Source: Patiriisocius marinus
GTDB lineage: Bacteria; Bacteroidota; Bacteroidia; Flavobacteriales; Flavobacteriaceae
Direction of reading: 5' to 3'
DNA length: 64,000 bases
Assembly (NCBI RefSeq): GCF_008974325.1
Contig: NZ_BKCG01000005.1
Coordinates: forward strand, 186,001-250,000
Shown here one piece after another: positions 1 to 64,000 of the stretch; position 1 is the stretch's first letter; every line of letters starts with the position of its first letter. Both the position numbers and the translations under genes were made by a program. The notes below the pieces were generated by a model. It saw only the letters and a program-made list of their open reading frames with translations. It ran no database searches and was not told the origin of the DNA.

Positions 1-218
1 AAAGGCTGCGTGGTTACTTTTCCAACTTCCATATTTCCTGCAGAAAACTGATTTTCTGTAATTGTAATGATGTCGGTATCTTCAGTTGTTTCAGTTTCGG
101 CTGTATTTGCAGCTTCAGTTTTTTCATTTGAGTTACAAGAAGCTAAAGCCATTATTGCGACCAATAAAAGGCTTTTGAAAAAAATTGAATTTGATGAATT
201 GTTGTGTGGATTTTTCAT
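1..218 (-). CDS. RND efflux periplasmic adaptor lipoprotein (CusB/CzcB type), N-terminal fragment
   Basis: Seen: translation on the minus strand from ATG at 218 gives 72 codons running off the left edge. It starts MKNPHNN, has a hydrophobic stretch and a lipobox LASC with the lipid-attachment Cys at residue 28, then a Thr/Glu-rich linker. It starts 2 bp after the stop of the CzcA-TolC gene, so it is the next gene of that operon. Family knowledge: heavy-metal RND pumps need a periplasmic adaptor, in Bacteroidota usually a lipoprotein encoded beside the pump, so this is inferred to be the adaptor of the pump at 221-4558. The beta-barrel and lipoyl domains that would prove it lie outside the window. 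Confidence 0.75.
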   Translation of the reverse strand, partial: MKNPHNNSSNSIFFKSLLLVAIMALASCNSNEKTEAANTAETETTEDTDIITITENQFSAGNMEVGKVTTQP

Positions 219-220
219 TT

Positions 221-3200
221 TTAATTGGTTAAATAGTTTAACTCTAAAACGGTATTGTTGTACTTGTTTAAGTTCTGTAAATAATTGATTTCAATGTTTT
301 TTGAACTCTCTAAAAGCTGCACATATTGTAAAAAATCTATCTCGCCATTTTGAAACGCTTTTGAAGCTGTTGTTGTTAATTGCTTAGAAAGATCTCTTCC
401 TGTACTTTGATAATAATCAACTGTTTCTTGAAACTTTTTTAAATCAGAAAGCAAGGCGTCGTATTTTGATTGTAATTGAATTTTATAGTTTTCAAATTCA
501 TTAGCAATAATCAATGTTTCTGTCTTAGCTGCATTGATTTTTGATTTATGTGCTCCAAACCATAATGGTACTGCAATACCTACTTGAAATCCATTATAAT
601 TTCTTGCAGCTACACCATTGTTTGTGCCTTGAAATACTGATAATTGTAAATCAGGTAAAATCTTTTGTCGCTCTAATGAAAGAGAAGATTTAGCTAAGTT
701 TTCTGCTGAATTATAATACATTAGTCCAGGATGATCTGTTAGACTGAATTCTTTTAATTCCAGTCTTGGTAACACATCTTCTGAAACCGTAATTGTTGAA
801 TCGGTCTGTACCCATTGATTTAACATTGTGTAGGCTTTAGAAACGTCTTCGCGTGCTTGAGAAAGTGCGATAGCGATTTCTTTTTGCTTGGTTTCAGCCG
901 TTAGTTTTTCTAATAAATTAGTTTCCCCTACATCGTATCTCTTTTTAGCAGCTCTTGCAAATTGACCATATAAGCTATCTAAATAGACATATTGCCTCAC
1001 AAGATTATTGCTATAGACTACATTATAATAGGCTGAATTAACCTCTTTAGTCAATATTCTTTCATTTAGACGATACTGCTGCGTTATTAATGCTACTTTT
1101 TGTTTTTCTACTTTGCGCTGTGCGCCATATACTGTTAGGAATTGAAGTGATTGACTAATGCCTAACACCTTTAATGGCAAACCATTTTCGGCAATGTTAT
1201 TTTGGTCATAGCTATAGTAAACTTGTGTTTTGTCCAAATTAAAAGCACTTCCTACCAACTGTTCTGATTGATTAATCTTTTTCGCGTAAGCTTGCAATCC
1301 ATTATTATTTTCAATAGCCATTTTTACAGTCTGCTCAACATTTACTGGGTTTTGTTGTGCCTTACCAAAGAATGGTAAAAACAATAAAAGCATAATGCTT
1401 AGAGCCTTAAAATTCACTTTTGTTTTTATTTTAGGATGATGTCCTTTTCTGTCGAACATTGCATATAAAATAGGCAGTACAACTAAAGTTAAAACGGTTG
1501 CAGTTATTAATCCACCTACAACTACTGTTGCTAATGGTCTTTGTACTTCGGCGCCAGCGGAAGTTGATATTGCCATAGGTAAAAATCCTAAAGCTGCTGC
1601 TGCTGCAGTTAATAATACTGGACGCAATCTGTTTTTTGTTCCCATTAAAATTCGCTTATTAATATTGCTGACACCGTGTGCTTTTAGTTCTTTAAACTCT
1701 TCAATCAACACAATACCATTTAATACTGCAATACCGAAAAGTGCAATAAACCCAACGCCTGCCGAAATGCTGAAAGGAAGGTCTCTGATATACAGAAGCA
1801 TAACGCCACCTATTGCAGATAATGGAATGGCGCTATAAATCATTAACGCCTCTTTTACAGAATCGAAAGCGAAGTATAACAGCACAAAAATTAATATTAG
1901 CGCAATGGGTACCGCTACTTTTAACCGTGCTGATGCAGTTCTTAAATTTTCAAATTGACCTCCATAGCTTATAGAATATCCAGTTGGAATCTTAACATCT
2001 CTTTCAATGATTACTTGCACATCTTTTACAACAGATTCTAAATCTCGGTTTCTAACATTGACACCTACTACGATACGACGCTTGGTGTTATCACGTGAAA
2101 TTTTAGCTGGTCCTTTGGTGTAGCTTATGTTCGCAAATTCGCTAAGCGGTAATTTAGTACCATTAGTTAATGTAACCGATGCGGTTTCTAAGTTTTCAAT
2201 ATCTTTTCTGTGAGCAGCATCAAAACGCAATACTAAATCAAATTGTTTTTCGCCTTCAAAAACAGTTCCTGCAGGCATTCCTGCAAATCCCATTGTTACC
2301 ACTTTATTTAAGTCTTCAATGTTTAATCCATATTTAGCTATTTTCTGGCGGTCATATTTTACAGACATTTGTGGTAAACCAGCTGTTTTCTCTACAGAAA
2401 TATCAGCTGCTCCTTCCACATTTTGAATAGCCTTTTCTATTTCTAATGCTTTTCTATAAAGCACATCTAAATCTTCTCCAAAAACCTTGATAGCTAAATC
2501 TGCTCTTACTCCTGTAATCAATTCATTAAATCGCATTTCAATAGGTTGTGTAAATTCAAAATCTACACCAGCAATTTCATTGGATAATGCTTCTTTAAAT
2601 TTATCTGCTAATTCGTCTTTAGACTCAGCAGAAGTCCATTCACCTTTAGGTTTCAATTTTATGATAACATCACTTTCTTCCATAGACATTGGATCTGTTG
2701 GCACTTCGGCAGCTCCAATTCTACTTACCACTTGTTCTACTTCAGGGAACTGTTTTAGTATTTTTTCTATTTTGGTAGTGGCTTCAATCGTTTTACTTAA
2801 TGACATTCCTGTTTTTAGAACGGGTTGAATCACAAAGTCACCTTCATCTAAAGTAGGTACAAACTCGCCACCCATTCTTGTAAATAGAAATCCTGTAAAG
2901 ACTAACAATCCTACAGCCATACTTAATACCAATGTCTTTTTACGCAATGCCCAAGTAATGGTAGGTCGGTATTTGTTTTCTAAAAATGTAATAAGTCTTG
3001 ATGATATGGTTTTCTTTTCTGTATTAGAAGGTTTAATAAACAATGAAGCCATTACTGGAATGTAGGTAAAGCATAACAGCATTGCACCTATAAGCGCAAA
3101 ACAGAATACCAATGCCATAGGACGGAACATTTTTCCTTCTACATTAACTAAAGACAGAATAGGTATAAAAACGATGATGATAATTAATTGCCCAAATACC

Positions 3201-4558
3201 GCAGAGTTCATCATTTTTGAAGCACCTTGATAGGTAATGGTATCAATTAACCCTTGTCGTTCTTCTTTTGGAAGCGCTAATAATTTAGCTCGTTGACTTG
3301 TGATTTTAAAGGCGATAAATTCGACTATAATTACAGCACCGTCTATTATAATACCGAAGTCGATCGCACCCAAACTCATCAAGTTTGCATCGACCCCAAA
3401 AATGTACATTAACGAAAGCGCAAACAATAAACATAATGGAATTACAGAAGCCACTACTAAACCAGAACGCAGGTTTCCTAAAAGTAAAACCACTACAAAA
3501 ATCACGATTAAACATCCTAAAATCAGGTTTTCGGCAATTGTGAAGGTCGTTTTGGCAATAAGTTCGCTACGCTCTAAAAATGGGTTGATTGAAATTCCTT
3601 TAGGTAATGAGGATTGTATTTCTGCCACACGTTGTTTTACTGCCTCGATTACAGCATTAGAATTGGCATCTTTAAGCATCATTACTTGACCTAAAACTTT
3701 TTCGCCTTCTCCGTTTCCTGTGATAGCACCAAAACGGTTAGCGTGACCAAAGCCTACATTGGCCACATCTCTAACATAGACAGGAACATCACCTTTATTT
3801 GTTACAACAATGTCTTGAATGTCTTCTATTGAAGACACTAAGCCTTCACCTCTTATAAAGTAACTTTCATTAATTTTTTCAATATAACCACCTCCGGCAA
3901 CGCTATTGTTTTTTTCAAGCGCATTAAAAACATCGAAAATAGAAACATCCATTGAACGTAGACGTTCTGGATTAACCGCTACTTCATACGTCTTTAAGTA
4001 GCCTCCCCAAGTATTTACTTCTACAACTCCTGGTATTCCAGAAAGCTGACGTTTTACTACCCAATCTTGGATGGTACGAACATCTGATAAGGAATATTGG
4101 TCCTTGTATTTAGGGTCTACATCAATTACATATTGATAAATTTCTCCCAAACCGGTAGAGACTGGCCCCATAAAAGGTTTACCAAAACCAGCTGGTATTT
4201 TTTCTTCGGCACTTTTTATTTTCTCAGCAATAAGTTGACGCGGTAGGTACGTACCCATTTCATCATCAAAAACTACAGTAACTACTGATAATCCAAATTT
4301 AGAAATAGAACGAATTTCTGTTACTCCAGGTAAGTTTGCCATTTCTAACTCTACTGGGTAGGTTAAAAATTTCTCAACATCTTCGGTCGATAAGGTTCTT
4401 GAGGTGGTAATAACCTGAACTTGATTATTGGTCACATCTGGAACTGCTCCAATAGGTATATTGGAAAGGGAATACAAGCCGAATCCAACGATTCCTGCAG
4501 TAAATAATAGCACAATAAGTTTGTGATGAATACTGTACTGAATAATACGTTCTAACAT
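221..4558 (-). CDS. Heavy-metal RND pump CzcA fused to a TolC-like outer-membrane factor
   Basis: 1445 aa. Residues 1 to about 1045 are an HME-type RND transporter (proton/metal antiporter, inner membrane), with the signature DFGIIIDGAVIIVE near residue 400 and the second TM block AGVGFIALFGIAVLNGIVLIEE. Residues about 1070-1445 are a TolC/OEP domain with long helical hairpins. Between them lies a signal-peptide-like segment (ALSIMLLLFLPFFGKAQ, about 1052-1070), so the TolC half could be re-exported and cleaved. A second, independent fusion of the same kind at 11107-15504 argues against a sequencing error. The start at 4558 gives the normal CzcA N terminus (MLERIIQYSIHHK). A regulator box and -7 element lie upstream (4588-4647). 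Substrate inferred: Zn/Co/Cd or Cu; not decidable here. Confidence 0.93.
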   Translation of the reverse strand: MLERIIQYSIHHKLIVLLFTAGIVGFGLYSLSNIPIGAVPDVTNNQVQVITTSRTLSTEDVEKFLTYPVELEMANLPGVTEIRSISKFGLSVVTVVFDDEMGTYLPRQLIAEKIKSAEEKIPAGFGKPFMGPVSTGLGEIYQYVIDVDPKYKDQYSLSDVRTIQDWVVKRQLSGIPGVVEVNTWGGYLKTYEVAVNPERLRSMDVSIFDVFNALEKNNSVAGGGYIEKINESYFIRGEGLVSSIEDIQDIVVTNKGDVPVYVRDVANVGFGHANRFGAITGNGEGEKVLGQVMMLKDANSNAVIEAVKQRVAEIQSSLPKGISINPFLERSELIAKTTFTIAENLILGCLIVIFVVVLLLGNLRSGLVVASVIPLCLLFALSLMYIFGVDANLMSLGAIDFGIIIDGAVIIVEFIAFKITSQRAKLLALPKEERQGLIDTITYQGASKMMNSAVFGQLIIIIVFIPILSLVNVEGKMFRPMALVFCFALIGAMLLCFTYIPVMASLFIKPSNTEKKTISSRLITFLENKYRPTITWALRKKTLVLSMAVGLLVFTGFLFTRMGGEFVPTLDEGDFVIQPVLKTGMSLSKTIEATTKIEKILKQFPEVEQVVSRIGAAEVPTDPMSMEESDVIIKLKPKGEWTSAESKDELADKFKEALSNEIAGVDFEFTQPIEMRFNELITGVRADLAIKVFGEDLDVLYRKALEIEKAIQNVEGAADISVEKTAGLPQMSVKYDRQKIAKYGLNIEDLNKVVTMGFAGMPAGTVFEGEKQFDLVLRFDAAHRKDIENLETASVTLTNGTKLPLSEFANISYTKGPAKISRDNTKRRIVVGVNVRNRDLESVVKDVQVIIERDVKIPTGYSISYGGQFENLRTASARLKVAVPIALILIFVLLYFAFDSVKEALMIYSAIPLSAIGGVMLLYIRDLPFSISAGVGFIALFGIAVLNGIVLIEEFKELKAHGVSNINKRILMGTKNRLRPVLLTAAAAALGFLPMAISTSAGAEVQRPLATVVVGGLITATVLTLVVLPILYAMFDRKGHHPKIKTKVNFKALSIMLLLFLPFFGKAQQNPVNVEQTVKMAIENNNGLQAYAKKINQSEQLVGSAFNLDKTQVYYSYDQNNIAENGLPLKVLGISQSLQFLTVYGAQRKVEKQKVALITQQYRLNERILTKEVNSAYYNVVYSNNLVRQYVYLDSLYGQFARAAKKRYDVGETNLLEKLTAETKQKEIAIALSQAREDVSKAYTMLNQWVQTDSTITVSEDVLPRLELKEFSLTDHPGLMYYNSAENLAKSSLSLERQKILPDLQLSVFQGTNNGVAARNYNGFQVGIAVPLWFGAHKSKINAAKTETLIIANEFENYKIQLQSKYDALLSDLKKFQETVDYYQSTGRDLSKQLTTTASKAFQNGEIDFLQYVQLLESSKNIEINYLQNLNKYNNTVLELNYLTN

Positions 4559-4587
4559 TTTTTTGGTGGTTAATTAAAATAATGAAA

Positions 4588-4647
4588 CAAATGTAGATGG
4601 GTTATCTAATTGTAATCTAAACGGTTTCTTAAGATTAGCTTAAGATT
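4588..4647 (-). promoter_or_regulatory. Response-regulator box plus -7 promoter element for the CzcA-TolC operon
   Basis: Two copies of CTTAAGATT (plus-strand reading) at 4628-4636 and 4639-4647 repeat with an 11-bp period, the spacing usual for OmpR-family dimers. On the minus strand, 32 bp downstream, is TACATTTG (4595-4588), a match to the Bacteroidota -7 consensus TAnnTTTG. The predicted transcript would have a leader of about 25 nt before the ATG at 4558. Two other modules with the same geometry occur at 4795-4854 and 6890-6949. Assignment to the regulator at 6217-6885 is inference. Confidence 0.72.
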
Positions 4648-4667
4648 GATTATTTATGTGTTACTCT

Positions 4668-4703
4668 AAAAAACAAAAGCCCTGAGAAACCTCAAGGCTT
4701 TTG
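4668..4703 (-). terminator. Intrinsic terminator (minus strand) after the kinase gene / candidate sRNA
   Basis: CAAAAGCC (4674-4681) pairs perfectly with GGCTTTTG (4696-4703), and inside it TGAG pairs with CTCA around an AAAC loop. On the minus strand the stem is followed by TTTTTT (4673-4668). It separates the regulator/kinase operon and the candidate sRNA from the pump operon. Confidence 0.75.
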
Positions 4704-4790
4704 CAACTACTAACCAATAAAAACCAACCAAAATATTTAAAGGTCAAGAGGGGGAACTGTTTTCTTTTTCAAGAGTTATTAAGCTAATTC
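4668..4790 (-). ncRNA. Candidate metal-responsive small RNA (about 120 nt)
   Basis: The 288 bp between the kinase stop and the pump start contain their own promoter module (4795-4854) and an intrinsic terminator (4668-4703) on the minus strand. The segment between has no ATG on the minus strand and no usable ORF. It carries a C-rich unpaired-looking stretch (GTTCCCCCTCTTGACC, minus strand) and ends in a GC-containing stem followed by T6. The next promoter, for czcA, lies downstream of the terminator, so the segment is not simply the pump leader. It could instead be a terminated leader with occasional read-through into the pump operon. No known RNA family was recognised. Confidence 0.5.
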
Positions 4791-4794
4791 TTTA

Positions 4795-4854
4795 TAAAAG
4801 TAATGCTGTAATTTTAAGACTGTCTAAGGATAGTCTTAAGATTGGCTTAAAAGT
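4795..4854 (-). promoter_or_regulatory. Second response-regulator box plus -7 element, driving the candidate sRNA
   Basis: CTTAAGATT at 4835-4843 and a weaker half-site CTTAAAAGT at 4846-4854 have the same 11-bp period as the box at 4628-4647. The minus-strand -7-like element TACTTTTA (4802-4795) lies exactly 32 bp away, as at the other two modules. The box overlaps the stop codon of the kinase gene (4847). No coding gene starts downstream before the terminator at 4668-4703. Confidence 0.6.
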
Positions 4855-6220
4855 AAACAGTAAAAGTGGTTCCAACGTTCAACGTGCTTTCTACTTCAAT
4901 GTTTGCATCAATAGCATCTGCAGCTTTTTTGGCTATTGATAGTCCCAAACCATTTCCAGAGATAGTCTTGTGATTTAGTGCATCAGATCTAAAAAAATGG
5001 TTGAATAAATTATCTAAATCTTCATTTTTTATTCCAATACCCTCATCTTGAACTTTGCAAATAGTTTCTGAATCTAATTGGGTAATTGATATGTGTATTT
5101 TGGTAGCATCCTTAGCATATTTTATAGCATTACCAATAATATTTTCTAATATAAGGTTACTAAAATACTGAGGGACTGAGGTGTCATTTACTGTTTCATT
5201 TTTAAAATCAATCGAGAGTTTCTTTTTTGTAATCTGATTTTTATGTCTTGAAAGAATTTCGTCAATGATTGTTGTTAAGGAAATGGACGCTTTGTTTTTT
5301 TGCTTTGAATTAGTATCTAATCTTGCTAACAACAATAATTGTTCGATAGTGGCAGTCATTCTGTCTATTTCTGTAAGACTAAACTTAATTTTGTCTTCAT
5401 ATTCTGATTGCTCCCTTGGTTTACGAATTAATACTTCCAGCGTCCCTTTTAAAGTTGCTAAAGGTGTACGTAATTCGTGAGAAGCGTCCGATGTAAATTG
5501 ACGTTCTCTTTCGATAGCATTCTCGATACGCTGTAATAAAGCATTAATACCAGAAGACAAATCAAACAGTTCATCTTTGTTTTGAGGAAGTGCAACGCGT
5601 TCGTTTAAGTTGTTTTTGGTGATTCTGTTAGTAGTCTCCGTAACTATTTGTACAGGAATGATACTTCTACCTGCAATATATTTTGATATAAAATAAAGGC
5701 TTGCTAAGAGTACTAAATAGACAAAAAATAAAATATTTCTTAAATTCAATAACACCATTAGAGAGGATTCTAATGGCATAGCCGCCACAATAAAACCTTT
5801 TATTTTACCATCTTGTTCAATGGGTAATTGAATCTGTCTTATGGGTTTACTATTGAGAGTTTCGTTATAGCTTCCGCCAAAATTGGCTTCAGAATTGTAT
5901 GCAAGTTCGTTTTCTTTAAGATTAGGGGATTTATCCATAAAAGAACCGTTACTATCCAAAATTTGGATAAAAACAGGATTTACTTGAACCTCTCTATGTT
6001 CGCGTTCTTCCCACTCTTTTTTGTTTTTAATTTTGATGCTGTCACCAACAATTTTTATTTCTTCGGTATGCTTTTCAGCTTCAAAAGAAAGGTCACTATC
6101 TATATTTTGATACACCACACCTTTTACCACAAAGAATACAACTGTAAATGCTACAGCCATTATAACTGCTGTGGCGATCATATAATGTAACGCAACCCTA
6201 TTTTTAAAACTTAAATTCAT
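4847..6220 (-). CDS. Sensor histidine kinase, metal-responsive two-component type (CusS-like)
   Basis: 457 aa inner-membrane kinase. Seen in order: TM1 about 13-33, a periplasmic sensor region of about 120 residues, TM2 about 158-178, HAMP, HisKA with phospho-acceptor His in FTSDASHELRTPLATLK (about residue 247), then HATPase_c with an N box (NIIGNAIKYA), DEGIGI and GNGLGLSIAK. The start overlaps the response-regulator stop by 4 bp (6217-6220), so the two are translationally coupled. Family knowledge: this architecture matches CusS-type metal sensors. The metal link is inferred from the flanking efflux genes; the periplasmic domain has no obvious Cys/Met/His cluster. It overlaps a regulator box at its 3' end. 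Confidence 0.9.
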   Translation of the reverse strand: MNLSFKNRVALHYMIATAVIMAVAFTVVFFVVKGVVYQNIDSDLSFEAEKHTEEIKIVGDSIKIKNKKEWEEREHREVQVNPVFIQILDSNGSFMDKSPNLKENELAYNSEANFGGSYNETLNSKPIRQIQLPIEQDGKIKGFIVAAMPLESSLMVLLNLRNILFFVYLVLLASLYFISKYIAGRSIIPVQIVTETTNRITKNNLNERVALPQNKDELFDLSSGINALLQRIENAIERERQFTSDASHELRTPLATLKGTLEVLIRKPREQSEYEDKIKFSLTEIDRMTATIEQLLLLARLDTNSKQKNKASISLTTIIDEILSRHKNQITKKKLSIDFKNETVNDTSVPQYFSNLILENIIGNAIKYAKDATKIHISITQLDSETICKVQDEGIGIKNEDLDNLFNHFFRSDALNHKTISGNGLGLSIAKKAADAIDANIEVESTLNVGTTFTVYF

Positions 6221-6885
6221 AGCTCCTTCGCAATGTAACCAACACCTCTAACGGTCTGGATATAGTTTTCGTCCTTACTCAATTTCAATTTTTTACGAAG
6301 CGCATTAATAAAAACATCAATAACACCTGTATTATAATCAAAATGTATATCCCAGACACTTTCAATAATTCGGGATCTTCTACATACTATACCTTTATTA
6401 CGTAATAAGTACTCTAACAAAGCAAATTCTTTTTGTGTTAAGTTGACTTCTTCTGTTCCTTTAAACACTTGATAGGTTGTTGTGTTCAGCGTGATATCTC
6501 CAATTTTAAAAATAGAATGTTCTCCAGATTTTGGTCGTAATTGCACTTTTATGCGTTCCAGAAGCTCTTCAAAATGGAAAGGTTTTTTAATGTAATCATT
6601 TGCGCCAGCCTGTAGTCCAAAAACAGTTTCGTCTATGGTGTCTTTAGCGGTCAAAAATATGATAGGTGTTTCTTTAAATTGTTTTCTAAATTGACGGCAT
6701 ACTTCAATACCGCTTAAACCAGGAACCATCCAATCTAATAATAAGAGATCATATTCTCCTGACAGTGCTAATTCTAAACCTTTTTTGCCATCTTCTGCAA
6801 TATCTATAGCATAGGATTCTTCTTCTAATCCTTGCTTTAGAAAATTAAATATACCTGGTTCGTCTTCTACTATTAGTATTCGCAT
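6217..6885 (-). CDS. OmpR/PhoB-family response regulator (CusR-like)
   Basis: 222 aa. The receiver domain (about 1-115) has the acidic pair E7/D8, phospho-acceptor D51 in DLLLLDWMVPG, and the conserved Lys in IKKPF. The C terminus is a winged-helix DNA-binding domain with the typical RRSRIIESVWD and VRGVGYI segments. It is co-transcribed with the kinase at 4847-6220. A direct-repeat box with 11-bp spacing lies 45-64 bp upstream, and the same box precedes the CzcA-TolC gene and the candidate sRNA, so autoregulation and a three-member local regulon are inferred. The -7-like element ends 4 nt before the ATG, suggesting a leaderless or nearly leaderless mRNA. Confidence 0.92.
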   Translation of the reverse strand: MRILIVEDEPGIFNFLKQGLEEESYAIDIAEDGKKGLELALSGEYDLLLLDWMVPGLSGIEVCRQFRKQFKETPIIFLTAKDTIDETVFGLQAGANDYIKKPFHFEELLERIKVQLRPKSGEHSIFKIGDITLNTTTYQVFKGTEEVNLTQKEFALLEYLLRNKGIVCRRSRIIESVWDIHFDYNTGVIDVFINALRKKLKLSKDENYIQTVRGVGYIAKEL

Positions 6886-6889
6886 TGTA

Positions 6890-6949
6890 CAAAAATCAAT
6901 TCTTAAATTTAAAGTAGCATTAGTTGTTTCTTAAGATTTGCTTAAGATA
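6890..6949 (-). promoter_or_regulatory. Autoregulatory box plus -7-like element of the response-regulator operon
   Basis: CTTAAGATT (6930-6938) and CTTAAGATA (6941-6949) form an 11-bp-spaced direct repeat. The minus-strand octamer GATTTTTG (6897-6890) matches TAnnTTTG except for its first base and lies 32 bp from the box, identical spacing to the modules at 4588-4647 and 4795-4854. Only 4 bp separate it from the ATG at 6885. Confidence 0.62.
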
Positions 6950-7443
6950 TAATTTATTGGTTACATATCTTCATTAGAAGTAGAAGATGGTTTGAAGAAA
7001 AATAGTGAAATTTAATACAAGTAGCACATTGCAATTCATACTCCATTTAAGAAGGTAATTTAATCGTTGGACTAAACCAAGCCTCATCTGAGTTGACTGC
7101 TGCGAACTTATTAGAAATATTGGGGTGAAAATTGAAACTCTAAATTAAAGAGAAACAATATATGTGCTTACTTGGATCATTTTTTTGTCAAAACATAAAT
7201 AGCCAAAATATTATATATTGAACTTAAACGAGAAATTATCAAACTTTTACTTATTTCATAATCAAATGATTAACAAAAATCTAAAATTTACAATAAAGCT
7301 AAAAAGTTCTTTAAACAATTAGTTTAAAGAGCTTTACATAATGTTCGTGACCTCGAAGGGACAGAGTTCAAACTTTTTGAATGAAGATATTAACCTAATT
7401 ATCTCAAAATCAATAATTATGAATAATTCAGCATCTTAATGAT
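6950..7443. other. Intergenic stretch with possible gene remnants, no intact gene
   Basis: About 490 bp without a convincing gene. In the plus strand around 7050-7122 one frame reads NLIVGLNQASSELTAANL followed by a few residues and a stop, with a stop just upstream and no start codon, so it looks like a decayed coding fragment. Near 7345-7390 the stretch GTGACCTCGAAGGG followed by GAGTTCAAAC recalls antisense tRNA 3' ends but does not fold as a tRNA. Both are weak observations. The stretch separates the two-component block from the ZntA block. Confidence 0.3.
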
Positions 7444-9411
7444 TTAATCCCACTTCATCTTTTGCAACCTAACGGCATTTAAAATAGCGAGCAATGCTAC
7501 ACCCACATCTGCAAATACAGCTTCCCACATTGTGGCTAGACCACCTGCTCCCAAGATTAGAACTATAATTTTGACTCCAAAGGCTAGAACAATATTCTGC
7601 CAAACAATACCTCTTGTGGAACGTCCTATTTTTATAGCACGTGCAATCTTCGAGGGTTGGTCATTTTGAATGATGACATCTGCGGTTTCAATAGCAACAT
7701 CACTTCCAAGGCCTCCCATTGCAATTCCTACATCACTTGCTGCTAGTACTGGTGCATCGTTAATTCCATCTCCTATAAAAGCAACCTTAGTACCTGGTTG
7801 TGCTTTAAGTTTTTCTACTTCGTTGAGTTTGTCTTCTGGGAGTAATCCTCCTTTTGCCCAGTCAATGCTTAATTCTTTGGCTACTTGCTGAGTAATGGAA
7901 TCTTTATCGCCCGATAGCATAATAATTTTAGTAATACCTGACGCACGTATTTCTTTAATGGCTTGATGAGCATCCTCTTTCAACTCATCTGCAATAGTTA
8001 CATAACCAGCAAATTTACCGTCAATTCCGACCATCACTATGGATTCAACAATACTATCAGTTTCTGATGGAACGTTAATAGTGTTTGAAGTCATTAAAGC
8101 TTTGTTTCCTACCAGCACGGTTTTCCCGTTTACGGTTCCTTTCAATCCTTTTCCTGCGATTTCAGTTACTTCGGTTGCATCATAGTCGGCACCTTCGGCC
8201 TTGTATTCCATTATGGCTTTAGCAATGGGATGAGTGGATTTCTCTTCCATTGCCATTAAGTATTTCATAAAGTCCGCTTTCGCGAAAGCGGAATCACTTA
8301 TAACTTCCTTTATTTTAAACACACCTTTAGTTACCGTTCCAGTTTTATCCATCACAACGGTATTATTTTGGGTCATTGCGTCAAGAAAAGAAGCTCCCTT
8401 GAATAAAATTCCATTACGAGATGCTGCTCCCAATCCACCAAAATATCCCAGCGGAATAGAGATTACCAATGCACAAGGACAAGAGATTACAAGAAAGATT
8501 AAAGCTCGATATAACCAGTCTCTAAAAACGTAATCATCTACAAAAAAGTAAGGAAGTAATGTGAGACCTATCGCTAAAAAAACTACAATAGGCGTATAAA
8601 CACGAGCAAATTTTCTAATGAATAATTCAGTTTTAGATTTACGAGCTGTGGCATTCTGTACCATATCTAGGATACGTGCAATAGAACTGTCCTTAAACTC
8701 CTTAGTAGTTTCTACCTCAATAACTCCATCAAGATTGATACTTCCTGCAAATACAGATGCTCCTTTCTGGACTGTATCTGGTTTGCTTTCTCCGGTAAGA
8801 GCAGCGGTATTGAAAGAACCTATATCTGAAAGTAATATTCCATCAAGAGGCACTTTTTCTCCTACGCGTACTTGAATTGTTTCGCCTATTTCTACAGTTT
8901 CGGGATTTACCGAAATGAAATCGCCATTGCGATACACTAGCGCCTCATTAGGCCTTACATCTAATAGTGCTTTGATATTTCCTTTTGCTCGGTTAACCGC
9001 TGCTTGTTGAAACAATTCTCCCACTGCATAGAATAACATCACAGCCACACCTTCGGGATATTCGCCTATCGCAAATGCACCCAAAGTCGCAATGGACATT
9101 AAGAAGAATTCCGTAAAGAAATCTCCATTCTTAATACTGTTCCATCCTTCCTTTATTACTGGAAAGCCAACAGGAATGTAGGATATAGAGTACCATACGA
9201 TTCTTATCCATCCTTCAAAGAAAGGAATGGCGTCAAAATAATCAACTGCAATACCTATCATAAGCATTACAAAGCTGAAAATCGCAGGTACATAGGTCTT
9301 GAATTTTGAGACACTTTCTGGACTGCTATGATTGTGTCCATCATCGTGACTATGCTCGCCTTGATGATTTTGAGCATCTATATCTCTTAAGTTTACTTTT
9401 TTCTTTTTCAT
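7444..9411 (-). CDS. zntA: Zn2+/Cd2+-exporting P1B-type ATPase (ZntA/CadA type)
   Basis: 655 aa inner-membrane metal pump. A His-rich cytoplasmic N terminus (HQGEHSHDDGHNHS) replaces an HMA domain. Core motifs: TGES actuator loop, SCPCALVIS in the metal-binding TM segment, phosphorylated Asp in DKTGTVTKG, STHPIAKA nucleotide-binding motif, GDGINDAPVLA hinge, and DVGVALLAILNAVRL near the C terminus, whose Asp with the CPC is typical of the zinc (P1B-2) subgroup. The 18-bp palindrome at 8274-8291 lies inside the gene and is read as AFAKA in the loop just after the phosphorylation site. It is the last gene of the run with the Fur-like regulator upstream. Zn/Cd/Pb specificity is inferred from these residues. 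Confidence 0.93.
   Translation of the reverse strand: MKKKKVNLRDIDAQNHQGEHSHDDGHNHSSPESVSKFKTYVPAIFSFVMLMIGIAVDYFDAIPFFEGWIRIVWYSISYIPVGFPVIKEGWNSIKNGDFFTEFFLMSIATLGAFAIGEYPEGVAVMLFYAVGELFQQAAVNRAKGNIKALLDVRPNEALVYRNGDFISVNPETVEIGETIQVRVGEKVPLDGILLSDIGSFNTAALTGESKPDTVQKGASVFAGSINLDGVIEVETTKEFKDSSIARILDMVQNATARKSKTELFIRKFARVYTPIVVFLAIGLTLLPYFFVDDYVFRDWLYRALIFLVISCPCALVISIPLGYFGGLGAASRNGILFKGASFLDAMTQNNTVVMDKTGTVTKGVFKIKEVISDSAFAKADFMKYLMAMEEKSTHPIAKAIMEYKAEGADYDATEVTEIAGKGLKGTVNGKTVLVGNKALMTSNTINVPSETDSIVESIVMVGIDGKFAGYVTIADELKEDAHQAIKEIRASGITKIIMLSGDKDSITQQVAKELSIDWAKGGLLPEDKLNEVEKLKAQPGTKVAFIGDGINDAPVLAASDVGIAMGGLGSDVAIETADVIIQNDQPSKIARAIKIGRSTRGIVWQNIVLAFGVKIIVLILGAGGLATMWEAVFADVGVALLAILNAVRLQKMKWD
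8274..8291. repeat. Interspersed palindrome, copy in zntA
   Basis: Perfect 18-bp palindrome CCGCTTTCGCGAAAGCGG, in frame as AFAKA within the ATPase gene. Other copies or variants: 9734-9751, 11585-11599 (degenerate), 14190-14206, 15541-15557, 16316-16333, 20421-20436, 31186-31200, 32119-32134, 34565-34580, 39235-39248, 44489-44504, 47657-47676, 51989-52004, 53828-53845 and 56001-56017 (degenerate). None was seen between 56.1 and 64 kb or in the first 8.2 kb. Confidence 0.9.
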
Positions 9412-9452
9412 AATTCAAATTTATTTTAAAATAGTGTGCAACGGAAGTGCAA

Positions 9453-9869
9453 TTATCGTCCACTACATTTTTCACATATTCCTTTAAGTACCAAGTTGGC
9501 ATTTTCGGCCACGTAACCATCTGGCAAATTGATATGTGGTATTTTATGTTCTGTCAGACATACGGTCTCATCGCAATTATGGCAATGAAAATGTAAGTGT
9601 AAATCTTGTTCCAAATCGCAATTACATCCAGGTTCACATAAAGCATATTTGGTAATACCTGTACCATCTTCTATGTGGTGTACAATTCCATTTTCTTCAA
9701 AAGTCTTTATGGTTCTGTAAAGTGTGGTACGTTCCGCTTTCGCGAAAGCGGACTCAATATCAGTTAACGCCACCGTAATCTTCTTTTCAGCCAAGTATTT
9801 ATAAATCAAAATACGCATCGCCGTAGGACGTACTTGATGATTTTCTAATGTTTTTTCTATTTCTGTCAT
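9453..9869 (-). CDS. Fur-family metalloregulator (Zur/Fur-like)
   Basis: 138 aa, the usual Fur length. The N-terminal winged helix ends in ERTTLYRTIKTFEENGIVH. The C-terminal dimerisation/metal domain has HLHFHCHNC and CEKC, the two CxxC pairs of the structural zinc site, plus an extra Cys-rich CEPGCNC. The palindrome at 9734-9751 encodes SAFAKA immediately before the DNA-recognition helix. Spacing is 41 bp to zntA downstream and 11 bp to the adaptor gene upstream, all on the minus strand, so it is probably co-transcribed with the Zn/Cd efflux genes. Inferred role: metal-dependent repressor of this block. Whether it senses Zn or another metal cannot be told from sequence. Confidence 0.88.
   Translation of the reverse strand: MTEIEKTLENHQVRPTAMRILIYKYLAEKKITVALTDIESAFAKAERTTLYRTIKTFEENGIVHHIEDGTGITKYALCEPGCNCDLEQDLHLHFHCHNCDETVCLTEHKIPHINLPDGYVAENANLVLKGICEKCSGR
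9734..9751. repeat. Interspersed palindrome, copy in the Fur-like gene
   Basis: Perfect CCGCTTTCGCGAAAGCGG in frame as AFAKA just upstream of the recognition helix codons. Confidence 0.9.
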
Positions 9870-9880
9870 TTAATAGTTTT

Positions 9881-11104
9881 TTAATGGCTGTGCTCTGCTT
9901 CGCCTTTTTTCATCTCAGCCATTAGGTAATAGGCATTATTCATAGCATATTGCTCGTCTTTTTTATTGGGTTCCAAAAAGCTAACAGCTACCCAATCTCC
10001 ATCTTTTGCTACAGTAATAATCTCTACAGGGACAAAGCTCCAGTCATCACCTTCTCTCATTGCTTTAAACACAAAAGCTTTTTCTCCTTCAATAGATATC
10101 GCAGTTTCTGGAAATGCCATAGTAGTTGAATTATCCGTTTGGATACGTCCTTGAATATACATTCCAGGAATGAGGTTTCCCGCCTTGTTTTCTATTTCTG
10201 CGTGCACGTGTAGTGCTTTTGGGTTTTCCTCAAAAGTTTTACTTATCGAGTAAATTTCTGCTGTGAGTTGCTTCCCAGGAATGGATTGAACGTTGAACGT
10301 TACTTTTTGTCCCTTTTCAACTTTATAGACATCTTTTTCAAAAACCATCAAATCTGCGTGAACGTGATGTGTGTTTACTATGTCCATTAAGTCTGTTTGT
10401 GGTTCTACATACTGACCGGTTTTTATTTCCACTTTTTGTACAAAACCTTCAATAGGACTGCGTAACGCCACACGTTGATAAATCGTTCCATTTCTTACAC
10501 CAGAAGCGTTAATATTAAGTTGCTTTAATTGTGCTTCCAGACCATTGACCATCGCAAGAGAGGCTTTATATTCGGCTTCTGCACTTTGAAAGTTAGCACC
10601 GCTAGCTACACCAGCATCGTAAAGTGTTTTCTGTCTATCGAATGATTTTTTGAGAAACTGACTATTACTATATGCGTTGAGATACATCGTTTGTTTCTCA
10701 ATAATATTAGGATGTGATATGTAGGCAACAGCTTGTCCTTTCTTAACTTCATCTCCTTCTATAACTTCGATAGAAACTACATTTGCTCCTATTACAGTTG
10801 TAATAGTTGCCTCATTTTGTGGTGGTACTTCTAGCTGTCCATTAGCCTCTATATAACCACTCATACTGCGCGTTTGTAATGTGTCTATAGACATTTGCAA
10901 AGTTTCGTACTGTCTTGCAGTTAACATTACTTCTTCGCCTTCAGCGTGATTTTCTTCATTATGTTCACCATCGCTATGTTTAGATTCAGATTCCGAATGT
11001 TCATCTCCTTTTTTAGACGTTTCGTTTTTTGTGTCTCCACAAGCTGTCATAGTTATAACGAGCAATAACAGCCCAATCCATTTATATATTTTTAAGTTTT
11101 TCAT
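9881..11104 (-). CDS. RND efflux periplasmic adaptor lipoprotein (CzcB type)
   Basis: 407 aa. Signal peptide with lipobox ending MTACGD, then a His/Glu-rich metal-binding-like linker (EHSESESKHSDGEHNEENH, about residues 35-55). The core follows membrane-fusion-protein order: lipoyl half, alpha-hairpin, second lipoyl half (YQRVALRSPIEGFVQKVEI), beta-barrel and membrane-proximal domain. It lies 2 bp downstream of the CzcA-TolC fusion gene, the usual pump-adaptor pairing. It links the inner-membrane pump to the fused outer-membrane factor and may hand over metal through the His-rich linker (inference). Confidence 0.92.
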   Translation of the reverse strand: MKNLKIYKWIGLLLLVITMTACGDTKNETSKKGDEHSESESKHSDGEHNEENHAEGEEVMLTARQYETLQMSIDTLQTRSMSGYIEANGQLEVPPQNEATITTVIGANVVSIEVIEGDEVKKGQAVAYISHPNIIEKQTMYLNAYSNSQFLKKSFDRQKTLYDAGVASGANFQSAEAEYKASLAMVNGLEAQLKQLNINASGVRNGTIYQRVALRSPIEGFVQKVEIKTGQYVEPQTDLMDIVNTHHVHADLMVFEKDVYKVEKGQKVTFNVQSIPGKQLTAEIYSISKTFEENPKALHVHAEIENKAGNLIPGMYIQGRIQTDNSTTMAFPETAISIEGEKAFVFKAMREGDDWSFVPVEIITVAKDGDWVAVSFLEPNKKDEQYAMNNAYYLMAEMKKGEAEHSH

Positions 11105-11106
11105 TT

Positions 11107-14100
11107 TTATAAGGTATAATATTCAAGTTTGAATAATGCGGTTAAATACTGTTCTAATGCTTCTAGCGCATCCATTTCTGTTTGTATAGCATCACGAATA
11201 ATCTGTGTAAATGCAGCATAATCTACAGCACCTTCTCTATAAGCGAGCAATGCTCCTTTACGTTGCTCTTCTGCAAGTGGTAAGGATTCATTTTTATAAA
11301 ATTGCCAAGCTTCTTCCCACTTTTGATAAGCTTGCAATGCTTGTTGATATTCCGATTCAATCTGTCGCTCTTTAAAATCAGCGTCAGCAGTAACTATTTG
11401 GCTCGCTATTTTTGCTGCTTTAGCTCGACTTTTATCAGAACCTGAAAAAAGAGGAATTGATATACCTGCTTGATAGGTATAAAAACCACTATTTCCATTT
11501 ACTTGCTGGATACCACCTTGTAAATTAAATGTAGGTAACAAGTTTGCTCGTGCTACATCATAATTAGCTTCGGCTTCTTCTACACGCTTCCGCGAAAGCA
11601 ATAGTTCTGGATGCTGACTTACATTCTTATTGAAATTGGAACCAAGGACATTAGATTGATAGTCATCAGGCACCGTATAAACAATCTCTGAACCTAACCA
11701 GAGATTTAATTTCTGTAATGCTATGGTATAATCTCGTTGCGCTTGTTGATACTTATTTTTAATTTGCAATACCTGGTTTTTTGCAGATGCATATTCTAAT
11801 CGCGAAATAGCTTCAACTTCCAGATTAAGTTCGACTGCTTTTGAAAACTGACTATAAATAGAGTCTAGCTCCTTATATAGCTTCATCTTACGTTTTTGCT
11901 GAAAAACTTCTGACCAAGAATTTTTCACTTCTTGGGTAACTTGAATTTCTGTAAGGTTATAAGCTGCTTCAGCTAGTGCAATACGTTGTTTTTGTAATCG
12001 CTTTTTTGCGCCTATGCTTAGTAAATCAATGTTCTGCTGTCCAATTCCTATTAATGTATAAATTCCCTGACCACTCGCTATTTCTTCTCCACCAGTGAAA
12101 AGTTGCGTGCTTCCCAAATCATATGCACTAGCCTTGAGCACATTTTGACGTTGTATTTCCAGTTTGCCAGTTTGCAATGAAGGGTAGCTCTGTCTTGCCA
12201 TAGTTACAGCACTATCTAGTACAATCTCTGGATAGCTTTCTTGCTGAACAATAGTTGTGTCCATTCTACTCGCGACTTCTTGCGCTTTTGCACTTGGTAT
12301 GGTAAACAATAAACAGACAATTGCTGTGGCAGTTACATAGTTAGGATTGAGTTTTACTTTACGTTCTGAACGTTTTTCTACCCATTGATAAAAAATAGGA
12401 AGAATAAACAGCGTAAGTAAAGTAGAAGTCAATAATCCACCTATTACTACGGTTGCAAGTGGTCGTTGTACTTCAGCGCCAGCAGATGATGATATGGCCA
12501 TAGGCAAAAACCCAAGGATATCTGTCAATGCGGTAAGCATAATAGGTCGTATCCTGCGCTTTGTACCTTCTACAATTCTGTCTCTTAAATTAGTAACACC
12601 TTCTTCTTTAAGCTCATTAAGACCGCTTATCATAACAAGTCCATTAAGAACTGCAACTCCAAAGAGTACAATAAAACCAACACCTGCAGATATACTAAAT
12701 GGCATATCACGAAGCCATAAGGCAAACACTCCACCAATAGTTGCCATAGGAATTGCGAGATAAATCATTAACGTTTGTGGGAATGATTTTAAGGCAAAAT
12801 AAATAAGAATAAAAATGAGTAAAAGCGCAATAGGTACAACGGTTTGTAAACGATTACTAGCGCGTTCTAAATTCTCAAAAGCACCGCCATAGCGCAAGAA
12901 ATAGCCTGGTGGTAGTTCAAATTGCTCATCCAGTCTTACTTGTATATCCTCTACAACAGATTTTACATCACGACCTCTAATATTAATACCTACATATGTT
13001 CTCCTATTTGTATTATCACGACTTATTTGCATAGGTCCAGGTTCATAAGAGATATTTGCCAATTCCTTTAAAGGGATTTGAGCTCCTGATGGCAAATTGA
13101 TGAATAGATTTTGAATGTCATTGATACTTGTCCTGTTTTCAGCTTTTAACCTCGCAACAAGGTCAAATCTTTTTTCTCCTTCAAATATGACACCTGCTTT
13201 TCCACCAGCAAATGATGCCTGTACCACACTATTAAGCTGATTGATTTCTAAGCCATATTGTGCCAGTTTGTTCCGATTGTAGTTTACAGTGATTTGAGGC
13301 AAGCCGTCTATCGCTTCCACCTTCATATCTGCCACACCAGGAACGCTTGCAATAATTTTGCCCATCTCTTCAGCTTTGCTCGCTAATATATCTAGGTCTT
13401 CGCCAAAAAGCTTTATTGCAACATCTTCACGTACACCTGTGAGCAGTTCATTAAATCGCATTTCTATAGGTTGAGTGAATTCAAAATTGACACCAGGCAC
13501 AATGCTCACAGCTTCCTTCATTTTATCCAGCAGTTCTTCTTTTGAACTAGCTGATGTCCACTCATCACTGGGTTTTAAAATCACAAACACATCTGCAATG
13601 TCCATAGGCATTGGGTCTGTAGGTACATCTGCAACACCTATACGGCTGATGATGGTTTTTACCTCTGGAAATTCAGATTTCACAATACGTTCAATCTTTG
13701 TTGTGGTTTCGATAGTTTCAGTAAGTGAGCTTCCCGGTTTTAAAATGGCGTGAAATGCTAAATCACCTTCATCTAATTGCGGTATAAATTCTCCGCCCAT
13801 TTTTGTAAAGGCAAATATGGCAACCGCAAAAAGAGCAACAGCAACACTTATGATTACCTTTCCTTTACTCAGCGATTTAGTAAGTAGCGGTTCATATTTA
13901 CGTTCCACCCAATGCACAAATTTATCTCCGTATGACTTTTTATCATTTTTAGGCACACGAAGAAATAACGCTGAAACCATAGGAACGTAGGTAAGACACA
14001 ATATCATTGCACCTATCATTGCAAAGATGAATGTGAGCGCCATAGGTTGAAACATTTTACCTTCAACACCTTCTAGTGCGAGAATAGGAAGGAATACAAT

Positions 14101-15504
14101 AAGGATAATAAGTTGACCAAAGAAGGCTGCATTCATCATTTTTTTAGATGCTTTTGCCGCTATTTCATCGTTGAGTGATTTTCTGTTTTCCGCTTTCGCA
14201 AAAGCGTTACTCTTATCGACTTCTTGTTTTTTAACTATGTAGGAATACATCAAGAAAACTGTGGCTTCTACAATGATTACAGAGCCATCAACAATGATCC
14301 CGAAATCGATAGCACCTAAGCTCATTAAGTTTGCCCATACATCAAAAACGTTCATCAAAATGAATGCAAAAAGAAGAGATAGCGGAATGGTAGAGGCTAC
14401 AATAAGGCCACCACGCCAGTTTCCTAATAAGAGAACTAAAACAAAAATGACTATTAAACCACCTTCCAGTAAATTACCAGTTACCGTTCCAGTAGTCTCT
14501 GCAATTAACTCACTTCGGTCTAGAAAGGGAACAATGCTCACGCCTTCTGGTAGAGATTTTTGAATTTGCTCCATTCGAGTTTTCACATTCTCAATAACCT
14601 CGTTAGAATTTGCTCCTTTAAGCATTAGAATCATACCACCAACGGCTTCGCCTTTTCCGTCTTTAGTTAGCGCACCATATCTTACTGCACTTCCTATATT
14701 TACAGTCCCCACATCCTTAATCTTAATTGGAATACCGTTTATGGTTTTTACAACCATATTCTCGATGTCAGAAGTTGTTCTTGCTAGACCTTCGCCACGT
14801 ATAAAATTTGCTTGATGATTACGCTCTATATAAGCACCTCCCGTATTTTGATTATTGTTTTCTAAAGCTGAGAAAACGTCAGAAATCGTGATACCAATGG
14901 CTCGTAGCTCATTAGGATCTACAGCCACTTCGTATTGCTTTTGATTACCACCAAAGGCATTGACTTCTACCACACCTGGAACCATAGACATCTGGCGACG
15001 TACAATCCAGTCTTGCATCGTACGCAGTTCTGTTGCGGTATACTTATCACGCATTTTATCATCTATCTCTAGCGTATATTGATAAATTTCACCCAACCCA
15101 GTAGATATAGGTCCCATAGCTGGTTCTCCAAATCCTGCTGGTATTTGTTCTTGTACTTCGGGCAGTTTTTCTGCGACTAACTGTCGTGGCAAATACGTAC
15201 CGATATCGTCATCAAACACGATGGTAACTACTGATAGCCCAAAACGAGATACAGATCGTATCTCTTGAACATTAGGCAAATTACTCATTGCTATTTCGAC
15301 AGGATAGGTTACAAATTGCTCAATATCTTCTGTCCCTAGATTAGGTGATTGAGTTATTACCTGTACTTGGTTATTTGTAATATCTGGTACCGCATCTATA
15401 GGCACTTGTGTTATACTCCATATCCCTGCACCTATAAGTGCAAAGGTGAGTAACCCAATAATGAATTTGTTATTGATTGAAAAATCAATGATTCTATTAA
15501 TCAT
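11107..15504 (-). CDS. Second heavy-metal RND pump CzcA fused to a TolC-like outer-membrane factor
   Basis: 1465 aa, same architecture as the protein at 221-4558 but clearly diverged. RND part about 1-1050 with DFGIIVDGSVIIVEATVF, a normal CzcA N terminus (MINRIIDFSINNK) and AGVGFIVLFGVAVLNGLVMI. A signal-peptide-like segment (TATAIVCLLFTIPSAKAQE, about 1051-1070) precedes the TolC domain. A cytoplasmic loop after the first TM block carries an extra NAFAKAENRKS from an imperfect palindrome (14190-14206). It heads the operon with the CzcB adaptor, Fur regulator and ZntA, pointing to Zn/Cd/Co export (inference). A degenerate palindrome also lies at 11585-11599 in the TolC half. Confidence 0.93.
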   Translation of the reverse strand: MINRIIDFSINNKFIIGLLTFALIGAGIWSITQVPIDAVPDITNNQVQVITQSPNLGTEDIEQFVTYPVEIAMSNLPNVQEIRSVSRFGLSVVTIVFDDDIGTYLPRQLVAEKLPEVQEQIPAGFGEPAMGPISTGLGEIYQYTLEIDDKMRDKYTATELRTMQDWIVRRQMSMVPGVVEVNAFGGNQKQYEVAVDPNELRAIGITISDVFSALENNNQNTGGAYIERNHQANFIRGEGLARTTSDIENMVVKTINGIPIKIKDVGTVNIGSAVRYGALTKDGKGEAVGGMILMLKGANSNEVIENVKTRMEQIQKSLPEGVSIVPFLDRSELIAETTGTVTGNLLEGGLIVIFVLVLLLGNWRGGLIVASTIPLSLLFAFILMNVFDVWANLMSLGAIDFGIIVDGSVIIVEATVFLMYSYIVKKQEVDKSNAFAKAENRKSLNDEIAAKASKKMMNAAFFGQLIILIVFLPILALEGVEGKMFQPMALTFIFAMIGAMILCLTYVPMVSALFLRVPKNDKKSYGDKFVHWVERKYEPLLTKSLSKGKVIISVAVALFAVAIFAFTKMGGEFIPQLDEGDLAFHAILKPGSSLTETIETTTKIERIVKSEFPEVKTIISRIGVADVPTDPMPMDIADVFVILKPSDEWTSASSKEELLDKMKEAVSIVPGVNFEFTQPIEMRFNELLTGVREDVAIKLFGEDLDILASKAEEMGKIIASVPGVADMKVEAIDGLPQITVNYNRNKLAQYGLEINQLNSVVQASFAGGKAGVIFEGEKRFDLVARLKAENRTSINDIQNLFINLPSGAQIPLKELANISYEPGPMQISRDNTNRRTYVGINIRGRDVKSVVEDIQVRLDEQFELPPGYFLRYGGAFENLERASNRLQTVVPIALLLIFILIYFALKSFPQTLMIYLAIPMATIGGVFALWLRDMPFSISAGVGFIVLFGVAVLNGLVMISGLNELKEEGVTNLRDRIVEGTKRRIRPIMLTALTDILGFLPMAISSSAGAEVQRPLATVVIGGLLTSTLLTLFILPIFYQWVEKRSERKVKLNPNYVTATAIVCLLFTIPSAKAQEVASRMDTTIVQQESYPEIVLDSAVTMARQSYPSLQTGKLEIQRQNVLKASAYDLGSTQLFTGGEEIASGQGIYTLIGIGQQNIDLLSIGAKKRLQKQRIALAEAAYNLTEIQVTQEVKNSWSEVFQQKRKMKLYKELDSIYSQFSKAVELNLEVEAISRLEYASAKNQVLQIKNKYQQAQRDYTIALQKLNLWLGSEIVYTVPDDYQSNVLGSNFNKNVSQHPELLLSRKRVEEAEANYDVARANLLPTFNLQGGIQQVNGNSGFYTYQAGISIPLFSGSDKSRAKAAKIASQIVTADADFKERQIESEYQQALQAYQKWEEAWQFYKNESLPLAEEQRKGALLAYREGAVDYAAFTQIIRDAIQTEMDALEALEQYLTALFKLEYYTL

Positions 15505-15540
15505 TTAATTGTGGTATTAATTCAGTTAATAAATGGTTTA

Positions 15541-15557
15541 TGCGCTTTCACGAAAGC
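15541..15557. repeat. Interspersed palindrome, intergenic imperfect copy
   Basis: GCGCTTTCACGAAAGCG between the second CzcA-TolC gene and the His/Cys-rich gene. One of only three copies outside genes, with 44489-44504 and 56001-56017. It has one mismatch in the NruI-like core. Confidence 0.75.
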
Positions 15558-15625
15558 GAAAACACAATGAATATCTCCTAAAAAGAAATATTAAAACAGG
15601 ATATAGCTATCCTATGAAAACTGAA

Positions 15626-15943
15626 TTATGCCCGTGGTGGTTGAAATAAGGAAAGGGAAATATCCTTACCTATGCTGTCAAAATAAACAGTAGAAAGTTT
15701 ATAGTCCGCTGGGTGGTAAAGGTCTAAAATATTTAATCCAAAATCCAACGTGTGAACGTGACAGCAATGACAATGACAAAAAGGGGAACACGTATCAAGT
15801 AAATTGTGGTCGTGATCTCCAGTATCAATTTGTGAAAATTCTATTTGCGTACTATCCTCAGAAGAGTCAACATTTGCATCACTGCAAGGCGCAAAATTAA
15901 GCGCGAGCAGATATAAAGAGAATATGAGAGTAAAAATTTTCAC
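15626..15943 (-). CDS. Small secreted His/Cys-rich protein, possible metal binder
   Basis: 105 aa, GTG start. Signal-peptide-like N terminus ending near NFAPCSD, then an acidic region, then a His/Cys cluster (HDHNLLDTCSPFCHCHCCH) and a C-terminal LFQPPRA. Proteins of this look are common beside Bacteroidota Cus/Czc genes (I believe DUF6660, not checked); no biochemical role is known to me. The minus-strand octamer TATCTTTG (15955-15948) matches TAnnTTTG and ends 4 nt before the GTG, which supports this start and suggests leaderless expression. Inferred role: periplasmic or cell-surface Zn/Cu binding, or sensing for the adjoining pump. Confidence 0.72.
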   Translation of the reverse strand: MKIFTLIFSLYLLALNFAPCSDANVDSSEDSTQIEFSQIDTGDHDHNLLDTCSPFCHCHCCHVHTLDFGLNILDLYHPADYKLSTVYFDSIGKDISLSLFQPPRA

Positions 15944-15947
15944 AATA

Positions 15948-15955
15948 CAAAGATA
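15948..15955 (-). promoter_or_regulatory. -7 promoter element directly before a GTG start
   Basis: TATCTTTG on the minus strand fits TAnnTTTG. Four bases separate it from the GTG at 15943-15941, so the mRNA would begin at or next to the start codon. No clear -33 TTTG at ideal spacing. Confidence 0.5.
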
Positions 15956-15989
15956 ACAGAATTATGATGCAACTGGATTGCAAAGGTTT

Positions 15990-17720
15990 TTATTTGATTT
16001 CTTCAATCACGCTTCCACAAGTAAGCATAGCATCTCCATAGTACGGATTACGTATATCTTTTTCTAAACTCATCCAGATGGCTCCTTTATTATTATTTGC
16101 CATAGGACATTTCTGTACGTACAGAGTATTAGAACCTTGCTCTGCATTCATAGCCAGTGCAATTAGGTTTTCATTTAAAATAACAAAGTGTTCTCTTTGA
16201 TTTTCTATATTTTCATTACTTGAAATAGCATCTAGCATTTTGAGGGACTGCTCAAAATGTGATTTTTCCATTTTACCTAAATCATCTGTTTTAATCCCTT
16301 TAAACTTTTTAAATGCCGCTTTTGCGAAAGCGGAAACCTGACCAGCATCACTTGTTACAAAAGCGTCCTTCATCTCTAAATAAGACGTCATAGCTGTTTG
16401 AAGATCTTTCTGAAAAGTTTGAGGTAGGTCAATTTTCATAGCTTGCATATCTGCCATCTCTTCAACAACTTTTCCTTGATTCATCATTGATTTTTTTCCT
16501 TGCAATTGTGCAGCAGCATCTACCGTAAACGTCCCGTTGGTTACAATTTCATCGCCATCTTTTAAACCAGTAGAAACTTGATAATTCTCTCCAGATCTAT
16601 TACCAAGCGTTACTTCTCGCATTTCAAATACAGGTTCATTAGGATTGGTCTTGATATAAACTAATGAGCGTTCTCCTGTCCAAAGAACAGCACTTGCAGG
16701 AATAGTTACGGTTCCAGAAGATGTAGTCTGAGTAGTTCCTTCGATTTTTCCAGTGACAAACATCCCTGGTTTAAATAAATCGTCATTATTACTCAAAGTT
16801 GCTCGTACGGTTACCGTTCTCGTTGCATTATTTAAAACGGGATCTATAAATGAAACGGTCGCATCAAACTCTTTATTTGCATACGCATTTGTAGATACTT
16901 TAATTTTCTGACCTTTTTTAAATTGTGATATTTGATTTTCGTAAGCATCAAACTCTGCCCATACAGAGTTGAGGTTACTTACTCTTAGAATGGGTTGACC
17001 TTGTTTGACATAGTCACCTTCTGCTGCCATAACCATAGCAACGGTTCCAGAAACCGTGGCGTATATTGGGAAATTCTCACGCACTCTGCCAGAGGTTTCG
17101 ATTGCTTCGATTTGTTTATCTGAAAGCTTCCAGAGTTTCAACTTGTTTCGCACTGCTTTATACAATGCAGGTTGCGATTCTTTTAAAGCAGCCGTAGTTA
17201 AAAGTTCTTGTTGAGCAGCTATTAGGTTAGGTGCATAAATAGTGGCCAGTAATTGACCACGATTTACAGTTTGCCCTTCGTAACTTACATTTAGCTTTTC
17301 AATTCTTCCATCAAAATAACTAGCCTGTACAGCATTGTTCTCTTCATTTGTTGCAATTTTTCCTGAAAGTGAAATAATACCATCATCTTCAGAAGTTGCG
17401 CCATTACCTACAATTGTTGTTTGAATATTAGCTAACGCCATTGCATTTTCTGTCATTTTAATCTCGTTTGCAGCTAGACCTTCTGCACTAGATTCTGCTG
17501 GGATTAAATCCATCCCACATATAGGGCAATCGCCTGGTTCTGGTTGCATAATTTGTGGATGCATCGAGCACGTCCACATTTGGTTTGTAGTCTCTTCTGA
17601 ATGGTTGTGAGCTTCAGCAGTTGTATTTATATCTGACGATGGAGAATTACCAAAAAGTAACCATCCTGCTAATAAGCCAATAACTAAAGCAACCCCTATA
17701 TATAGAATATTCTTTTTCAT
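15990..17720 (-). CDS. cusB: CusB-like RND adaptor with heavy-metal-binding and DUF3347 domains
   Basis: 576 aa, longer than a standard adaptor. Order: N-terminal membrane anchor (about 5-25); a heavy-metal-binding domain with WTCSMHPQIMQPEPGDCPICGMDLIP-type Cys/His/Met ligands (about 48-75); the membrane-fusion core (lipoyl, hairpin, beta-barrel, about 95-420); and a C-terminal DUF3347 domain ending in CPMANNNKGAIWMS and NPYYGDAMLTCG. The palindrome at 16316-16333 reads SAFAKAAFKK inside DUF3347. The DUF3347 part is paralogous to the proteins at 26210-26758 and 27238-27840. Its pump partner is probably CusA at 32172-35924, although the genes are 14 kb apart. Role: periplasmic Cu/Ag transfer to the pump. 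Confidence 0.9.
   Translation of the reverse strand: MKKNILYIGVALVIGLLAGWLLFGNSPSSDINTTAEAHNHSEETTNQMWTCSMHPQIMQPEPGDCPICGMDLIPAESSAEGLAANEIKMTENAMALANIQTTIVGNGATSEDDGIISLSGKIATNEENNAVQASYFDGRIEKLNVSYEGQTVNRGQLLATIYAPNLIAAQQELLTTAALKESQPALYKAVRNKLKLWKLSDKQIEAIETSGRVRENFPIYATVSGTVAMVMAAEGDYVKQGQPILRVSNLNSVWAEFDAYENQISQFKKGQKIKVSTNAYANKEFDATVSFIDPVLNNATRTVTVRATLSNNDDLFKPGMFVTGKIEGTTQTTSSGTVTIPASAVLWTGERSLVYIKTNPNEPVFEMREVTLGNRSGENYQVSTGLKDGDEIVTNGTFTVDAAAQLQGKKSMMNQGKVVEEMADMQAMKIDLPQTFQKDLQTAMTSYLEMKDAFVTSDAGQVSAFAKAAFKKFKGIKTDDLGKMEKSHFEQSLKMLDAISSNENIENQREHFVILNENLIALAMNAEQGSNTLYVQKCPMANNNKGAIWMSLEKDIRNPYYGDAMLTCGSVIEEIK
16316..16333. repeat. Interspersed palindrome, copy in the cusB-like gene
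   Basis: CCGCTTTTGCGAAAGCGG, one mismatch from the perfect palindrome, in frame as AFAKA within the DUF3347 domain. Confidence 0.85.
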
Positions 17721-17724
17721 ACTA

Positions 17725-18219
17725 TTATTTCTCGTTTTGTAAACGTTCGATCATCGCATTCATTTCTTCAATCTCCTTACGTTGTGCTTTGATAATATCG
17801 TTGGCCAATTTTTTTACTTCTGGATCTTTAATATCTGCACGCTCACTGGTCAATATTGCTATGGAATGGTGAGGTATCATAGCTTTCATCCAAAGTACGT
17901 CCCCAACAGTAGATTTTTGCTCACGTACTAATCCTAACGCACCAAGAAATAATACAGCACTCCCTATTAAGATGGCGATATTCTTCTTCTTATTTTTATA
18001 CATATCAAGCATAAAAAGCAGCATTATTACAGCCATTGTAGAAATACCCAGACAAACCATATAAAATCTGGTAAGGCTAAATCTTACGTGGTCAAACTCA
18101 TACGTATTTAAATACATTGTAATATACATTGCTATAAATGATGCTCCCAGCATCAAAAAAAACTTTGTGTATTGGCTCATTCCCTCTTTGTTGTTTTTGT
18201 GTTCCATTGAATTTTCCAT
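17725..18219 (-). CDS. DUF305 membrane protein
   Basis: 164 aa. Three TM helices in the first 100 residues (FFLMLGASFIAMYITMYL, then FYMVCLGISTMAVIMLLFML and IAILIGSAVLFLGALGLV) followed by a DUF305 motif region, MKAMIPHHSIAILTSE and DPEVKKLANDIIKAQRKEIEEM. Family knowledge: DUF305 proteins carry conserved His/Met and are often found in copper loci. A 4-bp gap separates it from the CusB-like gene, so it belongs to the same operon. The start could also be the Met at residue 5 (MEHKNNKEG). Inferred role: copper handling at the cytoplasmic membrane. Confidence 0.85.
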   Translation of the reverse strand: MENSMEHKNNKEGMSQYTKFFLMLGASFIAMYITMYLNTYEFDHVRFSLTRFYMVCLGISTMAVIMLLFMLDMYKNKKKNIAILIGSAVLFLGALGLVREQKSTVGDVLWMKAMIPHHSIAILTSERADIKDPEVKKLANDIIKAQRKEIEEMNAMIERLQNEK

Positions 18220-18240
18220 AATAGTTAATTTTAGTGTTAA

Positions 18241-18951
18241 TTATTTACGTTTATTTTTATTCATTTTTCTAACAGTAGGCGAACTTGTATACCACAGTAA
18301 AAACCCGCTGAGTACTGTTATTAATCCTAAAAGTGAAAAAGCTCTTAGGACTATTGTATTAAAATTGTCTCGCCCTTGATAGTCCATTGTATGGGTCATC
18401 CATAAGAAGTCGAACCAGCGCCAATCTCGATGACGTACTGTTTGAAAAGCCCCATTCTCAATTGCCACATAAGCCTTAAGGTTTTCATCAGTTCTATATG
18501 AAATCTCATAAGCTGGCAAAGGTCTTCCGCGATACTCGTGATGATCGCCAACAGTTTCAATCCTTTGTATTTGGTTAAATTCTAAATCAGACAACATATA
18601 ACGCTCCGCTACTTTTATTGCTTCCTGTTCTGTGAGTTTATCTTTTTTTACTCCTGTAAGCGCATTATAAAGTGTTGCTTCATTAATCCAATAGTAAGGT
18701 GCATCTGCTATTTCAAGAAGCTCTAGTGATCTAATAGGCTCTTGAATACCTAATTGAGAACTTCCCAACAAATCCACAAATGCAGCTTGCTCAGGATTTT
18801 CTTTTTTAAATTGGTCACCGTGAATCTCATCAATATCCGTCCAACTAAAGTACATTCCGCTAATAGTCCACATCAAAAATTGAACGCCTAAAAAGAGGCC
18901 CAAATAGCGATGTGCTTTTCTAATTTTAAGAGCTGTCTTTCTTTTAACCAT
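18241..18951 (-). CDS. PepSY-domain membrane protein
   Basis: 236 aa. N-terminal RKAHRYLGLFLGVQFLMWTISGMYFSW is the TM helix of PepSY-associated proteins. A periplasmic PepSY-like region follows (about 60-175, with a second PepSY pattern around AIKVAERYM), and a second TM lies near the C terminus (FSLLGLITVLSGFLLWYTS). It is 1 bp from the DUF2911 gene stop-start junction and in the same run as CopA. Family knowledge: single-domain PepSY proteins in Bacteroidota are associated with iron/copper uptake or reduction. The exact reaction is unknown. Confidence 0.82.
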   Translation of the reverse strand: MVKRKTALKIRKAHRYLGLFLGVQFLMWTISGMYFSWTDIDEIHGDQFKKENPEQAAFVDLLGSSQLGIQEPIRSLELLEIADAPYYWINEATLYNALTGVKKDKLTEQEAIKVAERYMLSDLEFNQIQRIETVGDHHEYRGRPLPAYEISYRTDENLKAYVAIENGAFQTVRHRDWRWFDFLWMTHTMDYQGRDNFNTIVLRAFSLLGLITVLSGFLLWYTSSPTVRKMNKNKRK

Positions 18952-18952
18952 T

Positions 18953-19540
18953 TTAGTTTACTTCAAATGGAAATTCAACAATGACCTTTTCCCAACTTAA
19001 ACTAATTGTGCCTGATGTATTGTTAACCTTAGTTACTTTGTACTCTAGATGTTCCTTGATTTCTTCGGAAATTTTAGGGGCTACTTTAAATCGCAATACA
19101 TCATTATTCTCGTCATATTCATCCTTACCGTGTTGGTCCCAATTGGTATTAAAAATGATTGTCCATTCTTCTTGATTAGGAATAACAAAGAATCCATACT
19201 TTCCAGCATTCAATACTTTTCCATCAATGGTTAAATCTTTATTTGTTTCCATCCAAGTTGCATTATGTGCACCTGCCTGCCAAACAGCGTCATAAGGAAG
19301 TAATCCTCCAAAAACGATTCGATTACGAACTCCGGGCGATGAATAGTCAAAATGGATGTGTGCATCTCCCACCATTGCCATTGTACTTGTATGTGGACTC
19401 AATGGTTTTTTCTTATCTGGTTCAGCACTTTTTGTTTTTTGCTCCGTCGTTTCTTCACTCTGTGGTTCTTGCGCATTCTTTGAAGTTTCTTTACAAGAGA
19501 CTAAGAGGATAAGGCATAAAAGAATGATACTGTTTTTCAT
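18953..19540 (-). CDS. DUF2911 lipoprotein
   Basis: 195 aa. Signal peptide with lipobox LLVSCKE (Cys about 16), a charged Glu/Lys linker, then a DUF2911 domain (about 60-195) with FGGLLPYDAVWQAGAHNAT and IIFNTNWDQHGKDEYDEN. It lies between copA (11 bp) and the PepSY gene (1 bp), so it is part of the copper operon. DUF2911 has no established biochemical function; membership of this operon is the only clue. Periplasmic or outer-membrane location is inferred from the lipobox. Confidence 0.85.
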   Translation of the reverse strand: MKNSIILLCLILLVSCKETSKNAQEPQSEETTEQKTKSAEPDKKKPLSPHTSTMAMVGDAHIHFDYSSPGVRNRIVFGGLLPYDAVWQAGAHNATWMETNKDLTIDGKVLNAGKYGFFVIPNQEEWTIIFNTNWDQHGKDEYDENNDVLRFKVAPKISEEIKEHLEYKVTKVNNTSGTISLSWEKVIVEFPFEVN

Positions 19541-19551
19541 ATAAGTATGGT

Positions 19552-22056
19552 TTAGTTAATTGATTTTGTTTTAAGTCTAAGTGCATTCACGATTACAGAA
19601 ACCGAGCTAAAGCTCATTGCCAATGCAGCAATCATAGGCGAGAGTAGAATTCCGAAAAACGGGAACAATACTCCTGCTGCAATAGGTACACCGAGTGTGT
19701 TATATATCAAAGCAAAAAATAGATTTTGCTTAATATTCCGCATTACTTTATGGCTTAAATTCCTTGCTTTTACGATGCCGTGCAAATCTCCTTTTACAAG
19801 CGTTATCATCGCACTTTCAATAGCGACATCTGTTCCCGTACCCATTGCAATACCTACATCACTCTTAGCGAGTGCTGGTGCGTCGTTGATACCGTCGCCC
19901 GCCATTGCTACGACTTTGCCTTGTTCCTGTAATTTTTTGACTTCATCAAGTTTGTTCTCGGGTAACATTCCTGCCATAAAGTTTGCAAGGTTCAATTCAC
20001 TCGCTACGGCTTGAGCTGTATCGTGATTATCGCCCGTAAGCATAATGACATCAATACCTTTTTCTTGAAGTTCCTTAATTGCCTTAGCGCTTGTTTCTTT
20101 GATTTTATCGCCTATTACTACATATCCTAAAACATCGCCATCAATGGATAGATACGAAACTGTCTTACCTTGTTTCTGAAAAGATTTTGCTTCGGTTTGC
20201 ATTTCAGAGGATAGCGTAGCATTTGCGTACTCCATCATCTTTGCATTTCCCAAATCGAGTTTTTTTCCATCAACTGTTCCTTCTACGCCTTTTCCTGTTA
20301 CTGCGCTAAAGTTTTCGGTTTTGGATATTTCAGTTTTCTGTTCCTTTCCATATTTCACGGTAGCTTCGGCAAGTGGATGCTCGCTGGAACTGTTTAGGGA
20401 TGCGATAAAATTTAGAATCTCGCTTTCGCGAAAGCGGTCTCCAAAAACACCTATTTTCTCTACCGTTGGTTTTCCTTCCGTTATGGTTCCTGTTTTATCC
20501 ACGATGAGCGTGTCTACCTTATCCATTTTTTCGAGCGCTTCGGCATTTTTAATCAGCACTCCGTTTTGAGCACCTTTACCCACGCCCACCATTACTGACA
20601 TAGGTGTAGCCAATCCTAAAGCGCAAGGGCAAGCAATAATCAATACCGCGATGGCATTGACCAATGCATAGACATATGCAGGTTCTGGACCCCAAATTGC
20701 CCAAACCGCAAATGTGATGAGTGAAATAACAACTACAACTGGAACAAAATAACCTGAAACCGTGTCTGCTAATTTCTGAATGGGTGCACGACTGCGACTG
20801 GCATCGTTTACCATATGTATAATTTGGGAAAGCAAGGTGTCGCTACCTACTTTTTCGGCTTTCATTAAAAAAGACTGGTTTCCGTTAATTGTACCGCTGC
20901 TCACTTTATCACCTTCAACTTTATCGACAGGTATTGGCTCGCCAGAAATCATCGACTCATCCACAGTTGTTTTGCCTTCAGTAATCTTACCATCTACAGG
21001 AATTTTATCGCCCGGCTTCACTCGTAGTATATCGCCTTTTTCAATCTGGTCAATAGAAACTTCTTCTTCATTTCCATTAACTACTTTAATTGCTTTATTG
21101 GGTGCGAGCTTTAATAATTCCTTTACTGCGGAATTGGTTTTACTATGCGCACGGGCTTCCAAAACTTGACCCATCAATACCAATGTGAGAATTACGGTAG
21201 CGGCCTCAAAATAAACGTGAACCGCACCAGATGCTGTTTTGAATTGTTCGGGGAAAAAATCTGGAAACAACATTCCAAAAACACTAAAAAGCCACGCAAC
21301 GCCGGCACCTATGCCAATAAGCGTGAACATATTGAGATTCCAAGTTTTGATGCTTCGGTAGGCACGCTCAAAAAACATCCAAGTGGCATAAAACACAACT
21401 GGAATAGATAGCCCGAATTGAATCCAGTTCCACCATTTTTGCTCCATTATATCGTATAATGGATTATTAGGAATCATTTCACTCATAGCGATTATGAAAA
21501 TAGGTAGTGTGAAGGCTACAGCAACCCAAAACTTCTTTACTAACTTTTTATACGTTTTTTCTTCTGCTGAACTATCGGCTTCCATTGGGACTAAATCCAT
21601 TCCGCAAATAGGGCAAGCTCCAGCTTCGTCTTTTACGACTTCTGGGTGCATTGGGCAGGTCCATTGTTCTGAAGTTACTACTGATAGATTTTGCTCTTCG
21701 ACCAAATCCATACCGCAGACAGGACAATCGCCTGGCTTGTCATAGGTTTTATCGCCTTCGCAATGCATTGGGCAATAGAAGGTGCCAGCTCCTTTACCTT
21801 TTGGTTCTTCTTTATTTGCCTTTTTTGTATGGTGTTGGTGTTCTTCTGAATTATGAATACTATATCGACCACCATCATTTTGTAAAGCCTCTTGAAACGT
21901 CTCTATTGCAATGTGAGATTCCATTTCGATTGTAGCTTCTGCTTTCTCTAAATTTACCGAGGCGTTAGTAACACCTTCCACTTTAGAAAGTGTTTGCTCT
22001 ACGTGATTTCGACAACCGTTGCAGGTCATTCCTTGTATGTGATAGGTGTGTTTCAT
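19552..22056 (-). CDS. copA: Cu+-exporting P1B-type ATPase CopA with extra Cys/His metal-binding modules
   Basis: 834 aa. N-terminal HMA domain (GMTCNGCRNHVE, CxxC) followed by two heavy-metal-binding modules of the form YCPMH...CPVCGMDL and WTCPMHPEV...CPICGMDLVP (about 92-160). Then the P-type core: SGEPIPVDK actuator loop, CPCALGLATPM in the metal-binding TM, DKTGTITEG, SSEHPLAEA, MAGDGINDAPAL, and MSFSSVSVIVNALRLK in the last TM, all copper-type signatures. The palindrome at 20421-20436 is read in a different frame, as RFRES. It pumps cytoplasmic Cu+ to the periplasm, where the oxidase at 27872-30322 and the Cus system act. Confidence 0.95.
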   Translation of the reverse strand: MKHTYHIQGMTCNGCRNHVEQTLSKVEGVTNASVNLEKAEATIEMESHIAIETFQEALQNDGGRYSIHNSEEHQHHTKKANKEEPKGKGAGTFYCPMHCEGDKTYDKPGDCPVCGMDLVEEQNLSVVTSEQWTCPMHPEVVKDEAGACPICGMDLVPMEADSSAEEKTYKKLVKKFWVAVAFTLPIFIIAMSEMIPNNPLYDIMEQKWWNWIQFGLSIPVVFYATWMFFERAYRSIKTWNLNMFTLIGIGAGVAWLFSVFGMLFPDFFPEQFKTASGAVHVYFEAATVILTLVLMGQVLEARAHSKTNSAVKELLKLAPNKAIKVVNGNEEEVSIDQIEKGDILRVKPGDKIPVDGKITEGKTTVDESMISGEPIPVDKVEGDKVSSGTINGNQSFLMKAEKVGSDTLLSQIIHMVNDASRSRAPIQKLADTVSGYFVPVVVVISLITFAVWAIWGPEPAYVYALVNAIAVLIIACPCALGLATPMSVMVGVGKGAQNGVLIKNAEALEKMDKVDTLIVDKTGTITEGKPTVEKIGVFGDRFRESEILNFIASLNSSSEHPLAEATVKYGKEQKTEISKTENFSAVTGKGVEGTVDGKKLDLGNAKMMEYANATLSSEMQTEAKSFQKQGKTVSYLSIDGDVLGYVVIGDKIKETSAKAIKELQEKGIDVIMLTGDNHDTAQAVASELNLANFMAGMLPENKLDEVKKLQEQGKVVAMAGDGINDAPALAKSDVGIAMGTGTDVAIESAMITLVKGDLHGIVKARNLSHKVMRNIKQNLFFALIYNTLGVPIAAGVLFPFFGILLSPMIAALAMSFSSVSVIVNALRLKTKSIN
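20421..20436. repeat. Interspersed palindrome, copy in copA
   Basis: Perfect 16-bp CGCTTTCGCGAAAGCG inside copA, read as RFRES rather than AFAKA. Confidence 0.88.
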
Positions 22057-22069
22057 AATTTTCTAAATT

Positions 22070-23425
22070 TTACATTTTCATCATTCCCTCATCATCCATC
22101 TTCATTTCCATATGCATGTTACCATCACTATCAGTATGAGATTTCATAAAAAGGAATTGAAAAAGGAATATAAGAATGATACCTATTCCTGCTACTATAA
22201 GCACGAAGGGGTCGTTTATATATTTTAAATAAATGAATGCAGATAAAATAACTACATCCATTACTATTGCTATTATAGGAATAACTGGATTAAATTTTAC
22301 TTCTGTTCTAAGATGTCTAAATAGTCCCCAGTGAATTGCAATATCCATTATCAGATAAAAGATTGCACCTATGGAAGCTATACGAGTTAAGTCAAACAAA
22401 ATAGTCAAAAGTATTGCCAAAGAAACCGTGAAAATGAGTGCTGGATTTTTAAGTTTTTGAATGATGTTTAAATTGGGCACTTGTTTCATACTACTTAACA
22501 TTCCTAACATTCTTGAAGCGGAATATACACTAGCTATTACCCCAGATACCGTAGCAATAATTGCAAGAATAATTGTTAATATAGAACCCCATTCGCCAAA
22601 TATTGGTTTTGCTGCCGCCGCCAAAGCATAATCTTTTGCTATAATTATTTCTTCAACACCTAATGCTCCAGCAACTGATAAGGCCAAAACAACATAAATA
22701 ATGGTGCATATAACTATTGAAATAATTATGGAACGCCCAACATTCTTATGTGGATTTTTAATATCCCCTCCCTGATTCGTAATAGTTGTAAATCCTTTAA
22801 AGGCAAGTATAGATAAAGCCAAAGCAGCTATAAAACCGAAACCTTCGGGTAAGGATTGACTACTACTCGCTACATAATTCCCCGTGATGGTCGGTAAGCC
22901 TGAAATAATCAATCCTGAAACTGCCAACAGTACAATGCCAATTACTTTAATAATTGCTGTAAACGTAGCCGTAGTTTCAATAATCTTGTTACCGGATATA
23001 TTTATAATGTAAGCGAGACCTATAAGAACCACACCTAATACTGCTGCATATCCTGAATATTCCTGTGGAAATAGTCGCAATGCATAAGCTCCAAAAGTAC
23101 CTGCAACTAAACTCTCTGCAACTACCATAGACACGTACATTAATAATGAGAAAGACCCAGCAGCAGTACCTGGTCCATACGCTTTTGTTAAAAATTTTGC
23201 AACACCTCCAGATGAAGGATACGCGTTTGAAAATTTTACATAAGAATAAGAACTGAACCCAACCACGATGGCACCTGCAATAAAAGCAATGGGAAACAAA
23301 TCGCCTACCAACTCTGCTATTTGACCCATTAAGACAAAAATACCAGCACCTATCATCACGCCTGTGCCTAATGATACAGAGCCTATTAATGAAAGTTTTT
23401 GATTATTTATTTTTGGTGGTTTCAT
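22070..23425 (-). CDS. APC-superfamily amino-acid/polyamine permease with Met/His-rich tail
   Basis: 451 aa, about 12 TM helices. The N-terminal GSVSLGTGVMIGAGIFVLMG is the APC helix-1 signature, and TNQGGDIKNPHKNVGRSI is the conserved helix-6 to loop segment. The last 25 residues are HTDSDGNMHMEMKMDDEG plus further Met, an unusual Met/His/Asp tail suited to binding Cu or another soft metal. It is 14 bp downstream-coupled between copA and the small protein gene at 23427. Substrate unknown; the operon context suggests a role under metal stress (inference). Confidence 0.85.
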   Translation of the reverse strand: MKPPKINNQKLSLIGSVSLGTGVMIGAGIFVLMGQIAELVGDLFPIAFIAGAIVVGFSSYSYVKFSNAYPSSGGVAKFLTKAYGPGTAAGSFSLLMYVSMVVAESLVAGTFGAYALRLFPQEYSGYAAVLGVVLIGLAYIINISGNKIIETTATFTAIIKVIGIVLLAVSGLIISGLPTITGNYVASSSQSLPEGFGFIAALALSILAFKGFTTITNQGGDIKNPHKNVGRSIIISIVICTIIYVVLALSVAGALGVEEIIIAKDYALAAAAKPIFGEWGSILTIILAIIATVSGVIASVYSASRMLGMLSSMKQVPNLNIIQKLKNPALIFTVSLAILLTILFDLTRIASIGAIFYLIMDIAIHWGLFRHLRTEVKFNPVIPIIAIVMDVVILSAFIYLKYINDPFVLIVAGIGIILIFLFQFLFMKSHTDSDGNMHMEMKMDDEGMMKM

Positions 23426-23426
23426 T

Positions 23427-23720
23427 TTATCTTAATTTTTTTCGCATAGCTTCGGAAATGTTCTCGGCATAGACACCATAGGCATCTACTAATAAGCCTT
23501 TAATTCCTTTTTTAGAAGATATAGCGTAAAGCACACTATTGTCGTCGGTACTGCTCATACCTTCAAAGCGATACATCTTATCAACCTCAAAATCTTCTGG
23601 GTGTAATTTTAATTTTAAAGAATTGCATTCTATATGTCCCGAGCATATATTGAAATCATAGGTATAGCCATCAGCTTTTAAACTGTTCATAGCCTCTGAA
23701 AGAGTATCGTAATTTTTCAT
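23427..23720 (-). CDS. Small conserved Bacteroidota protein of unknown function
   Basis: 97 aa, no signal peptide or TM. It starts MKNYDTLSEAMNSLKADGYTYDF and contains LYAISSKKGIKGLLVDAYGVY. Homologues of this look are often labelled phosphoribosylpyrophosphate synthetase in databases, but the protein is far too short and lacks the PRPP-binding motif, so that label should not be used. It sits 1 bp from both neighbours (permease and universal stress protein), indicating one transcript. Confidence 0.75.
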   Translation of the reverse strand: MKNYDTLSEAMNSLKADGYTYDFNICSGHIECNSLKLKLHPEDFEVDKMYRFEGMSSTDDNSVLYAISSKKGIKGLLVDAYGVYAENISEAMRKKLR

Positions 23721-23721
23721 A

Positions 23722-24555
23722 TTATAGATGAACTGTCATCACTGGTTTTTTTGAATGATTCGTTACATCTTCGGCAATACTCTTTGAAAACATACTTGAT
23801 AATCCCTTTCTGCTATGGGTATACATTACAATTAAATCTACATCAATGGATTCTTCAAATTTTTGGATACCACTTTCTACATTAGTTTCACTATAAACGT
23901 GCATCTGATAGTTTTCCAAGTTTGGGAAATGCTTTATGAAATCTTTAATAGGCTCCAAACCATCTTCAACGCTATTAAAATCTGTTGTTGTGTTGATGTT
24001 TAACAAGTGTATTTTTGAATTACATTTTTTTGAAATTTCTTCAACTGTTTTAAATGCATTGGAAATATCTTCCTTAAAGTCTGACACAAATGCAATATTT
24101 TTAAAAGGAAATATTACTTCATTTTCCTTAACAACCAAAATAGGCACACGAGTATTCCGAATAATCTTTTGGGCGTTACTACCCAATAATTTACTTAAGA
24201 ATCCTTTTTGAATACCTTTACTTCCAGTTACAATAAAATCGTGATGAAAATCGTGAGAATGTTCTACAATTGCTTGATTGTCTGATACAAATTGTAAAAA
24301 GGTTCTTGATTTTAAACCCTTATGTTCTGCCTCCATATCTAATGCTCTTAATTTACTTTTGGCATCACCTATTGCTGCAAGCGTATCAGGATAATTACTT
24401 TCCTTTTCCTTATCGAGTTTTACCCAATCTACAGGTGTATGCAATTGATGTAAAAAATGAATTTCGGATTTGAAAAGTGTTGCGATTTTAATAGCCAGTT
24501 TTGCTGCTTTATCGCAATTATCTGAAAAGTCTGTGGGCACTAATATGTTTTTCAT
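23722..24555 (-). CDS. Universal stress protein, tandem UspA domains
   Basis: 277 aa, two UspA domains (about 1-145 and 150-277). Domain 1 starts MKNILVPTDFSDNCDKAAKLA and has VTGSKGIQKGFLSKLLGSNAQKI, the ATP-binding G-2x-G-9x-G-S-like pattern. Domain 2 ends VMYTHSRKGLSSMFSKSIAEDV. Cytoplasmic, probably nucleotide-binding. It lies in the accessory part of the copper operon; USP genes commonly accompany permease and channel genes in stress islands. Exact role unknown. Confidence 0.9.
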   Translation of the reverse strand: MKNILVPTDFSDNCDKAAKLAIKIATLFKSEIHFLHQLHTPVDWVKLDKEKESNYPDTLAAIGDAKSKLRALDMEAEHKGLKSRTFLQFVSDNQAIVEHSHDFHHDFIVTGSKGIQKGFLSKLLGSNAQKIIRNTRVPILVVKENEVIFPFKNIAFVSDFKEDISNAFKTVEEISKKCNSKIHLLNINTTTDFNSVEDGLEPIKDFIKHFPNLENYQMHVYSETNVESGIQKFEESIDVDLIVMYTHSRKGLSSMFSKSIAEDVTNHSKKPVMTVHL

Positions 24556-24580
24556 AACATCTATTTAACAATCAATTGAA

Positions 24581-25066
24581 TTATAACTTTTTAAATGAAG
24601 TATGTGAGTGTATGATTTTCCATTTGCCTTCTATTTTTTCTAAAATAGAAGTAGCAACTCCTTTACTTTTAATGGTTCGCTCCTCTGTCCCTTTAGCCTT
24701 GTCACCTTTTAAAACTATCTTATACAGGTAATTTTCAGTTGTATATGCATACGGTAAATTGACATTTGCATTAATTTTATAATCTGAAAATGTAAAACTT
24801 TTAAAGTGACCTAATTCTGGACCTAGATGCCCATTAATGTACTCTTTATAAGTGCCCTCTACTTTACCTTGTTCAAAAATTGTAGCATCCTCCGTAAAAA
24901 GTTCGAAAGTACCGTCTGTAGTCAGGTTTTGAATGGCATCTTTATACGACTTCATCACTTCTATGACCGCTTGTTCTTCTGTATCCACATCGGCATTTTG
25001 ACTGTTGATTTGACTAGTCACAAATAACAATAGCGTTAATAATGTTGTAAGTTTTACTGTTTTCAT
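24581..25066 (-). CDS. Secreted NTF2-like (DUF4440/SnoaL-type) protein
   Basis: 161 aa with a signal peptide (LLTLLLFVTSQINSQNADV). The rest has the NTF2-like pattern: helical start AVIEVMKSYKDAIQN, then FELFTEDATIFEQGKVEGTYKEYINGHLGPEL and a beta-sheet end with GKWKIIHSHTSF. The fold is used for binding small ligands or for catalysis; no catalytic residue can be assigned. Minus strand, between the USP and channel genes, with short gaps (25 and 20 bp). Confidence 0.8.
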   Translation of the reverse strand: MKTVKLTTLLTLLLFVTSQINSQNADVDTEEQAVIEVMKSYKDAIQNLTTDGTFELFTEDATIFEQGKVEGTYKEYINGHLGPELGHFKSFTFSDYKINANVNLPYAYTTENYLYKIVLKGDKAKGTEERTIKSKGVATSILEKIEGKWKIIHSHTSFKKL

Positions 25067-25086
25067 ACTGTTTTTTCTTTAAAGGG

Positions 25087-25635
25087 TTATTTATTCACTC
25101 TAATTCTATTCACATTTGCGATACCAAAAACCAACACGAAAAATCTAAGTAATACCTCAAGTGTTACTAAAATTTTAGCAGGAACCGTTATTGGAACTAT
25201 ATCTCCAAATCCTACAGATGAAAATGTAATAAGGCTGAAATAGGATAAATCGAAAAATACCGAGAGTCCATTATTTCCAATGCCATTGTTGACTTTAAAA
25301 TGAGTAGGGTCCAAAAATTGTAATGCTGTAAAATCTATTGCAAACGAGAATATAACCAACACAATCAAATATCCGAACAGCACCAATACGTGACTCAAGA
25401 GATGACTTTGAGCAATTATTTTCATCAACTGATTAAAGGACAAGGCTATAATAAACCCAATTTTAATCAATGTTAAAACTAAAATTATAATTGTAACGTA
25501 AGACGCATCAAGACTAGGCATAGCGTACAGTTCGACTACCGAAGCGATAAGCAGCACTAATAGCACATACTTAGAACCATAGAATAGCTGCCCATAAAAC
25601 GCAGTTGTAGTTTCTATGTCTTTTTCTTTACCCAT
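25087..25635 (-). CDS. Potassium-channel-like two-TM ion channel
   Basis: 182 aa. Two N-terminal TM helices (about 20-65), a third at about 75-100, then a pore loop with selectivity-filter-like TFSSVGFGDIVP followed by a final TM helix (LEVLLRFFVLVFGIANVNRIR). The filter GFGD replaces the canonical GYGD, as in some bacterial K+ channels. No RCK/TrkA ligand-binding domain. Family: ion_trans_2. Its place in a metal operon is unusual, and the link may be membrane potential under metal stress (inference). Confidence 0.83.
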   Translation of the reverse strand: MGKEKDIETTTAFYGQLFYGSKYVLLVLLIASVVELYAMPSLDASYVTIIILVLTLIKIGFIIALSFNQLMKIIAQSHLLSHVLVLFGYLIVLVIFSFAIDFTALQFLDPTHFKVNNGIGNNGLSVFFDLSYFSLITFSSVGFGDIVPITVPAKILVTLEVLLRFFVLVFGIANVNRIRVNK

Positions 25636-25692
25636 TCATTAATTAGTTAACTATGATTTTTCATCAAAGGTCTCTTCAATTATATTATTCTT

Positions 25693-25827
25693 TTAAACTA
25701 ATATCTGTAGCACCAATGCACCGCCAATTATTGCTATTAATATTGCATACACTAAATAATTGAACCATTTTGCAAAAGAGCTCTTATTTTGGGCTTTGGC
25801 ATTATTAGTATTACAACAATTCTTCAT
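25693..25827 (-). CDS. 44-aa single-TM peptide
   Basis: ATG at 25827, stop TAA at 25693-25695. The peptide begins MKNCCNTNNAKAQNKSSFAK, with a CC pair near the N terminus and one TM helix (FNYLVYAILIAIIGGALVLQ). It has the same strand as and sits just upstream of the channel gene. Small size leaves some doubt, but the organised composition (polar start, one clean TM) is unlike random AT-rich sequence. Function unknown. Confidence 0.55.
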   Translation of the reverse strand: MKNCCNTNNAKAQNKSSFAKWFNYLVYAILIAIIGGALVLQILV

Positions 25828-26209
25828 TCACTTTACATATTTTTTGATTGTGATTAGTAAACTGAAATCTTTATTTTATACTTAAAAATGTGGGGCGAAC
25901 TAGTATTAAACGATTAACCACTTAAGTCTTTCATCTCATAAAATCAGATACTCTTTACTATTTTTTTTTAATTAATACATTGTGCCTAAAAAAGAGAAAG
26001 GGTTTACTAAACCAACCAATGAAAAGAACATCCCTTTCTCTTATTAGGACTTTAATTTGTGCTTGAATTGGGAAGTAACTAACACTAACCATCAATTATT
26101 TTTCCTTCCAAAACAGGACTTTTTAACTATTCAGATATCCTTATCATCTCTCAACTTTCTGTTAACTAATAAACCAGAGTATTGAAAAGATTTCTATACA
26201 AGGGACTAT
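25828..26209. other. Intergenic stretch holding a long-loop terminator
   Basis: 382 bp without an ORF of note. It contains the hairpin at 25982-26042. No regulator box of the 4628-type was seen. It separates copper block D (26.2-36.5 kb) from block C. Confidence 0.4.
25982..26042 (-). terminator. Intrinsic terminator for the DUF3347 operon (minus strand)
   Basis: AGAGAAAGGG pairs with CCCTTTCTCT around a loop of about 29 nt. On the minus strand the right arm is followed by a run of T. The loop contains ATTGGTTGGTTT (minus strand), also seen just before the terminator stem in the candidate sRNA at 4668-4790. Confidence 0.6.
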
Positions 26210-26758
26210 CTATTGAATAGTTTTTTGAACTTTTCCACACTTCAACATTGAGCTTCCATAATAAGGATTTCTAATTTCTTCACTTGTGCTTAACCAAGCA
26301 CTCCCTTTATCATACATTGGGCAAAATTGTTGGTACAATGTGCTTTTTGACCCTGTAATAGCTATCATATCGGTAATATCCTTACTCAAGATCTTAAAAT
26401 GCTCTCTTTGGTGGTCTATGGCACTTTCAGCAATATGTTCTGAGTGTTCAGTAGCATCTTCTATAATGTCGGTTAGCTCCTTTTGCTGATCTTTTGTGTA
26501 GCTACTTTTATCAAATGATTTAAGAGAGGCTACTAGTTTAGTACCTGCTTGTGCGGCTTTTTTGGTGTCATCTCCTACTAGAGCATCTTTCAACATAAAA
26601 TAATCAGTAAGAATTACTTCTGTTTTGGCATCTCCCATTTTCATTTTACTATGATCCATTTCCATTTCTCCGTGGTTCATTTTTTCTTTTTCCTGTGCAT
26701 TAGTAAAAGAAATTGTTAACAATAGCATTGCTGCTATACTCATTTTTAAATTTTTCAT
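26210..26758 (-). CDS. DUF3347 periplasmic protein
   Basis: 182 aa. Signal peptide ([18 protein letters not shown]), a short Met/His-rich linker ([18 protein letters not shown]), then one DUF3347 domain (about 50-182) with [31 protein letters not shown] and [12 protein letters not shown]. The conserved Cys, Met and His are suited to copper binding. It is a close paralogue of 27238-27840 and of the C-terminal domain of the CusB-like protein at 15990-17720. Inferred role: periplasmic Cu buffer or chaperone. Confidence 0.9.
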
Positions 26759-26781
26759 TTTCCTTAATATTTAATTATTAT

Positions 26782-27237
26782 TTATAAACTATCCTTTAAT
26801 TGTGTGATGAAATTGATTATTTCATTCGTTTCTTCCTTTGAGAACGTTGCGTCTTTATGAATTAAGGTGTAAGAATCTAAAGGCATTTCTCCGCTTTCTA
26901 TTTGTTTAATAATTGATCGAAGTTTACTTTTCTTTCTTCGGTTTGATAACGAATCCCATTCGTTGAAATTTAGTTCCGCTTTTCCTTCTTTAATGTGACC
27001 TTCTAAAAACCAGGTAAAAGGTTGCACTTTATTATACCAAGGGTATCGGGTGTTATTACTATGGCAATCATAGCAGGATACTTGCAACTTTTTTTGAATA
27101 GTTTTAGGTACATTATTAACCAACATAAAATCGGTTACTGGGACAATATCGCTTTGGTTGCGTTCTGTGGGTACAAATTGAATTCCCACAAGAACGACCA
27201 ATGCGATAATTGCTATGATTTTTATAGCTTTTTTCAT
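26782..27237 (-). CDS. Haem-binding-domain (Haem_bd) protein
   Basis: 151 aa. N-terminal membrane anchor (IIAIIALVVLVGIQFVP), then VSCYDCHSNNTRYPWYNKVQP with one CxxCH c-type haem site (about 52-56) and the WFLEGHIKEGKAELNFNEW segment typical of Haem_bd. Periplasmic, membrane-tethered. It lies between two DUF3347 genes (1 bp from the upstream one), so it is part of the copper operon; a redox role with the multicopper oxidase is possible (inference). Confidence 0.88.
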   Translation of the reverse strand: MKKAIKIIAIIALVVLVGIQFVPTERNQSDIVPVTDFMLVNNVPKTIQKKLQVSCYDCHSNNTRYPWYNKVQPFTWFLEGHIKEGKAELNFNEWDSLSNRRKKSKLRSIIKQIESGEMPLDSYTLIHKDATFSKEETNEIINFITQLKDSL

Positions 27238-27840
27238 TTAGTTAATTTCTCTTTGCACTTTACCACATTTAAGCATTTTGCTACCATAGTATGGGTTTGT
27301 TACTTCTTCATTCATACTTAACCAAGCTGAACCACCGTCAAACATTGGACAAAATTGTTCGTATAATTTTGTTGTTGTTCCTGTAATTGCTACCATATCA
27401 GTTACATCCTTGCTTAAGATTTTAAAGTGCTCACGTTGGTGGTCTATATCATTTTTTGAAATATGCTCTGAATGCTCAACAGCATCTTCAATAATATCCT
27501 TTAAATCTGCTTTTTTAGCATCTGAATAATTTGAAACATCAAGATTTCCTAAACTTTTAGCAAGGGTTGCACCAAGGTTTTTTGCCTTTACATTATCGTC
27601 TGCGACCAATGCATCTTTAAGATTGAAATAGTCATTTAAAATAGCTTGTGATGCGCCATCTCCATTCATTGCCATTTTCTTGCTTTCTCCATCGTGATGT
27701 CCATCGCTATTATCGTGGTTCATTTCTGAATGATTACCATCTGAGGTATTTTGTTCCTTTTTTGCGTCTTTGCAAGACACCGCTGTTACCGTGATAAATG
27801 CTATTGCAACTATACCTATTGTTAATTTTAGTTTTCTCAT
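27238..27840 (-). CDS. DUF3347 lipoprotein
   Basis: 200 aa. Signal peptide with lipobox TAVSCKD (Cys about 23), a His/Asp-rich linker (HSEMNHDNSDGHHDGESK), then a DUF3347 domain (about 65-200) ending FCPMFDGGSAWLSMNEEV and NPYYGSKMLKCG. It is about 31 bp from the multicopper oxidase gene. The tandem copies with 26210-26758 look like a local duplication. Inferred: membrane-anchored copper binder. Confidence 0.9.
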   Translation of the reverse strand: MRKLKLTIGIVAIAFITVTAVSCKDAKKEQNTSDGNHSEMNHDNSDGHHDGESKKMAMNGDGASQAILNDYFNLKDALVADDNVKAKNLGATLAKSLGNLDVSNYSDAKKADLKDIIEDAVEHSEHISKNDIDHQREHFKILSKDVTDMVAITGTTTKLYEQFCPMFDGGSAWLSMNEEVTNPYYGSKMLKCGKVQREIN

Positions 27841-27871
27841 TACTATTTGTTTTAGTGTTAATATTATTTAC

Positions 27872-30322
27872 TTAAAATCTTACGGATAATCCTCCGCCAG
27901 CTCCAAAGCGGTTATCATAACTTCCCATTAACGAGAAATTTCTAGATAGCATATATTCGGCTCCTGCACTCCATACGGTTTCTGAAGTAAAATCTTTATT
28001 CATAGGTAAATCATCTACGAAACCTAAATCTATTTGGTATTCATAATAACCGAATACAGACAGTTTAGGGAATATCATTATACTGCGTCCTACACCAATT
28101 CTTGGTCTTAGTTTATTATCGACACGCACATCTAAATTGAATAAGTAGGGCGTTAAATAACGCACACCAACAACTGCTGTAGTACTAAATTCATCTAAGC
28201 TGTCTGGAGATTCATTTTCAATATTAACTCCTCCAAAAACTCGTAAATAATCGTGTAGATAGCGTTCATATGTAAATTCTCCTTCCATATTCTCATTCCA
28301 GCCATATTCAAAAGAGGCATTAAATTGATTTCTAATATTCGAAGTCAATAAATTAAAACCTGTAGTATGCGATGCAACATCTGCCATTCCCCAAGTGTAC
28401 CATTTATTAGTTTCTTCAATGATTTTAGAAGCTGGAAATTCATCCATTCTTGGGTCTCTTGGCGTATCATAAGACACTACTCTTGCCATACCACCCATCA
28501 TATGATATAAAATGTGGCAATGGAAAAACCAGTCTCCAGCCTCATCGCCATTATTTCCATAAAATTCTATGGTCATTTTTTGCATTGGTGGCACATTTAC
28601 CGTGTGCTTTAATGGCGAGTATTCACCATTTTCATTAAGTACTCTAAAAAAGTGACCGTGCAAGTGCATTGGGTGGTGCATCATCGTCAGGTTATTGAAT
28701 GTAATGCGCGTTACCTCCTTATTATTTATTTTGATATTATCAGCCTCAGACAATGGTACACCATTCATACTCCAGATGTAACGATTCATATTACCAGTAA
28801 GATTCAATAAGATTTCTTTTACAGGAACATTCTTGTCGTAGGTTGTTTTCTCTGGCGACTTTAAATAATCGTAATTGTATTCGGAAAACATATCCATTCC
28901 TTCTATCTTCATTCCCGGCATAGAATCCTCTTTCTTCATATTCATTCCAGACATTGTTTTGTCTTTATTCATATCCATTCCTGCCATATTAGAATGGTCC
29001 ATCTTACCCATTGCTATAGTATCTTTTGACTTATTCATATCCATTCCAGATGTTTTTGAATGATCCGTCTTCATACCTTTCATTTTAGAGTGATCCACTA
29101 GCATTGAATCTTTAGGCATTTCCATTTTAGAATGATCCATTTTCATCTCTCCATCCATTTTCATTCCCTCCATTTTATCCATCTGCATCCCGTATTCCTC
29201 ATTCATCTCAAAACGCTCATCCTTACCTGGCTGAAATTTTAAGGCGTGTGCACCCATTTTCATATCCATTTTAGCCATTTTTTGCATCATCCCGATTTTA
29301 TCTGGTCGAGCAACATCCATTGCAGGTAAAATTGTACCATTACCTATAAAAGCAGATGCTGTACCAGAACCATCTTGTGCAGTAATTCTAAATTCCATCT
29401 TACCTTCTTTTGGTACCGTGACAATAAAATCATACGTTTCGGCTACTCCTATAAAAGTTTTATTTCTTTCTACAGGAACCACATCTAATCCATCTGAAGA
29501 AACCAGTACAGGCGTTTCCCCACCAAAAGTCATCCAAAAAGAGGTAGAAGCTCCTCCATTAATCATTCGTAGTCTTATTTTTTCACCAGCTTTAAATTCT
29601 GGATAGTCAATGCTTTCTTCTCCATTAATTAAAAATGCAGGATAATATACATCTGCAATATCTGCACCTTCCATACGCTGTCTCCAAAAATCTAATTGCG
29701 CACCAAAAGCACCTCGTGCGATTACTTGATTTAGTGGTGTAGCTGTTCCTTTTTTAATGCCATACCATTCGTTGCCACGTTTTAAATTACGCAATACGTT
29801 CATTGGCTTTTCATTAGTCCAATCAGAAAAAACCAATACCAATTCTTTATCATAATCCAACACTTTTTCTTTAGGCTGAATTACAATGGAACCATAAACA
29901 CCGCTTTGTTCTTGTAACATTGTATGCGAGTGATACCAGTAGGTTCCAGATTGCTTGATAGGAAATTCATATTTCTGTGTATGGCCTGGTTCTATAGGTG
30001 GTGTATTTAAGTAAGGAACACCATCGTAAAAGTTAGGAAGTAAAAGTCCGTGCCAATGCACCGATGTTTCTACACTCATCTCGTTCTTTACATAAATAAT
30101 TGCATATTCTCCTTCGGTAAATTCTAATGTCGGACCAGGAATGGTTCCATTAACGGTCATTCCCATAACGTCTTTTCCTGCTTTATTTACGGTAGCCTCT
30201 CGTAAGGTGATGGTGTGTTCTCTTATAGGAAGGTTATTTATGTTTCCTTCTAACTGTACTTCTTGAGCAAAAACGCCCGTTGTTAAAGCAAGTAGTAAAA
30301 GAAATATCAATTTTGTTTTCAT
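27872..30322 (-). CDS. Multicopper oxidase (CopA/PcoA type) fused to a CopB-like barrel
   Basis: 816 aa. Signal peptide, then three cupredoxin domains with all four copper-ligand motifs: SVHWHGLLLP (about 64), YWYHSHTMLQEQSG (about 127), HHPMHLHGHFF (about 550) and WFFHCHILYHMMGGM (about 600). A Met/His/Asp-rich insertion with repeated MDHSKM-type motifs spans about 350-475. After the oxidase, residues about 660-816 read like a CopB/PcoB outer-membrane barrel (TTAVVGVRYLTPYLFNLDVR and later alternating strands, ending GAGGGLSVRF). CopA and CopB are normally separate proteins. Role: periplasmic Cu+ oxidation at the outer membrane, with the Met-rich segment loading copper. Confidence 0.92.
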   Translation of the reverse strand: MKTKLIFLLLLALTTGVFAQEVQLEGNINNLPIREHTITLREATVNKAGKDVMGMTVNGTIPGPTLEFTEGEYAIIYVKNEMSVETSVHWHGLLLPNFYDGVPYLNTPPIEPGHTQKYEFPIKQSGTYWYHSHTMLQEQSGVYGSIVIQPKEKVLDYDKELVLVFSDWTNEKPMNVLRNLKRGNEWYGIKKGTATPLNQVIARGAFGAQLDFWRQRMEGADIADVYYPAFLINGEESIDYPEFKAGEKIRLRMINGGASTSFWMTFGGETPVLVSSDGLDVVPVERNKTFIGVAETYDFIVTVPKEGKMEFRITAQDGSGTASAFIGNGTILPAMDVARPDKIGMMQKMAKMDMKMGAHALKFQPGKDERFEMNEEYGMQMDKMEGMKMDGEMKMDHSKMEMPKDSMLVDHSKMKGMKTDHSKTSGMDMNKSKDTIAMGKMDHSNMAGMDMNKDKTMSGMNMKKEDSMPGMKIEGMDMFSEYNYDYLKSPEKTTYDKNVPVKEILLNLTGNMNRYIWSMNGVPLSEADNIKINNKEVTRITFNNLTMMHHPMHLHGHFFRVLNENGEYSPLKHTVNVPPMQKMTIEFYGNNGDEAGDWFFHCHILYHMMGGMARVVSYDTPRDPRMDEFPASKIIEETNKWYTWGMADVASHTTGFNLLTSNIRNQFNASFEYGWNENMEGEFTYERYLHDYLRVFGGVNIENESPDSLDEFSTTAVVGVRYLTPYLFNLDVRVDNKLRPRIGVGRSIMIFPKLSVFGYYEYQIDLGFVDDLPMNKDFTSETVWSAGAEYMLSRNFSLMGSYDNRFGAGGGLSVRF

Positions 30323-30387
30323 AGTTATCTTTTTTTATAAAAATACTGTTGGTTAACAGCTTGCTATCTATTAATTATGGTTGGTAT

Positions 30388-30954
30388 TTACACAATTCGG
30401 TCTAAAGGATTCCTAAAATTTTGCTTGTTGTCTTTGTACTCTGTTAAGCTCATACCTGTCTCATTTTTAAATTGATTACTTAAATGCGTTAAATTGCTAT
30501 AATCAAGTAGTTGTGAAATTTCTGTAAAGTTGTTTTCTTGTAATTGTATCAGTTCTTTTACTTTTTCTATTTTCAATTTGATAAAGTATTTTTCTATAGT
30601 TATACTTTCATTAAATGAAAAAATCTTACTGATTTTTGAGTACTCAATATTCATTGTACTTTCTAAATATTTAGAGAGTGTTTTCTCTAATTGTAAAGGT
30701 AATTTTTGCAGTAATTTGATGAGTTCAATTTTAGTTTGTTCTACTAATTGCTGGTCTTGAGCAAGTAGAATTTCAAAGCCATTGTTTTCTAAGGCATCTT
30801 TTATATTTTGAAAATCATCTTTAGATTTCTGTTCATAAATTATAGAGCCCAATTCGATATGTTTTGACTGAATACCCAATGCATCGACATCTCTCTGGAT
30901 TGCTTTAATACAGCGATTACAAACCATATTTTTTATGAATAATTTCTTTTCCAT
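30388..30954 (-). CDS. HMA-like domain fused to an AraC-type DNA-binding domain
   Basis: 188 aa. The N terminus (MEKKLFIKNMVCNRCIKAIQR) has a CxxC in HMA-fold context, about 1-65. The C terminus (about 90-188) is an AraC/XylS double helix-turn-helix with LKIEKVKELIQLQENNFTEI and HLSNQFKNETGMSLTEYKDN. It sits between the oxidase gene and cusC on the same strand, 3 bp from cusC. Inferred: a copper-sensing activator that binds Cu through the CxxC of a domain otherwise used in chaperones and ATPases. Confidence 0.85.
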   Translation of the reverse strand: MEKKLFIKNMVCNRCIKAIQRDVDALGIQSKHIELGSIIYEQKSKDDFQNIKDALENNGFEILLAQDQQLVEQTKIELIKLLQKLPLQLEKTLSKYLESTMNIEYSKISKIFSFNESITIEKYFIKLKIEKVKELIQLQENNFTEISQLLDYSNLTHLSNQFKNETGMSLTEYKDNKQNFRNPLDRIV

Positions 30955-30957
30955 CGG

Positions 30958-32175
30958 TTAGTTGATTAGGTAATTAATCAATGCAGATTGTATGTAATAC
31001 ATCTGTATGGATTCCACCTGATTCAACTCAAATTTGAGTTGTAGCTCTTGAATATCCAGCACGTCGTTAAAATCGATAGTTCCCGTTTCATAATTCTTGA
31101 TGAGAATTTGTTCGGCATCTTTAGCTTGCTTTAAATTTTTAGCTTGTGTGTTGTATGCTATTCTGGACTGATTATGTTGGGATATCGCTTTCGCGAAAGC
31201 TGACTCCAGCACATTTAATCGCTCATCCTTTTGCAAGTTAATTTCTTGCTGTCGCAGTTCATTTTGCTTAGAAATAGATTTATACCGATTATTAAAAATG
31301 GGAATAGAAACAGAAACCATAGGCATCAAAATATCTTTACCATTATCGCTAGGAAATGCATCTGTACGCTCACTAACAGGTAAATAATCCACGCCAAAAC
31401 CTATCGTAGGCAATCCTTCACGCTGATTGAGTAACTCTGATTGCGCTACAGATTCGTAAAGTTTATCGTACTTGAGTAATTCAGGATTTAATGCTAAACC
31501 TTCTAAAGTTTTGATTGAGTCTATTTCTGGAATATTCATCTCTGTAGGAATAGTAATCAGGGCATTTTTTTCTTTATTTAATAAATTATTAAATACAGTT
31601 TGCTCTGCGATAAATTCTTCTTCAAGCACTTCTTTTTTCTGTTGCATTTCGTTCTGGCGTATTTGTAAACGCAGTACATCTACCGCACTCGCTTTGCCCA
31701 CTTCTACAGATGTTAAAGCTAATCGCTCGTAAGTATTTAAAAGCTGGATATTCTCTTCAAGTACTTCTTGCTTTGCTCGAATGGCGTATAGTCTATAATA
31801 CGATTGAGAAACAGAAAGCGCTAACTTTCGTTTTGCAATCGCGATTTCCACATACTCGGTATCTGCCATAGAGGTGGCATAATTTTCACGTGCTGTTATA
31901 GTTCCAAACCAAGGCAACATTTGTTTTACACCTATACGTGCTCGTTGCGCTCCTGTTCTGGTTTCTGGTGTGCTCAAAAAATAGCCTGCGCTTATCTCTG
32001 TATTAGGAATCCAGTCAGCCTCATTTACTTTTTCTTCGGCTCTATTATAGCGCAATTCAAAAGCCTGAATGTCTGGGTTATTAGATTGTGCCTCGTCTAT
32101 GTATGCTTGTAATTGTTGCGCTTTCGCGAAAGCGGAAACAAACAAAAGACAAAGAATTATTAGTGTATTTTTCAT
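30958..32175 (-). CDS. cusC: TolC/CusC-type outer-membrane efflux factor
   Basis: 405 aa, usual OEP length. Signal peptide IILCLLFVSAFAKAQQLQAY; its end is encoded by a palindrome copy (32119-32134), so AFAKAQ forms the cleavage region. Two OEP repeats follow with long coiled helices; a second palindrome copy (31186-31200) encodes ESAFAKAISQ. The start codon overlaps the cusA stop (4 bp), so pump and channel are translationally coupled. It forms the outer-membrane duct of the Cu/Ag exporter. Confidence 0.92.
   Translation of the reverse strand: MKNTLIILCLLFVSAFAKAQQLQAYIDEAQSNNPDIQAFELRYNRAEEKVNEADWIPNTEISAGYFLSTPETRTGAQRARIGVKQMLPWFGTITARENYATSMADTEYVEIAIAKRKLALSVSQSYYRLYAIRAKQEVLEENIQLLNTYERLALTSVEVGKASAVDVLRLQIRQNEMQQKKEVLEEEFIAEQTVFNNLLNKEKNALITIPTEMNIPEIDSIKTLEGLALNPELLKYDKLYESVAQSELLNQREGLPTIGFGVDYLPVSERTDAFPSDNGKDILMPMVSVSIPIFNNRYKSISKQNELRQQEINLQKDERLNVLESAFAKAISQHNQSRIAYNTQAKNLKQAKDAEQILIKNYETGTIDFNDVLDIQELQLKFELNQVESIQMYYIQSALINYLIN
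31186..31200. repeat. Interspersed palindrome, copy 1 in cusC
   Basis: CGCTTTCGCGAAAGC, in frame as AFAKA in the second OEP repeat. Confidence 0.85.
32119..32134. repeat. Interspersed palindrome, copy 2 in cusC (signal peptide)
   Basis: Perfect CGCTTTCGCGAAAGCG that encodes the AFAKA just before the predicted signal-peptidase site of CusC. Confidence 0.88.
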
Positions 32176-35100
32176 TTGTTTGCTCTTTTAAGTTGAAATT
32201 CTTTTTTCCAGCTATACAATACTGGTAGTAGAAAATAGGATGTAACATCTATAATCATCCCACCAAAAATAGGTATCGCCATAGGTATCATTATATCACT
32301 ACCTTTTCCAGTAGACGTAAGGACTGGAAGTAAAGCGAGTACGGTTGTAACGGTTGTCATTAAACAAGGTCTAATACGTTTTCCAGCTGCCTCTAAAGTA
32401 GCAAGCCTTATCCCTTTTTTAGTATCTGGATTTTTACTTTCAAAAGATTGGTCTAAATAAGTGGCCATTACCACACCATCATCTGTAGCAATACCAAACA
32501 GCGCTATAAACCCTACCCATACGGCAACACTTAAATTGATAGTTTTCATATTAAAGAGGTCTCGCATATTCTCGCCAAAGAGACTAAAATTGAAAAACCA
32601 ATCTTGACCATATAACCAGATCATTATAAAGCCACCAGCAAACGCCACAGCAATCGCAGAAAAAACCATCAACGACGTGGAAACTGACTTGAACTGGAAA
32701 TAAAGAATCAAGAAAATTACGAGTAGGCAAAGTGGAACTACAACCGCTAAGGTTTTTTCTGCTCTTAATTGATTTTCATAGGTTCCCGTAAAGCGATAGC
32801 TTATACCTGAAGGAACAACCAATTTTCCCGTATCAATATTTTCCTGAATTAATGCCTGTGCATTCTCTACAACATCTACTTCGGCAAAACCATCGAGTTT
32901 ATCAAATAGTACATAACCAATTAAGAATGTGTCTTCACTTTTAATGACTTGCGGTCCTTGTTCGTAACGAATGTCTACTAACTCGCCTAATGGCACAGGA
33001 TTCCCTTTTTCAACCGGAACATAAATTTTTTTTAAGTCGTCTTCATTACCACGTAATTCCCGTGGGTAACGTACACGAATACCATAGCGCTCGCGACCTT
33101 CAACAGTTTGTGTAAGTGGCATTCCTCCAACAGCTACTTTAAGAACCTCCTGCACATCCATTACTGAAATACCGTATCTGGCCAATTGTTCTCGCTTGAT
33201 ATCAATAAGTAAATAAGGTTTCCCAACAATACGGTCTGCAAAAACAGCTTGTTCTTTTACACCTTCGGCTTGTTTTAAAATACCTTCTAATTGTAAACCG
33301 AAATCCTCAATCGTTTTTAAATCAGGACCCTTTACTTTAATTCCCATAGGCGCTCGCATTCCCGTCTGTAGCATCACGAGCCTAGTTTCAATAGGCTGTA
33401 ATTTGGGTGCAGAAGTAACTCCTGGGAATTTGGTCACCTTAACTATTTCATTCCAAATATCATCTGGGCTATTGATGTCTGGTCGCCAGTTTCTGTAATA
33501 CTCGCCATCGTTATCTTCAATTAAATCATCCCGGTTTGCAGAAGTCTGTAGACTTGCTTTATCATAATTTGCATTTTTCTCAACTTCGTTATTTGGATTT
33601 ACGATGAACTTATTATTTTTGAGGACAAAAAATCCGTCATCATTTACCTGATAGCGTTGTCTTTCACCATTCTCGTTACGTATATATTCAGATTTATACT
33701 GAATTACATTTTCATACATAGAGAGTGGAGCAGGATCTAAAGCAGAATCTGTTCTTCCAGATTTACCTACTACCGTTTCAATTTCTGGAATGCTTGCCAC
33801 TGCCATATCGAGCTGTTGTAGTACACGTTTATTTTCTTCAACTCCTGCGTGTGGTAAGGATGTAGGCATTAATAAGAATGAACCCTCATTAAGTGCTGGC
33901 ATAAATTCTTTACCAGTATTACGCATAATCAAAAACCCAAACGTCAATACCGTTGCTGGAATAATTAAAAACAAAAGTTCATTTTCTAATGCCCAGCGTA
34001 GTATTCTATCATAATACATTCTGAAAATAGAGAATACACCCAGCAGTCCGAAACAGATAATAGATACAAATATCAAATTGAGAAAAATGCTACGGTCAAA
34101 ACCTAGCGGTCTCCAGTATTCGGCAAGAAGTATGACTATCGCAATACAGGAAATAATAATATGAATGAGATTTGCTCGTTTTGCTGTAATAATCTCTCTC
34201 ACACTCAAAATTGCTACGACACCAAAGGCAATTAAAATAAGTCCTAGCCAGTAGCCGAAAATAATCGCCGTAACGCCTAGAATGATGAGAACACTATTGA
34301 CAATGTATTTAGTACGTTCTCTAAGAGTATTATTTCTAAAAAGGAAAGCAGCAACTGGCGGAATTATAAATAGAGCAATAACTAAAGAGGATGCAAGTGC
34401 CATCGTCTTTGTAAACGCCAGTGGACGGAATAATTTACCTTCTGCACCTATCATTGTAAAAACGGGCAAGAAACTGATAATCGTTGTGAGTACCGCAGTT
34501 AAGATTGCGCCAGAAACTTCAGCAGTAGCGTTGTAGATTATTTCGTTTGTGGTGTATTCTATACCGCTTTCGCGAAAGCGTAACTTCTCATCTTCCAAAT
34601 GCCGAATCATATTTTCGGCAAGTATGACGCCTACATCCACCATTGTACCAATAGCAATAGCAATTCCTGATAGTGCAACAATATTTGCATCTACATTAAA
34701 AAGCTTCATCGCGACGAAAACCATCAATACCGCTACAGGTAATAATCCTGAAATTAGAATGGATGCTCGTAGATTAAATACCATTACGATAATTACTAAA
34801 ATAGTAATGAGTATTTCAAGAGTAAGCGCTTCGTTAAGTGTATGAAGTGTTTCCTCAATGAGCTGTGTACGGTCATAGAATGGAACAATAGTTAATTGTG
34901 AGGTGCGACCATCTGCTAATATTTTAGTTGGAAGTCCTGATGATAATTCGGCAATTTGATCTTTTACATTATTAATGACTTCCATTGGGTTTGCGCCATA
35001 GCGAGCTACCACAACACCACCTACAACTTCGGCACCTTCTTTGTCTAGAATACCACGCCTTGTTGCTGGTCCTAAATGAACATTTGCAACGTCCTTTATA

Positions 35101-35924
35101 CGAATAGAAGTGAAGTTTTCTGAATCTACGACTGCATTTTCTATATCTGCTATCGATTTCACATACCCTAAACCACGCACGAGATATTCGGCTTGGTTAA
35201 TTTCTAAAGTTTGAGCACCGATGTCTTGATTGCTTTCCTTGACAGTTTTTGCTATCTGGGAGAGACTTATGTTATATTGACGCATTTTTTCTGGGTCAAT
35301 ATCCACTTGGTATTCCTGAACATAGCCGCCGATAGATGCTACTTCTGAAACGCCGCCTGCAGAAGACAATCCATACTTCACGTAATAATCCTGAATACTA
35401 CGTAATTCTTGCAAATCCCAACCACCAGTAACATTACCGTCTTGATCACGACCTTCGAGTGTGTACCAAAATATTTGTCCCAATCCCGTTGCGTCTGGGC
35501 CCAAAGCTGGGTTGACACCTTCGGGCAATAAATTTGCAGGAAGCGAATTGAGTTTTTCAAGAATGCGGCTACGTGACCAATAAAACTCTACGTCTTCTTC
35601 AAAAATGATATAGATACTGGAAAACCCAAACATAGAAGAACTACGAATAGTTTTAACTCCAGGAATACCCAGAAGTGAAGTCGTAAGTGGGTAGGTGATC
35701 TGGTCTTCGATATCCTGCGGAGATCGCCCTTGCCATTTTGTAAAAACAATTTGTTGATTTTCACCAATGTCTGGAATAGCGTCTACTGCAACTGGATTGG
35801 TAGGTAGAAAACCTGTGTCCCAACTAAATGGTGCGTTTATAACTCCCCAACCTATAAAAAGAGTTAAAAGAAGTACCGCTACAAGTTTATTTTCAATTAG
35901 AAATTTAATCGCCTTATTAAGCAT
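32172..35924 (-). CDS. cusA: Cu+/Ag+ RND exporter CusA
   Basis: 1250 aa, longer than E. coli CusA (about 1050) because of extra TM-proximal and periplasmic segments. N terminus MLNKAIKFLIENKLVAVLLL; GIAIAIGTMVDVGVILAENM and WVGFIALFGIATDDGVVMAT are the HME-RND TM4/TM10 motifs, with the charged relay Asp/Glu. RLVMLQTGMRAPMGIKV matches the CusA methionine region used for Cu+/Ag+. A large hydrophilic insertion (about 740-830) is unlike E. coli CusA, and an additional set of hydrophobic helices lies about 530-640. A palindrome copy (34565-34580) is read as RFRES in a cytoplasmic loop. Head gene of a coupled cusA-cusC-HMA/AraC run. Confidence 0.93.
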   Translation of the reverse strand: MLNKAIKFLIENKLVAVLLLTLFIGWGVINAPFSWDTGFLPTNPVAVDAIPDIGENQQIVFTKWQGRSPQDIEDQITYPLTTSLLGIPGVKTIRSSSMFGFSSIYIIFEEDVEFYWSRSRILEKLNSLPANLLPEGVNPALGPDATGLGQIFWYTLEGRDQDGNVTGGWDLQELRSIQDYYVKYGLSSAGGVSEVASIGGYVQEYQVDIDPEKMRQYNISLSQIAKTVKESNQDIGAQTLEINQAEYLVRGLGYVKSIADIENAVVDSENFTSIRIKDVANVHLGPATRRGILDKEGAEVVGGVVVARYGANPMEVINNVKDQIAELSSGLPTKILADGRTSQLTIVPFYDRTQLIEETLHTLNEALTLEILITILVIIVMVFNLRASILISGLLPVAVLMVFVAMKLFNVDANIVALSGIAIAIGTMVDVGVILAENMIRHLEDEKLRFRESGIEYTTNEIIYNATAEVSGAILTAVLTTIISFLPVFTMIGAEGKLFRPLAFTKTMALASSLVIALFIIPPVAAFLFRNNTLRERTKYIVNSVLIILGVTAIIFGYWLGLILIAFGVVAILSVREIITAKRANLIHIIISCIAIVILLAEYWRPLGFDRSIFLNLIFVSIICFGLLGVFSIFRMYYDRILRWALENELLFLIIPATVLTFGFLIMRNTGKEFMPALNEGSFLLMPTSLPHAGVEENKRVLQQLDMAVASIPEIETVVGKSGRTDSALDPAPLSMYENVIQYKSEYIRNENGERQRYQVNDDGFFVLKNNKFIVNPNNEVEKNANYDKASLQTSANRDDLIEDNDGEYYRNWRPDINSPDDIWNEIVKVTKFPGVTSAPKLQPIETRLVMLQTGMRAPMGIKVKGPDLKTIEDFGLQLEGILKQAEGVKEQAVFADRIVGKPYLLIDIKREQLARYGISVMDVQEVLKVAVGGMPLTQTVEGRERYGIRVRYPRELRGNEDDLKKIYVPVEKGNPVPLGELVDIRYEQGPQVIKSEDTFLIGYVLFDKLDGFAEVDVVENAQALIQENIDTGKLVVPSGISYRFTGTYENQLRAEKTLAVVVPLCLLVIFLILYFQFKSVSTSLMVFSAIAVAFAGGFIMIWLYGQDWFFNFSLFGENMRDLFNMKTINLSVAVWVGFIALFGIATDDGVVMATYLDQSFESKNPDTKKGIRLATLEAAGKRIRPCLMTTVTTVLALLPVLTSTGKGSDIMIPMAIPIFGGMIIDVTSYFLLPVLYSWKKEFQLKRANK
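34565..34580. repeat. Interspersed palindrome, copy in cusA
   Basis: Perfect CGCTTTCGCGAAAGCG, read in the RFRES frame. Confidence 0.88.
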
Positions 35925-35983
35925 ACGATTTGATTATTAGATAGTTGAAATTGTGCGAAGTAAAAAATACCGTACACGAGATT

Positions 35984-36017
35984 CAGCCCACTACAGTATA
36001 ACTGCTGGGCTTTGTTT
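35984..36017. terminator. Hairpin between cusA and the HYC_CC_PP gene
   Basis: AGCCCA (35985-35990) pairs with TGGGCT (36006-36011), with an inner CAGT/ACTG stem. T-rich sequence (TTTGTTT) follows on the plus strand. It lies just after the minus-strand gene ending at 36033, so it may act for that gene, but the T run is on the other strand. Confidence 0.4.
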
Positions 36018-36032
36018 CAAAAGTCTAATAGA

Positions 36033-36452
36033 TCAAATAAGAAAAGTCTGGTGCAACACTTGCACGTCCTGTTTGACAAAGGGCGGCGAGTAAGCAACAA
36101 AAGGAACATCTGTAGTTGCGGTTCCTTCAAATAAATTTAAATAAGAATATGTAAATGAGGCAACAAAAACTTGTTGCTCGAAACTGAGTGAATCAAAAGA
36201 AACCTTTAAATCATCTTGCCCTTGCTTAACCATTTGCTCATCAGAGCAGCAAGACTTTTTAGATAGTGTTGGTTTCTCACAAGAAACAGTTACTTGTGCT
36301 TTCTCCATTCCGCAAGTTTCTACTTGTTGAACAAAAGAAAAATCAACAAGTATATCTCCACAATAATGCATATCCACAGTAAACGACATCGTAGTCATAA
36401 GAACTACGGCTGCCATAAAAACTGCCATTGATTTGTGGATAAATTGTTTCAT
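36033..36452 (-). CDS. Small secreted Cys-rich protein of the HYC_CC_PP type
   Basis: 139 aa from the ATG at 36452 (MKQFIHKSMAVFMAAVVLMT); a longer in-frame start at 36482 is less likely because the -7 element lies inside it. Signal-peptide-like start, then MHYCGDILVDFSF (HYC), a SKKSCCSDEQM pair (CC) and AYSPPFVKQD (PP), the three signatures of this Bacteroidota family. It lies upstream of cusA on the same strand. Probably a periplasmic metal-binding protein (inference); the family has no proven function known to me. Confidence 0.8.
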   Translation of the reverse strand: MKQFIHKSMAVFMAAVVLMTTMSFTVDMHYCGDILVDFSFVQQVETCGMEKAQVTVSCEKPTLSKKSCCSDEQMVKQGQDDLKVSFDSLSFEQQVFVASFTYSYLNLFEGTATTDVPFVAYSPPFVKQDVQVLHQTFLI

Positions 36453-36458
36453 TTGATA

Positions 36459-36466
36459 CAAAGTTA
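36459..36466 (-). promoter_or_regulatory. -7 element before the HYC_CC_PP gene
   Basis: TAACTTTG on the minus strand fits TAnnTTTG and ends 6 nt before the ATG at 36452. It decides the start choice (36452, not 36482) and suggests a near-leaderless mRNA. Confidence 0.5.
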
Positions 36467-36681
36467 AAAATTTATTTAACATTGAAGCTGTCTTTAACTA
36501 ATTTTTATGCTCTCGATAAAATCATATTTTAGAAAATTAAGAACAAATCACAATGAAATTCTTTTAACTTAGTAAGCTCACAAATCATTAAACTTCATTA
36601 ATTATAGATTTCGATTTAGCAGACATACACGCATCATACTCCAGTCTTATTCCAAAGAAGATTGACGGTATTACTGTCTAT

Positions 36682-37980
36682 ATGCTTCATAAGAGAATCA
36701 TTAATAGACAGGTAAATAAGCACTTTACATATAAAGATATTGAAAGATGTATTAAAGAAGCGGCACTTATGGAAAGCGGCGTCGTACCTCATACGGATGC
36801 TATTGTAGATGGTTTGCTAAAGTACTATTTAGAACACCCAAGAGAAGAACGCTTTAAGTATGCATTAACCGATTTCGCACTCAAATTCGTCAAACTTTTA
36901 GATAATAAACTTTATAGTCCGTACGCAAAATTTCCGTTACGTGATACTTTTAAAAAACTTGCAGATTTTAAATCTGCAGAAATTAAAAGTATAGATGATT
37001 TTAATAGATGGTATGAATTCAATTTTGAAGGAAACAGCGGTACCGTTATTATAGATCATCTAGAGGCATTAAAGGATTACGTAAATAAAGCTATTGATGA
37101 GCTTAATGTATACATTAATCAAGATCAAGATTCTGCATTAAAAACAGCAGAAAACGTTTCTATTTTATTTGAGAAAATCACCGCAAAAAGTGAGGAGATA
37201 AAAGACACTCTTTTAATAAGCAACAGTCTTGATGAAGAAATAGAAAAGGTTGTAAACTACTTTCTAAGGAAGAAAAATAGTCTTCCTGATAATAAAACGC
37301 CTAAGCAAAAAGAAGCGCATAAAATTTTAAGAGAGGAATACGATAGAGCTGTAGAAATTAAGAAAAAGGTAGATGACTTTTTTGTTGAAGTTGAATATAA
37401 ACTGGGACAGTTATTAGACAGATCTGCCTATGCAAGTACGCAACTTATAACGGTACAAGATAATTTTAAAAATAAATCTGCAGTTAGAATTAATATTAAG
37501 CGCCTATTGAAGTTTACATTAGAGCAAGCCAAATTTTCAAAAAAAGAAGGTTTCTTATTACCTGAACAATTCCCAATTAAGTCTGTAGTAACTGAACGTT
37601 TTAAACATATTGGTTTGGTTTATTATGAAGAATTTGGTCTTCAGAAAAGCTACGTTATTGAGCCTAAGACTAATGAAGCACATCTTAAATCACAAGTTTT
37701 GAAACTGGATACAGAATTAACAAGGCAAGAGAATACCGCAAAATGGGTTAATCTATTCAAAAAGCAGTTGCAAAAAGAAAGAGAGATTGATTTTAGCAAT
37801 CATTTTTACGATATCGCATTGAAAGAAAATGATACTTTAATTGCACTTAAAGTAGGGTTTGAACTTGTAGAGTTTGCAAGACATAATAAAGAGTATGAAA
37901 TTAAAATAGACAGAGAAATACCAGAATCCTCGCTGTCACAAAATATTGCATTATGGAAAATGAAAATAATAAAGAGATAA
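36682..37980 (+). CDS. jetA: Wadjet/MksF-like kleisin subunit (JetA)
   Basis: 432 aa, first gene of a four-gene plus-strand operon whose genes overlap by 28, 4 and 4 bp. It has a helical N terminus (KHFTYKDIERCIKEAALMESG), winged-helix-like and coiled-coil segments (DSALKTAENVSILFEKITAK onwards) and a beta-rich C terminus. No motif proves the family on its own; assignment rests on position and size in a JetA-JetB-JetC-JetD order. Family knowledge: JetA links the SMC heads. It is more AT-rich than the metal genes, suggesting a separate origin. Start chosen at the first ATG after the intergenic region. Confidence 0.78.
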   Translation: MLHKRIINRQVNKHFTYKDIERCIKEAALMESGVVPHTDAIVDGLLKYYLEHPREERFKYALTDFALKFVKLLDNKLYSPYAKFPLRDTFKKLADFKSAEIKSIDDFNRWYEFNFEGNSGTVIIDHLEALKDYVNKAIDELNVYINQDQDSALKTAENVSILFEKITAKSEEIKDTLLISNSLDEEIEKVVNYFLRKKNSLPDNKTPKQKEAHKILREEYDRAVEIKKKVDDFFVEVEYKLGQLLDRSAYASTQLITVQDNFKNKSAVRINIKRLLKFTLEQAKFSKKEGFLLPEQFPIKSVVTERFKHIGLVYYEEFGLQKSYVIEPKTNEAHLKSQVLKLDTELTRQENTAKWVNLFKKQLQKEREIDFSNHFYDIALKENDTLIALKVGFELVEFARHNKEYEIKIDREIPESSLSQNIALWKMKIIKR

Positions 37981-38636
37981 ATCAAAATTTTTCGTTTTTT
38001 GAAAACGCCGACGTACAAGAATATTTTGCAGATTTGAATATTGAATTGCTATCTGGTAGGCACATCCAGAAAGATAGATTTTATCTCTACAAACTACTTA
38101 AAGATTACTACAACGAACTTTCGTTTTATTATGAAAAATTATATGGTTTAGAACTATTAATGGAAACCAGAGAGAACTCTAAATACTACTATGTCGATTA
38201 TCCCGATACATCTAAAGGGGCACTTGCAAATCCGTCGCGCCACAAAATGTTAACTCAGAAACAAACGCTAATAGGTCTAATATTACTTAATATGTATTAT
38301 GAGCAGTATTTTGAAAATAAAAAAGAGGTACGCTTTGCGGACATTAAAAAAGAAATTAAAGAAAGTGAGAACAACATTTTGTACAAAAAATTATTTTTCA
38401 ACAAAGTGCAAGACGATTATCTTGAGGGCGACTGGTCAATAAAAGTTATAAAACCATTTAAAAGTGTGTTAAGAGAATTCAGTAGGCTAGGATGGATTAC
38501 AAACCTGGCAGTCGAGGATGGCGAAGAAATTCATTTTGTGCTTCGTGAACCCATTATTAGGTTTCAAAAATTATATGAAAAAGAAATTACAAACTTCACA
38601 GAGTTCAGTGAAAAATACCTTAGCCAATTACAATGA
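37953..38636 (+). CDS. jetB: Wadjet/MksE-like KITE subunit (JetB)
   Basis: 227 aa. It overlaps the jetA 3' end by 28 bp. Mostly alpha-helical with winged-helix-like segments (HKMLTQKQTLIGLILLNMYY; FKSVLREFSRLGWITNLAVE; EEIHFVLREPIIRF). The size and the C-terminal wHTH plus beta pattern match MksE/JetB (DUF4194-type) proteins, which bind the kleisin. Its job is inferred from operon position. No catalytic motif expected or seen. Confidence 0.75.
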   Translation: MENENNKEINQNFSFFENADVQEYFADLNIELLSGRHIQKDRFYLYKLLKDYYNELSFYYEKLYGLELLMETRENSKYYYVDYPDTSKGALANPSRHKMLTQKQTLIGLILLNMYYEQYFENKKEVRFADIKKEIKESENNILYKKLFFNKVQDDYLEGDWSIKVIKPFKSVLREFSRLGWITNLAVEDGEEIHFVLREPIIRFQKLYEKEITNFTEFSEKYLSQLQ

Positions 38637-41600
38637 TAGAATATCCTAGAATCTTTTCGCTATCTACGGTTGGTATTAGAAAGCACTATAATCAAGACTA
38701 TTTACTGCATCGCGTAAGAACAGATTTTACCGGTAATAATGGTATTGGTAAATCGCTTATTGCAGACTTATTTCAACTTATATTTATTGGGCAAAAGAGC
38801 AAAATAAGTTTTGGTACAGAAAGTTTTAAAAACAAAGATAGGCACATACATACCATACCTTACGATACCGATGATGCCTACGTTTTTATACATATTGAGT
38901 TTAAGAAAAATGAATTTATAACCATTGGTACTAACATAGGTAACAAGCGTAGCAGACCTTTGAAATCTTTCTGGATATTAAACCAAGCCTATAATGATAA
39001 TGACAAAAAAGACCTTGAAACTTTGTCACTTAACGCCGACCAGCTATCATATAGTAAAGATTTTTTAAAAGATGGCCACTTTTTGCCTATAAGCCAACTT
39101 GCAAGACACCTTAAAAAGAATAAAAAAGGATTTCTGAAATCGTTTACGGATGTAGAAGATAAAAAGGAATACTATGAATTTCTTTATTCAAATGAGCTTT
39201 TGCCCATAAATCTTGCGATTGATGAAAATATGGACGCTTTCGCGAAAGTGATACAATCCTTTTCAAAAGCAAACTCGTTAGATACTGAAAGCGATAAGAT
39301 TTTAAAAGATTTTCTATTTGAAAATAGTTTGGACACGCTTCAGTCTAAATACCAATCAAACAAAGAGAAGCTTGAGAAACTAATAAATGAATACAATGAG
39401 CTGGATGAGGAAATACATACGATTGAATTAAAACAAGAAGTGTTAGGCGATCTTAAAGAGTTACAACAGCTTAAAAATGAATCTCAAAAAAAATACCTTA
39501 TAGCAAAATATCACATCAATTATTTTAGGTATGATAAAGTAGCAACTAACTGCACAGATACTTCCGATAAGATAAAGAAGGAAACAGATTTTATTAGTAA
39601 TTTAAAAAAAGGAGTCCCTAAAATTGAAAAACAAATAGGAATTACAAAGTCGGAATACGACACCTATTCTAATGCTCAAATATTCTTCATAAATTATAAA
39701 AATCTGTTCAATACAAGATCGAAAAAATTAGAAAGTCTTAACCAGCTTCAAAAAATGAAGCTACCTATAATAGATCAAGCAAATTTAGTCGAGATAGATA
39801 TTGATGAATATGGCGACCAGATAATCATTGAAAAGATAAATAAGCTTAATTCAGCTTTAGAAAAATACGGCACGATACATAACATAAATGAAAAAACGCT
39901 ATCGCAACGAAAAATAATAACAGAATACAAAGAGAAAAAAACCTCAGAACTTGCTGATTTGGAAGCGCTTAATCGTATTCTTTCTGCTGGAGAAGATGGC
40001 TCATTAATAGCACAAATTATAAAAAATGGAAGAAATCTTACGGTAGAAGAGGAAACGGTTCTGTTTGGATTGCTCAAAAATGTTCATTTGGAAAAACCAG
40101 ATAATCCTTCTAAAGGAACACAATTCACTAAAGATAGTTCTCTTTTAAAATATGATAATATAGAAGACGATAAAGTTAATTCTGGTTATTGGTTCAAGGT
40201 TGGTGCTCTGCGAACATTCGTACCTTATTCCAATGAGAAGCAAATATTTGCAGATACTGCTAAAATGAAAATTGCCAAAAAAAAAAAGCAGAATGCAATT
40301 GATGAGCAAATCAAGTCTATTAAAAATGAACTTGTCGAAATTTTGAAATTTGAGAAAGGAGACGTTAATAATCTGTCATCGGTTGATGAGTTAAAAAATC
40401 TCAATAAAAATTTTAAAGACTTCTCATTATACGAATCCTCAAAAATCGCAATGAGTATAGCCGAAAGTCTTTCTACAAAGATCCTTACTGATCAAAAAGA
40501 GTTGGCGCAATCATTACAGGAGTTAGAGATGCTTGAAAAGAAAATTCCAATTAAAATTACTGATGAGAAAATAGACGACCAGTTAACGTCTTATATTCAA
40601 AAAATAGCTGCTAAAAAATCCGTTTATAAAGAATTACAAAACAAACTTAAAAACTCAAAATCTACAATAACCCAAAAGGAAGATAACTTAACTACATTAA
40701 ACGAACTACTTACAGCAAAAGAAAAGGAAAGAGATGACTTAAAGAAACAATACGAAGACGCGTTAACAAATTTTAAAAAGCATTTTAAGCTCTTAAATAT
40801 TAACGATTTAAAACCTACCAACCTCGACTCGATTGATTTAGATGACCTTAGTAAACAACATAATAAGCACAAGGATAATTATATAAACGCTTATGGTAAA
40901 GCATCGTCTCAGTTTGATACTACAAAGGATGACTTAGAAGTTAAAAACCAGATGGATGATCAAAACTATTCATTTGAAGTTTTAGAATTAGTTCTTTTAG
41001 GTCCAAAAATTAAGCATACAGAAAATCTGGCACCAGCACTTAAAAAATCCAATCAAAACAGAACTAAAGTAATGCAGGCCATCACTCAGGCGATGCTCCG
41101 AATATTTAAGTTGACAAAAACAAAATATAAAGACTTTGAAAAAATAGTTGAAGATTTAAACGACTTCTTTAGTGAGCGACTTATTAGTGATAAATACAAC
41201 TTCAAGATCGACTTCACACCTAATGAGACTTTTAAAATAGATTGGATGAAAAATTTACAATCTTCCACACAAGCTGCATATTCAGAAGGAGAATTGCAAT
41301 TTTCAGACTCAGTAGAAAGTTTTGTTGAGAAGATTTTCACAGAAACAACATCCTACAACGAAAAGATTAAATTTTCAGATCTATTAGACCCGAAAACGTA
41401 TTTTGATTTGAGTACGAGGTTGCTTGACAAAGATGGAGTTGACCAAACAGGAAGCACAGGACAAAGCTATACTGCGATTGTTTTATTAGGTATTGGGAGA
41501 CTTTCTATTGTACAAAAGGAAGATAGAAAAGGTGTAAAGTTTTTAATACTTGAAGAAGTCTCAAATATGGATAAAGGTAACTTTAACACATTTCCTAACA

Positions 41601-41803
41601 TAGCAAAAGAGTTTGGATATCAAATGCTAACGATGACACCAGAACCTTACGGATCTAATGAAAATGAAGGTTGGTATTTACACCATTTAATAGAGGGCTA
41701 TGAAGACGTTAATATTAATTATGCGATGCCAAGCAGCTATTTTAAAACAAATGAATCTAGAGAAGATTTATCAGATTACTTAAAAAATATAAATAAACAA
41801 TGA
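38633..41803 (+). CDS. jetC: Wadjet/MksB-like SMC ATPase (JetC)
   Basis: 1056 aa. Walker A GNNGIGKS at residues 34-41, long coiled coils about 230-480 and 590-760 with a hinge region between, an ABC signature-like TGSTGQSYTAIVLLGIGRL near 940-955, and Walker B-like FLILEEVSNMD near 968-978. These are the head motifs of an SMC/MukB-type ATPase. It overlaps jetB by 4 bp. Family knowledge: in Wadjet the SMC motor extrudes plasmid DNA and JetD cuts it. A partial palindrome copy (39235-39248) lies within, read as DAFAKV. Divergent from the well-studied type I proteins by eye; type assignment not possible here. Confidence 0.88.
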   Translation: MIEYPRIFSLSTVGIRKHYNQDYLLHRVRTDFTGNNGIGKSLIADLFQLIFIGQKSKISFGTESFKNKDRHIHTIPYDTDDAYVFIHIEFKKNEFITIGTNIGNKRSRPLKSFWILNQAYNDNDKKDLETLSLNADQLSYSKDFLKDGHFLPISQLARHLKKNKKGFLKSFTDVEDKKEYYEFLYSNELLPINLAIDENMDAFAKVIQSFSKANSLDTESDKILKDFLFENSLDTLQSKYQSNKEKLEKLINEYNELDEEIHTIELKQEVLGDLKELQQLKNESQKKYLIAKYHINYFRYDKVATNCTDTSDKIKKETDFISNLKKGVPKIEKQIGITKSEYDTYSNAQIFFINYKNLFNTRSKKLESLNQLQKMKLPIIDQANLVEIDIDEYGDQIIIEKINKLNSALEKYGTIHNINEKTLSQRKIITEYKEKKTSELADLEALNRILSAGEDGSLIAQIIKNGRNLTVEEETVLFGLLKNVHLEKPDNPSKGTQFTKDSSLLKYDNIEDDKVNSGYWFKVGALRTFVPYSNEKQIFADTAKMKIAKKKKQNAIDEQIKSIKNELVEILKFEKGDVNNLSSVDELKNLNKNFKDFSLYESSKIAMSIAESLSTKILTDQKELAQSLQELEMLEKKIPIKITDEKIDDQLTSYIQKIAAKKSVYKELQNKLKNSKSTITQKEDNLTTLNELLTAKEKERDDLKKQYEDALTNFKKHFKLLNINDLKPTNLDSIDLDDLSKQHNKHKDNYINAYGKASSQFDTTKDDLEVKNQMDDQNYSFEVLELVLLGPKIKHTENLAPALKKSNQNRTKVMQAITQAMLRIFKLTKTKYKDFEKIVEDLNDFFSERLISDKYNFKIDFTPNETFKIDWMKNLQSSTQAAYSEGELQFSDSVESFVEKIFTETTSYNEKIKFSDLLDPKTYFDLSTRLLDKDGVDQTGSTGQSYTAIVLLGIGRLSIVQKEDRKGVKFLILEEVSNMDKGNFNTFPNIAKEFGYQMLTMTPEPYGSNENEGWYLHHLIEGYEDVNINYAMPSSYFKTNESREDLSDYLKNINKQ
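39235..39248. repeat. Interspersed palindrome, partial copy in jetC
   Basis: CGCTTTCGCGAAAG, right arm ending in GTG instead of GCG; read as AFAK. Confidence 0.75.
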
Positions 41804-42741
41804 ATTGGGTCGCACTAAAATCCCTAAATGAACTTTATAGAGATAAACAGACAAAGATTAAAGAAACTTTAATCAAGGACTCTTTGTTTCAACATTTACT
41901 GAACGATACTCAAGAGATAAAAGAAGGTTATAAAATTTATTATTCTGATGATGAAGAATTTTTTGAGATGTATGAAGAAGAGCATTTAGAGAAGTTTAAT
42001 CAATACTATGATTTTTTAGAACATAATAAACTCTTAAAACCCCAAACAAGATTTGAAGAGGCAGATATTATTGAGCTAATGGATATGAAGCGTCGTATGG
42101 ATAATGGTCAGCTATTGCCAATACGAGACCAAATTATCAAAAATGAAGATACTGTTAGAAATGTATCTTCTATGTTTTTTAAAAATGAAAAGTATTTGCT
42201 CGGAAAGAAATCGCTCATAGATGCTATAAAACAAATACTTCAAATTGAAGAACTTGCAAATGATAAAGATCAGCAGTATATGTACAAGCTACTATGCGAG
42301 AAAGCTAATCTAATAATACTTTGTGAAAATTTAGACTTTTTAAAAAGGCCATCATTACCACAAAAATATGGGTATGAATTATGGTATGCTGGCGGTAAAA
42401 ATATTGATAAATTAAAATTCACAGATAACAGAGGTTTACCAATTTATTACTCCGCAGACTGGGATTATGATGGCTTACTCATTTTTAATATGATAAAAAA
42501 AATTATCCCTAATATTAAGTTGTTATATCCAACCGCAAATCCAAAAAGCATCGTAAAGTCGGAACATAAAAGCCTATGGGCAGATATGGATAATCCTGAA
42601 AATTATTCTAATCTTGACATAAAAGACTTAGATACAAAGCATAAAACTATTTTAAAGAAATTAATAGAAAATAACCAGTGGATTACCGAAGAGGATAATA
42701 ATCTGAAAGAAATGGTATCATTAGTCTTTAATTCCAATTAA
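41800..42741 (+). CDS. jetD: Wadjet JetD/MksG-like Toprim nuclease
   Basis: 313 aa, overlapping jetC by 4 bp. The C-terminal half looks like the DUF2220/Toprim domain: an acidic residue in LIILCENLDFLKRP, then WYAGGKNI, then ADWDYDGLLIF (Asp near 222, 224 and 226), matching the E...DxD metal-binding pattern needed for DNA cleavage. The N-terminal half is helical and charged. It is shorter than many JetD proteins (about 380-400 aa), consistent with a reduced N-terminal arm. It cleaves DNA after SMC-driven extrusion by family knowledge. It converges with the gene on the minus strand (3-4 bp overlap of stops). Confidence 0.82.
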   Translation: MNWVALKSLNELYRDKQTKIKETLIKDSLFQHLLNDTQEIKEGYKIYYSDDEEFFEMYEEEHLEKFNQYYDFLEHNKLLKPQTRFEEADIIELMDMKRRMDNGQLLPIRDQIIKNEDTVRNVSSMFFKNEKYLLGKKSLIDAIKQILQIEELANDKDQQYMYKLLCEKANLIILCENLDFLKRPSLPQKYGYELWYAGGKNIDKLKFTDNRGLPIYYSADWDYDGLLIFNMIKKIIPNIKLLYPTANPKSIVKSEHKSLWADMDNPENYSNLDIKDLDTKHKTILKKLIENNQWITEEDNNLKEMVSLVFNSN

Positions 42742-43451
42742 ACAATCTCAATAGTATCTTCAGATCTATCATCAAAAAAATAAATACGATCAAAACCGTT
42801 TTTATCAATTGATGACCTATCGAGTAAATCGAATCTGTATCCTGATGATCGATGACCTAAGCCAGCAATAATAACAAGCCATTTTTCATCAATATTATTT
42901 GGGTATTGGGTAATTAGACTGGCTTTGTGATTTATTACAAGTTGTACATCTTTGTAATCTATTGGCTTTACCAGATATGCACCTACAGATTGCCAGTTAC
43001 TCCAAGTAGTATCTGAGCTCACATTGATACTATCTACAAATTCATTTTCTAACTTGCAATGTTTAGTACTAACTCTAAAATCTCTTCCCTTATTTGCTAA
43101 ATAAATAGTTTCTACAAGACTGAAAAACAAGTCAATATAATGGTTTTTAGAATGTCGCTTGTCCATCACGGCATCGGAGTACCTGAACATACATTGCAAC
43201 TCCACATCGTACTTATCCTCAAATTTAAGGCGTGCTGCATCGATAATACTTTGCCGGTAGACTTCAATCATTTTACTTTGATTGTTAATGAATCTCGTAT
43301 GTTCTATCGATATGATTTTATCAGTCGTCTCCGCAGTAAAATCTGGTGTTTCAGACGCTTCTAATGTCTGAAATATGATACCGTGCTTCACGTTAGATAT
43401 AAAGCGTTCAATCTGTAGTTGCTCAATTTCCTTTGCCCTAATTCTTGTCAC
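42738..43451 (-). CDS. Possible PD-(D/E)XK-type nuclease or hypothetical protein
   Basis: 237 aa, no signal peptide or TM. A segment near residues 30-60 reads ETPDFTAETTDKIISIEHTRF, with a PDF...IxIExT pattern like the D...ExK/T core of PD-(D/E)XK enzymes that act on DNA. The C-terminal part has IDEKWLVIIAGLGHRSSGY. The family is not recognised with certainty. It is convergent with jetD, so it is not part of that operon, but its position next to a defence system makes a nuclease plausible. Confidence 0.55.
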   Translation of the reverse strand: MTRIRAKEIEQLQIERFISNVKHGIIFQTLEASETPDFTAETTDKIISIEHTRFINNQSKMIEVYRQSIIDAARLKFEDKYDVELQCMFRYSDAVMDKRHSKNHYIDLFFSLVETIYLANKGRDFRVSTKHCKLENEFVDSINVSSDTTWSNWQSVGAYLVKPIDYKDVQLVINHKASLITQYPNNIDEKWLVIIAGLGHRSSGYRFDLLDRSSIDKNGFDRIYFFDDRSEDTIEIV

Positions 43452-43491
43452 AATACTTTTTTAAGACAAAGTAAAGTAATTAATTTAAAAC

Positions 43492-44028
43492 CTAAACAAA
43501 AGGATTAACCTCTGCAGGAGTACCACTTGGATATCCCCAAGCTACATATTGAGACTTCATATCATCCGTATCAAGATGTACAAAGGTTCTACCTACACCA
43601 ATCCGTTTAAATCCAACATCACGAGCTACAGAGACTAAGTGATTGCGGATAAACGTAGATTGAGCTTTGATATCTACAGCTTTACACGTTGGTATTTTAT
43701 GAGAAGAACTGGAAACACCGCCTACTTTTTTGTTGTGTGATGGGCTACGAGCTCCAGAGTTGATCCATTCAAAAATGGGATATCCTGTTCTGGCTTCCAA
43801 TTGCTGAAGCATAAAGATTAATTCCCTATCCATACAATTACCAGAACCTGGAAGATCTGGACTATCAAAAACAGATAAATCGATAGGTCGTTGATTGATT
43901 TGTACCACTCGATTTTTAATTGACTTTGTTTTTGATTTTCTGTAAATAACAAAAGCACCTATCATCAAAAGGGACAAGGTGCCTAATCCAACATAGATAT
44001 GCTGATTGTTACTTTTTACCACAGCCAC
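43492..44028 (-). CDS. Membrane-anchored M15-type peptidoglycan peptidase
   Basis: 178 aa. One N-terminal TM helix (HIYVGLGTLSLLMIGAFVIY) with a basic KSKTK tail, then a peptidase M15-like domain (about 60-178) with SSHKIPTCKAVDI and FVHLDTD, giving the His, Asp and His zinc-ligand pattern of D-Ala-D-Ala or L,D-type peptidases. Last gene of the 24-gene minus-strand cluster; overlaps the preceding gene by 20 bp. Phages use such enzymes as endolysins. The anchor would keep it in the membrane. Confidence 0.82.
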   Translation of the reverse strand: MAVVKSNNQHIYVGLGTLSLLMIGAFVIYRKSKTKSIKNRVVQINQRPIDLSVFDSPDLPGSGNCMDRELIFMLQQLEARTGYPIFEWINSGARSPSHNKKVGGVSSSSHKIPTCKAVDIKAQSTFIRNHLVSVARDVGFKRIGVGRTFVHLDTDDMKSQYVAWGYPSGTPAEVNPFV

Positions 44029-44155
44029 AACCTTTTGCTGTTTCTTTACTTTTCTTGTATCTCAAGAATAAATCTGAACTTATTTTTACAGCGCTTAGTA
44101 GTATAAATGCCCCAAAAATATAGTTCAATGTGTTATTTCCTTTGTCCACGTTCAT
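44009..44155 (-). CDS. 48-aa single-TM protein with C-terminal Cys motif
   Basis: Start chosen at the ATG at 44155 (MNVDKGNNTLNYIFG); an upstream in-frame start at 44215 would lie inside the preceding gene. One TM helix (YIFGAFILLSAVKISSDLFL), basic RYKKSKETAK, then GCGCGKK. The Cys pair could be structural or metal-binding. It overlaps neighbours on both sides (20-23 bp), as often in compact viral clusters. No homologue recognised. Confidence 0.6.
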   Translation of the reverse strand: MNVDKGNNTLNYIFGAFILLSAVKISSDLFLRYKKSKETAKGCGCGKK

Positions 44156-44474
44156 TGTTTTTTTGTTTGTTATATAATTGAATTTCAGCTTCCAATTGCT
44201 CGATGTATCTTTCAAGATCTGTTATACGATCCCTTTGTTTGGTAATCGTTTTATTCATCAGCGTATTCTTACTTTCCAGTTGTTTCAACCGTTTTTCCAT
44301 ATTTTCAGACCATAGCTTATAGTTTTCCACTACAAGGCTATTCGCTTGAACATTGAGATTGCGTATTTCGGCGCTTTTAAGACGTCTTTGCGTCCCATAT
44401 TGCAATAGCACTTCAATGAGTTTCCAAAACCCAGTAGCGCCCAGTACAATTGCAAGTATTTTAATTAAGTCCAT
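44133..44474 (-). CDS. TM plus coiled-coil protein, function unknown
   Basis: 113 aa from the ATG at 44474 (MDLIKILAIVLG); a GTG at 44489 is an alternative. One TM helix (IKILAIVLGATGFWKLIEVLL) then a long coiled coil (NMEKRLKQLESKNTLMNKTI and TDLERYIEQLEAEIQLYNKQ). A palindrome copy lies just upstream (44489-44504). The shape resembles small phage spanin- or scaffold-like membrane proteins, but there is no sequence match I can name. Confidence 0.65.
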   Translation of the reverse strand: MDLIKILAIVLGATGFWKLIEVLLQYGTQRRLKSAEIRNLNVQANSLVVENYKLWSENMEKRLKQLESKNTLMNKTITKQRDRITDLERYIEQLEAEIQLYNKQKNNERGQRK

Positions 44475-44488
44475 TTTATTTAGGTTCA

Positions 44489-44504
44489 CGCTTTCGCAAA
44501 AGCG
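44489..44504. repeat. Interspersed palindrome, intergenic copy in the viral-like cluster
   Basis: CGCTTTCGCAAAAGCG (one mismatch) between the genes ending at 44516 and starting at 44474. It sits where the start of the downstream gene would otherwise be read as GTG. Confidence 0.75.
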
Positions 44505-44515
44505 CTATTATGTTT

Positions 44516-44992
44516 TTACCTAGCAGATGCCGCTCTTTTAGCAGGTATGGGTGCTTGACGATCTGGAAAGGATCTGAATTTTAATGGCAACTCTGCCACA
44601 TAAGGATTGACATTTAAAATCACTTCATCTTCTGGACTATTAAACTTTCCAGACATAAACACTCTGCCATCATCATCTATGGCATAGAAAAAAGGTTTTC
44701 CTTCTCTACTCAATAGTGTTCCCGTGTACTCGCCTTGTTGATTCTTTACTAAAGGTGCTGGTAAACTCAATTGCCAGCCAGCAATTTCTTTTGCACCAGA
44801 TCTTGTGCGTAATCTAATGTCCTTGCCGATTACTATATTCTCATTAATCACTGCATAAATATTGCGTGCAGGAGAATGGAATAAATCTGAATTTAGATGA
44901 TTGGGTGGCACACTCAGCTCACGCTGAGTGTTTGCTATTAATCCGCCACCTTGTGCTTTTGGCACATTACTTTGATATCCTACTATACTCAT
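44516..44992 (-). CDS. Cluster protein of unknown function, beta-rich
   Basis: 158 aa starting MSIVGYQSNVPKAQGGG (the ATG at 44992 overlaps the previous stop as TAATG; a longer start at 45046 is rejected). No TM or signal peptide. Predicted mostly beta by alternating patterns (NIYAVINENIVIGKDIRLRT; GKPFFYAIDDDGRVFMSGKF). C terminus Arg/Ala-rich (PAKRAASAR). It could be a virion or baseplate-like small structural protein. Nothing recognised. Confidence 0.6.
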   Translation of the reverse strand: MSIVGYQSNVPKAQGGGLIANTQRELSVPPNHLNSDLFHSPARNIYAVINENIVIGKDIRLRTRSGAKEIAGWQLSLPAPLVKNQQGEYTGTLLSREGKPFFYAIDDDGRVFMSGKFNSPEDEVILNVNPYVAELPLKFRSFPDRQAPIPAKRAASAR

Positions 44993-45411
44993 TACTGTGC
45001 TATTATTATTCCGGTTAATATGAGTAAGCCACCGCCAAAAAACCACCGCTCCAGCTTACCTCTCTTTATTTGTTTGTGCTGTCTCTTAATGGTCAAGTTA
45101 AGTTCTTGAATATGAGATTCATCATTATCCTGAATGACCACAAGATTTTCAACCTTACGCTCCAATTTAAAAATGATGGTATCCTTTTTTTGAGTGAGAT
45201 ACTGCCATCTATAATTGCGTAATTGCAACGTATCAATAATGCTATCTTGATAAAGACTGAACTCTAATCGCTTTGCCAAATACTTTGATTGTGATAAGTC
45301 AAAACAGAAATATTTCTTATTGTTTAAGTCTTGTACTATCGGCTGTAAATCCTGAGAAATACTCGTATAAGTCCAGAGCAGACATCCTATCAATAGTATT
45401 AATTTTTTCAT
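44992..45411 (-). CDS. Signal-peptide/coiled-coil protein with C-terminal TM
   Basis: 139 aa from the ATG at 45411 (MKKLILLIGCLLWTYTSISQ). Signal peptide, a central helical/coiled-coil region (IIFKLERKVENLVVIQDNDE) and a last hydrophobic segment (WFFGGGLLILTGIIIAQ). Its 5' part overlaps the preceding gene (45317-45667) by about 95 bp in another frame. That overlap and a TM-coiled-coil partner recall inner/outer spanin pairs, but the outer member is not a short lipoprotein here. Confidence 0.62.
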   Translation of the reverse strand: MKKLILLIGCLLWTYTSISQDLQPIVQDLNNKKYFCFDLSQSKYLAKRLEFSLYQDSIIDTLQLRNYRWQYLTQKKDTIIFKLERKVENLVVIQDNDESHIQELNLTIKRQHKQIKRGKLERWFFGGGLLILTGIIIAQ

Positions 45412-45667
45412 CCAGTGCATTTTGTAAATTTTGAATCATTTTATGGCTTAAAACTATTTTACCAGTTAAGCTATCGGTTTGCTTTTTAAGCTTTTTAATT
45501 TCTTCATCAAGGCTTACGTTTTTAACCGTAAGCAGTTCGTTTTCCTTTTCAAGTTTTTGAATAGTTTCATTGTTCAAAGCTTCCTCTTGCGGAATGATGT
45601 AAAAGATGAGCAGGACAATAATTCCTGCAATCCAAAGCACTAATAAAAAAGGTTTCCAAAACTTCAT
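45317..45667 (-). CDS. TM plus coiled-coil protein (spanin-like)
   Basis: 116 aa from the ATG at 45667 (MKFWKPFLLVLWIAGIIVLL). One TM helix followed by a heptad-like coiled coil (IQKLEKENELLTVKNVSLDE and EIKKLKKQTDSLTGKIVL). Start at 45667 overlaps the previous stop (TAATG), so translation is coupled. The next gene starts inside its 3' end. Periplasmic coiled coil with an inner-membrane anchor is the i-spanin layout (inference). Confidence 0.65.
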   Translation of the reverse strand: MKFWKPFLLVLWIAGIIVLLIFYIIPQEEALNNETIQKLEKENELLTVKNVSLDEEIKKLKKQTDSLTGKIVLSHKMIQNLQNALDEKINTIDRMSALDLYEYFSGFTADSTRLKQ

Positions 45668-45990
45668 TACTCCTTGGGTTTCGTTTGAAATAATTTGTTT
45701 AAAAATTTCTCCAATAAGAGTTTGTGAAACACCAGCGCAAAAGCAAACGATTGCAACAAACATTCAATCATTTTAATCTGATAACCTCTTATGAAGTACA
45801 AAGCGACTCCGTAAATAATGCCAATGATGAGGACACGATAGCGAGTGGCTATTTTCAGCTTAAAAACTTCATAAAAGAAGTTGGTCGAGCGGTAATGGTT
45901 GAGACCATAAGCAATGACAATGAATGTGAAAATATAAGCCCAATCCAGGCTGTTTAAATAATTGGAGATGTGTGATAAAATTTCTATCAT
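45667..45990 (-). CDS. Small multi-TM protein, holin-like
   Basis: 107 aa. Three hydrophobic segments (WAYIFTFIVIAYGLNHY; VLIIGIIYGVALYFIRG; CLLQSFAFALVFHKLLL) and a Lys-rich C terminus (NKLFQTKPKE). Size and topology fit phage holins, next to a spanin-like pair and lytic-enzyme genes. Not recognised at sequence level. It overlaps its upstream neighbour by 4 bp. Confidence 0.6.
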   Translation of the reverse strand: MIEILSHISNYLNSLDWAYIFTFIVIAYGLNHYRSTNFFYEVFKLKIATRYRVLIIGIIYGVALYFIRGYQIKMIECLLQSFAFALVFHKLLLEKFLNKLFQTKPKE

Positions 45991-46235
45991 TTTAATTGTT
46001 TTTTTAGGGTTTCTTTTATGCTTTTAATATCTACTTGCAAAGCCGCTATTTGATGATTTGGAAATAGATTCTTGGTCAAATGTGCCACGACAACTATTGT
46101 TGCTCCAGAAGCCAACAGAGCAAGCACAATTTTGGTTAATGTTTGATTGGTAAGAGTTACAGTAACTTCGGTCTTGATACCGTCTTTATCTACCAGACCA
46201 TCTATTAAATCTTTAATGCTTCGCTTTTCTGGCAT
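45987..46235 (-). CDS. Single-TM cluster protein
   Basis: 82 aa. Charged N terminus (MPEKRSIKDLIDGLVDKDG), one TM helix (KIVLALLASGATIVVVAHL), then a short helix ending SIKETLKKQLK. It overlaps both neighbours (4 and 23 bp). Function unknown. Confidence 0.6.
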   Translation of the reverse strand: MPEKRSIKDLIDGLVDKDGIKTEVTVTLTNQTLTKIVLALLASGATIVVVAHLTKNLFPNHQIAALQVDIKSIKETLKKQLK

Positions 46236-46716
46236 CTTTTTGTTGCTTTTTTATCTTACCCATATTGCGTTCTTTGAACAGCTGTTCTGATACTTCTTTT
46301 ACTTTGTAAAGTCTTAAAACACGTTCTTCAGTAACAGCATCAAATTCATCTGTGATTAAGCCTTTTGCAGCACCGTGATTTTTTAATAGGTAGACGCGTA
46401 GTTGATAGACACGTTCTCCTTTGCTTCCTAATTTTAATGGAAAATCATCATTGGGTTCTGGCAATACTTCGGGCTTTATGACGATTGCTTTCTTTTCTTT
46501 TTCTAAAGGAACTACAGGCTTCATTTCAACTACAGAAACTTCTTTTTTCTGCGGAATAGGTTTCTCAACTTTTACAGGTTTGGATTCCTCGACGATTGTA
46601 AATTCTGCATCCTCAGCCGTTTCTTCTTTATCTCTAAAGAGGACATAGCCCAACAATCCTAATCCCAAAAGCCCTCCAGCGATAATCAATCCCTTTTGCA
46701 TTGTTTGTTCGCTCAT
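46213..46716 (-). CDS. TM-anchored peptidoglycan-binding-like protein 1
   Basis: 167 aa. TM helix at the N terminus (QKGLIIAGGLLGLGLLGYVL), a charged, Pro/Val-rich linker, then a C-terminal region (about 95-145) that resembles PG_binding_1: FPLKLGSKGERVYQLRVYLL with TDEFDAVTEERVLRLY. C terminus very basic (KIKKQQKDARKAKH). Paralogous in layout to the next protein. Start overlaps the previous stop (TAATG). Confidence 0.7.
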   Translation of the reverse strand: MSEQTMQKGLIIAGGLLGLGLLGYVLFRDKEETAEDAEFTIVEESKPVKVEKPIPQKKEVSVVEMKPVVPLEKEKKAIVIKPEVLPEPNDDFPLKLGSKGERVYQLRVYLLKNHGAAKGLITDEFDAVTEERVLRLYKVKEVSEQLFKERNMGKIKKQQKDARKAKH

Positions 46717-47219
46717 TATTTCCCGAGACTTGACAGCGCTTTTCGCATTCCTGCGATATCGGCTTGAGTGAATACTGTTTTCTTTAATCGCTTTTGTGCA
46801 GCTCTCGATGTTTTGGGACCAAATTGCCCATCAACACCATCACGTTTTGGTCCCGTTTTGCCTAAATCTTCTTTATAGATTTTAAGGTAACGCTGTAGTA
46901 TTTTTACATCAGGATGACGGCTTCCGTATTTTATGGGATAGCCTGTTTTGGTAATATTTGGCTTCGTACTTGAACTCGATGATGTTGAAGAACTCGGAAT
47001 AAAAGGTGGTGTTTGATAGCTGGAGGAACTACTTGGAACTGTTGTGATTCCTGATGAAGATGCGCTCGCTAATTCAGCTTCTTTTTTCTCCTTTTTCTTG
47101 GTCATAAAATAATACGCGGTGGCTGCTCCTACGAGTACCACGATAACACCACCTACCACTAAAAGGTCTTTGTTTTTAGCCATAAATGATGGATTTGTTG
47201 CTGTTGATTTCTGTTTCAT
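46716..47219 (-). CDS. TM-anchored peptidoglycan-binding protein 2
   Basis: 167 aa. N-terminal TM helix (LLVVGGVIVVLVGAATAYYF), Lys-rich stop-transfer, a Ser/Pro-rich linker (about 55-90), then a clear PG_binding_1 domain (KYGSRHPDVKILQRYLKIY and GVDGQFGPKTSRAAQKRL). It probably tethers the machine to peptidoglycan. Its arrangement (TM, flexible linker, PG domain) is shared with its neighbour at 46213-46716. Confidence 0.8.
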   Translation of the reverse strand: MKQKSTATNPSFMAKNKDLLVVGGVIVVLVGAATAYYFMTKKKEKKEAELASASSSGITTVPSSSSSYQTPPFIPSSSTSSSSSTKPNITKTGYPIKYGSRHPDVKILQRYLKIYKEDLGKTGPKRDGVDGQFGPKTSRAAQKRLKKTVFTQADIAGMRKALSSLGK

Positions 47220-47228
47220 TGGTTCGAT

Positions 47229-47750
47229 TTATGATTGGTAATTGGGAAGGCGTTGCACATAATTTGAGACGTATTCCTTCATTTCGCTTTGGCTTAAAAA
47301 GCTATTCAAATGTTGCCACATATCTTTTTTATATAGCTGATAATAAGCTTTGGAGAGACTGGCGATTTGTGTTTTATCACGCAATTTTTTACCGAAAACA
47401 TCTTTGATAGCCTCTTCGTCGTCATTAAAAGTTCCTTTTGCATCCTTAATGATTTTAGCCAGTTTCTTAGCCGAAGCATCATCCAATACTTGAATATTTT
47501 TTGGCGCTACCCATTTCTGGACATCTGTGAGATAGTTCATATCAAATGGACTGTTCCAGTTCGGCTCTTGTTTGGTAGTTCCTACATTTCCAGTAGTGAC
47601 TTGCACGCCAGTTCCTATAGATGTGGTTGTTGTGGATTGCAGTGCTTGTTGCTTTGTACGCTTTCGCGAAAGCGTAACAAAAACACCTATCCCGATAACG
47701 CCAAGTCCCGCGCCACCTATCATCCACCATCCTGTTTTTGAGATTTCCAT
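47229..47750 (-). CDS. Annexin-repeat-like membrane protein A
   Basis: 173 aa. N-terminal TM (WWMIGGAGLGVIGIGVFVTL), then a Thr/Ser linker, then a helical domain (about 70-173) with NDDEEAIKDVFGKKLRDKTQ and LSKAYYQLYKKDMWQHLNSF. This fits the annexin repeat pattern (DEE.I.....R...Q...L..AY...Y..DL...L). The palindrome at 47657-47676 is read here as LSRKR just after the TM helix. Paralogous to 47752-48240 over the same domain. Function unknown; annexin relation is a hypothesis. Confidence 0.65.
   Translation of the reverse strand: MEISKTGWWMIGGAGLGVIGIGVFVTLSRKRTKQQALQSTTTTSIGTGVQVTTGNVGTTKQEPNWNSPFDMNYLTDVQKWVAPKNIQVLDDASAKKLAKIIKDAKGTFNDDEEAIKDVFGKKLRDKTQIASLSKAYYQLYKKDMWQHLNSFLSQSEMKEYVSNYVQRLPNYQS
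47657..47676. repeat. Interspersed palindrome, 20-bp copy in the annexin-like gene
   Basis: TACGCTTTCGCGAAAGCGTA, perfect over 20 bp, read in the LSRKR frame and supplying the basic stop-transfer residues after a TM helix. Confidence 0.88.
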
Positions 47751-47751
47751 A

Positions 47752-48240
47752 TTAAGCTGTTCTGTAATTAGGTAGCGCCTTCACGATGTTGAGCACTATG
47801 GTTATTTCTTCCTTGTCAAAGCGGTCTTTGAGCGTGTCAATTAGGTTTTTTGAATAGGTTTCTTGGTAGGCTTTTGCTACTTGTGACACCTGAACTTTAT
47901 CTTTCATCTTGCGGAAGACTCCGTAGACTTGTTCTTCATCATCGCCACCTTGATACCAGCTTCCCCAAGCTTTGTGAATCTGGTCTGCATAGCGAGAAGC
48001 GGTACTTGTTTTTAATACCAATACTTCGCGATTTACAGTTTGCAATACCTTATTCAAAAAATGAATATCAAAAGCATTTTGTGAGGTCAGTCCACTTGAA
48101 ATTGGTTGAATTTGCGCCTGAATAGCAGTCAGTAATTTGCTGGTGCGTACGTCACGACTGCGCTTCCTCATTGAGAAAAACGTTGTCCCTATAAACAGAG
48201 TTCCTACACTTGCGCCTATGATTTTATACGTCATACTCAT
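47752..48240 (-). CDS. Annexin-repeat-like membrane protein B
   Basis: 162 aa. N-terminal TM (YKIIGASVGTLFIGTTFFSM) and a basic RKRSRD tail, then a helical domain with DDEEQVYGVFRKMKDKVQVS and VAKAYQETYSKNLIDTLKDR, matching the same annexin-like pattern as the neighbouring gene, and a shared LPNYR/LPNYQ C terminus. Overlaps its upstream neighbour by 4 bp. Likely arose by tandem duplication. Confidence 0.65.
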   Translation of the reverse strand: MSMTYKIIGASVGTLFIGTTFFSMRKRSRDVRTSKLLTAIQAQIQPISSGLTSQNAFDIHFLNKVLQTVNREVLVLKTSTASRYADQIHKAWGSWYQGGDDEEQVYGVFRKMKDKVQVSQVAKAYQETYSKNLIDTLKDRFDKEEITIVLNIVKALPNYRTA

Positions 48241-48683
48241 TTGCCCAACAGTTTTAAGCCACGACCTGCAGGTGTGAGCATTGCTAAATCCGACACATCT
48301 GCATTCTTTGCTGAATTTTTAAGAAGTACGATAACACCAACCAATACGACTGCCAGTATTACAGGAACTCCAATGGATAATACTTTTGTCAAATTTTTTC
48401 CCAAGCCAAAAATATTACCACCAATTTCAGATAAATCGGCAATGGTTCTGGTGGCCATATTGGAAACATCAAGATTGTTTTGATTGAGCCATTTGTTAAA
48501 GTTGGGACTCGTCGTACAAGATGCTGCACCATTAGATTTCCAAGTAATGAGCCATATCATTTTTGCATTCTCTTGACCTAATTCGCTTTTTAATTTTGCG
48601 AAATAGCTTGTCCAGAAGTCACACGGATCGTCTGCTTCTGGAACTAAAAAAATGCGGTTATCTATGTTTACTTGTATCGCCAT
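48237..48683 (-). CDS. Cluster protein with C-terminal TM
   Basis: 148 aa. A soluble N-terminal domain (MAIQVNIDNRIFLVPEADD) with two Cys, a middle helix, and one TM (VLSIGVPVILAVVLVGVIVL) near residue 110, then a short basic C terminus (GRGLKLLGK). Unlike its neighbours the TM is C-terminal. Not recognised. Overlaps neighbours by 4 and 1 bp. Confidence 0.62.
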   Translation of the reverse strand: MAIQVNIDNRIFLVPEADDPCDFWTSYFAKLKSELGQENAKMIWLITWKSNGAASCTTSPNFNKWLNQNNLDVSNMATRTIADLSEIGGNIFGLGKNLTKVLSIGVPVILAVVLVGVIVLLKNSAKNADVSDLAMLTPAGRGLKLLGK

Positions 48684-48871
48684 TAATTACTTCTGAAAAT
48701 GGTATTACTGTGTTTCTTGCTATCGGTTTTACTGAAATCGTTTTGTTCTAAAAATTGCTGAAGGCGAGCTTTAAGTTGCGCTTCTTTTCTCAAGGCGGTA
48801 CGCTTATCATAATTGATATACAGCTGCCTGCCCAACCAAAAACCAACGCCTAATGTCAAAATCGTTTTCAT
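48683..48871 (-). CDS. 62-aa protein with N-terminal TM-like segment
   Basis: Short protein with a weak N-terminal hydrophobic segment (MKTILTLGVGFWLGRQLYI) and a charged helical rest (RTALRKEAQLKARLQQFLEQ). It is coupled to both neighbours (stop-start contact at 48683 and 48871/48872). Probably a small membrane-associated cluster component. Confidence 0.55.
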   Translation of the reverse strand: MKTILTLGVGFWLGRQLYINYDKRTALRKEAQLKARLQQFLEQNDFSKTDSKKHSNTIFRSN

Positions 48872-49366
48872 CTACTTTCTCTTGTAAATATTATGCTCGG
48901 GAATGTCTAATGCTCTGAGCCATTCTGCTACCTCAAATCCTGGACTATCTTCATCTGCTTTGGCAGGAATTTCATTAAAACCTGCGATAATGATGTCTGG
49001 AAAGCGCAGTATATAGAACTTTACAATCGCTTCAAGTGCCGATTTTTGTTCATCGGTACGTGTGTCTTTATCCCAAGCTTCTTTAAGTGTTCTACCTCCT
49101 ACATAAGCAATGTGTTTGGCGATTCCCGTGATACCATTTTGTCCGTGAGAGATGCCCCATAAATCAATAGTTGTTGGGCTGTCCTCACTAATGATGGTTT
49201 GTAACACACCATCTTGAAGCACGAGGTAATCTATACCTGGACGATTCCATCCAAAACCGCCTTTATCTTTTGGTAGCGTGTGCTGATTGATAATGATTTC
49301 CTTGCCAAAGTCTTTAGCTTCGCTGGTGTCTGTACTTTGTATAATGAGATAATCTACTTTTTGCAT
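48872..49366 (-). CDS. Amidase_2-like protein with lost zinc ligands
   Basis: 164 aa. The fold signature of N-acetylmuramoyl-L-alanine amidases (PGRP/T7-lysozyme family) is visible in order: IIQSTDTSEAKDF, GIDYLVLQDG, WGISHGQNGITGI, DTRTDEQKSALEAIV and IIAGFNEIPAKADEDSPGF. In active enzymes the first segment has a His (IHxSAT) and the last GHRD; here the positions read Q and F/N, and the GYHY His is Asp. So the zinc site looks broken and the protein may only bind peptidoglycan. No signal peptide. Confidence 0.72.
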   Translation of the reverse strand: MQKVDYLIIQSTDTSEAKDFGKEIIINQHTLPKDKGGFGWNRPGIDYLVLQDGVLQTIISEDSPTTIDLWGISHGQNGITGIAKHIAYVGGRTLKEAWDKDTRTDEQKSALEAIVKFYILRFPDIIIAGFNEIPAKADEDSPGFEVAEWLRALDIPEHNIYKRK

Positions 49367-49376
49367 CTGTTGTGAT

Positions 49377-49814
49377 TTAAGAGTTTATAGCTGATAAGCG
49401 TCTAAAGCCCAATAAGCGATAGACAGGATATTTCTTGATGTTGACTTGATTATTCTGATTGCCACCCAAGACATAGATGTGTTTTTTGTCTTCGGAATAG
49501 CTAATAAAAAGACCTACGTGACCTTTCCAACTGGACTTTTTATGACGCCAGAAGATGACCACATCATTAAGTTTTGGTTTGTTGATTTCGGTACCAACTT
49601 GCAGCCAAGAACGCGCAGTAAGTTTATTACTTCGTTCTACTTTCGTCTTGAGCGCTACCCAATTGATAAAGGCAGAACACCAAGCGGTTTCGTCTGTAGA
49701 GACCCAAGTATGACCTATTTCTTTGAAGTAATTGAGAACAATGGGATTATGTTGATAGCCTACAATTTCGGTTACACCGTATTGGCTTAAGGCTATATTA
49801 ATAAGTTGTGACAT
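49377..49814 (-). CDS. TIGR02594-type cysteine peptidoglycan hydrolase
   Basis: 145 aa. Matches the TIGR02594/NlpC-P60-like pattern: ETAWCSAFINWVALKT with the catalytic Cys, ARSWLQVG, NDVVIFWRHKKSSWKGHVGL with the His, and VLGGNQNNQVNIKKYPVYRL with Asn. Common in Bacteroidota prophages and T6SS-like loci as a cell-wall hydrolase. No signal peptide. Overlaps the propeller gene by 17 bp. Confidence 0.85.
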   Translation of the reverse strand: MSQLINIALSQYGVTEIVGYQHNPIVLNYFKEIGHTWVSTDETAWCSAFINWVALKTKVERSNKLTARSWLQVGTEINKPKLNDVVIFWRHKKSSWKGHVGLFISYSEDKKHIYVLGGNQNNQVNIKKYPVYRLLGFRRLSAINS

Positions 49815-51387
49815 TGGGTGACTCGTCTTTAGGGTTATCGAGCCACGATACTGGAATGCCCTTACTCATTTGGACACCAGTAGATATTCTTGATTTTTCG
49901 GGAAGCATATTATACATCTCGATTTGATTGTAATAAATTAAAAAGCTGACTTGCTGTAATGGATTAATTTTAAAACACCAGGTCACGTGTCCATCTATTA
50001 AGTTTCCATCAAAGTCAAATACTTCTGAAACATTTGCAAAGTTTTGAGGACTCTGACTATTACTCAACGAGATGGTTTTACAGATTTCGGTACCAGTGAC
50101 GGACTTTTCAGTAATCTGTAGTGCATTGATTCTGTCTTCTCCAGAAGCGACCAGCTTGACGTGACCAACCATCGCAGGATTATGCTGGAAGTCTTCACGG
50201 TCTTCATAATATTCTTCGTTTACTGTTACGGTAGGACCAGATTGTAATCCCGAAATGCTAACCGTATCATCTGCAGAGTTGCTCACGCCTATAATTTCTT
50301 CCTTAGAACTAATAGCTAACCCAAGTCCAAAACTTTCAGTTTTAATTGTATCTATTATTTGATGCTTTGGACTAATTCTACAAAACGTTTGATCGCCTCG
50401 ATTCCCCACGTACATTAATCCATTATGCGGATTATAAGCAATAGCTACAGGATCTTTACCTACGCTTAATTTAGTGATGGCTCCAAATCTTACGGTGTCT
50501 AAAACCGAAACAGAATTTGAGTTATTCAGTACCATATACATATTCTTGGTCACTGGATGGAACTGAAACGAAACAATATCTGCCACTACAGAACCTACGC
50601 TTCCTTTTTGATTGCCTTGAAGATCATACACATTGATGGCGCCATCCACAATATTGTGAATGTATAAATCACCTGAATCTGTATCAACTCCAAGTGTTCT
50701 GGCTCCAGGTACTAAAGGCAAATTATTTACTCTACGATTGATGCAAATTTTAGAGATTGTTCCCGAAACTAAATTTGCTGTATAATAACATTGATCCACT
50801 GGATTATAAACGATATCTACTGGACGATTCCCAACAGATTCTCTTCGTAAAATTGTAAAGTCTTGATTTATAAAAACGACTTCATTTGAGACTGAGCAAG
50901 CTATCGCAACTACTCCGTATTCAACACTATTAGTAGATGTATTTACAGCTAAAGCAACTGGACTAACACTGCCTGGAACGCTAAAAATTGTTGAATTAGA
51001 AGCTCTTCTTTCTCCAACTCCATAACCACTTCCAGCTTGAGAAGTACCTTGTGATAAGTCAATAGTCGTAACAAGTTCTCCTGAAGGGTTAACCACCGAG
51101 ACAGAATCTCCTAATTGATTCACTACGTAAAATAAGTCTGTAACAAGATTATAGACCAGCTCTTGTGGTTGCTTATCTACGACTACACTTTTTGTGCCTT
51201 CTTCATTTATAAACATAGGATCAGTAAGCGGTGTGCAAGCAATTGCACCCCAAAGACATACTTTTCTTATGTCCTTAGTATGGTTTGTAACCGTTACTTG
51301 TACAACATCATTCTCTTTTTGAAGTTGCGCGTAGAAACGTTTTAAACTTGCCTGCTTGTCTAACCAAGTATATGTTGCTCTACTCAT
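49798..51387 (-). CDS. YVTN-type beta-propeller protein nested in a jelly-roll-like domain
   Basis: 529 aa, the largest cluster protein. Residues about 60-395 are YVTN-type propeller repeats (KDPVAIAYNPHNGLMYVGNR, NRPVDIVYNPVDQCYYT and others). The flanks, about 1-55 (VQVTVTNHTKDIRKVCLWGA) and 395-529 (FQHNPAMVGHVKLVASGED to FLIYYNQIE), together look like one beta-sandwich split by the propeller. The C-terminal flank resembles the central domain of the 303-aa protein at 54753-55664, including SPQNF. No signal peptide or TM. Could be a capsid or spike protein (inference) with a receptor-binding propeller. Confidence 0.78.
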   Translation of the reverse strand: MSRATYTWLDKQASLKRFYAQLQKENDVVQVTVTNHTKDIRKVCLWGAIACTPLTDPMFINEEGTKSVVVDKQPQELVYNLVTDLFYVVNQLGDSVSVVNPSGELVTTIDLSQGTSQAGSGYGVGERRASNSTIFSVPGSVSPVALAVNTSTNSVEYGVVAIACSVSNEVVFINQDFTILRRESVGNRPVDIVYNPVDQCYYTANLVSGTISKICINRRVNNLPLVPGARTLGVDTDSGDLYIHNIVDGAINVYDLQGNQKGSVGSVVADIVSFQFHPVTKNMYMVLNNSNSVSVLDTVRFGAITKLSVGKDPVAIAYNPHNGLMYVGNRGDQTFCRISPKHQIIDTIKTESFGLGLAISSKEEIIGVSNSADDTVSISGLQSGPTVTVNEEYYEDREDFQHNPAMVGHVKLVASGEDRINALQITEKSVTGTEICKTISLSNSQSPQNFANVSEVFDFDGNLIDGHVTWCFKINPLQQVSFLIYYNQIEMYNMLPEKSRISTGVQMSKGIPVSWLDNPKDESPNVTTY

Positions 51388-52138
51388 TGGCTCTATAATT
51401 TTCTATAAAATTGATAACATCTTTGGTACGCTCAATTTGGGATGCACCAACCATTTCTGGGTTTTTCCCGAACACTTTTGTTACTGCATACACCGCCTCA
51501 ATGGTTGGGAAACCATAATCGAGGTATTGTTTCATTCCGCATAAATCTGCGGTAGTTTGACTGCGTGTATTTAAGAACCAATGACAGCCTTCGTGCGCTA
51601 AAATTGCAACGCGAATAGGAATGGTGTACGACTTAAACAAACGTTGCGATATTTGAACTCTCGGCATTTTGCGATGCGTTCTCGCTGGTGTAATAAGCTC
51701 TGCACCAAAAGGATCAGTTATTTTATCTAAATATTGAAACAGAAATTCGTTGTCGGTACTTTCATAAAAACCAGGAGGTACGTAACCTGCTTTTTGCGCA
51801 AACTGAATCGCAAATTCTAAAAAACGATGTTGGTCATCAGTCGCCCAAACTGCCAGCGCTGGCATCTTTTCTATTTTAACATTGACGATTTCAAATGCAT
51901 CATCATCTACTTCGTTTTTATCAAATACTTCCATTTCCAGTACTTCTGGAGAAACTGGCAGTGCGATCACAAATTCTCGTTTTGAGTTCGCTTTCGCGAA
52001 AGCGGCTTTTCTTCTAAAATAATAGCTATTAGGATGCTCAGGATCATACACACGAATTCCCAACTCAAAAGGCATCAAGGCCTTGATGGTCAGTTTAATC
52101 TGAAAGCGTTCTCTATTTGATGGAATGGTTGTTATCAC
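51380..52138 (-). CDS. Putative zinc metalloprotease (HExxH)
   Basis: 252 aa. N-terminal beta-rich domain (about 1-100) and a helical metalloprotease-like domain with LAHEGCHWFL (HExxH, about 188-192) followed by TTADLCGMKQYLDYGFP, a possible third-ligand region. The palindrome copy at 51989-52004 encodes KAAFAKANSK in the N-terminal domain. No signal peptide, so it is probably cytoplasmic or virion-internal. Could process precursors of the cluster (inference). Confidence 0.7.
   Translation of the reverse strand: MITTIPSNRERFQIKLTIKALMPFELGIRVYDPEHPNSYYFRRKAAFAKANSKREFVIALPVSPEVLEMEVFDKNEVDDDAFEIVNVKIEKMPALAVWATDDQHRFLEFAIQFAQKAGYVPPGFYESTDNEFLFQYLDKITDPFGAELITPARTHRKMPRVQISQRLFKSYTIPIRVAILAHEGCHWFLNTRSQTTADLCGMKQYLDYGFPTIEAVYAVTKVFGKNPEMVGASQIERTKDVINFIENYRANE
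51989..52004. repeat. Interspersed palindrome, copy in the HExxH gene
   Basis: Perfect CGCTTTCGCGAAAGCG, read as AFAKA. Confidence 0.88.
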
Positions 52139-52608
52139 TGAGGATATTGTTGGTGTTGCTTATTTTTAGAACTACTCATTACTGCAAGTCCAATGACTCC
52201 GACAACTACGACGCCACCTAAAACATAAACGATGGTAGGAATCCCTTTTTTCTCTTCTTCTGGAACTTCTGGAGCTCCTAAGTCTACAGAGAAGTCCGAA
52301 GGCAATTCTGTGTTAGCGCCATATCCATCTAAAGGTTTTGGTGTAGTAAACGAATCGATTACTTGACCTATCGCTGTAGCGCCACCAGCTTCTTTATAAA
52401 TCTGACCTACATCTTTAAAGAACTTCGTGCGCTTTGCTTTGCGCTCTATTCGTTTTGGAGCAGATCTTCTTATCGTTCTTCTGGCGATACGTTTTGCTTT
52501 TCGCTTGGCACGTCTTGCTTTACGTTTCTTTTTATTTCCAAAAAAGTCATCATAATCGTCATCTTGTAGATGTCGACTTAAAATGCTTTCTGTTTCTCCT
52601 AAAATCAT
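52135..52608 (-). CDS. Acidic-tag, Arg/Lys-rich protein with C-terminal TM (1)
   Basis: 157 aa. Acidic N-terminal motif (LQDDDYDDFFG), an Arg/Lys-rich stretch (KKKRKARRAKRKAKRIARRT, about 26-60), a helix, a Pro/Glu linker and one TM (GIPTIVYVLGGVVVVGVIGL) near the C terminus. Same layout as 52820-53380. The basic region is suited to nucleic-acid contact, the TM to a membrane. Unrecognised family. Confidence 0.7.
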   Translation of the reverse strand: MILGETESILSRHLQDDDYDDFFGNKKKRKARRAKRKAKRIARRTIRRSAPKRIERKAKRTKFFKDVGQIYKEAGGATAIGQVIDSFTTPKPLDGYGANTELPSDFSVDLGAPEVPEEEKKGIPTIVYVLGGVVVVGVIGLAVMSSSKNKQHQQYPQ

Positions 52609-52617
52609 AAATGGGAA

Positions 52618-52845
52618 TTAGATAATTTGCATTATTCTTAAAGTCGAGGCTCCAGGATTGTAGGTAATTTTCTTATAACCTTTACCCACAAAAGGATAGC
52701 CCTTTGCTTCGCCAGGAAATAAAACCACTCCATTAACCAAAGCTTTTCCTTCTCCCACGTTTTTAATTGAGGCGCTTAAAAAACCATCACTGATTTCTCC
52801 TGAGACCGTTGTGTCAATTTCATTTACTTGTGCTAATATGTCCAT
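52618..52845 (-). CDS. Small beta-rich cluster protein
   Basis: 75 aa from the ATG at 52845 (MDILAQVNEIDTTVSG; a longer start at 52896 would lie inside the previous gene). No TM. Beta-strand pattern GFLSASIKNVGEGKALVNGV and TYNPGASTLRIMQII. Could be a minor structural subunit. Overlaps the preceding gene by 26 bp. Confidence 0.6.
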   Translation of the reverse strand: MDILAQVNEIDTTVSGEISDGFLSASIKNVGEGKALVNGVVLFPGEAKGYPFVGKGYKKITYNPGASTLRIMQII

Positions 52846-53380
52846 TTTGTAATTTTTTGTTTTGAATGAATTTATAAATCCCAAACCCTGTTGCACCTAC
52901 AACTCCCACGACAGCAATTACTTTAACCACTTTGCTCACCTTACTGTCAGATTTTATTGCCTTTTTACTGGCTTCTACTTGTGCAGTTTGAAGTTGTCTG
53001 ACTTCGGCTTTTGCAATAGCAGATAATGTTGTTTTGACAACCGCTGGATTTGATTTTTTAATCAAGTGACTTATGGGTGTCTTTGTTTTGACTGGTGGTT
53101 TTTTAGTCTTGATGACCGCTTTTTTTGGTTGTACCGTTTTCTTACGAATCACAGGAATACTCTTCACTCGAATAGGCGGTAATTTCATAGGACGACCACG
53201 AACGACTCTGGGGCGAATTCGTACAGGTGGTCTGCTTAATTTTGGTTTAGAAGACCGTCTGCGTTTTAATAGTTTTCGAGTACGACGTTTCTTTCTGCGA
53301 CGACGACGTATGCCTCCAAAATTATCGTAGTCTTCGTCCTGATAAACATCATAATCAGTAAGTGCATAGGTATTTGTCAT
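52820..53380 (-). CDS. Acidic-tag, Arg/Lys-rich protein with C-terminal TM (2)
   Basis: 186 aa. N terminus with VYQDEDYDNFGGI, then RRRRKKRRTRKLLKRRR (about 26-45) and a long Lys/Pro-rich stretch to about 110, a helix, and one TM (VVKVIAVVGVVGATGFGIYK) with a basic C terminus. Strongly basic overall. Paralogous in layout, not clearly in sequence, to 52135-52608. Possible DNA-condensing or DNA-membrane linker protein. Confidence 0.7.
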   Translation of the reverse strand: MTNTYALTDYDVYQDEDYDNFGGIRRRRRKKRRTRKLLKRRRSSKPKLSRPPVRIRPRVVRGRPMKLPPIRVKSIPVIRKKTVQPKKAVIKTKKPPVKTKTPISHLIKKSNPAVVKTTLSAIAKAEVRQLQTAQVEASKKAIKSDSKVSKVVKVIAVVGVVGATGFGIYKFIQNKKLQNGHISTSK

Positions 53381-53381
53381 T

Positions 53382-54020
53382 TTATCTCGGCATTGGCATC
53401 GGTGGCTGTCCGTAAGGCATTGGTGGACGTCCCGATTTCATTAATACTACCGCTCCGATACCTAAAACGACCACACCGCCGCCTATCATCAGCATCATAT
53501 TGGTTTTCTTTTTGGCTGCTTCGGCTTTCTTCTTTTCTTCCTCACGACGACGCGCTTCCTCTTGTCTGCGTCTTTCTTCTGCCTCACGACGTTTGCGTTC
53601 TTGCTCTTCTCGCATACGCTGCATACGCATTTCCATATCTCTTTTGGCCGCAGCAGCTTGGGCAGATGCTCTTGCTTGTGCAGCTGCTTGAGCTGCGCCA
53701 CTATTAGATGAACCTCCACGTTTCTTTTTCTTAAAGAGTCCACCTATAATGCCTACAGCACCTTTGGCAATCGCTCCCCAAAATTGGTCGTTCTCTCGTG
53801 ATGAAAAGCGAGCGATTAAATTTTCTAACGCTTTCGCGAAAGCGTAATCTCCATCTTTTAATAGGTCAACCACTTCATTAACGAGTTGCTCTTTTGATGG
53901 TTTACCTTGAAAGAACACATTGCTTTTAGCAAGTAATTCTTGAACAGGTTTTGGATAATTGAGAACCAAATAGGTAAGGTTGTCAATCGCCTGATTGTAT
54001 TGTGATTGTTTATTTGACAT
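53382..54020 (-). CDS. Coiled-coil membrane protein with Arg/Glu repeat region
   Basis: 212 aa. A helical N-terminal domain (YLVLNYPKPVQELLAKSNVF), a Gly-rich hydrophobic stretch (FWGAIAKGAVGIIGGLFKKK, about 80-100), an Ala/Arg/Glu-rich coiled coil (about 100-165) and one TM (MLMIGGGVVVLGIGAVVLMK), then a Pro/Met-rich C terminus. The palindrome copy (53828-53845) encodes DYAFAKALEN in the N-terminal domain. Function unknown. Confidence 0.7.
   Translation of the reverse strand: MSNKQSQYNQAIDNLTYLVLNYPKPVQELLAKSNVFFQGKPSKEQLVNEVVDLLKDGDYAFAKALENLIARFSSRENDQFWGAIAKGAVGIIGGLFKKKKRGGSSNSGAAQAAAQARASAQAAAAKRDMEMRMQRMREEQERKRREAEERRRQEEARRREEEKKKAEAAKKKTNMMLMIGGGVVVLGIGAVVLMKSGRPPMPYGQPPMPMPR
53828..53845. 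repeat. Interspersed palindrome, copy in the coiled-coil gene
   Basis: Perfect ACGCTTTCGCGAAAGCGT, in frame as AFAKA. Confidence 0.88.
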
Positions 54021-54651
54021 TGCTAAAATTGAATTTTAAACCGTGCCCAACTAAAGCGCCTGCGATGAATACCACTCCAAAAAGTAGGAGTTCATCTTTA
54101 GTCACGCTGAAGGTTTTATGCGGTTGTGGTTTAGGTTCTTCTTCTTTTTTCTTTGCTTCTTTACGAATGCGCACTTCGTTCCAAACCATTTGTACTTCCT
54201 GCGCAAGATTCTTGTCATCTGCTTGAGCGTTAGATCGTTTTACGATGGTCTGGTAATAGCGTTCTAAGTCCTTATCTGAATAACTCTCAAACTGGTTAAG
54301 AAAGCTATCTTCATCTCCTGTCCCTGAATAATTAGAATGTCCACAAGCTTTACAGAAATTACTTTCTGTATTGTAAGAGTCGTTGCTGCAAGCACCACAA
54401 AAGTTGTCTTCTTTGGGTTGACTGAGCTTTAATATAGCATCCTTATCGGGATGTAATTGTATGAGCTCTTTAATGACTTTACGCCCTTTTTTGCGAGCAA
54501 GTTCTTTTATAGCTTCAGCTAGGTGTTTAGGTTCTTCTGGCGCTTCAAAACCATACTCAAATAACAATTTTGCAACATCATCTGTATTGTGATAGACGAT
54601 ATAATCGATTCTATTTTGAGCTAGTGAAGGTGTTTGTTTTGAGTTTTTCAT
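54010..54651 (-). CDS. Zinc-ribbon protein with C-terminal TM
   Basis: 213 aa. N-terminal helical part (RIDYIVYHNTDDVAKLLFEY), a double Cys motif CGACSNDSYNTESNFCKACG (about 80-100, zinc-ribbon-like), a charged helix with KEAKKKEEE and one TM (LLLFGVVFIAGALVGHGLKF). Overlaps the downstream gene by 11 bp. The Cys4 site may bind zinc for DNA or protein contact. Not recognised beyond this. Confidence 0.7.
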   Translation of the reverse strand: MKNSKQTPSLAQNRIDYIVYHNTDDVAKLLFEYGFEAPEEPKHLAEAIKELARKKGRKVIKELIQLHPDKDAILKLSQPKEDNFCGACSNDSYNTESNFCKACGHSNYSGTGDEDSFLNQFESYSDKDLERYYQTIVKRSNAQADDKNLAQEVQMVWNEVRIRKEAKKKEEEPKPQPHKTFSVTKDELLLFGVVFIAGALVGHGLKFNFSNVK

Positions 54652-54667
54652 CTTGTTTTCAATAAGA

Positions 54668-54709
54668 ACAGCCAGAGTGTATGGTTTAGGGGAAACCGAC
54701 TCTGGCTGT
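54668..54709. terminator. Nested double hairpin between the 303-aa gene and the rest of the cluster
   Basis: ACAGCCAGAGT (54668-54678) pairs with ACTCTGGCTGT (54699-54709), and inside it GGTTT pairs with AAACC around AGGGG. It sits in the 101-bp gap after the gene ending at 54753 (minus strand). There is no long T run on the minus strand, so it is more likely an attenuator or RNA-processing site setting expression of the 303-aa protein against the downstream genes. Confidence 0.55.
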
Positions 54710-54752
54710 CTGGTATTAGGTACAAAGTCTGGACGAGTTCCTTATTACAGGA

Positions 54753-55664
54753 CTATCGTCTACGACGTCTTACCAATCGAGAAACTGGACGTCTCGCCAC
54801 CGGTTTTCTGACTAGTCTACGACGTTTTACAACTCTACGAGTAGGACGTCTCACCACTCTACGTCTAGGACGTACACCTAATGCTGTCGGTCTTTTTCTA
54901 CGGATTAAATCCAGTTGTGGAAGCCCAGTGGTACGTGGTGCTCTTGAAAGCTCTGCCACGTTGGTACCTTTTAAAAGGTTACCCAGATTTGCTCTAGCTT
55001 TAATCGTGAATGTGAATACTGCCGTCACACCATCTTCTACAGATACACGCAAGGAATCCTGACCAGTAACATCCATCTCGAAATTGTCATCGTCGATGAG
55101 TTGTTGGGTAAAGTTTTGTGGTGAAGTCGCATTACGCGGTTGATACACTCTGGTGGTTTTAGATCCAGAAGCGGTTCTACGGTCAATACGTAGCACGTTA
55201 TCAAATTGCAGCGCGTTACTCACAGAGTATTTCATTCCCGCAATCTTGAACGGATTTGATTTACTCTCTTCGCGTACTTCCTTGTGGCTGGACTCTTCAA
55301 TCTCAACGGTTAGTCCGTTAGGTTGTGCAGCTTCTGCATTACCACCAAAAATGACTGCCTCAGCACGAGCGCCAGATTTATTAGTTACTACAACCGTAAG
55401 GGTTCTGTCGTTAGGATCTATTTTTCCAATGCTCGATTTTGTATAATCGTCATAGGCATCATCATCGTACTCGCCTTCATCAGCGTAGTCGTCGTAATCA
55501 TCATATTCATCTTCGTACTCTTCATCATAACCATCTTCTAAACCTTCAAATCCAGTATCGAAGTCGTCCTCTTCATCGTCGTACATCTCGTCATTATCGT
55601 AGTCGTCATACTGATCTTCAGCAGCTTCTTCGTAACGCATTAATTCGTCGTTATAATCTTTCAT
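54753..55664 (-). CDS. Acidic/Arg-rich protein with central beta-domain, candidate major structural protein
   Basis: 303 aa. Residues about 8-85 are extremely acidic and Tyr-rich (YDDEEDDFDTGFEGLEDGYD), about 92-220 are beta-rich (TLTVVVTNKSGARAEAVIF to AVFTFTIKA), and about 240-303 are Arg-rich (RRVVRRPTRRVVKRRRLVRK). The central domain resembles the C-terminal flank of 49798-51387 (both contain SPQNF and end in F-x-I-hydrophobic strands). First large gene of the cluster, separated by the hairpin at 54668-54709. Could be a capsid-like protein with a charged interior tail. No TM. Confidence 0.72.
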   Translation of the reverse strand: MKDYNDELMRYEEAAEDQYDDYDNDEMYDDEEDDFDTGFEGLEDGYDEEYEDEYDDYDDYADEGEYDDDAYDDYTKSSIGKIDPNDRTLTVVVTNKSGARAEAVIFGGNAEAAQPNGLTVEIEESSHKEVREESKSNPFKIAGMKYSVSNALQFDNVLRIDRRTASGSKTTRVYQPRNATSPQNFTQQLIDDDNFEMDVTGQDSLRVSVEDGVTAVFTFTIKARANLGNLLKGTNVAELSRAPRTTGLPQLDLIRRKRPTALGVRPRRRVVRRPTRRVVKRRRLVRKPVARRPVSRLVRRRRR

Positions 55665-55737
55665 TTGTTTTCATTGTTTGCCTGTTCAAAAAACAGGATG
55701 ATACTTTTGTTTTGGTGTCCAAAAGTGTCTCTAAACA

Positions 55738-55908
55738 CTATTTTTTAGTTGGACTTGCGGTTGCTGGTTTCTTTGCTTCAGCTAATTTTTTAGCTTTCAT
55801 TTTTTGCATCATCGGAGCAATTAAAAAAGTTCCTAATGCGATTCCAGCGACGCCTGCTCCCACACAATACAGAATTGGTGTCCAGGCGATGTCGTTCTTG
55901 TTTGCCAT
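55738..55908 (-). CDS. 56-aa single-TM peptide, first gene of the cluster
   Basis: ATG at 55908, stop TAG at 55738-55740. MANKNDIAWTPILYC, a TM helix with Gly-rich small residues (CVGAGVAGIALGTFLIAPMM) and a Lys-rich tail (MKAKKLAEAKKPATASPTKK). Matches the single-TM plus basic tail layout of the cluster. It lies 73 bp before the 303-aa gene. Confidence 0.6.
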   Translation of the reverse strand: MANKNDIAWTPILYCVGAGVAGIALGTFLIAPMMQKMKAKKLAEAKKPATASPTKK

Positions 55909-56276
55909 TCGTTTAATTATTGATTGATTTCGTTTTGAATTACTTGGCGAGGTCTCTAAACCTTGATTGACTGCGAAGTTGAGAATGAATGGTAGTTTTT
56001 CCGCTGTCGCGAAAGGGACTTTGGGACGGAGGAACTAAACTGTTTATCGAAAAAAAACAGATTACTATTGACTTTAAAAACGTTTTAAAGTATATTGTAT
56101 GAGTAAAGAAATTAAGAGTTTGATTTCGTGGTTAACGAAGTCTTATAACGTCGGTATGTTCGTAGTCAGGATAGGTATTTATTTCTCTGAAGTAAATCTT
56201 TTAACTTTAAAAACAATGATTATGGTAGAAATAGATAGAATTAGTAATTTCCTAGGAAGTGAATTGATAGTTATTT
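55909..56276. other. Cluster upstream region, no convincing gene
   Basis: Contains a degenerate palindrome copy (CCGCTGTCGCGAAAGGG, 56001-56017) and presumably the cluster promoter, but no TAnnTTTG match at good spacing was found. A plus-strand ORF (56099-56317, 72 codons) has no supporting feature and overlaps the recombinase gene 3' end. Confidence 0.35.
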
Positions 56277-57941
56277 TTAAGAGTATTGGATGGACCTTTG
56301 TGTTAGCGGAGAAGTAAAAATTGCCTGAAAAGTCCTGATGAAAAATATACGAGTTAGTTCTGAGTTTAACCAGTAGAAGTTAAAGCGCACAATAGGGGGA
56401 GGTGTGATTCCTCCCTTCTCCACTCGAGAGGACAATTTCAACTTCGTTGAAAATTGTCCTCTTTTTTTATGCCCTAACGTATTGTCTATCTGCAATATAA
56501 AGCGTAAAACATCATTAATTCTGGCAGTTCGACATTCGTTTCCTTCAAAAAAGAGATTTTCGGGAAATATCGAACTAAGGAGCATTTGTTTCTGTTTAAC
56601 AGAAGATTTTTTATAATACTCTTTTAGGTTTTTAAGTAAGTGAACACCTTTATTAAGCCATATTCTATATTGACTATTTCCTGTTTGCAAACTTTTAAGT
56701 TCTAGTTTTAGCGATTCTCTTTTTAAACTATATCTATCGTAAGTCTCAGTATAAGCATCAATTTCCATTTTACCATCAATATATAAATCCTGAAGCTTTT
56801 CCAGTCGCTTTCTAGTCTGTACTATTTCAGCATTGAGTTTTTTACGTTTTATTGCTACTTGCTGTTCATTTCCTGAGAGTAATTTTTGAACCATCATCTC
56901 ATAAATAGTCTCTGCTCCTTTTGAAAACTTAAAATCATCTAATATAGATTCAATAGTCTTATTGGCATTTATTGCTGAAATTCTATCCTTTTTACAATGG
57001 TTACAATGGTAATAGAAATATTGCTTCCCATTTTGACTCCTTGACGGACTTCCCGTCATTTTACCATTACAGTTTGAACAATAAATAAGTCCTCTTAAAG
57101 GCAATTCCTCTCTTAGAGAATTATATACTGGACGATTGGATTTCCTTTTTCTTTTATTTAAAATATTCTGTACTTGATAAAAGGTTTCTTCTGAAATAAT
57201 CGCTTCATGTAATCCTTCAACTAAAACCTTAGGCTCATCATCTTTTGCAGGAACAACAATCTTACCCATATACATCGGGTTTTTTAAAATCAGTGAAATG
57301 TTGTTTCTACTAATAATTACTCCTTTCTCTTTAATATCCTTTCGTATATCAGCTTGTGATTTACCTTTGATGATTTCGTTATATGCATATTGAATATGTT
57401 TAGCCTTCTCACTTGGGATAATAATTGGCTTGTTCTCGTCATCTCTGGTATTCTTATACCCAATTGGTGCTTGTCTACACCATCGTCCTGCTTTTAGCGA
57501 ACCCCTTATTCCTCCTCTAATTTTTAGAGAACGTCTGTCATTATCGATTTCAGGAAAGACTAAATATATAGCTAACATTGCCTTACTCTCTGGAATGGAA
57601 AAATCTATAGGTTGCTCTATGGCTTGTACTTCTATTCCTAGAGCTCTAAGTGTCCTGAGCATTAAATTTGCATCAGTCATATTTCTTGAAAATCGATCCC
57701 AAGTCGTTATAAACAGATAGTCAATTTGATTTTTATGTCGCTTAGCGTATTCCAAAAAAATTTGAAACTCTGGTCTATTGAAGTTTTTTGCCGAATGATC
57801 TTCTCTGTAGTGTTTCAATATATCTATATCATGTCTTTGACAATGTTTAGTAAGCTGTTCAAACTGAACATCTAAACTATAGCCGCGTACCTGATCATCA
57901 CTACTAACTCGCGACATGATTACTGCTGTTTTTTTCATCAT
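56277..57941 (-). CDS. Large serine recombinase
   Basis: 554 aa. N-terminal resolvase domain with SRVSSDDQVRGYSLDVQFEQ (catalytic Ser near residue 11), LFITTWDRFSRNMTDANLML, then the recombinase domain (AGRWCRQAPIGYKNTRDDEN) and a zinc-ribbon (LIYCSNCNGKMTGS with HCNHCKKD) and a coiled coil (about 350-415). Such enzymes integrate or excise mobile elements. The conserved protein ends near residue 500; the last 45 residues, starting VEKGGITPPPIV, are read antisense through a tRNA-3'-end-like remnant (56395-56425), so the native C terminus is doubtful. Confidence 0.92.
   Translation of the reverse strand: MMKKTAVIMSRVSSDDQVRGYSLDVQFEQLTKHCQRHDIDILKHYREDHSAKNFNRPEFQIFLEYAKRHKNQIDYLFITTWDRFSRNMTDANLMLRTLRALGIEVQAIEQPIDFSIPESKAMLAIYLVFPEIDNDRRSLKIRGGIRGSLKAGRWCRQAPIGYKNTRDDENKPIIIPSEKAKHIQYAYNEIIKGKSQADIRKDIKEKGVIISRNNISLILKNPMYMGKIVVPAKDDEPKVLVEGLHEAIISEETFYQVQNILNKRKRKSNRPVYNSLREELPLRGLIYCSNCNGKMTGSPSRSQNGKQYFYYHCNHCKKDRISAINANKTIESILDDFKFSKGAETIYEMMVQKLLSGNEQQVAIKRKKLNAEIVQTRKRLEKLQDLYIDGKMEIDAYTETYDRYSLKRESLKLELKSLQTGNSQYRIWLNKGVHLLKNLKEYYKKSSVKQKQMLLSSIFPENLFFEGNECRTARINDVLRFILQIDNTLGHKKRGQFSTKLKLSSRVEKGGITPPPIVRFNFYWLNSELTRIFFIRTFQAIFTSPLTQRSIQYS
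56395..56425 (+). other. tRNA-3'-end-like remnant (possible attachment site)
   Basis: GGGAGG TGTGATT CCTCCC (56397-56415) forms a T-arm-like stem-loop, followed by TTCTCCAC (acceptor-like, as in many Bacteroidota tRNA-Ser). The 5' half of a tRNA is absent upstream. A strong terminator follows. This pattern is typical of a duplicated tRNA 3' end at an integration site. Confidence 0.45.
56428..56468 (+). terminator. Strong intrinsic terminator (plus strand) after the tRNA remnant
   Basis: GAGGACAATTTCAAC pairs with GTTGAAAATTGTCCTC (one bulge) around a TTC loop and is followed by T7 on the plus strand (56462-56468). No plus-strand gene ends here, so it probably belonged to the tRNA. Confidence 0.8.
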
Positions 57942-57943
57942 TC

Positions 57944-58078
57944 TTAATTTTTAAATTGATCTGCAGTCATTTGTGCAAATACTTCTAGCAATTCTAAAAC
58001 TTGCTTTACTTGATTATCATTTAATTTATCTTCTCTGTTGGCATTTAAAATAGTTTTTGCCTTGTTAATTGAAAACAT
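57944..58078 (-). CDS. 44-aa protein preceding the serine recombinase
   Basis: ATG at 58078, TAA at 57944-57946. MFSINKAKTILNANREDKLN followed by a helical, charged rest ending TADQFKN. It lies 2 bp before the recombinase start, so it is co-transcribed. It could be a directionality factor or regulator of the recombinase, or an unrelated small protein. No motif identified. Confidence 0.5.
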   Translation of the reverse strand: MFSINKAKTILNANREDKLNDNQVKQVLELLEVFAQMTADQFKN

Positions 58079-58158
58079 GTTAGCTTAACATGTGCATCAC
58101 CTTCATGGATTATGATAGGTTCGCTATTTATATATTATCAATATTATTCCCTCTAGTA

Positions 58159-58518
58159 ATGGCAAAACAAGTAAAAGAAAAACCAGAGAACCTTAATGGC
58201 AATAACACAGATGTAACATCTAAGATTGATGCTATCAAAGAACTTATTTTCGGCGAAAATATTCAAGCCTATGATTCAGAATTTGAAGCTGTAAAACGTG
58301 ATATTCTCTCTAAGAAAAAAGATCTAGAAAACCTCATTGACGATGTTAAATCTGAACTTATACAAAGTATTGATTCTCTTAGTACAGATTTAAACATTAG
58401 AATTACAGATCTTGAAGACTCTATGAATGAGAAAATTGAAACTCTTGATCAGAAAAAAGTGAATCGAAAATTGCTTGGTGATCTTTTTATCAAATTGGGA
58501 GAGAAAATTGGCGAATAA
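58159..58518 (+). CDS. Coiled-coil protein of the GTPase module
   Basis: 119 aa from the ATG at 58159 (MAKQVKEKPENLNG; the longer start at 58090 adds a segment without support). Almost entirely coiled coil (DILSKKKDLENLIDDVKSEL and LNIRITDLEDSMNEKIETLD). First gene of a plus-strand operon with the longin-like protein, small GTPase and kinase. Probably an adaptor or scaffold. No TM. Confidence 0.68.
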   Translation: MAKQVKEKPENLNGNNTDVTSKIDAIKELIFGENIQAYDSEFEAVKRDILSKKKDLENLIDDVKSELIQSIDSLSTDLNIRITDLEDSMNEKIETLDQKKVNRKLLGDLFIKLGEKIGE

Positions 58519-58531
58519 AACATTTTAGTTT

Positions 58532-59350
58532 ATGAACCAAGAGGAACGGTTAAATATCATAAAAGATATTCTACTCACTGACGAGCGTGAGTTTGCTGCC
58601 TCAATTCAAAAAAAAATAAAAGTCTTAGAAAACACTGTTAATGAGAAAGATCAGCTTTCAGAAAAGATAAGCCCTATAATTGACGAGAAGCTAAGTGAAT
58701 TTGTCAAAGAAATACCTAACAGTCTTGGCCCAACAATCACTGAAGCTCTAAAAGAAGAGATAAAAAACTCTCAAGATGCTGTAGTTGAAGCACTTTTTCC
58801 AATTTTAGGAAAAATGGTTAAACGATGTGTACAGCACGAAATGAAATTATTGTCAGAGAAAATAAACACACAGTTGAACAATACGTTTTCTTTTAAACGC
58901 TTTTTTAGAAGTAAAAGATCAAAAAATAAAGGTGTGAATGATGCCGATTTAATCATTCAAAAACAATCGAGTCCTAAAATTGAACAAATAATTTTTATTG
59001 AAAAAGGCTCTGGGCTTGTACTTGCAGTATACTCTAAAGAAAAAGCTACAGATGAAGATATGGTAGCAGGCATGCTTACTGCAATTAAAAGTTTTATTGA
59101 GGATGCATTTAAAAAAGAAGAGCAAGATTTGCAGTATATCGAATATGACCATTACCATATTCACCTTCAAAATTTATCATCTTACTATATCGCTGTTATT
59201 GTTTCTGGTGCTTATAACGTTTTATATAAAGATAAATTAGAAGACAAACTCTTAGAATTCGCTAGCAAAATTATAAAACCTGAAATACTAAAAAACAAAG
59301 AAATACTAACCAAAAAAATTAAAGTTTATTTTAATAATGACAACATCTAA
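58532..59350 (+). CDS. Coiled-coil plus longin/roadblock-like regulator of the GTPase
   Basis: 272 aa. N-terminal helical/coiled region (about 1-125) with a basic patch (KRFFRSKRSKNKG), then a C-terminal domain (about 140-272) with FIEKGSGLVLAVYSKEKATD, MVAGMLTAIKSFIEDAF and a beta pattern like roadblock/LC7 or longin folds. Similar Bacteroidota proteins are labelled cell envelope biogenesis protein OmpA although they lack an OmpA domain. Overlaps the GTPase gene by 14 bp. Roadblock/longin proteins serve as GTPase regulators (inference). Confidence 0.7.
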   Translation: MNQEERLNIIKDILLTDEREFAASIQKKIKVLENTVNEKDQLSEKISPIIDEKLSEFVKEIPNSLGPTITEALKEEIKNSQDAVVEALFPILGKMVKRCVQHEMKLLSEKINTQLNNTFSFKRFFRSKRSKNKGVNDADLIIQKQSSPKIEQIIFIEKGSGLVLAVYSKEKATDEDMVAGMLTAIKSFIEDAFKKEEQDLQYIEYDHYHIHLQNLSSYYIAVIVSGAYNVLYKDKLEDKLLEFASKIIKPEILKNKEILTKKIKVYFNNDNI

Positions 59351-59825
59351 AAAAATAGTTTTACTTGGACATTTTGGGGTCGGTAAATCTTCTTTGATTA
59401 GGCGTTTTGTTGAAAATACTTTTTCTGAAAATTATAAAGTAACTATTGGTGTACATATTTTTAAAAAAGTGGTTGAAGTATCCAACTCAGATTCTATTTC
59501 TCTAATAATTTGGGATTTAGAGGGGCAAGATGACATAAAAAAAACACGATCATCATACCTTTTAGGTACAAACGGATTTATATACGTATTTGATTTATCT
59601 CGACCTATAACATTTGAAAACCTCAATTCAGAATTAGAATTTTTGAAAGAAAATTTTCCAAATATTCCTGTGAAAGTTGTAGGAAACAAAATGGATTTGG
59701 TAACCAAATTATATTTAAAGGATTACAGCGAAGTTTTCGGGCATTTGGTCGATTTTTTTACAAGTGCTAAAACTGGTAGTAGAGTTGATAATCTTTTTTC
59801 TAAATTAGCTAAAGAGCTACTTTAA
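59337..59825 (+). CDS. Rab/Ras-like small GTPase
   Basis: 162 aa, compact GTPase with all G motifs: G1 GHFGVGKSSL, G2 Thr in YKVTIGVHIFKK, G3 WDLEGQDD, G4 NKMD, G5 TSAKTG. The usual Rab effector-like DLEGQDDIKKTRSSYLLGT is present with Gln of the catalytic WDxxGQ. No C-terminal Cys for lipidation. MglA-like or Rab-like proteins of this kind occur in Bacteroidota and some have roles in cell polarity or gliding (family knowledge, not proven for this one). Confidence 0.92.
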   Translation: MTTSKKIVLLGHFGVGKSSLIRRFVENTFSENYKVTIGVHIFKKVVEVSNSDSISLIIWDLEGQDDIKKTRSSYLLGTNGFIYVFDLSRPITFENLNSELEFLKENFPNIPVKVVGNKMDLVTKLYLKDYSEVFGHLVDFFTSAKTGSRVDNLFSKLAKELL

Positions 59826-59837
59826 TTTTAGTCATAA

Positions 59838-61352
59838 ATGCTTAAAGCATACAAAGAGAAATACTATAAAAATAATTTTCAATATATACTAGTTGATTCG
59901 TTAGGGAAGATTATTGATACTGATGATTCTATAATTCCATCAGAATCAAAATATTCAATTCAGGAAGTGCATCCTTTTTTTGAATCTATAAGTGATTTGT
60001 TTACTATTAGTAATCAACATTATGATTTTTCGTGCGTTAATTTAGATTTTGAAAAAAAATCAATAATTGCCGACATTGTTATTTATACTCATGATAATAA
60101 CGAAAACATCATTATCATTGAAAATCTTACAGAACATTATAATAGATATCAACTCACAGCTCAAACAAGAAATGAGTCGGTCATAAATTCTCAGATTCTT
60201 GAACTTAAAAACGAATATTTATTAGAAAAAGAACAGTTTAAAAATAACTTCATTGCCAATTTTAGTCATCAATTAAGAAACCCAATAACTGCCTCAGCAA
60301 TTTTTAGTAAGTTTTTGAGTAATACAAATTTGAACTCTGAACAGAAAAATTACCTTGACATTATTCTATCAGCAAACAATGATCTCAAATATAGAATTAA
60401 TGACATTTTAGATTTGGCTAAGATAGAATCTGGCCAATTAATTTTAAATGAGACTACTTTTAATTTGAAGGAGTTATTAAATAAAATAGCAACTGGATAT
60501 CAGATCTTTGCGACAAAACAAAACCTTGATTTTGAAACAGGTTTTGACCCAAAATTACCAAGTTATCTAGTGGGTGATCGTTACAGATTAAAACAAATTA
60601 TAGGAAACTTAATTAATAATGCGATAAACTTCACCTCAAAAGGTCAAGTAAGTTTACATGTCTCGCTGAATTATATTCGAGCCGAAAAAGCAAGCTTACA
60701 TATTGAAGTAGCAGATACAGGTATTGGTATAGATAAATCTGAACATGATTCGATATTTGAGCGTTTTACTAAGGTTAACCCAAATTCTCAAAACAACAGA
60801 AATATAGGTTTAGGTCTTGCTATTGTGAAATATTTACTCGCTCAAATGAATGGCAATATAAGTATCGAAAGCCAATCTAATCTCGGGTCTAAGTTTGTTT
60901 GTAATTTGAGTTTAAAAACAGCCAAAGAATCTCATAAATTATTAGAAGTTTCTCATGAAATTGTCTATCCTGATTTTGACAAAAAAAAGAGTATCCTACT
61001 TGTTGAGGATTCAGAATTAATTCAATTATCAATATTGAAAATTCTATCTTCTAACGGTAATTTCTTTTTAAACATTATTTCTAATGGTGAAGATGTGATT
61101 CCAACTTTAAAAAATCAAGAAGCCGATATCATATTAATTTCAAATACCATTCAACGCTATTCAGCTGAGGAATTAGCAAGGTCAATCAAAGAACTATCTA
61201 CAGCACATAAAAAAATCCCAATACTTGCACTTTCTACAGAAGTCTTTAAGGAAGATTTAAAGCGTTATAAACGCTCAGGCATTAAAGATGTTATTTCTAA
61301 ACCTTTTGATGACAAAAGTCTTTTAGACAAATTATATAAGTATGTAAAGTAA
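59838..61352 (+). CDS. Hybrid histidine kinase with a degenerate receiver
   Basis: 504 aa. N-terminal PAS-like region (about 1-110), coiled linker, HisKA with His in FIANFSHQLRNPITASAI (about 145), HATPase_c with IIGNLINNAINF, DTGIGI and IGLGLAIVK, then a receiver-like domain (about 380-504) beginning SILLVEDSELIQLS. In the receiver the phospho-acceptor position reads ADIILISNTIQ, with Ser/Asn where Asp is required, while the acidic pair and SKPF Lys remain. So it is a pseudo-receiver. No TM, so a cytoplasmic sensor working with the GTPase module. Confidence 0.88.
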   Translation: MLKAYKEKYYKNNFQYILVDSLGKIIDTDDSIIPSESKYSIQEVHPFFESISDLFTISNQHYDFSCVNLDFEKKSIIADIVIYTHDNNENIIIIENLTEHYNRYQLTAQTRNESVINSQILELKNEYLLEKEQFKNNFIANFSHQLRNPITASAIFSKFLSNTNLNSEQKNYLDIILSANNDLKYRINDILDLAKIESGQLILNETTFNLKELLNKIATGYQIFATKQNLDFETGFDPKLPSYLVGDRYRLKQIIGNLINNAINFTSKGQVSLHVSLNYIRAEKASLHIEVADTGIGIDKSEHDSIFERFTKVNPNSQNNRNIGLGLAIVKYLLAQMNGNISIESQSNLGSKFVCNLSLKTAKESHKLLEVSHEIVYPDFDKKKSILLVEDSELIQLSILKILSSNGNFFLNIISNGEDVIPTLKNQEADIILISNTIQRYSAEELARSIKELSTAHKKIPILALSTEVFKEDLKRYKRSGIKDVISKPFDDKSLLDKLYKYVK

Positions 61353-61379
61353 ATAAGCGAACTCGAAAGTTCGCTTATT
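61350..61379. terminator. Perfect 12-bp hairpin after the kinase gene
   Basis: AATAAGCGAACT (61352-61363) pairs perfectly with AGTTCGCTTATT (61368-61379) around CGAA. It overlaps the stop codon region. No T run follows on the plus strand, so it may act in both directions or as an mRNA-end hairpin. Confidence 0.6.
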
Positions 61380-61481
61380 CTACTGCCATTCATCATAATT
61401 TTTTGCAATTTCAATTCAAAACCTCCAACTATGAATCATGGCAGGCAATTAATCAACATAAAAACTAAATTATCTGGGGTA

Positions 61482-63497
61482 TTACATTTTTGTAATTATA
61501 AATTCTGATCTTCTATTCATTTGATGTTCAGATTCTGAACATCCCACACCATTAGAACATCTATTAATAAGTTGAGTTTCACCAAAGCCTTTAGCACTAT
61601 CAATTCTATTTGCTGCTATACCTTGAGATATTAAATAATCTCTTGTTGCTTTAGCTCTTCTATCAGAAAGTTCAAGGTTGTAATCATCTGATGATCTTGA
61701 GTCTGTATGTGATTCAATTTGAATAACCATTTTTGGATATTCTGTCATTAATAAGACAATTTTATTAAGCTCAAGAGCTGCATCATTTTTTCTAATGTAT
61801 GACTTGTCTAGGTCAAAATAAATAATGCCAATTTTGATTTTCAAAACACCGCTTTCTTCAACTATCAATTCATTTAAAGTTTCAATACCAAGTGCAACTA
61901 CGGTTTCTCCTTCTTCTTCATGAGTTATTACTGTCTTTTCTTTCGCTGCATAACCAACTTTAGTAGCAGTAACATTATAATTTTCTCCGCAACCTAATAC
62001 AGTATTGAATTTATAAGCACCATTAACTCCTGTCATTGTCGTTTCTATTTCTGAACCATCCTTATATAATGCCATTTTAACATTTGAAATTCGTTCTCCA
62101 GTTATTGTATTAGATACATAGCCTCTTACTAATTGATTGCATGGAGCTGCTTCAGGTTCTGGTAATCTTATAAACGAATAGATATCATCGTCACCTTTTC
62201 CTGTTAATCTATTTGAGCAAACGAAACCTTTATTTTTTTCTTCATTCACAATAAATCCAAAGTCGTCTAATTCACTATTTAAAGGCGTTCCTAAATTATT
62301 AGGGGTACTAAAGTTAGAAGCTTCAACCTTACTTTCAAAAACATCCAAACCACCAAGACCTAGATGTCCGTCTGAAGCAAAATATAAAGCGTTATCTGTT
62401 ATAAAAGGAAACATTTCTCGACCAGCAGTATTTACTTTTTCGCCTAAATTTCTGGGTTTAGAATACCCAGTAAATGTTGAATCTTGTGCATTGTTACTTT
62501 CTAAAATATCTACAACAAAAATATCGGTAGCACCAATAGAGCCAGGCATATCAGAAACGAAATATAATGATTTACCATCGCTACTAATTGTAGGATGACC
62601 TACAGAGTAATCTTCGCTATTAAAAGGCAATTCTTTAATGTTTTGCCATGTTGGAAGACTATCTTCATCTCGAATCAATTCTGCACTATATAACTTTAAA
62701 TGATTGGTCCCATTTCCATCTCGTTGCAAATCTCCATCATAGTTGTTTCTTGTGAAATACACTTTAGTTTCGTCAGGAGAGAAAGCCAAAGTAGCCTCAT
62801 GATATCTTGTGTTTATTGCTTTTGAAAACTCATCTATAAGACTAACATCCGACTCTATTTCATCAAGTTCACCGAGATACATATCAAGAAACGGTTGTTC
62901 GTTCCAATGATAAATTCTAGTATGATAATTCGATGAATCAATAGCCGAAGAATACACTAATTTATCTTTATAGTACATGGCTCCAAAATCTGAGTATTTC
63001 GTATTAACCGATACATTTTTTAATATAAATCTTGGCTCAATATCTAAGACGTTTTCTATAGTTAATCCTACTTGATTAAGATGTTCTGATCTATCATCTT
63101 TAGTCTTTGTTCTTGATGCAAATTCTTTCATCCAACGTTTAGCTTCTCTGTATTTACCAATACCTTCCAGCGAATGTGCATATCTAAAAATATATTCTGG
63201 ATCAATATCAGAATAGAAACTAGAAACCAATTGATCATAGAAACGATGCGCATTTTCCATATCTGTATTAAAAAAGTAAGAATCACCTGCTCGCTTCAAT
63301 AATCTGACGTGCTCAGCTCTTTCTTCAGAATCAAAAGACTTGCTATTTGTATCTAAAGACTTAATTTCAGCCTCATATAAAGCTGCAGCTTCTTTATACC
63401 ACATTCTGTCAAACAGTTTGTCTGCCTTTTTTGTTGAACTCTGCGCAAAAGAAAAATGTAATGCACATAATAGTAATATTGTTATTGTATTTTTCAT
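61482..63497 (-). CDS. OmpA-family protein with TPR and PD40 repeats
   Basis: 671 aa. Signal peptide (ITILLLCALHFSFAQSS), TPR-like helices (about 20-150), PD40/WD40-like beta-propeller (about 200-440), a carboxypeptidase-regulatory-like beta domain (about 455-535, VRGYVSNTITGERISNVKMA) and a C-terminal OmpA domain (about 555-671) with YFDLDKSYIRKNDAALELNK and ESHTDSRSSDDYNLELSDRR, which binds peptidoglycan. This domain order is typical of the OmpA-like partner of PorP/SprF in gliding/type IX loci. It starts 11 bp after the PorP stop, same operon. Confidence 0.92.
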   Translation of the reverse strand: MKNTITILLLCALHFSFAQSSTKKADKLFDRMWYKEAAALYEAEIKSLDTNSKSFDSEERAEHVRLLKRAGDSYFFNTDMENAHRFYDQLVSSFYSDIDPEYIFRYAHSLEGIGKYREAKRWMKEFASRTKTKDDRSEHLNQVGLTIENVLDIEPRFILKNVSVNTKYSDFGAMYYKDKLVYSSAIDSSNYHTRIYHWNEQPFLDMYLGELDEIESDVSLIDEFSKAINTRYHEATLAFSPDETKVYFTRNNYDGDLQRDGNGTNHLKLYSAELIRDEDSLPTWQNIKELPFNSEDYSVGHPTISSDGKSLYFVSDMPGSIGATDIFVVDILESNNAQDSTFTGYSKPRNLGEKVNTAGREMFPFITDNALYFASDGHLGLGGLDVFESKVEASNFSTPNNLGTPLNSELDDFGFIVNEEKNKGFVCSNRLTGKGDDDIYSFIRLPEPEAAPCNQLVRGYVSNTITGERISNVKMALYKDGSEIETTMTGVNGAYKFNTVLGCGENYNVTATKVGYAAKEKTVITHEEEGETVVALGIETLNELIVEESGVLKIKIGIIYFDLDKSYIRKNDAALELNKIVLLMTEYPKMVIQIESHTDSRSSDDYNLELSDRRAKATRDYLISQGIAANRIDSAKGFGETQLINRCSNGVGCSESEHQMNRRSEFIITKM

Positions 63498-63508
63498 TTA
63501 GCTTATGT

Positions 63509-64000
63509 TTAGAAGAAACGAGGTGATTTTAATTGTTTTTCTTTGGTTCTTAATTCAAAACGCAACATGATTTCATGAGTACCAGAATTAAAATCCTGTA
63601 ATTCAGTTGTTGTATAATCGTAAGCATAGCCAATCATTAATTTGGGCGATACTTGCAAGCCTATTAAGCCACTTACAGAGTCATCCCATCTATAGGCTAC
63701 ACCAAGTCTTAGAGCGTCGTCAAACATAAAATTAGCAGACAAATCAACTATAATAGGAGCTCCAACTACAAACTTTCCTAAAAAGGCTGGCTTAAATTTT
63801 ACTCTCGGACTTAAATCAAATACTTTTCCACCAATTAAGAAGAAATGTAATCGTTCTGCTGAAACAGAATTTTGAACTTCATCATAAAATTTACTAGTTA
63901 AAAAATTAGGTACTGAAAGTCCGATATAACTTTTATCGCTATGAAGATATACACCAGCTCCAATAGTTGGCAAAAATTTATTTCTAATGTTTTGCTGAAA
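63509..64000 (-). CDS. PorP/SprF-family outer-membrane protein, C-terminal part
   Basis: The gene runs off the right edge; the last 164 codons are visible. Beta-barrel pattern (SPRVKFKPAFLGKFVVGAPI; DALRLGVAYRWDDSVSGLIG; KLMIGYAYDYTTTELQDF) and a C-terminal MLRFELRTKEKQLKSPRFF, typical of PorP/SprF proteins associated with the type IX secretion/gliding system. Its real start lies beyond 64000. Confidence 0.85.
   Translation of the reverse strand, partial: FQQNIRNKFLPTIGAGVYLHSDKSYIGLSVPNFLTSKFYDEVQNSVSAERLHFFLIGGKVFDLSPRVKFKPAFLGKFVVGAPIIVDLSANFMFDDALRLGVAYRWDDSVSGLIGLQVSPKLMIGYAYDYTTTELQDFNSGTHEIMLRFELRTKEKQLKSPRFF

Follow-up and report, generated by a model that had tools for sequence, protein, structure and literature searches.

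Do two small adjoining genes of the flavobacterium Patiriisocius marinus encode annexins, and if so, what would membrane-anchored annexins be doing there? The genes lie in a window of 64,000 nucleotides, the whole stretch of DNA that was analysed (contig NZ_BKCG01000005.1 of assembly GCF_008974325.1, positions 186,001 to 250,000), and all positions given here are those of the window. A sequence-only reading had described the products as tandem annexin-repeat-like proteins with transmembrane (TM) anchors and had proposed that they shape membranes in a particle or envelope machine. Both open reading frames were found where it had placed them, on the minus strand, and the strings on which it relied, DDEEAIKDVF and DDEEQVYGVF as well as AYYQLYKKDMWQHL and AYQETYSKNLIDTL, are exact in the two proteins (anxA and anxB, Table 1). 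Each protein has an N-terminal hydrophobic stretch, then a K/R-rich segment and then one C-terminal helical domain. They are paralogs, as had been claimed: when anxA was searched against its own genome, the matches were anxA itself and anxB (34% identity, E 6e-13). "Tandem" here means two adjoining single-repeat genes, not two repeats within one chain; with one repeat in anxA and one in anxB, the four-repeat core of annexins is absent. The claimed membrane anchor was called by hydropathy as a TM helix in anxB, and a less hydrophobic stretch of anxA lies at the aligned position.

Table 1. Positions of the features in the window, with the evidence for each
Feature	Position	Strand	Description	Basis
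JetABCD/Wadjet-like operon	36682..42741	+	outside the core cassette	PADLOC JetB model E 4.3e-4 only
peptidase M15	43492..44028	-	TM-anchored; last cassette gene	Peptidase_M15_3 47.1 bits; phrog_894 endolysin 2.3e-14
68-aa protein	44009..44215	-	single TM	
118-aa protein	44133..44489	-	TM/coiled coil	phrog_2658 E 3e-6
cassette protein	44516..45046	-	start uncertain	kept in most relatives
142-aa protein	44992..45420	-	signal-peptide-like start	other frame than Rz-like gene, overlap 45317-45420
Rz-like spanin candidate	45317..45763	-	TM and coiled coil	phrog_739 Rz-like spanin E 3.4e-5
107-aa protein	45667..45990	-	hydrophobic, multi-TM; holin-like by look only	no family match
82-aa protein	45987..46235	-	single TM	
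o167b	46213..46716	-	TM protein	related to PG-binding protein of two-repeat elements (matches L087, L137)
PGB	46716..47219	-	TM protein, PG_binding_1-like domain	Pfam 20.8 bits, E 4.5e-4, below cutoff
anxB	47229..47750	-	173 aa; N-terminal TM and single annexin repeat	ORF, profile evidence, orthologs
annexin repeat of anxB	47253..47480	-	about residues 91-166	alignment to anxA; limits inferred
TM helix of anxB	47667..47723	-	residues 10-28; K/R-rich C-terminal side	hydropathy
anxA	47752..48240	-	162 aa; N-terminal hydrophobic anchor and single annexin repeat	ORF, profiles, AF2, Foldseek
annexin repeat of anxA	47779..48009	-	residues 78-154, five helices	AF2
hydrophobic N-terminal anchor of anxA	48166..48222	-	about residues 7-25	aligns with anxB TM; below hydropathy threshold
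148-aa protein	48237..48683	-	C-terminal TM	relatives, hydropathy
62-aa small protein	48683..48871	-		relatives
amidase	48872..49366	-		phrog_822 amidase E 1.1e-16
CHAP/NlpC-like cell-wall hydrolase	49377..49814	-		phrog_1259 baseplate hub and tail lysozyme E 5e-32
529-aa propeller-like protein	49798..51387	-	35-97% identity among relatives	weak beta-propeller matches
252-aa protein	51380..52138	-	HExxH-type motif HEGCH	motif also in orthologs; SprT-like E 0.12 only
157-aa K/R-rich protein	52135..52608	-	C-terminal TM	relatives, hydropathy
92-aa protein	52618..52896	-		relatives
186-aa very basic protein	52820..53380	-	net +42; C-terminal TM	relatives, hydropathy
212-aa protein	53382..54020	-	C-terminal TM	relatives, hydropathy
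213-aa zinc-ribbon-like protein	54010..54651	-	C-terminal TM	zinc-ribbon match below cutoff; hydropathy
303-aa beta-rich protein	54753..55664	-	acidic N-tail, Arg-rich C-tail; candidate shell protein	77-100% identity among relatives
56-aa ORF	55738..55908	-	single TM; first cassette gene	
conserved leader	55909..56034	-	sharp 5' end of cassette	no Rfam family matched
large serine recombinase	56277..57941	-	adjoins cassette	Pfam Resolvase/Recombinase

Taken singly, the two proteins do not identify themselves. Against the Pfam annexin model (PF00191, cutoff 25), anxA matched part of the model at 15.9 bits and anxB gave no match, and single-sequence PHROG scans of both were not decisive for annexin identity. 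Scanning 300 genomes of the same family with the Pfam model says little by itself, since many chance matches score equally and none passes the cutoff (143 of the 300 genomes have a match at E<=1, 0 over the cutoff). Such results would suit a convergence of unrelated small helical bundles on an annexin-like pattern. Searches with profiles tell against it. A profile of four sequences (orthologs and paralogs) had annexins as 54 of its 56 PDB matches at E<=10, with a best E of 3e-10. Such E-values sum what the 4-8 repeats of a eukaryotic annexin contribute; a repeat matched singly scores weakly, and the best single repeat within that best match has an independent E of 0.076. The same alignment, reversed as a control, matched zero annexins. 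With a profile of 19 sequences, all 22 PDB matches at E<=0.1 were annexins.

The predicted fold of anxA is the five-helix annexin repeat that the sequence-only reading had called for. The AF2 model places helices at residues 78-90, 102-110, 115-129, 133-140 and 143-154; pLDDT is 82-93 over the blocks of the domain, except for one block of 64 and the C-terminal one of 77, and the first 51 residues carry no confidence. The best 50 PDB matches in Foldseek were all annexin chains, including fusion constructs bearing annexin A2. Their E-values (0.01-0.1) are modest because the match covers one of four repeats.

Intermediate homologs provided a further link. A scan of named genomes and IMG/VR brought up TM proteins in which two repeats are fused and GTD motifs are present: L087 (Bacteroidia MAG SW_35), L093 and L101 (both IMG/VR contigs). 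L093 and L087 score 32.8 and 25.0 bits against the Pfam annexin model. A profile of the two-repeat proteins had 49 matches at E<=0.01, every one an annexin; it also matched the single-repeat profile at E 1.5e-10 and recovered anxA from the P. marinus genome at E 1.7e-8. The proposed comparison with Pfam was thus borne out in part: neither protein passes the cutoff alone, but the two-repeat homologs reach it, and the profile search against PDB matches annexins. With the profiles and these intermediates, annexin homology is settled as far as sequence allows, and the view that anxA and anxB are true relatives of animal and plant annexins is supported. Convergence is very improbable, since the PDB profiles, the reversed control, the fold, Foldseek and the links through the two-repeat profile all agree on annexin.

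The canonical type II calcium site consists of a GxGT loop and an acidic residue about 39 residues later. Its ligand positions were read by eye off alignments in which Lkdfl of the profile is paired with LKYEL of annexin VI, which defines the position of the acidic ligand. All 10 anxB rows have F there (LNSFL) and all 9 anxA rows have R (LKDRF); by eye, the acidic ligand is absent from 19 of 19 aligned sequences. The loop is degenerate as well, reading TFND in anxB and QGGD in anxA. Among the two-repeat homologs, L087 and L093 have E at the ligand position of each repeat, L101 at that of the second repeat only. Because the position holds F or R in anxA and anxB, calcium-dependent membrane binding through the canonical site appears unlikely for them.

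The annexin genes belong to a syntenic cassette of about 12.5 kb and 25 genes with sharp ends, which encodes three peptidoglycan (PG) hydrolases, a spanin-like pair and many single-TM proteins. Gene order is kept in more than 12 loci and runs, from 5' to 3', through the 56-aa TM ORF, the 303-aa protein, basic and single-TM proteins, the HEGCH protein, the propeller-like protein, the CHAP-like hydrolase, the amidase, anxA, anxB, the PG-binding TM protein, small TM proteins, the overlapping Rz-like and signal-peptide genes and M15. Two loci (L074 and L088) lack the 5' part, one (L076) is cut by a contig end, and in some others single genes are missing or too diverged to detect. The 142-aa product that overlaps the Rz-like gene would be the outer spanin. 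The 56-aa ORF is flanked on either side by TTTAGAGA (about 55710-55960 in the window), a string that is unchanged in every aligned locus and is possibly a regulatory repeat. Few cassette products are as conserved as the 303-aa protein. Its model has nine strands and a poor pLDDT (55.6), gave no significant fold match and, at this low confidence, neither matches nor excludes a jelly roll; a role as shell or capsid protein is a guess. By eye, the ends of the 529-aa protein have the short strings TN and SPQNF in common with it.

The cassette is mobile and horizontally exchanged. Homology begins at the common leader block and ends at the stop codon of the M15 gene, and the flanks are unrelated between lineages, with some close relatives having flanks in common too. 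Of three cassettes in the genome G421, two are 97% identical over 12.2 kb and have unrelated flanks. The annexin pair was found at convincing scores in 9 of 399 sampled family genomes, with a weak partial match in a tenth (G243); in the phylum sample, it was found in the P. marinus genome only, besides weak partial matches. Identity to a genome of the same genus, G006, is 99.2% over 31946-44503 and 93.6% from 44567, a step that suggests a recombination breakpoint within the cassette at 44503-44567. Searches of INPHARED phages and PLSDB plasmids with queries among the beta-rich protein, anxA and the ATPase described below gave no relative, and neither did scans of IMG/VR with the beta-rich protein and the ATPase.

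In relatives, the cassette forms part of a wider set of genes. An ATPase, a candidate for a packaging ATPase of the FtsK/HerA type, lies directly upstream of it in L078, L082, L083 and L086; the L078 protein scores 29.7 bits against Pfam Zot and 23.3 bits against Pox_A32, both above cutoff. Of 16 cassette genomes tested, some of them counted twice, 13 have this ATPase, usually directly upstream of the cassette. In G421, three ATPase copies accompany the three cassettes (contig C1, 47886, 112035 and 818812), two of the three with an in-frame stop. The ATPase follows a DnaA-C-like gene in G006 and G046, with a DarB-like giant further up, and G006 has a serine recombinase beside host division genes (some of these names were given by eye). 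In P. marinus itself, the ATPase module, 94% identical, is on contig C4 and the cassette on C5, so the idea of a contiguous whole element in this genome was dropped. The C4 module (8288-17615, L122) carries A32/Zot-type ATPase, DnaA-C-like and 337-aa genes. The recombinase that adjoins the cassette is 25% identical to the one beside host genes in G006 and plausibly belongs to the element. Its neighbours include a small Ras-like GTPase and two proteins that look like coiled coils (58090-59825, by eye). A Jet/Wadjet-like condensin operon stands beside some related cassettes and is absent beside others; the operon in the window was not confirmed as a full Wadjet system, as only JetB matched among the PADLOC models. 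To the left of the cassette is a large metal-efflux region (221-36482, Cus/Czc-like by eye), and metal-efflux-like genes also flank the cassette in L092.

The elements with two-repeat annexins have homologs of a DarB-like giant, the annexin, a PG-binding protein and an amidase in common with the cassette elements, and PGB matches the PG-binding protein of L101. Serine recombinases related to the one in the window adjoin them. The 303-aa protein does not match their candidate shell protein (hhalign probability 0.5%), for which a comparison with PDB gave no relative. An IMG/VR contig with a two-repeat annexin, L098, also encodes a MACPF-looking protein (9089-10705, by eye).

We favour a reading to which we give about an even chance: anxA and anxB would be annexins of a mobile, membrane-bearing, provirus-like element of Flavobacteriaceae, placed in its structural and lysis cassette. 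That the cassette has a particle function is itself about evenly balanced. The two products would be single-repeat annexins held to the membrane by the N-terminal anchor, and would most likely act as a pair, given their paralogy, their adjacency and the related elements that fuse both repeats in one TM protein. Their repeats would face the cytoplasm at the inner membrane, where they may bind or bend the bilayer and so help to assemble a particle with a membrane, or an entry apparatus, which would carry the PG hydrolases too. As the acidic ligand is absent, we expect binding to be independent of calcium at the canonical site. The topology comes from charge counts, with small margins for some proteins: the annexins, M15 and PGB are K/R-rich on the domain side, which puts the repeats, the M15 domain and the PG-binding domain in the cytoplasm and the Rz-like coiled coil on the opposite side. 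Cytoplasmic hydrolase and annexin domains would suit a membrane particle assembled inside the cell and would be odd for ordinary wall enzymes. The setting in a particle or envelope machine that had been proposed from the sequence fits the PG hydrolases, the spanin-like and single-TM proteins and the A32/Zot-type ATPase upstream in relatives, and membrane shaping by the annexins is plausible.

Zot and A32 ATPases belong to the same superfamily as DNA pumps. This kinship, together with the Pfam match of the ATPase, could also indicate an integrative element that is not viral, whose cassette builds an envelope-spanning apparatus for DNA transfer or cell invasion in which the annexins tether or fuse membranes. 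The cargo beside the cassette (defence genes and, by eye, metal-efflux genes) and a capsid that is so far only a candidate would agree with this, as would the multidomain giants of the polyvalent kind, which are known from both phages and conjugative elements (PMC5512222). However, the three lysis-type hydrolases, like the overlapping spanin-like pair, suggest lysis of the cell, and no obvious conjugation genes were seen by eye in the flanks read. We consider a transfer or invasion apparatus rather unlikely.

Another possible explanation, which we hold to be improbable, is that a lytic weapon or release system has been domesticated: a particle without a genome, kept in defence islands, in which annexins aid membrane attack or release. 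The cassette does move with sharp ends between unrelated flanks, adjoins Jet-like, Fic, AbiE and restriction-type genes, and is apart from the ATPase module in P. marinus. The frequent presence of the ATPase in cassette genomes, usually directly upstream, argues against it.

Returning to the provirus-like element, we suggest tentatively, at a little short of even probability, that Bacteroidota harbour a family of temperate viruses or virus-like elements that lack a tail, bear a membrane and use annexins as structural membrane proteins, a family not represented in the phage and plasmid collections searched. If this is true, annexins may have travelled on mobile elements. Bacterial annexins have so far been catalogued without a known role in the literature searched, and a conserved cassette with hydrolases, a spanin-like pair and, in relatives, an ATPase upstream offers a testable one. 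If the cassette makes particles, a common family of marine bacteria would be home to a membrane-bearing element of a new type, with a bearing on how annexins spread between domains of life.

Among known systems, the tailless membrane-containing phages PRD1, FLiP and their relatives have, like this element, an A32-type ATPase, many single-TM proteins, PG hydrolases and lysis genes. In contrast to them, the jelly-roll capsid is only a candidate here, and the element is larger, carries defence cargo and has no match in the phage collection. Annexin domains were also described, in 2012, in toxins delivered by PVC/eCIS, where the authors propose that they help in breaching membranes (PMC3482391). 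A single annexin domain and a phage-like delivery context are common to those toxins and to anxA and anxB, which differ in having no fused toxin domain; no contractile-injection genes were noticed in the cassette. With eukaryotic annexins, which have four or eight repeats, anxA and anxB share the five-helix repeat fold and the sequence pattern of helices A-D; unlike them, they have one repeat per chain, a membrane anchor and no acidic calcium ligand.

As proteins, anxA and anxB are of a known kind. Annexins in a bacterium are not new, since an earlier study (PMC3894181, 2014) already reports about thirty bacterial homologues, some with predicted TM regions, and pairs of short annexins encoded side by side in Kordia algicida, Aquimarina agarilytica and Flavobacteriaceae HQM9. 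Those annexins resemble anxA and anxB in being short, single-repeat products of adjacent genes in Flavobacteriaceae. In A. agarilytica ZC1, orthologs of the pair are 93% and 86% identical. The A. agarilytica genome (G839, locus L079; contigs C39, C45 and C21) carries, besides these orthologs, a diverged second annexin pair and two other annexin-like matches; because it has two pairs, the published pair is not assignable to a locus. The literature searched, which covered few subscription journals, gave no report of the gene neighbourhood described above. In the parts consulted, the 2014 study treats adjacency only; what is added here, and appears unreported, is the cassette with its constant gene order, its movement between genomes and its connection with a provirus-like element.
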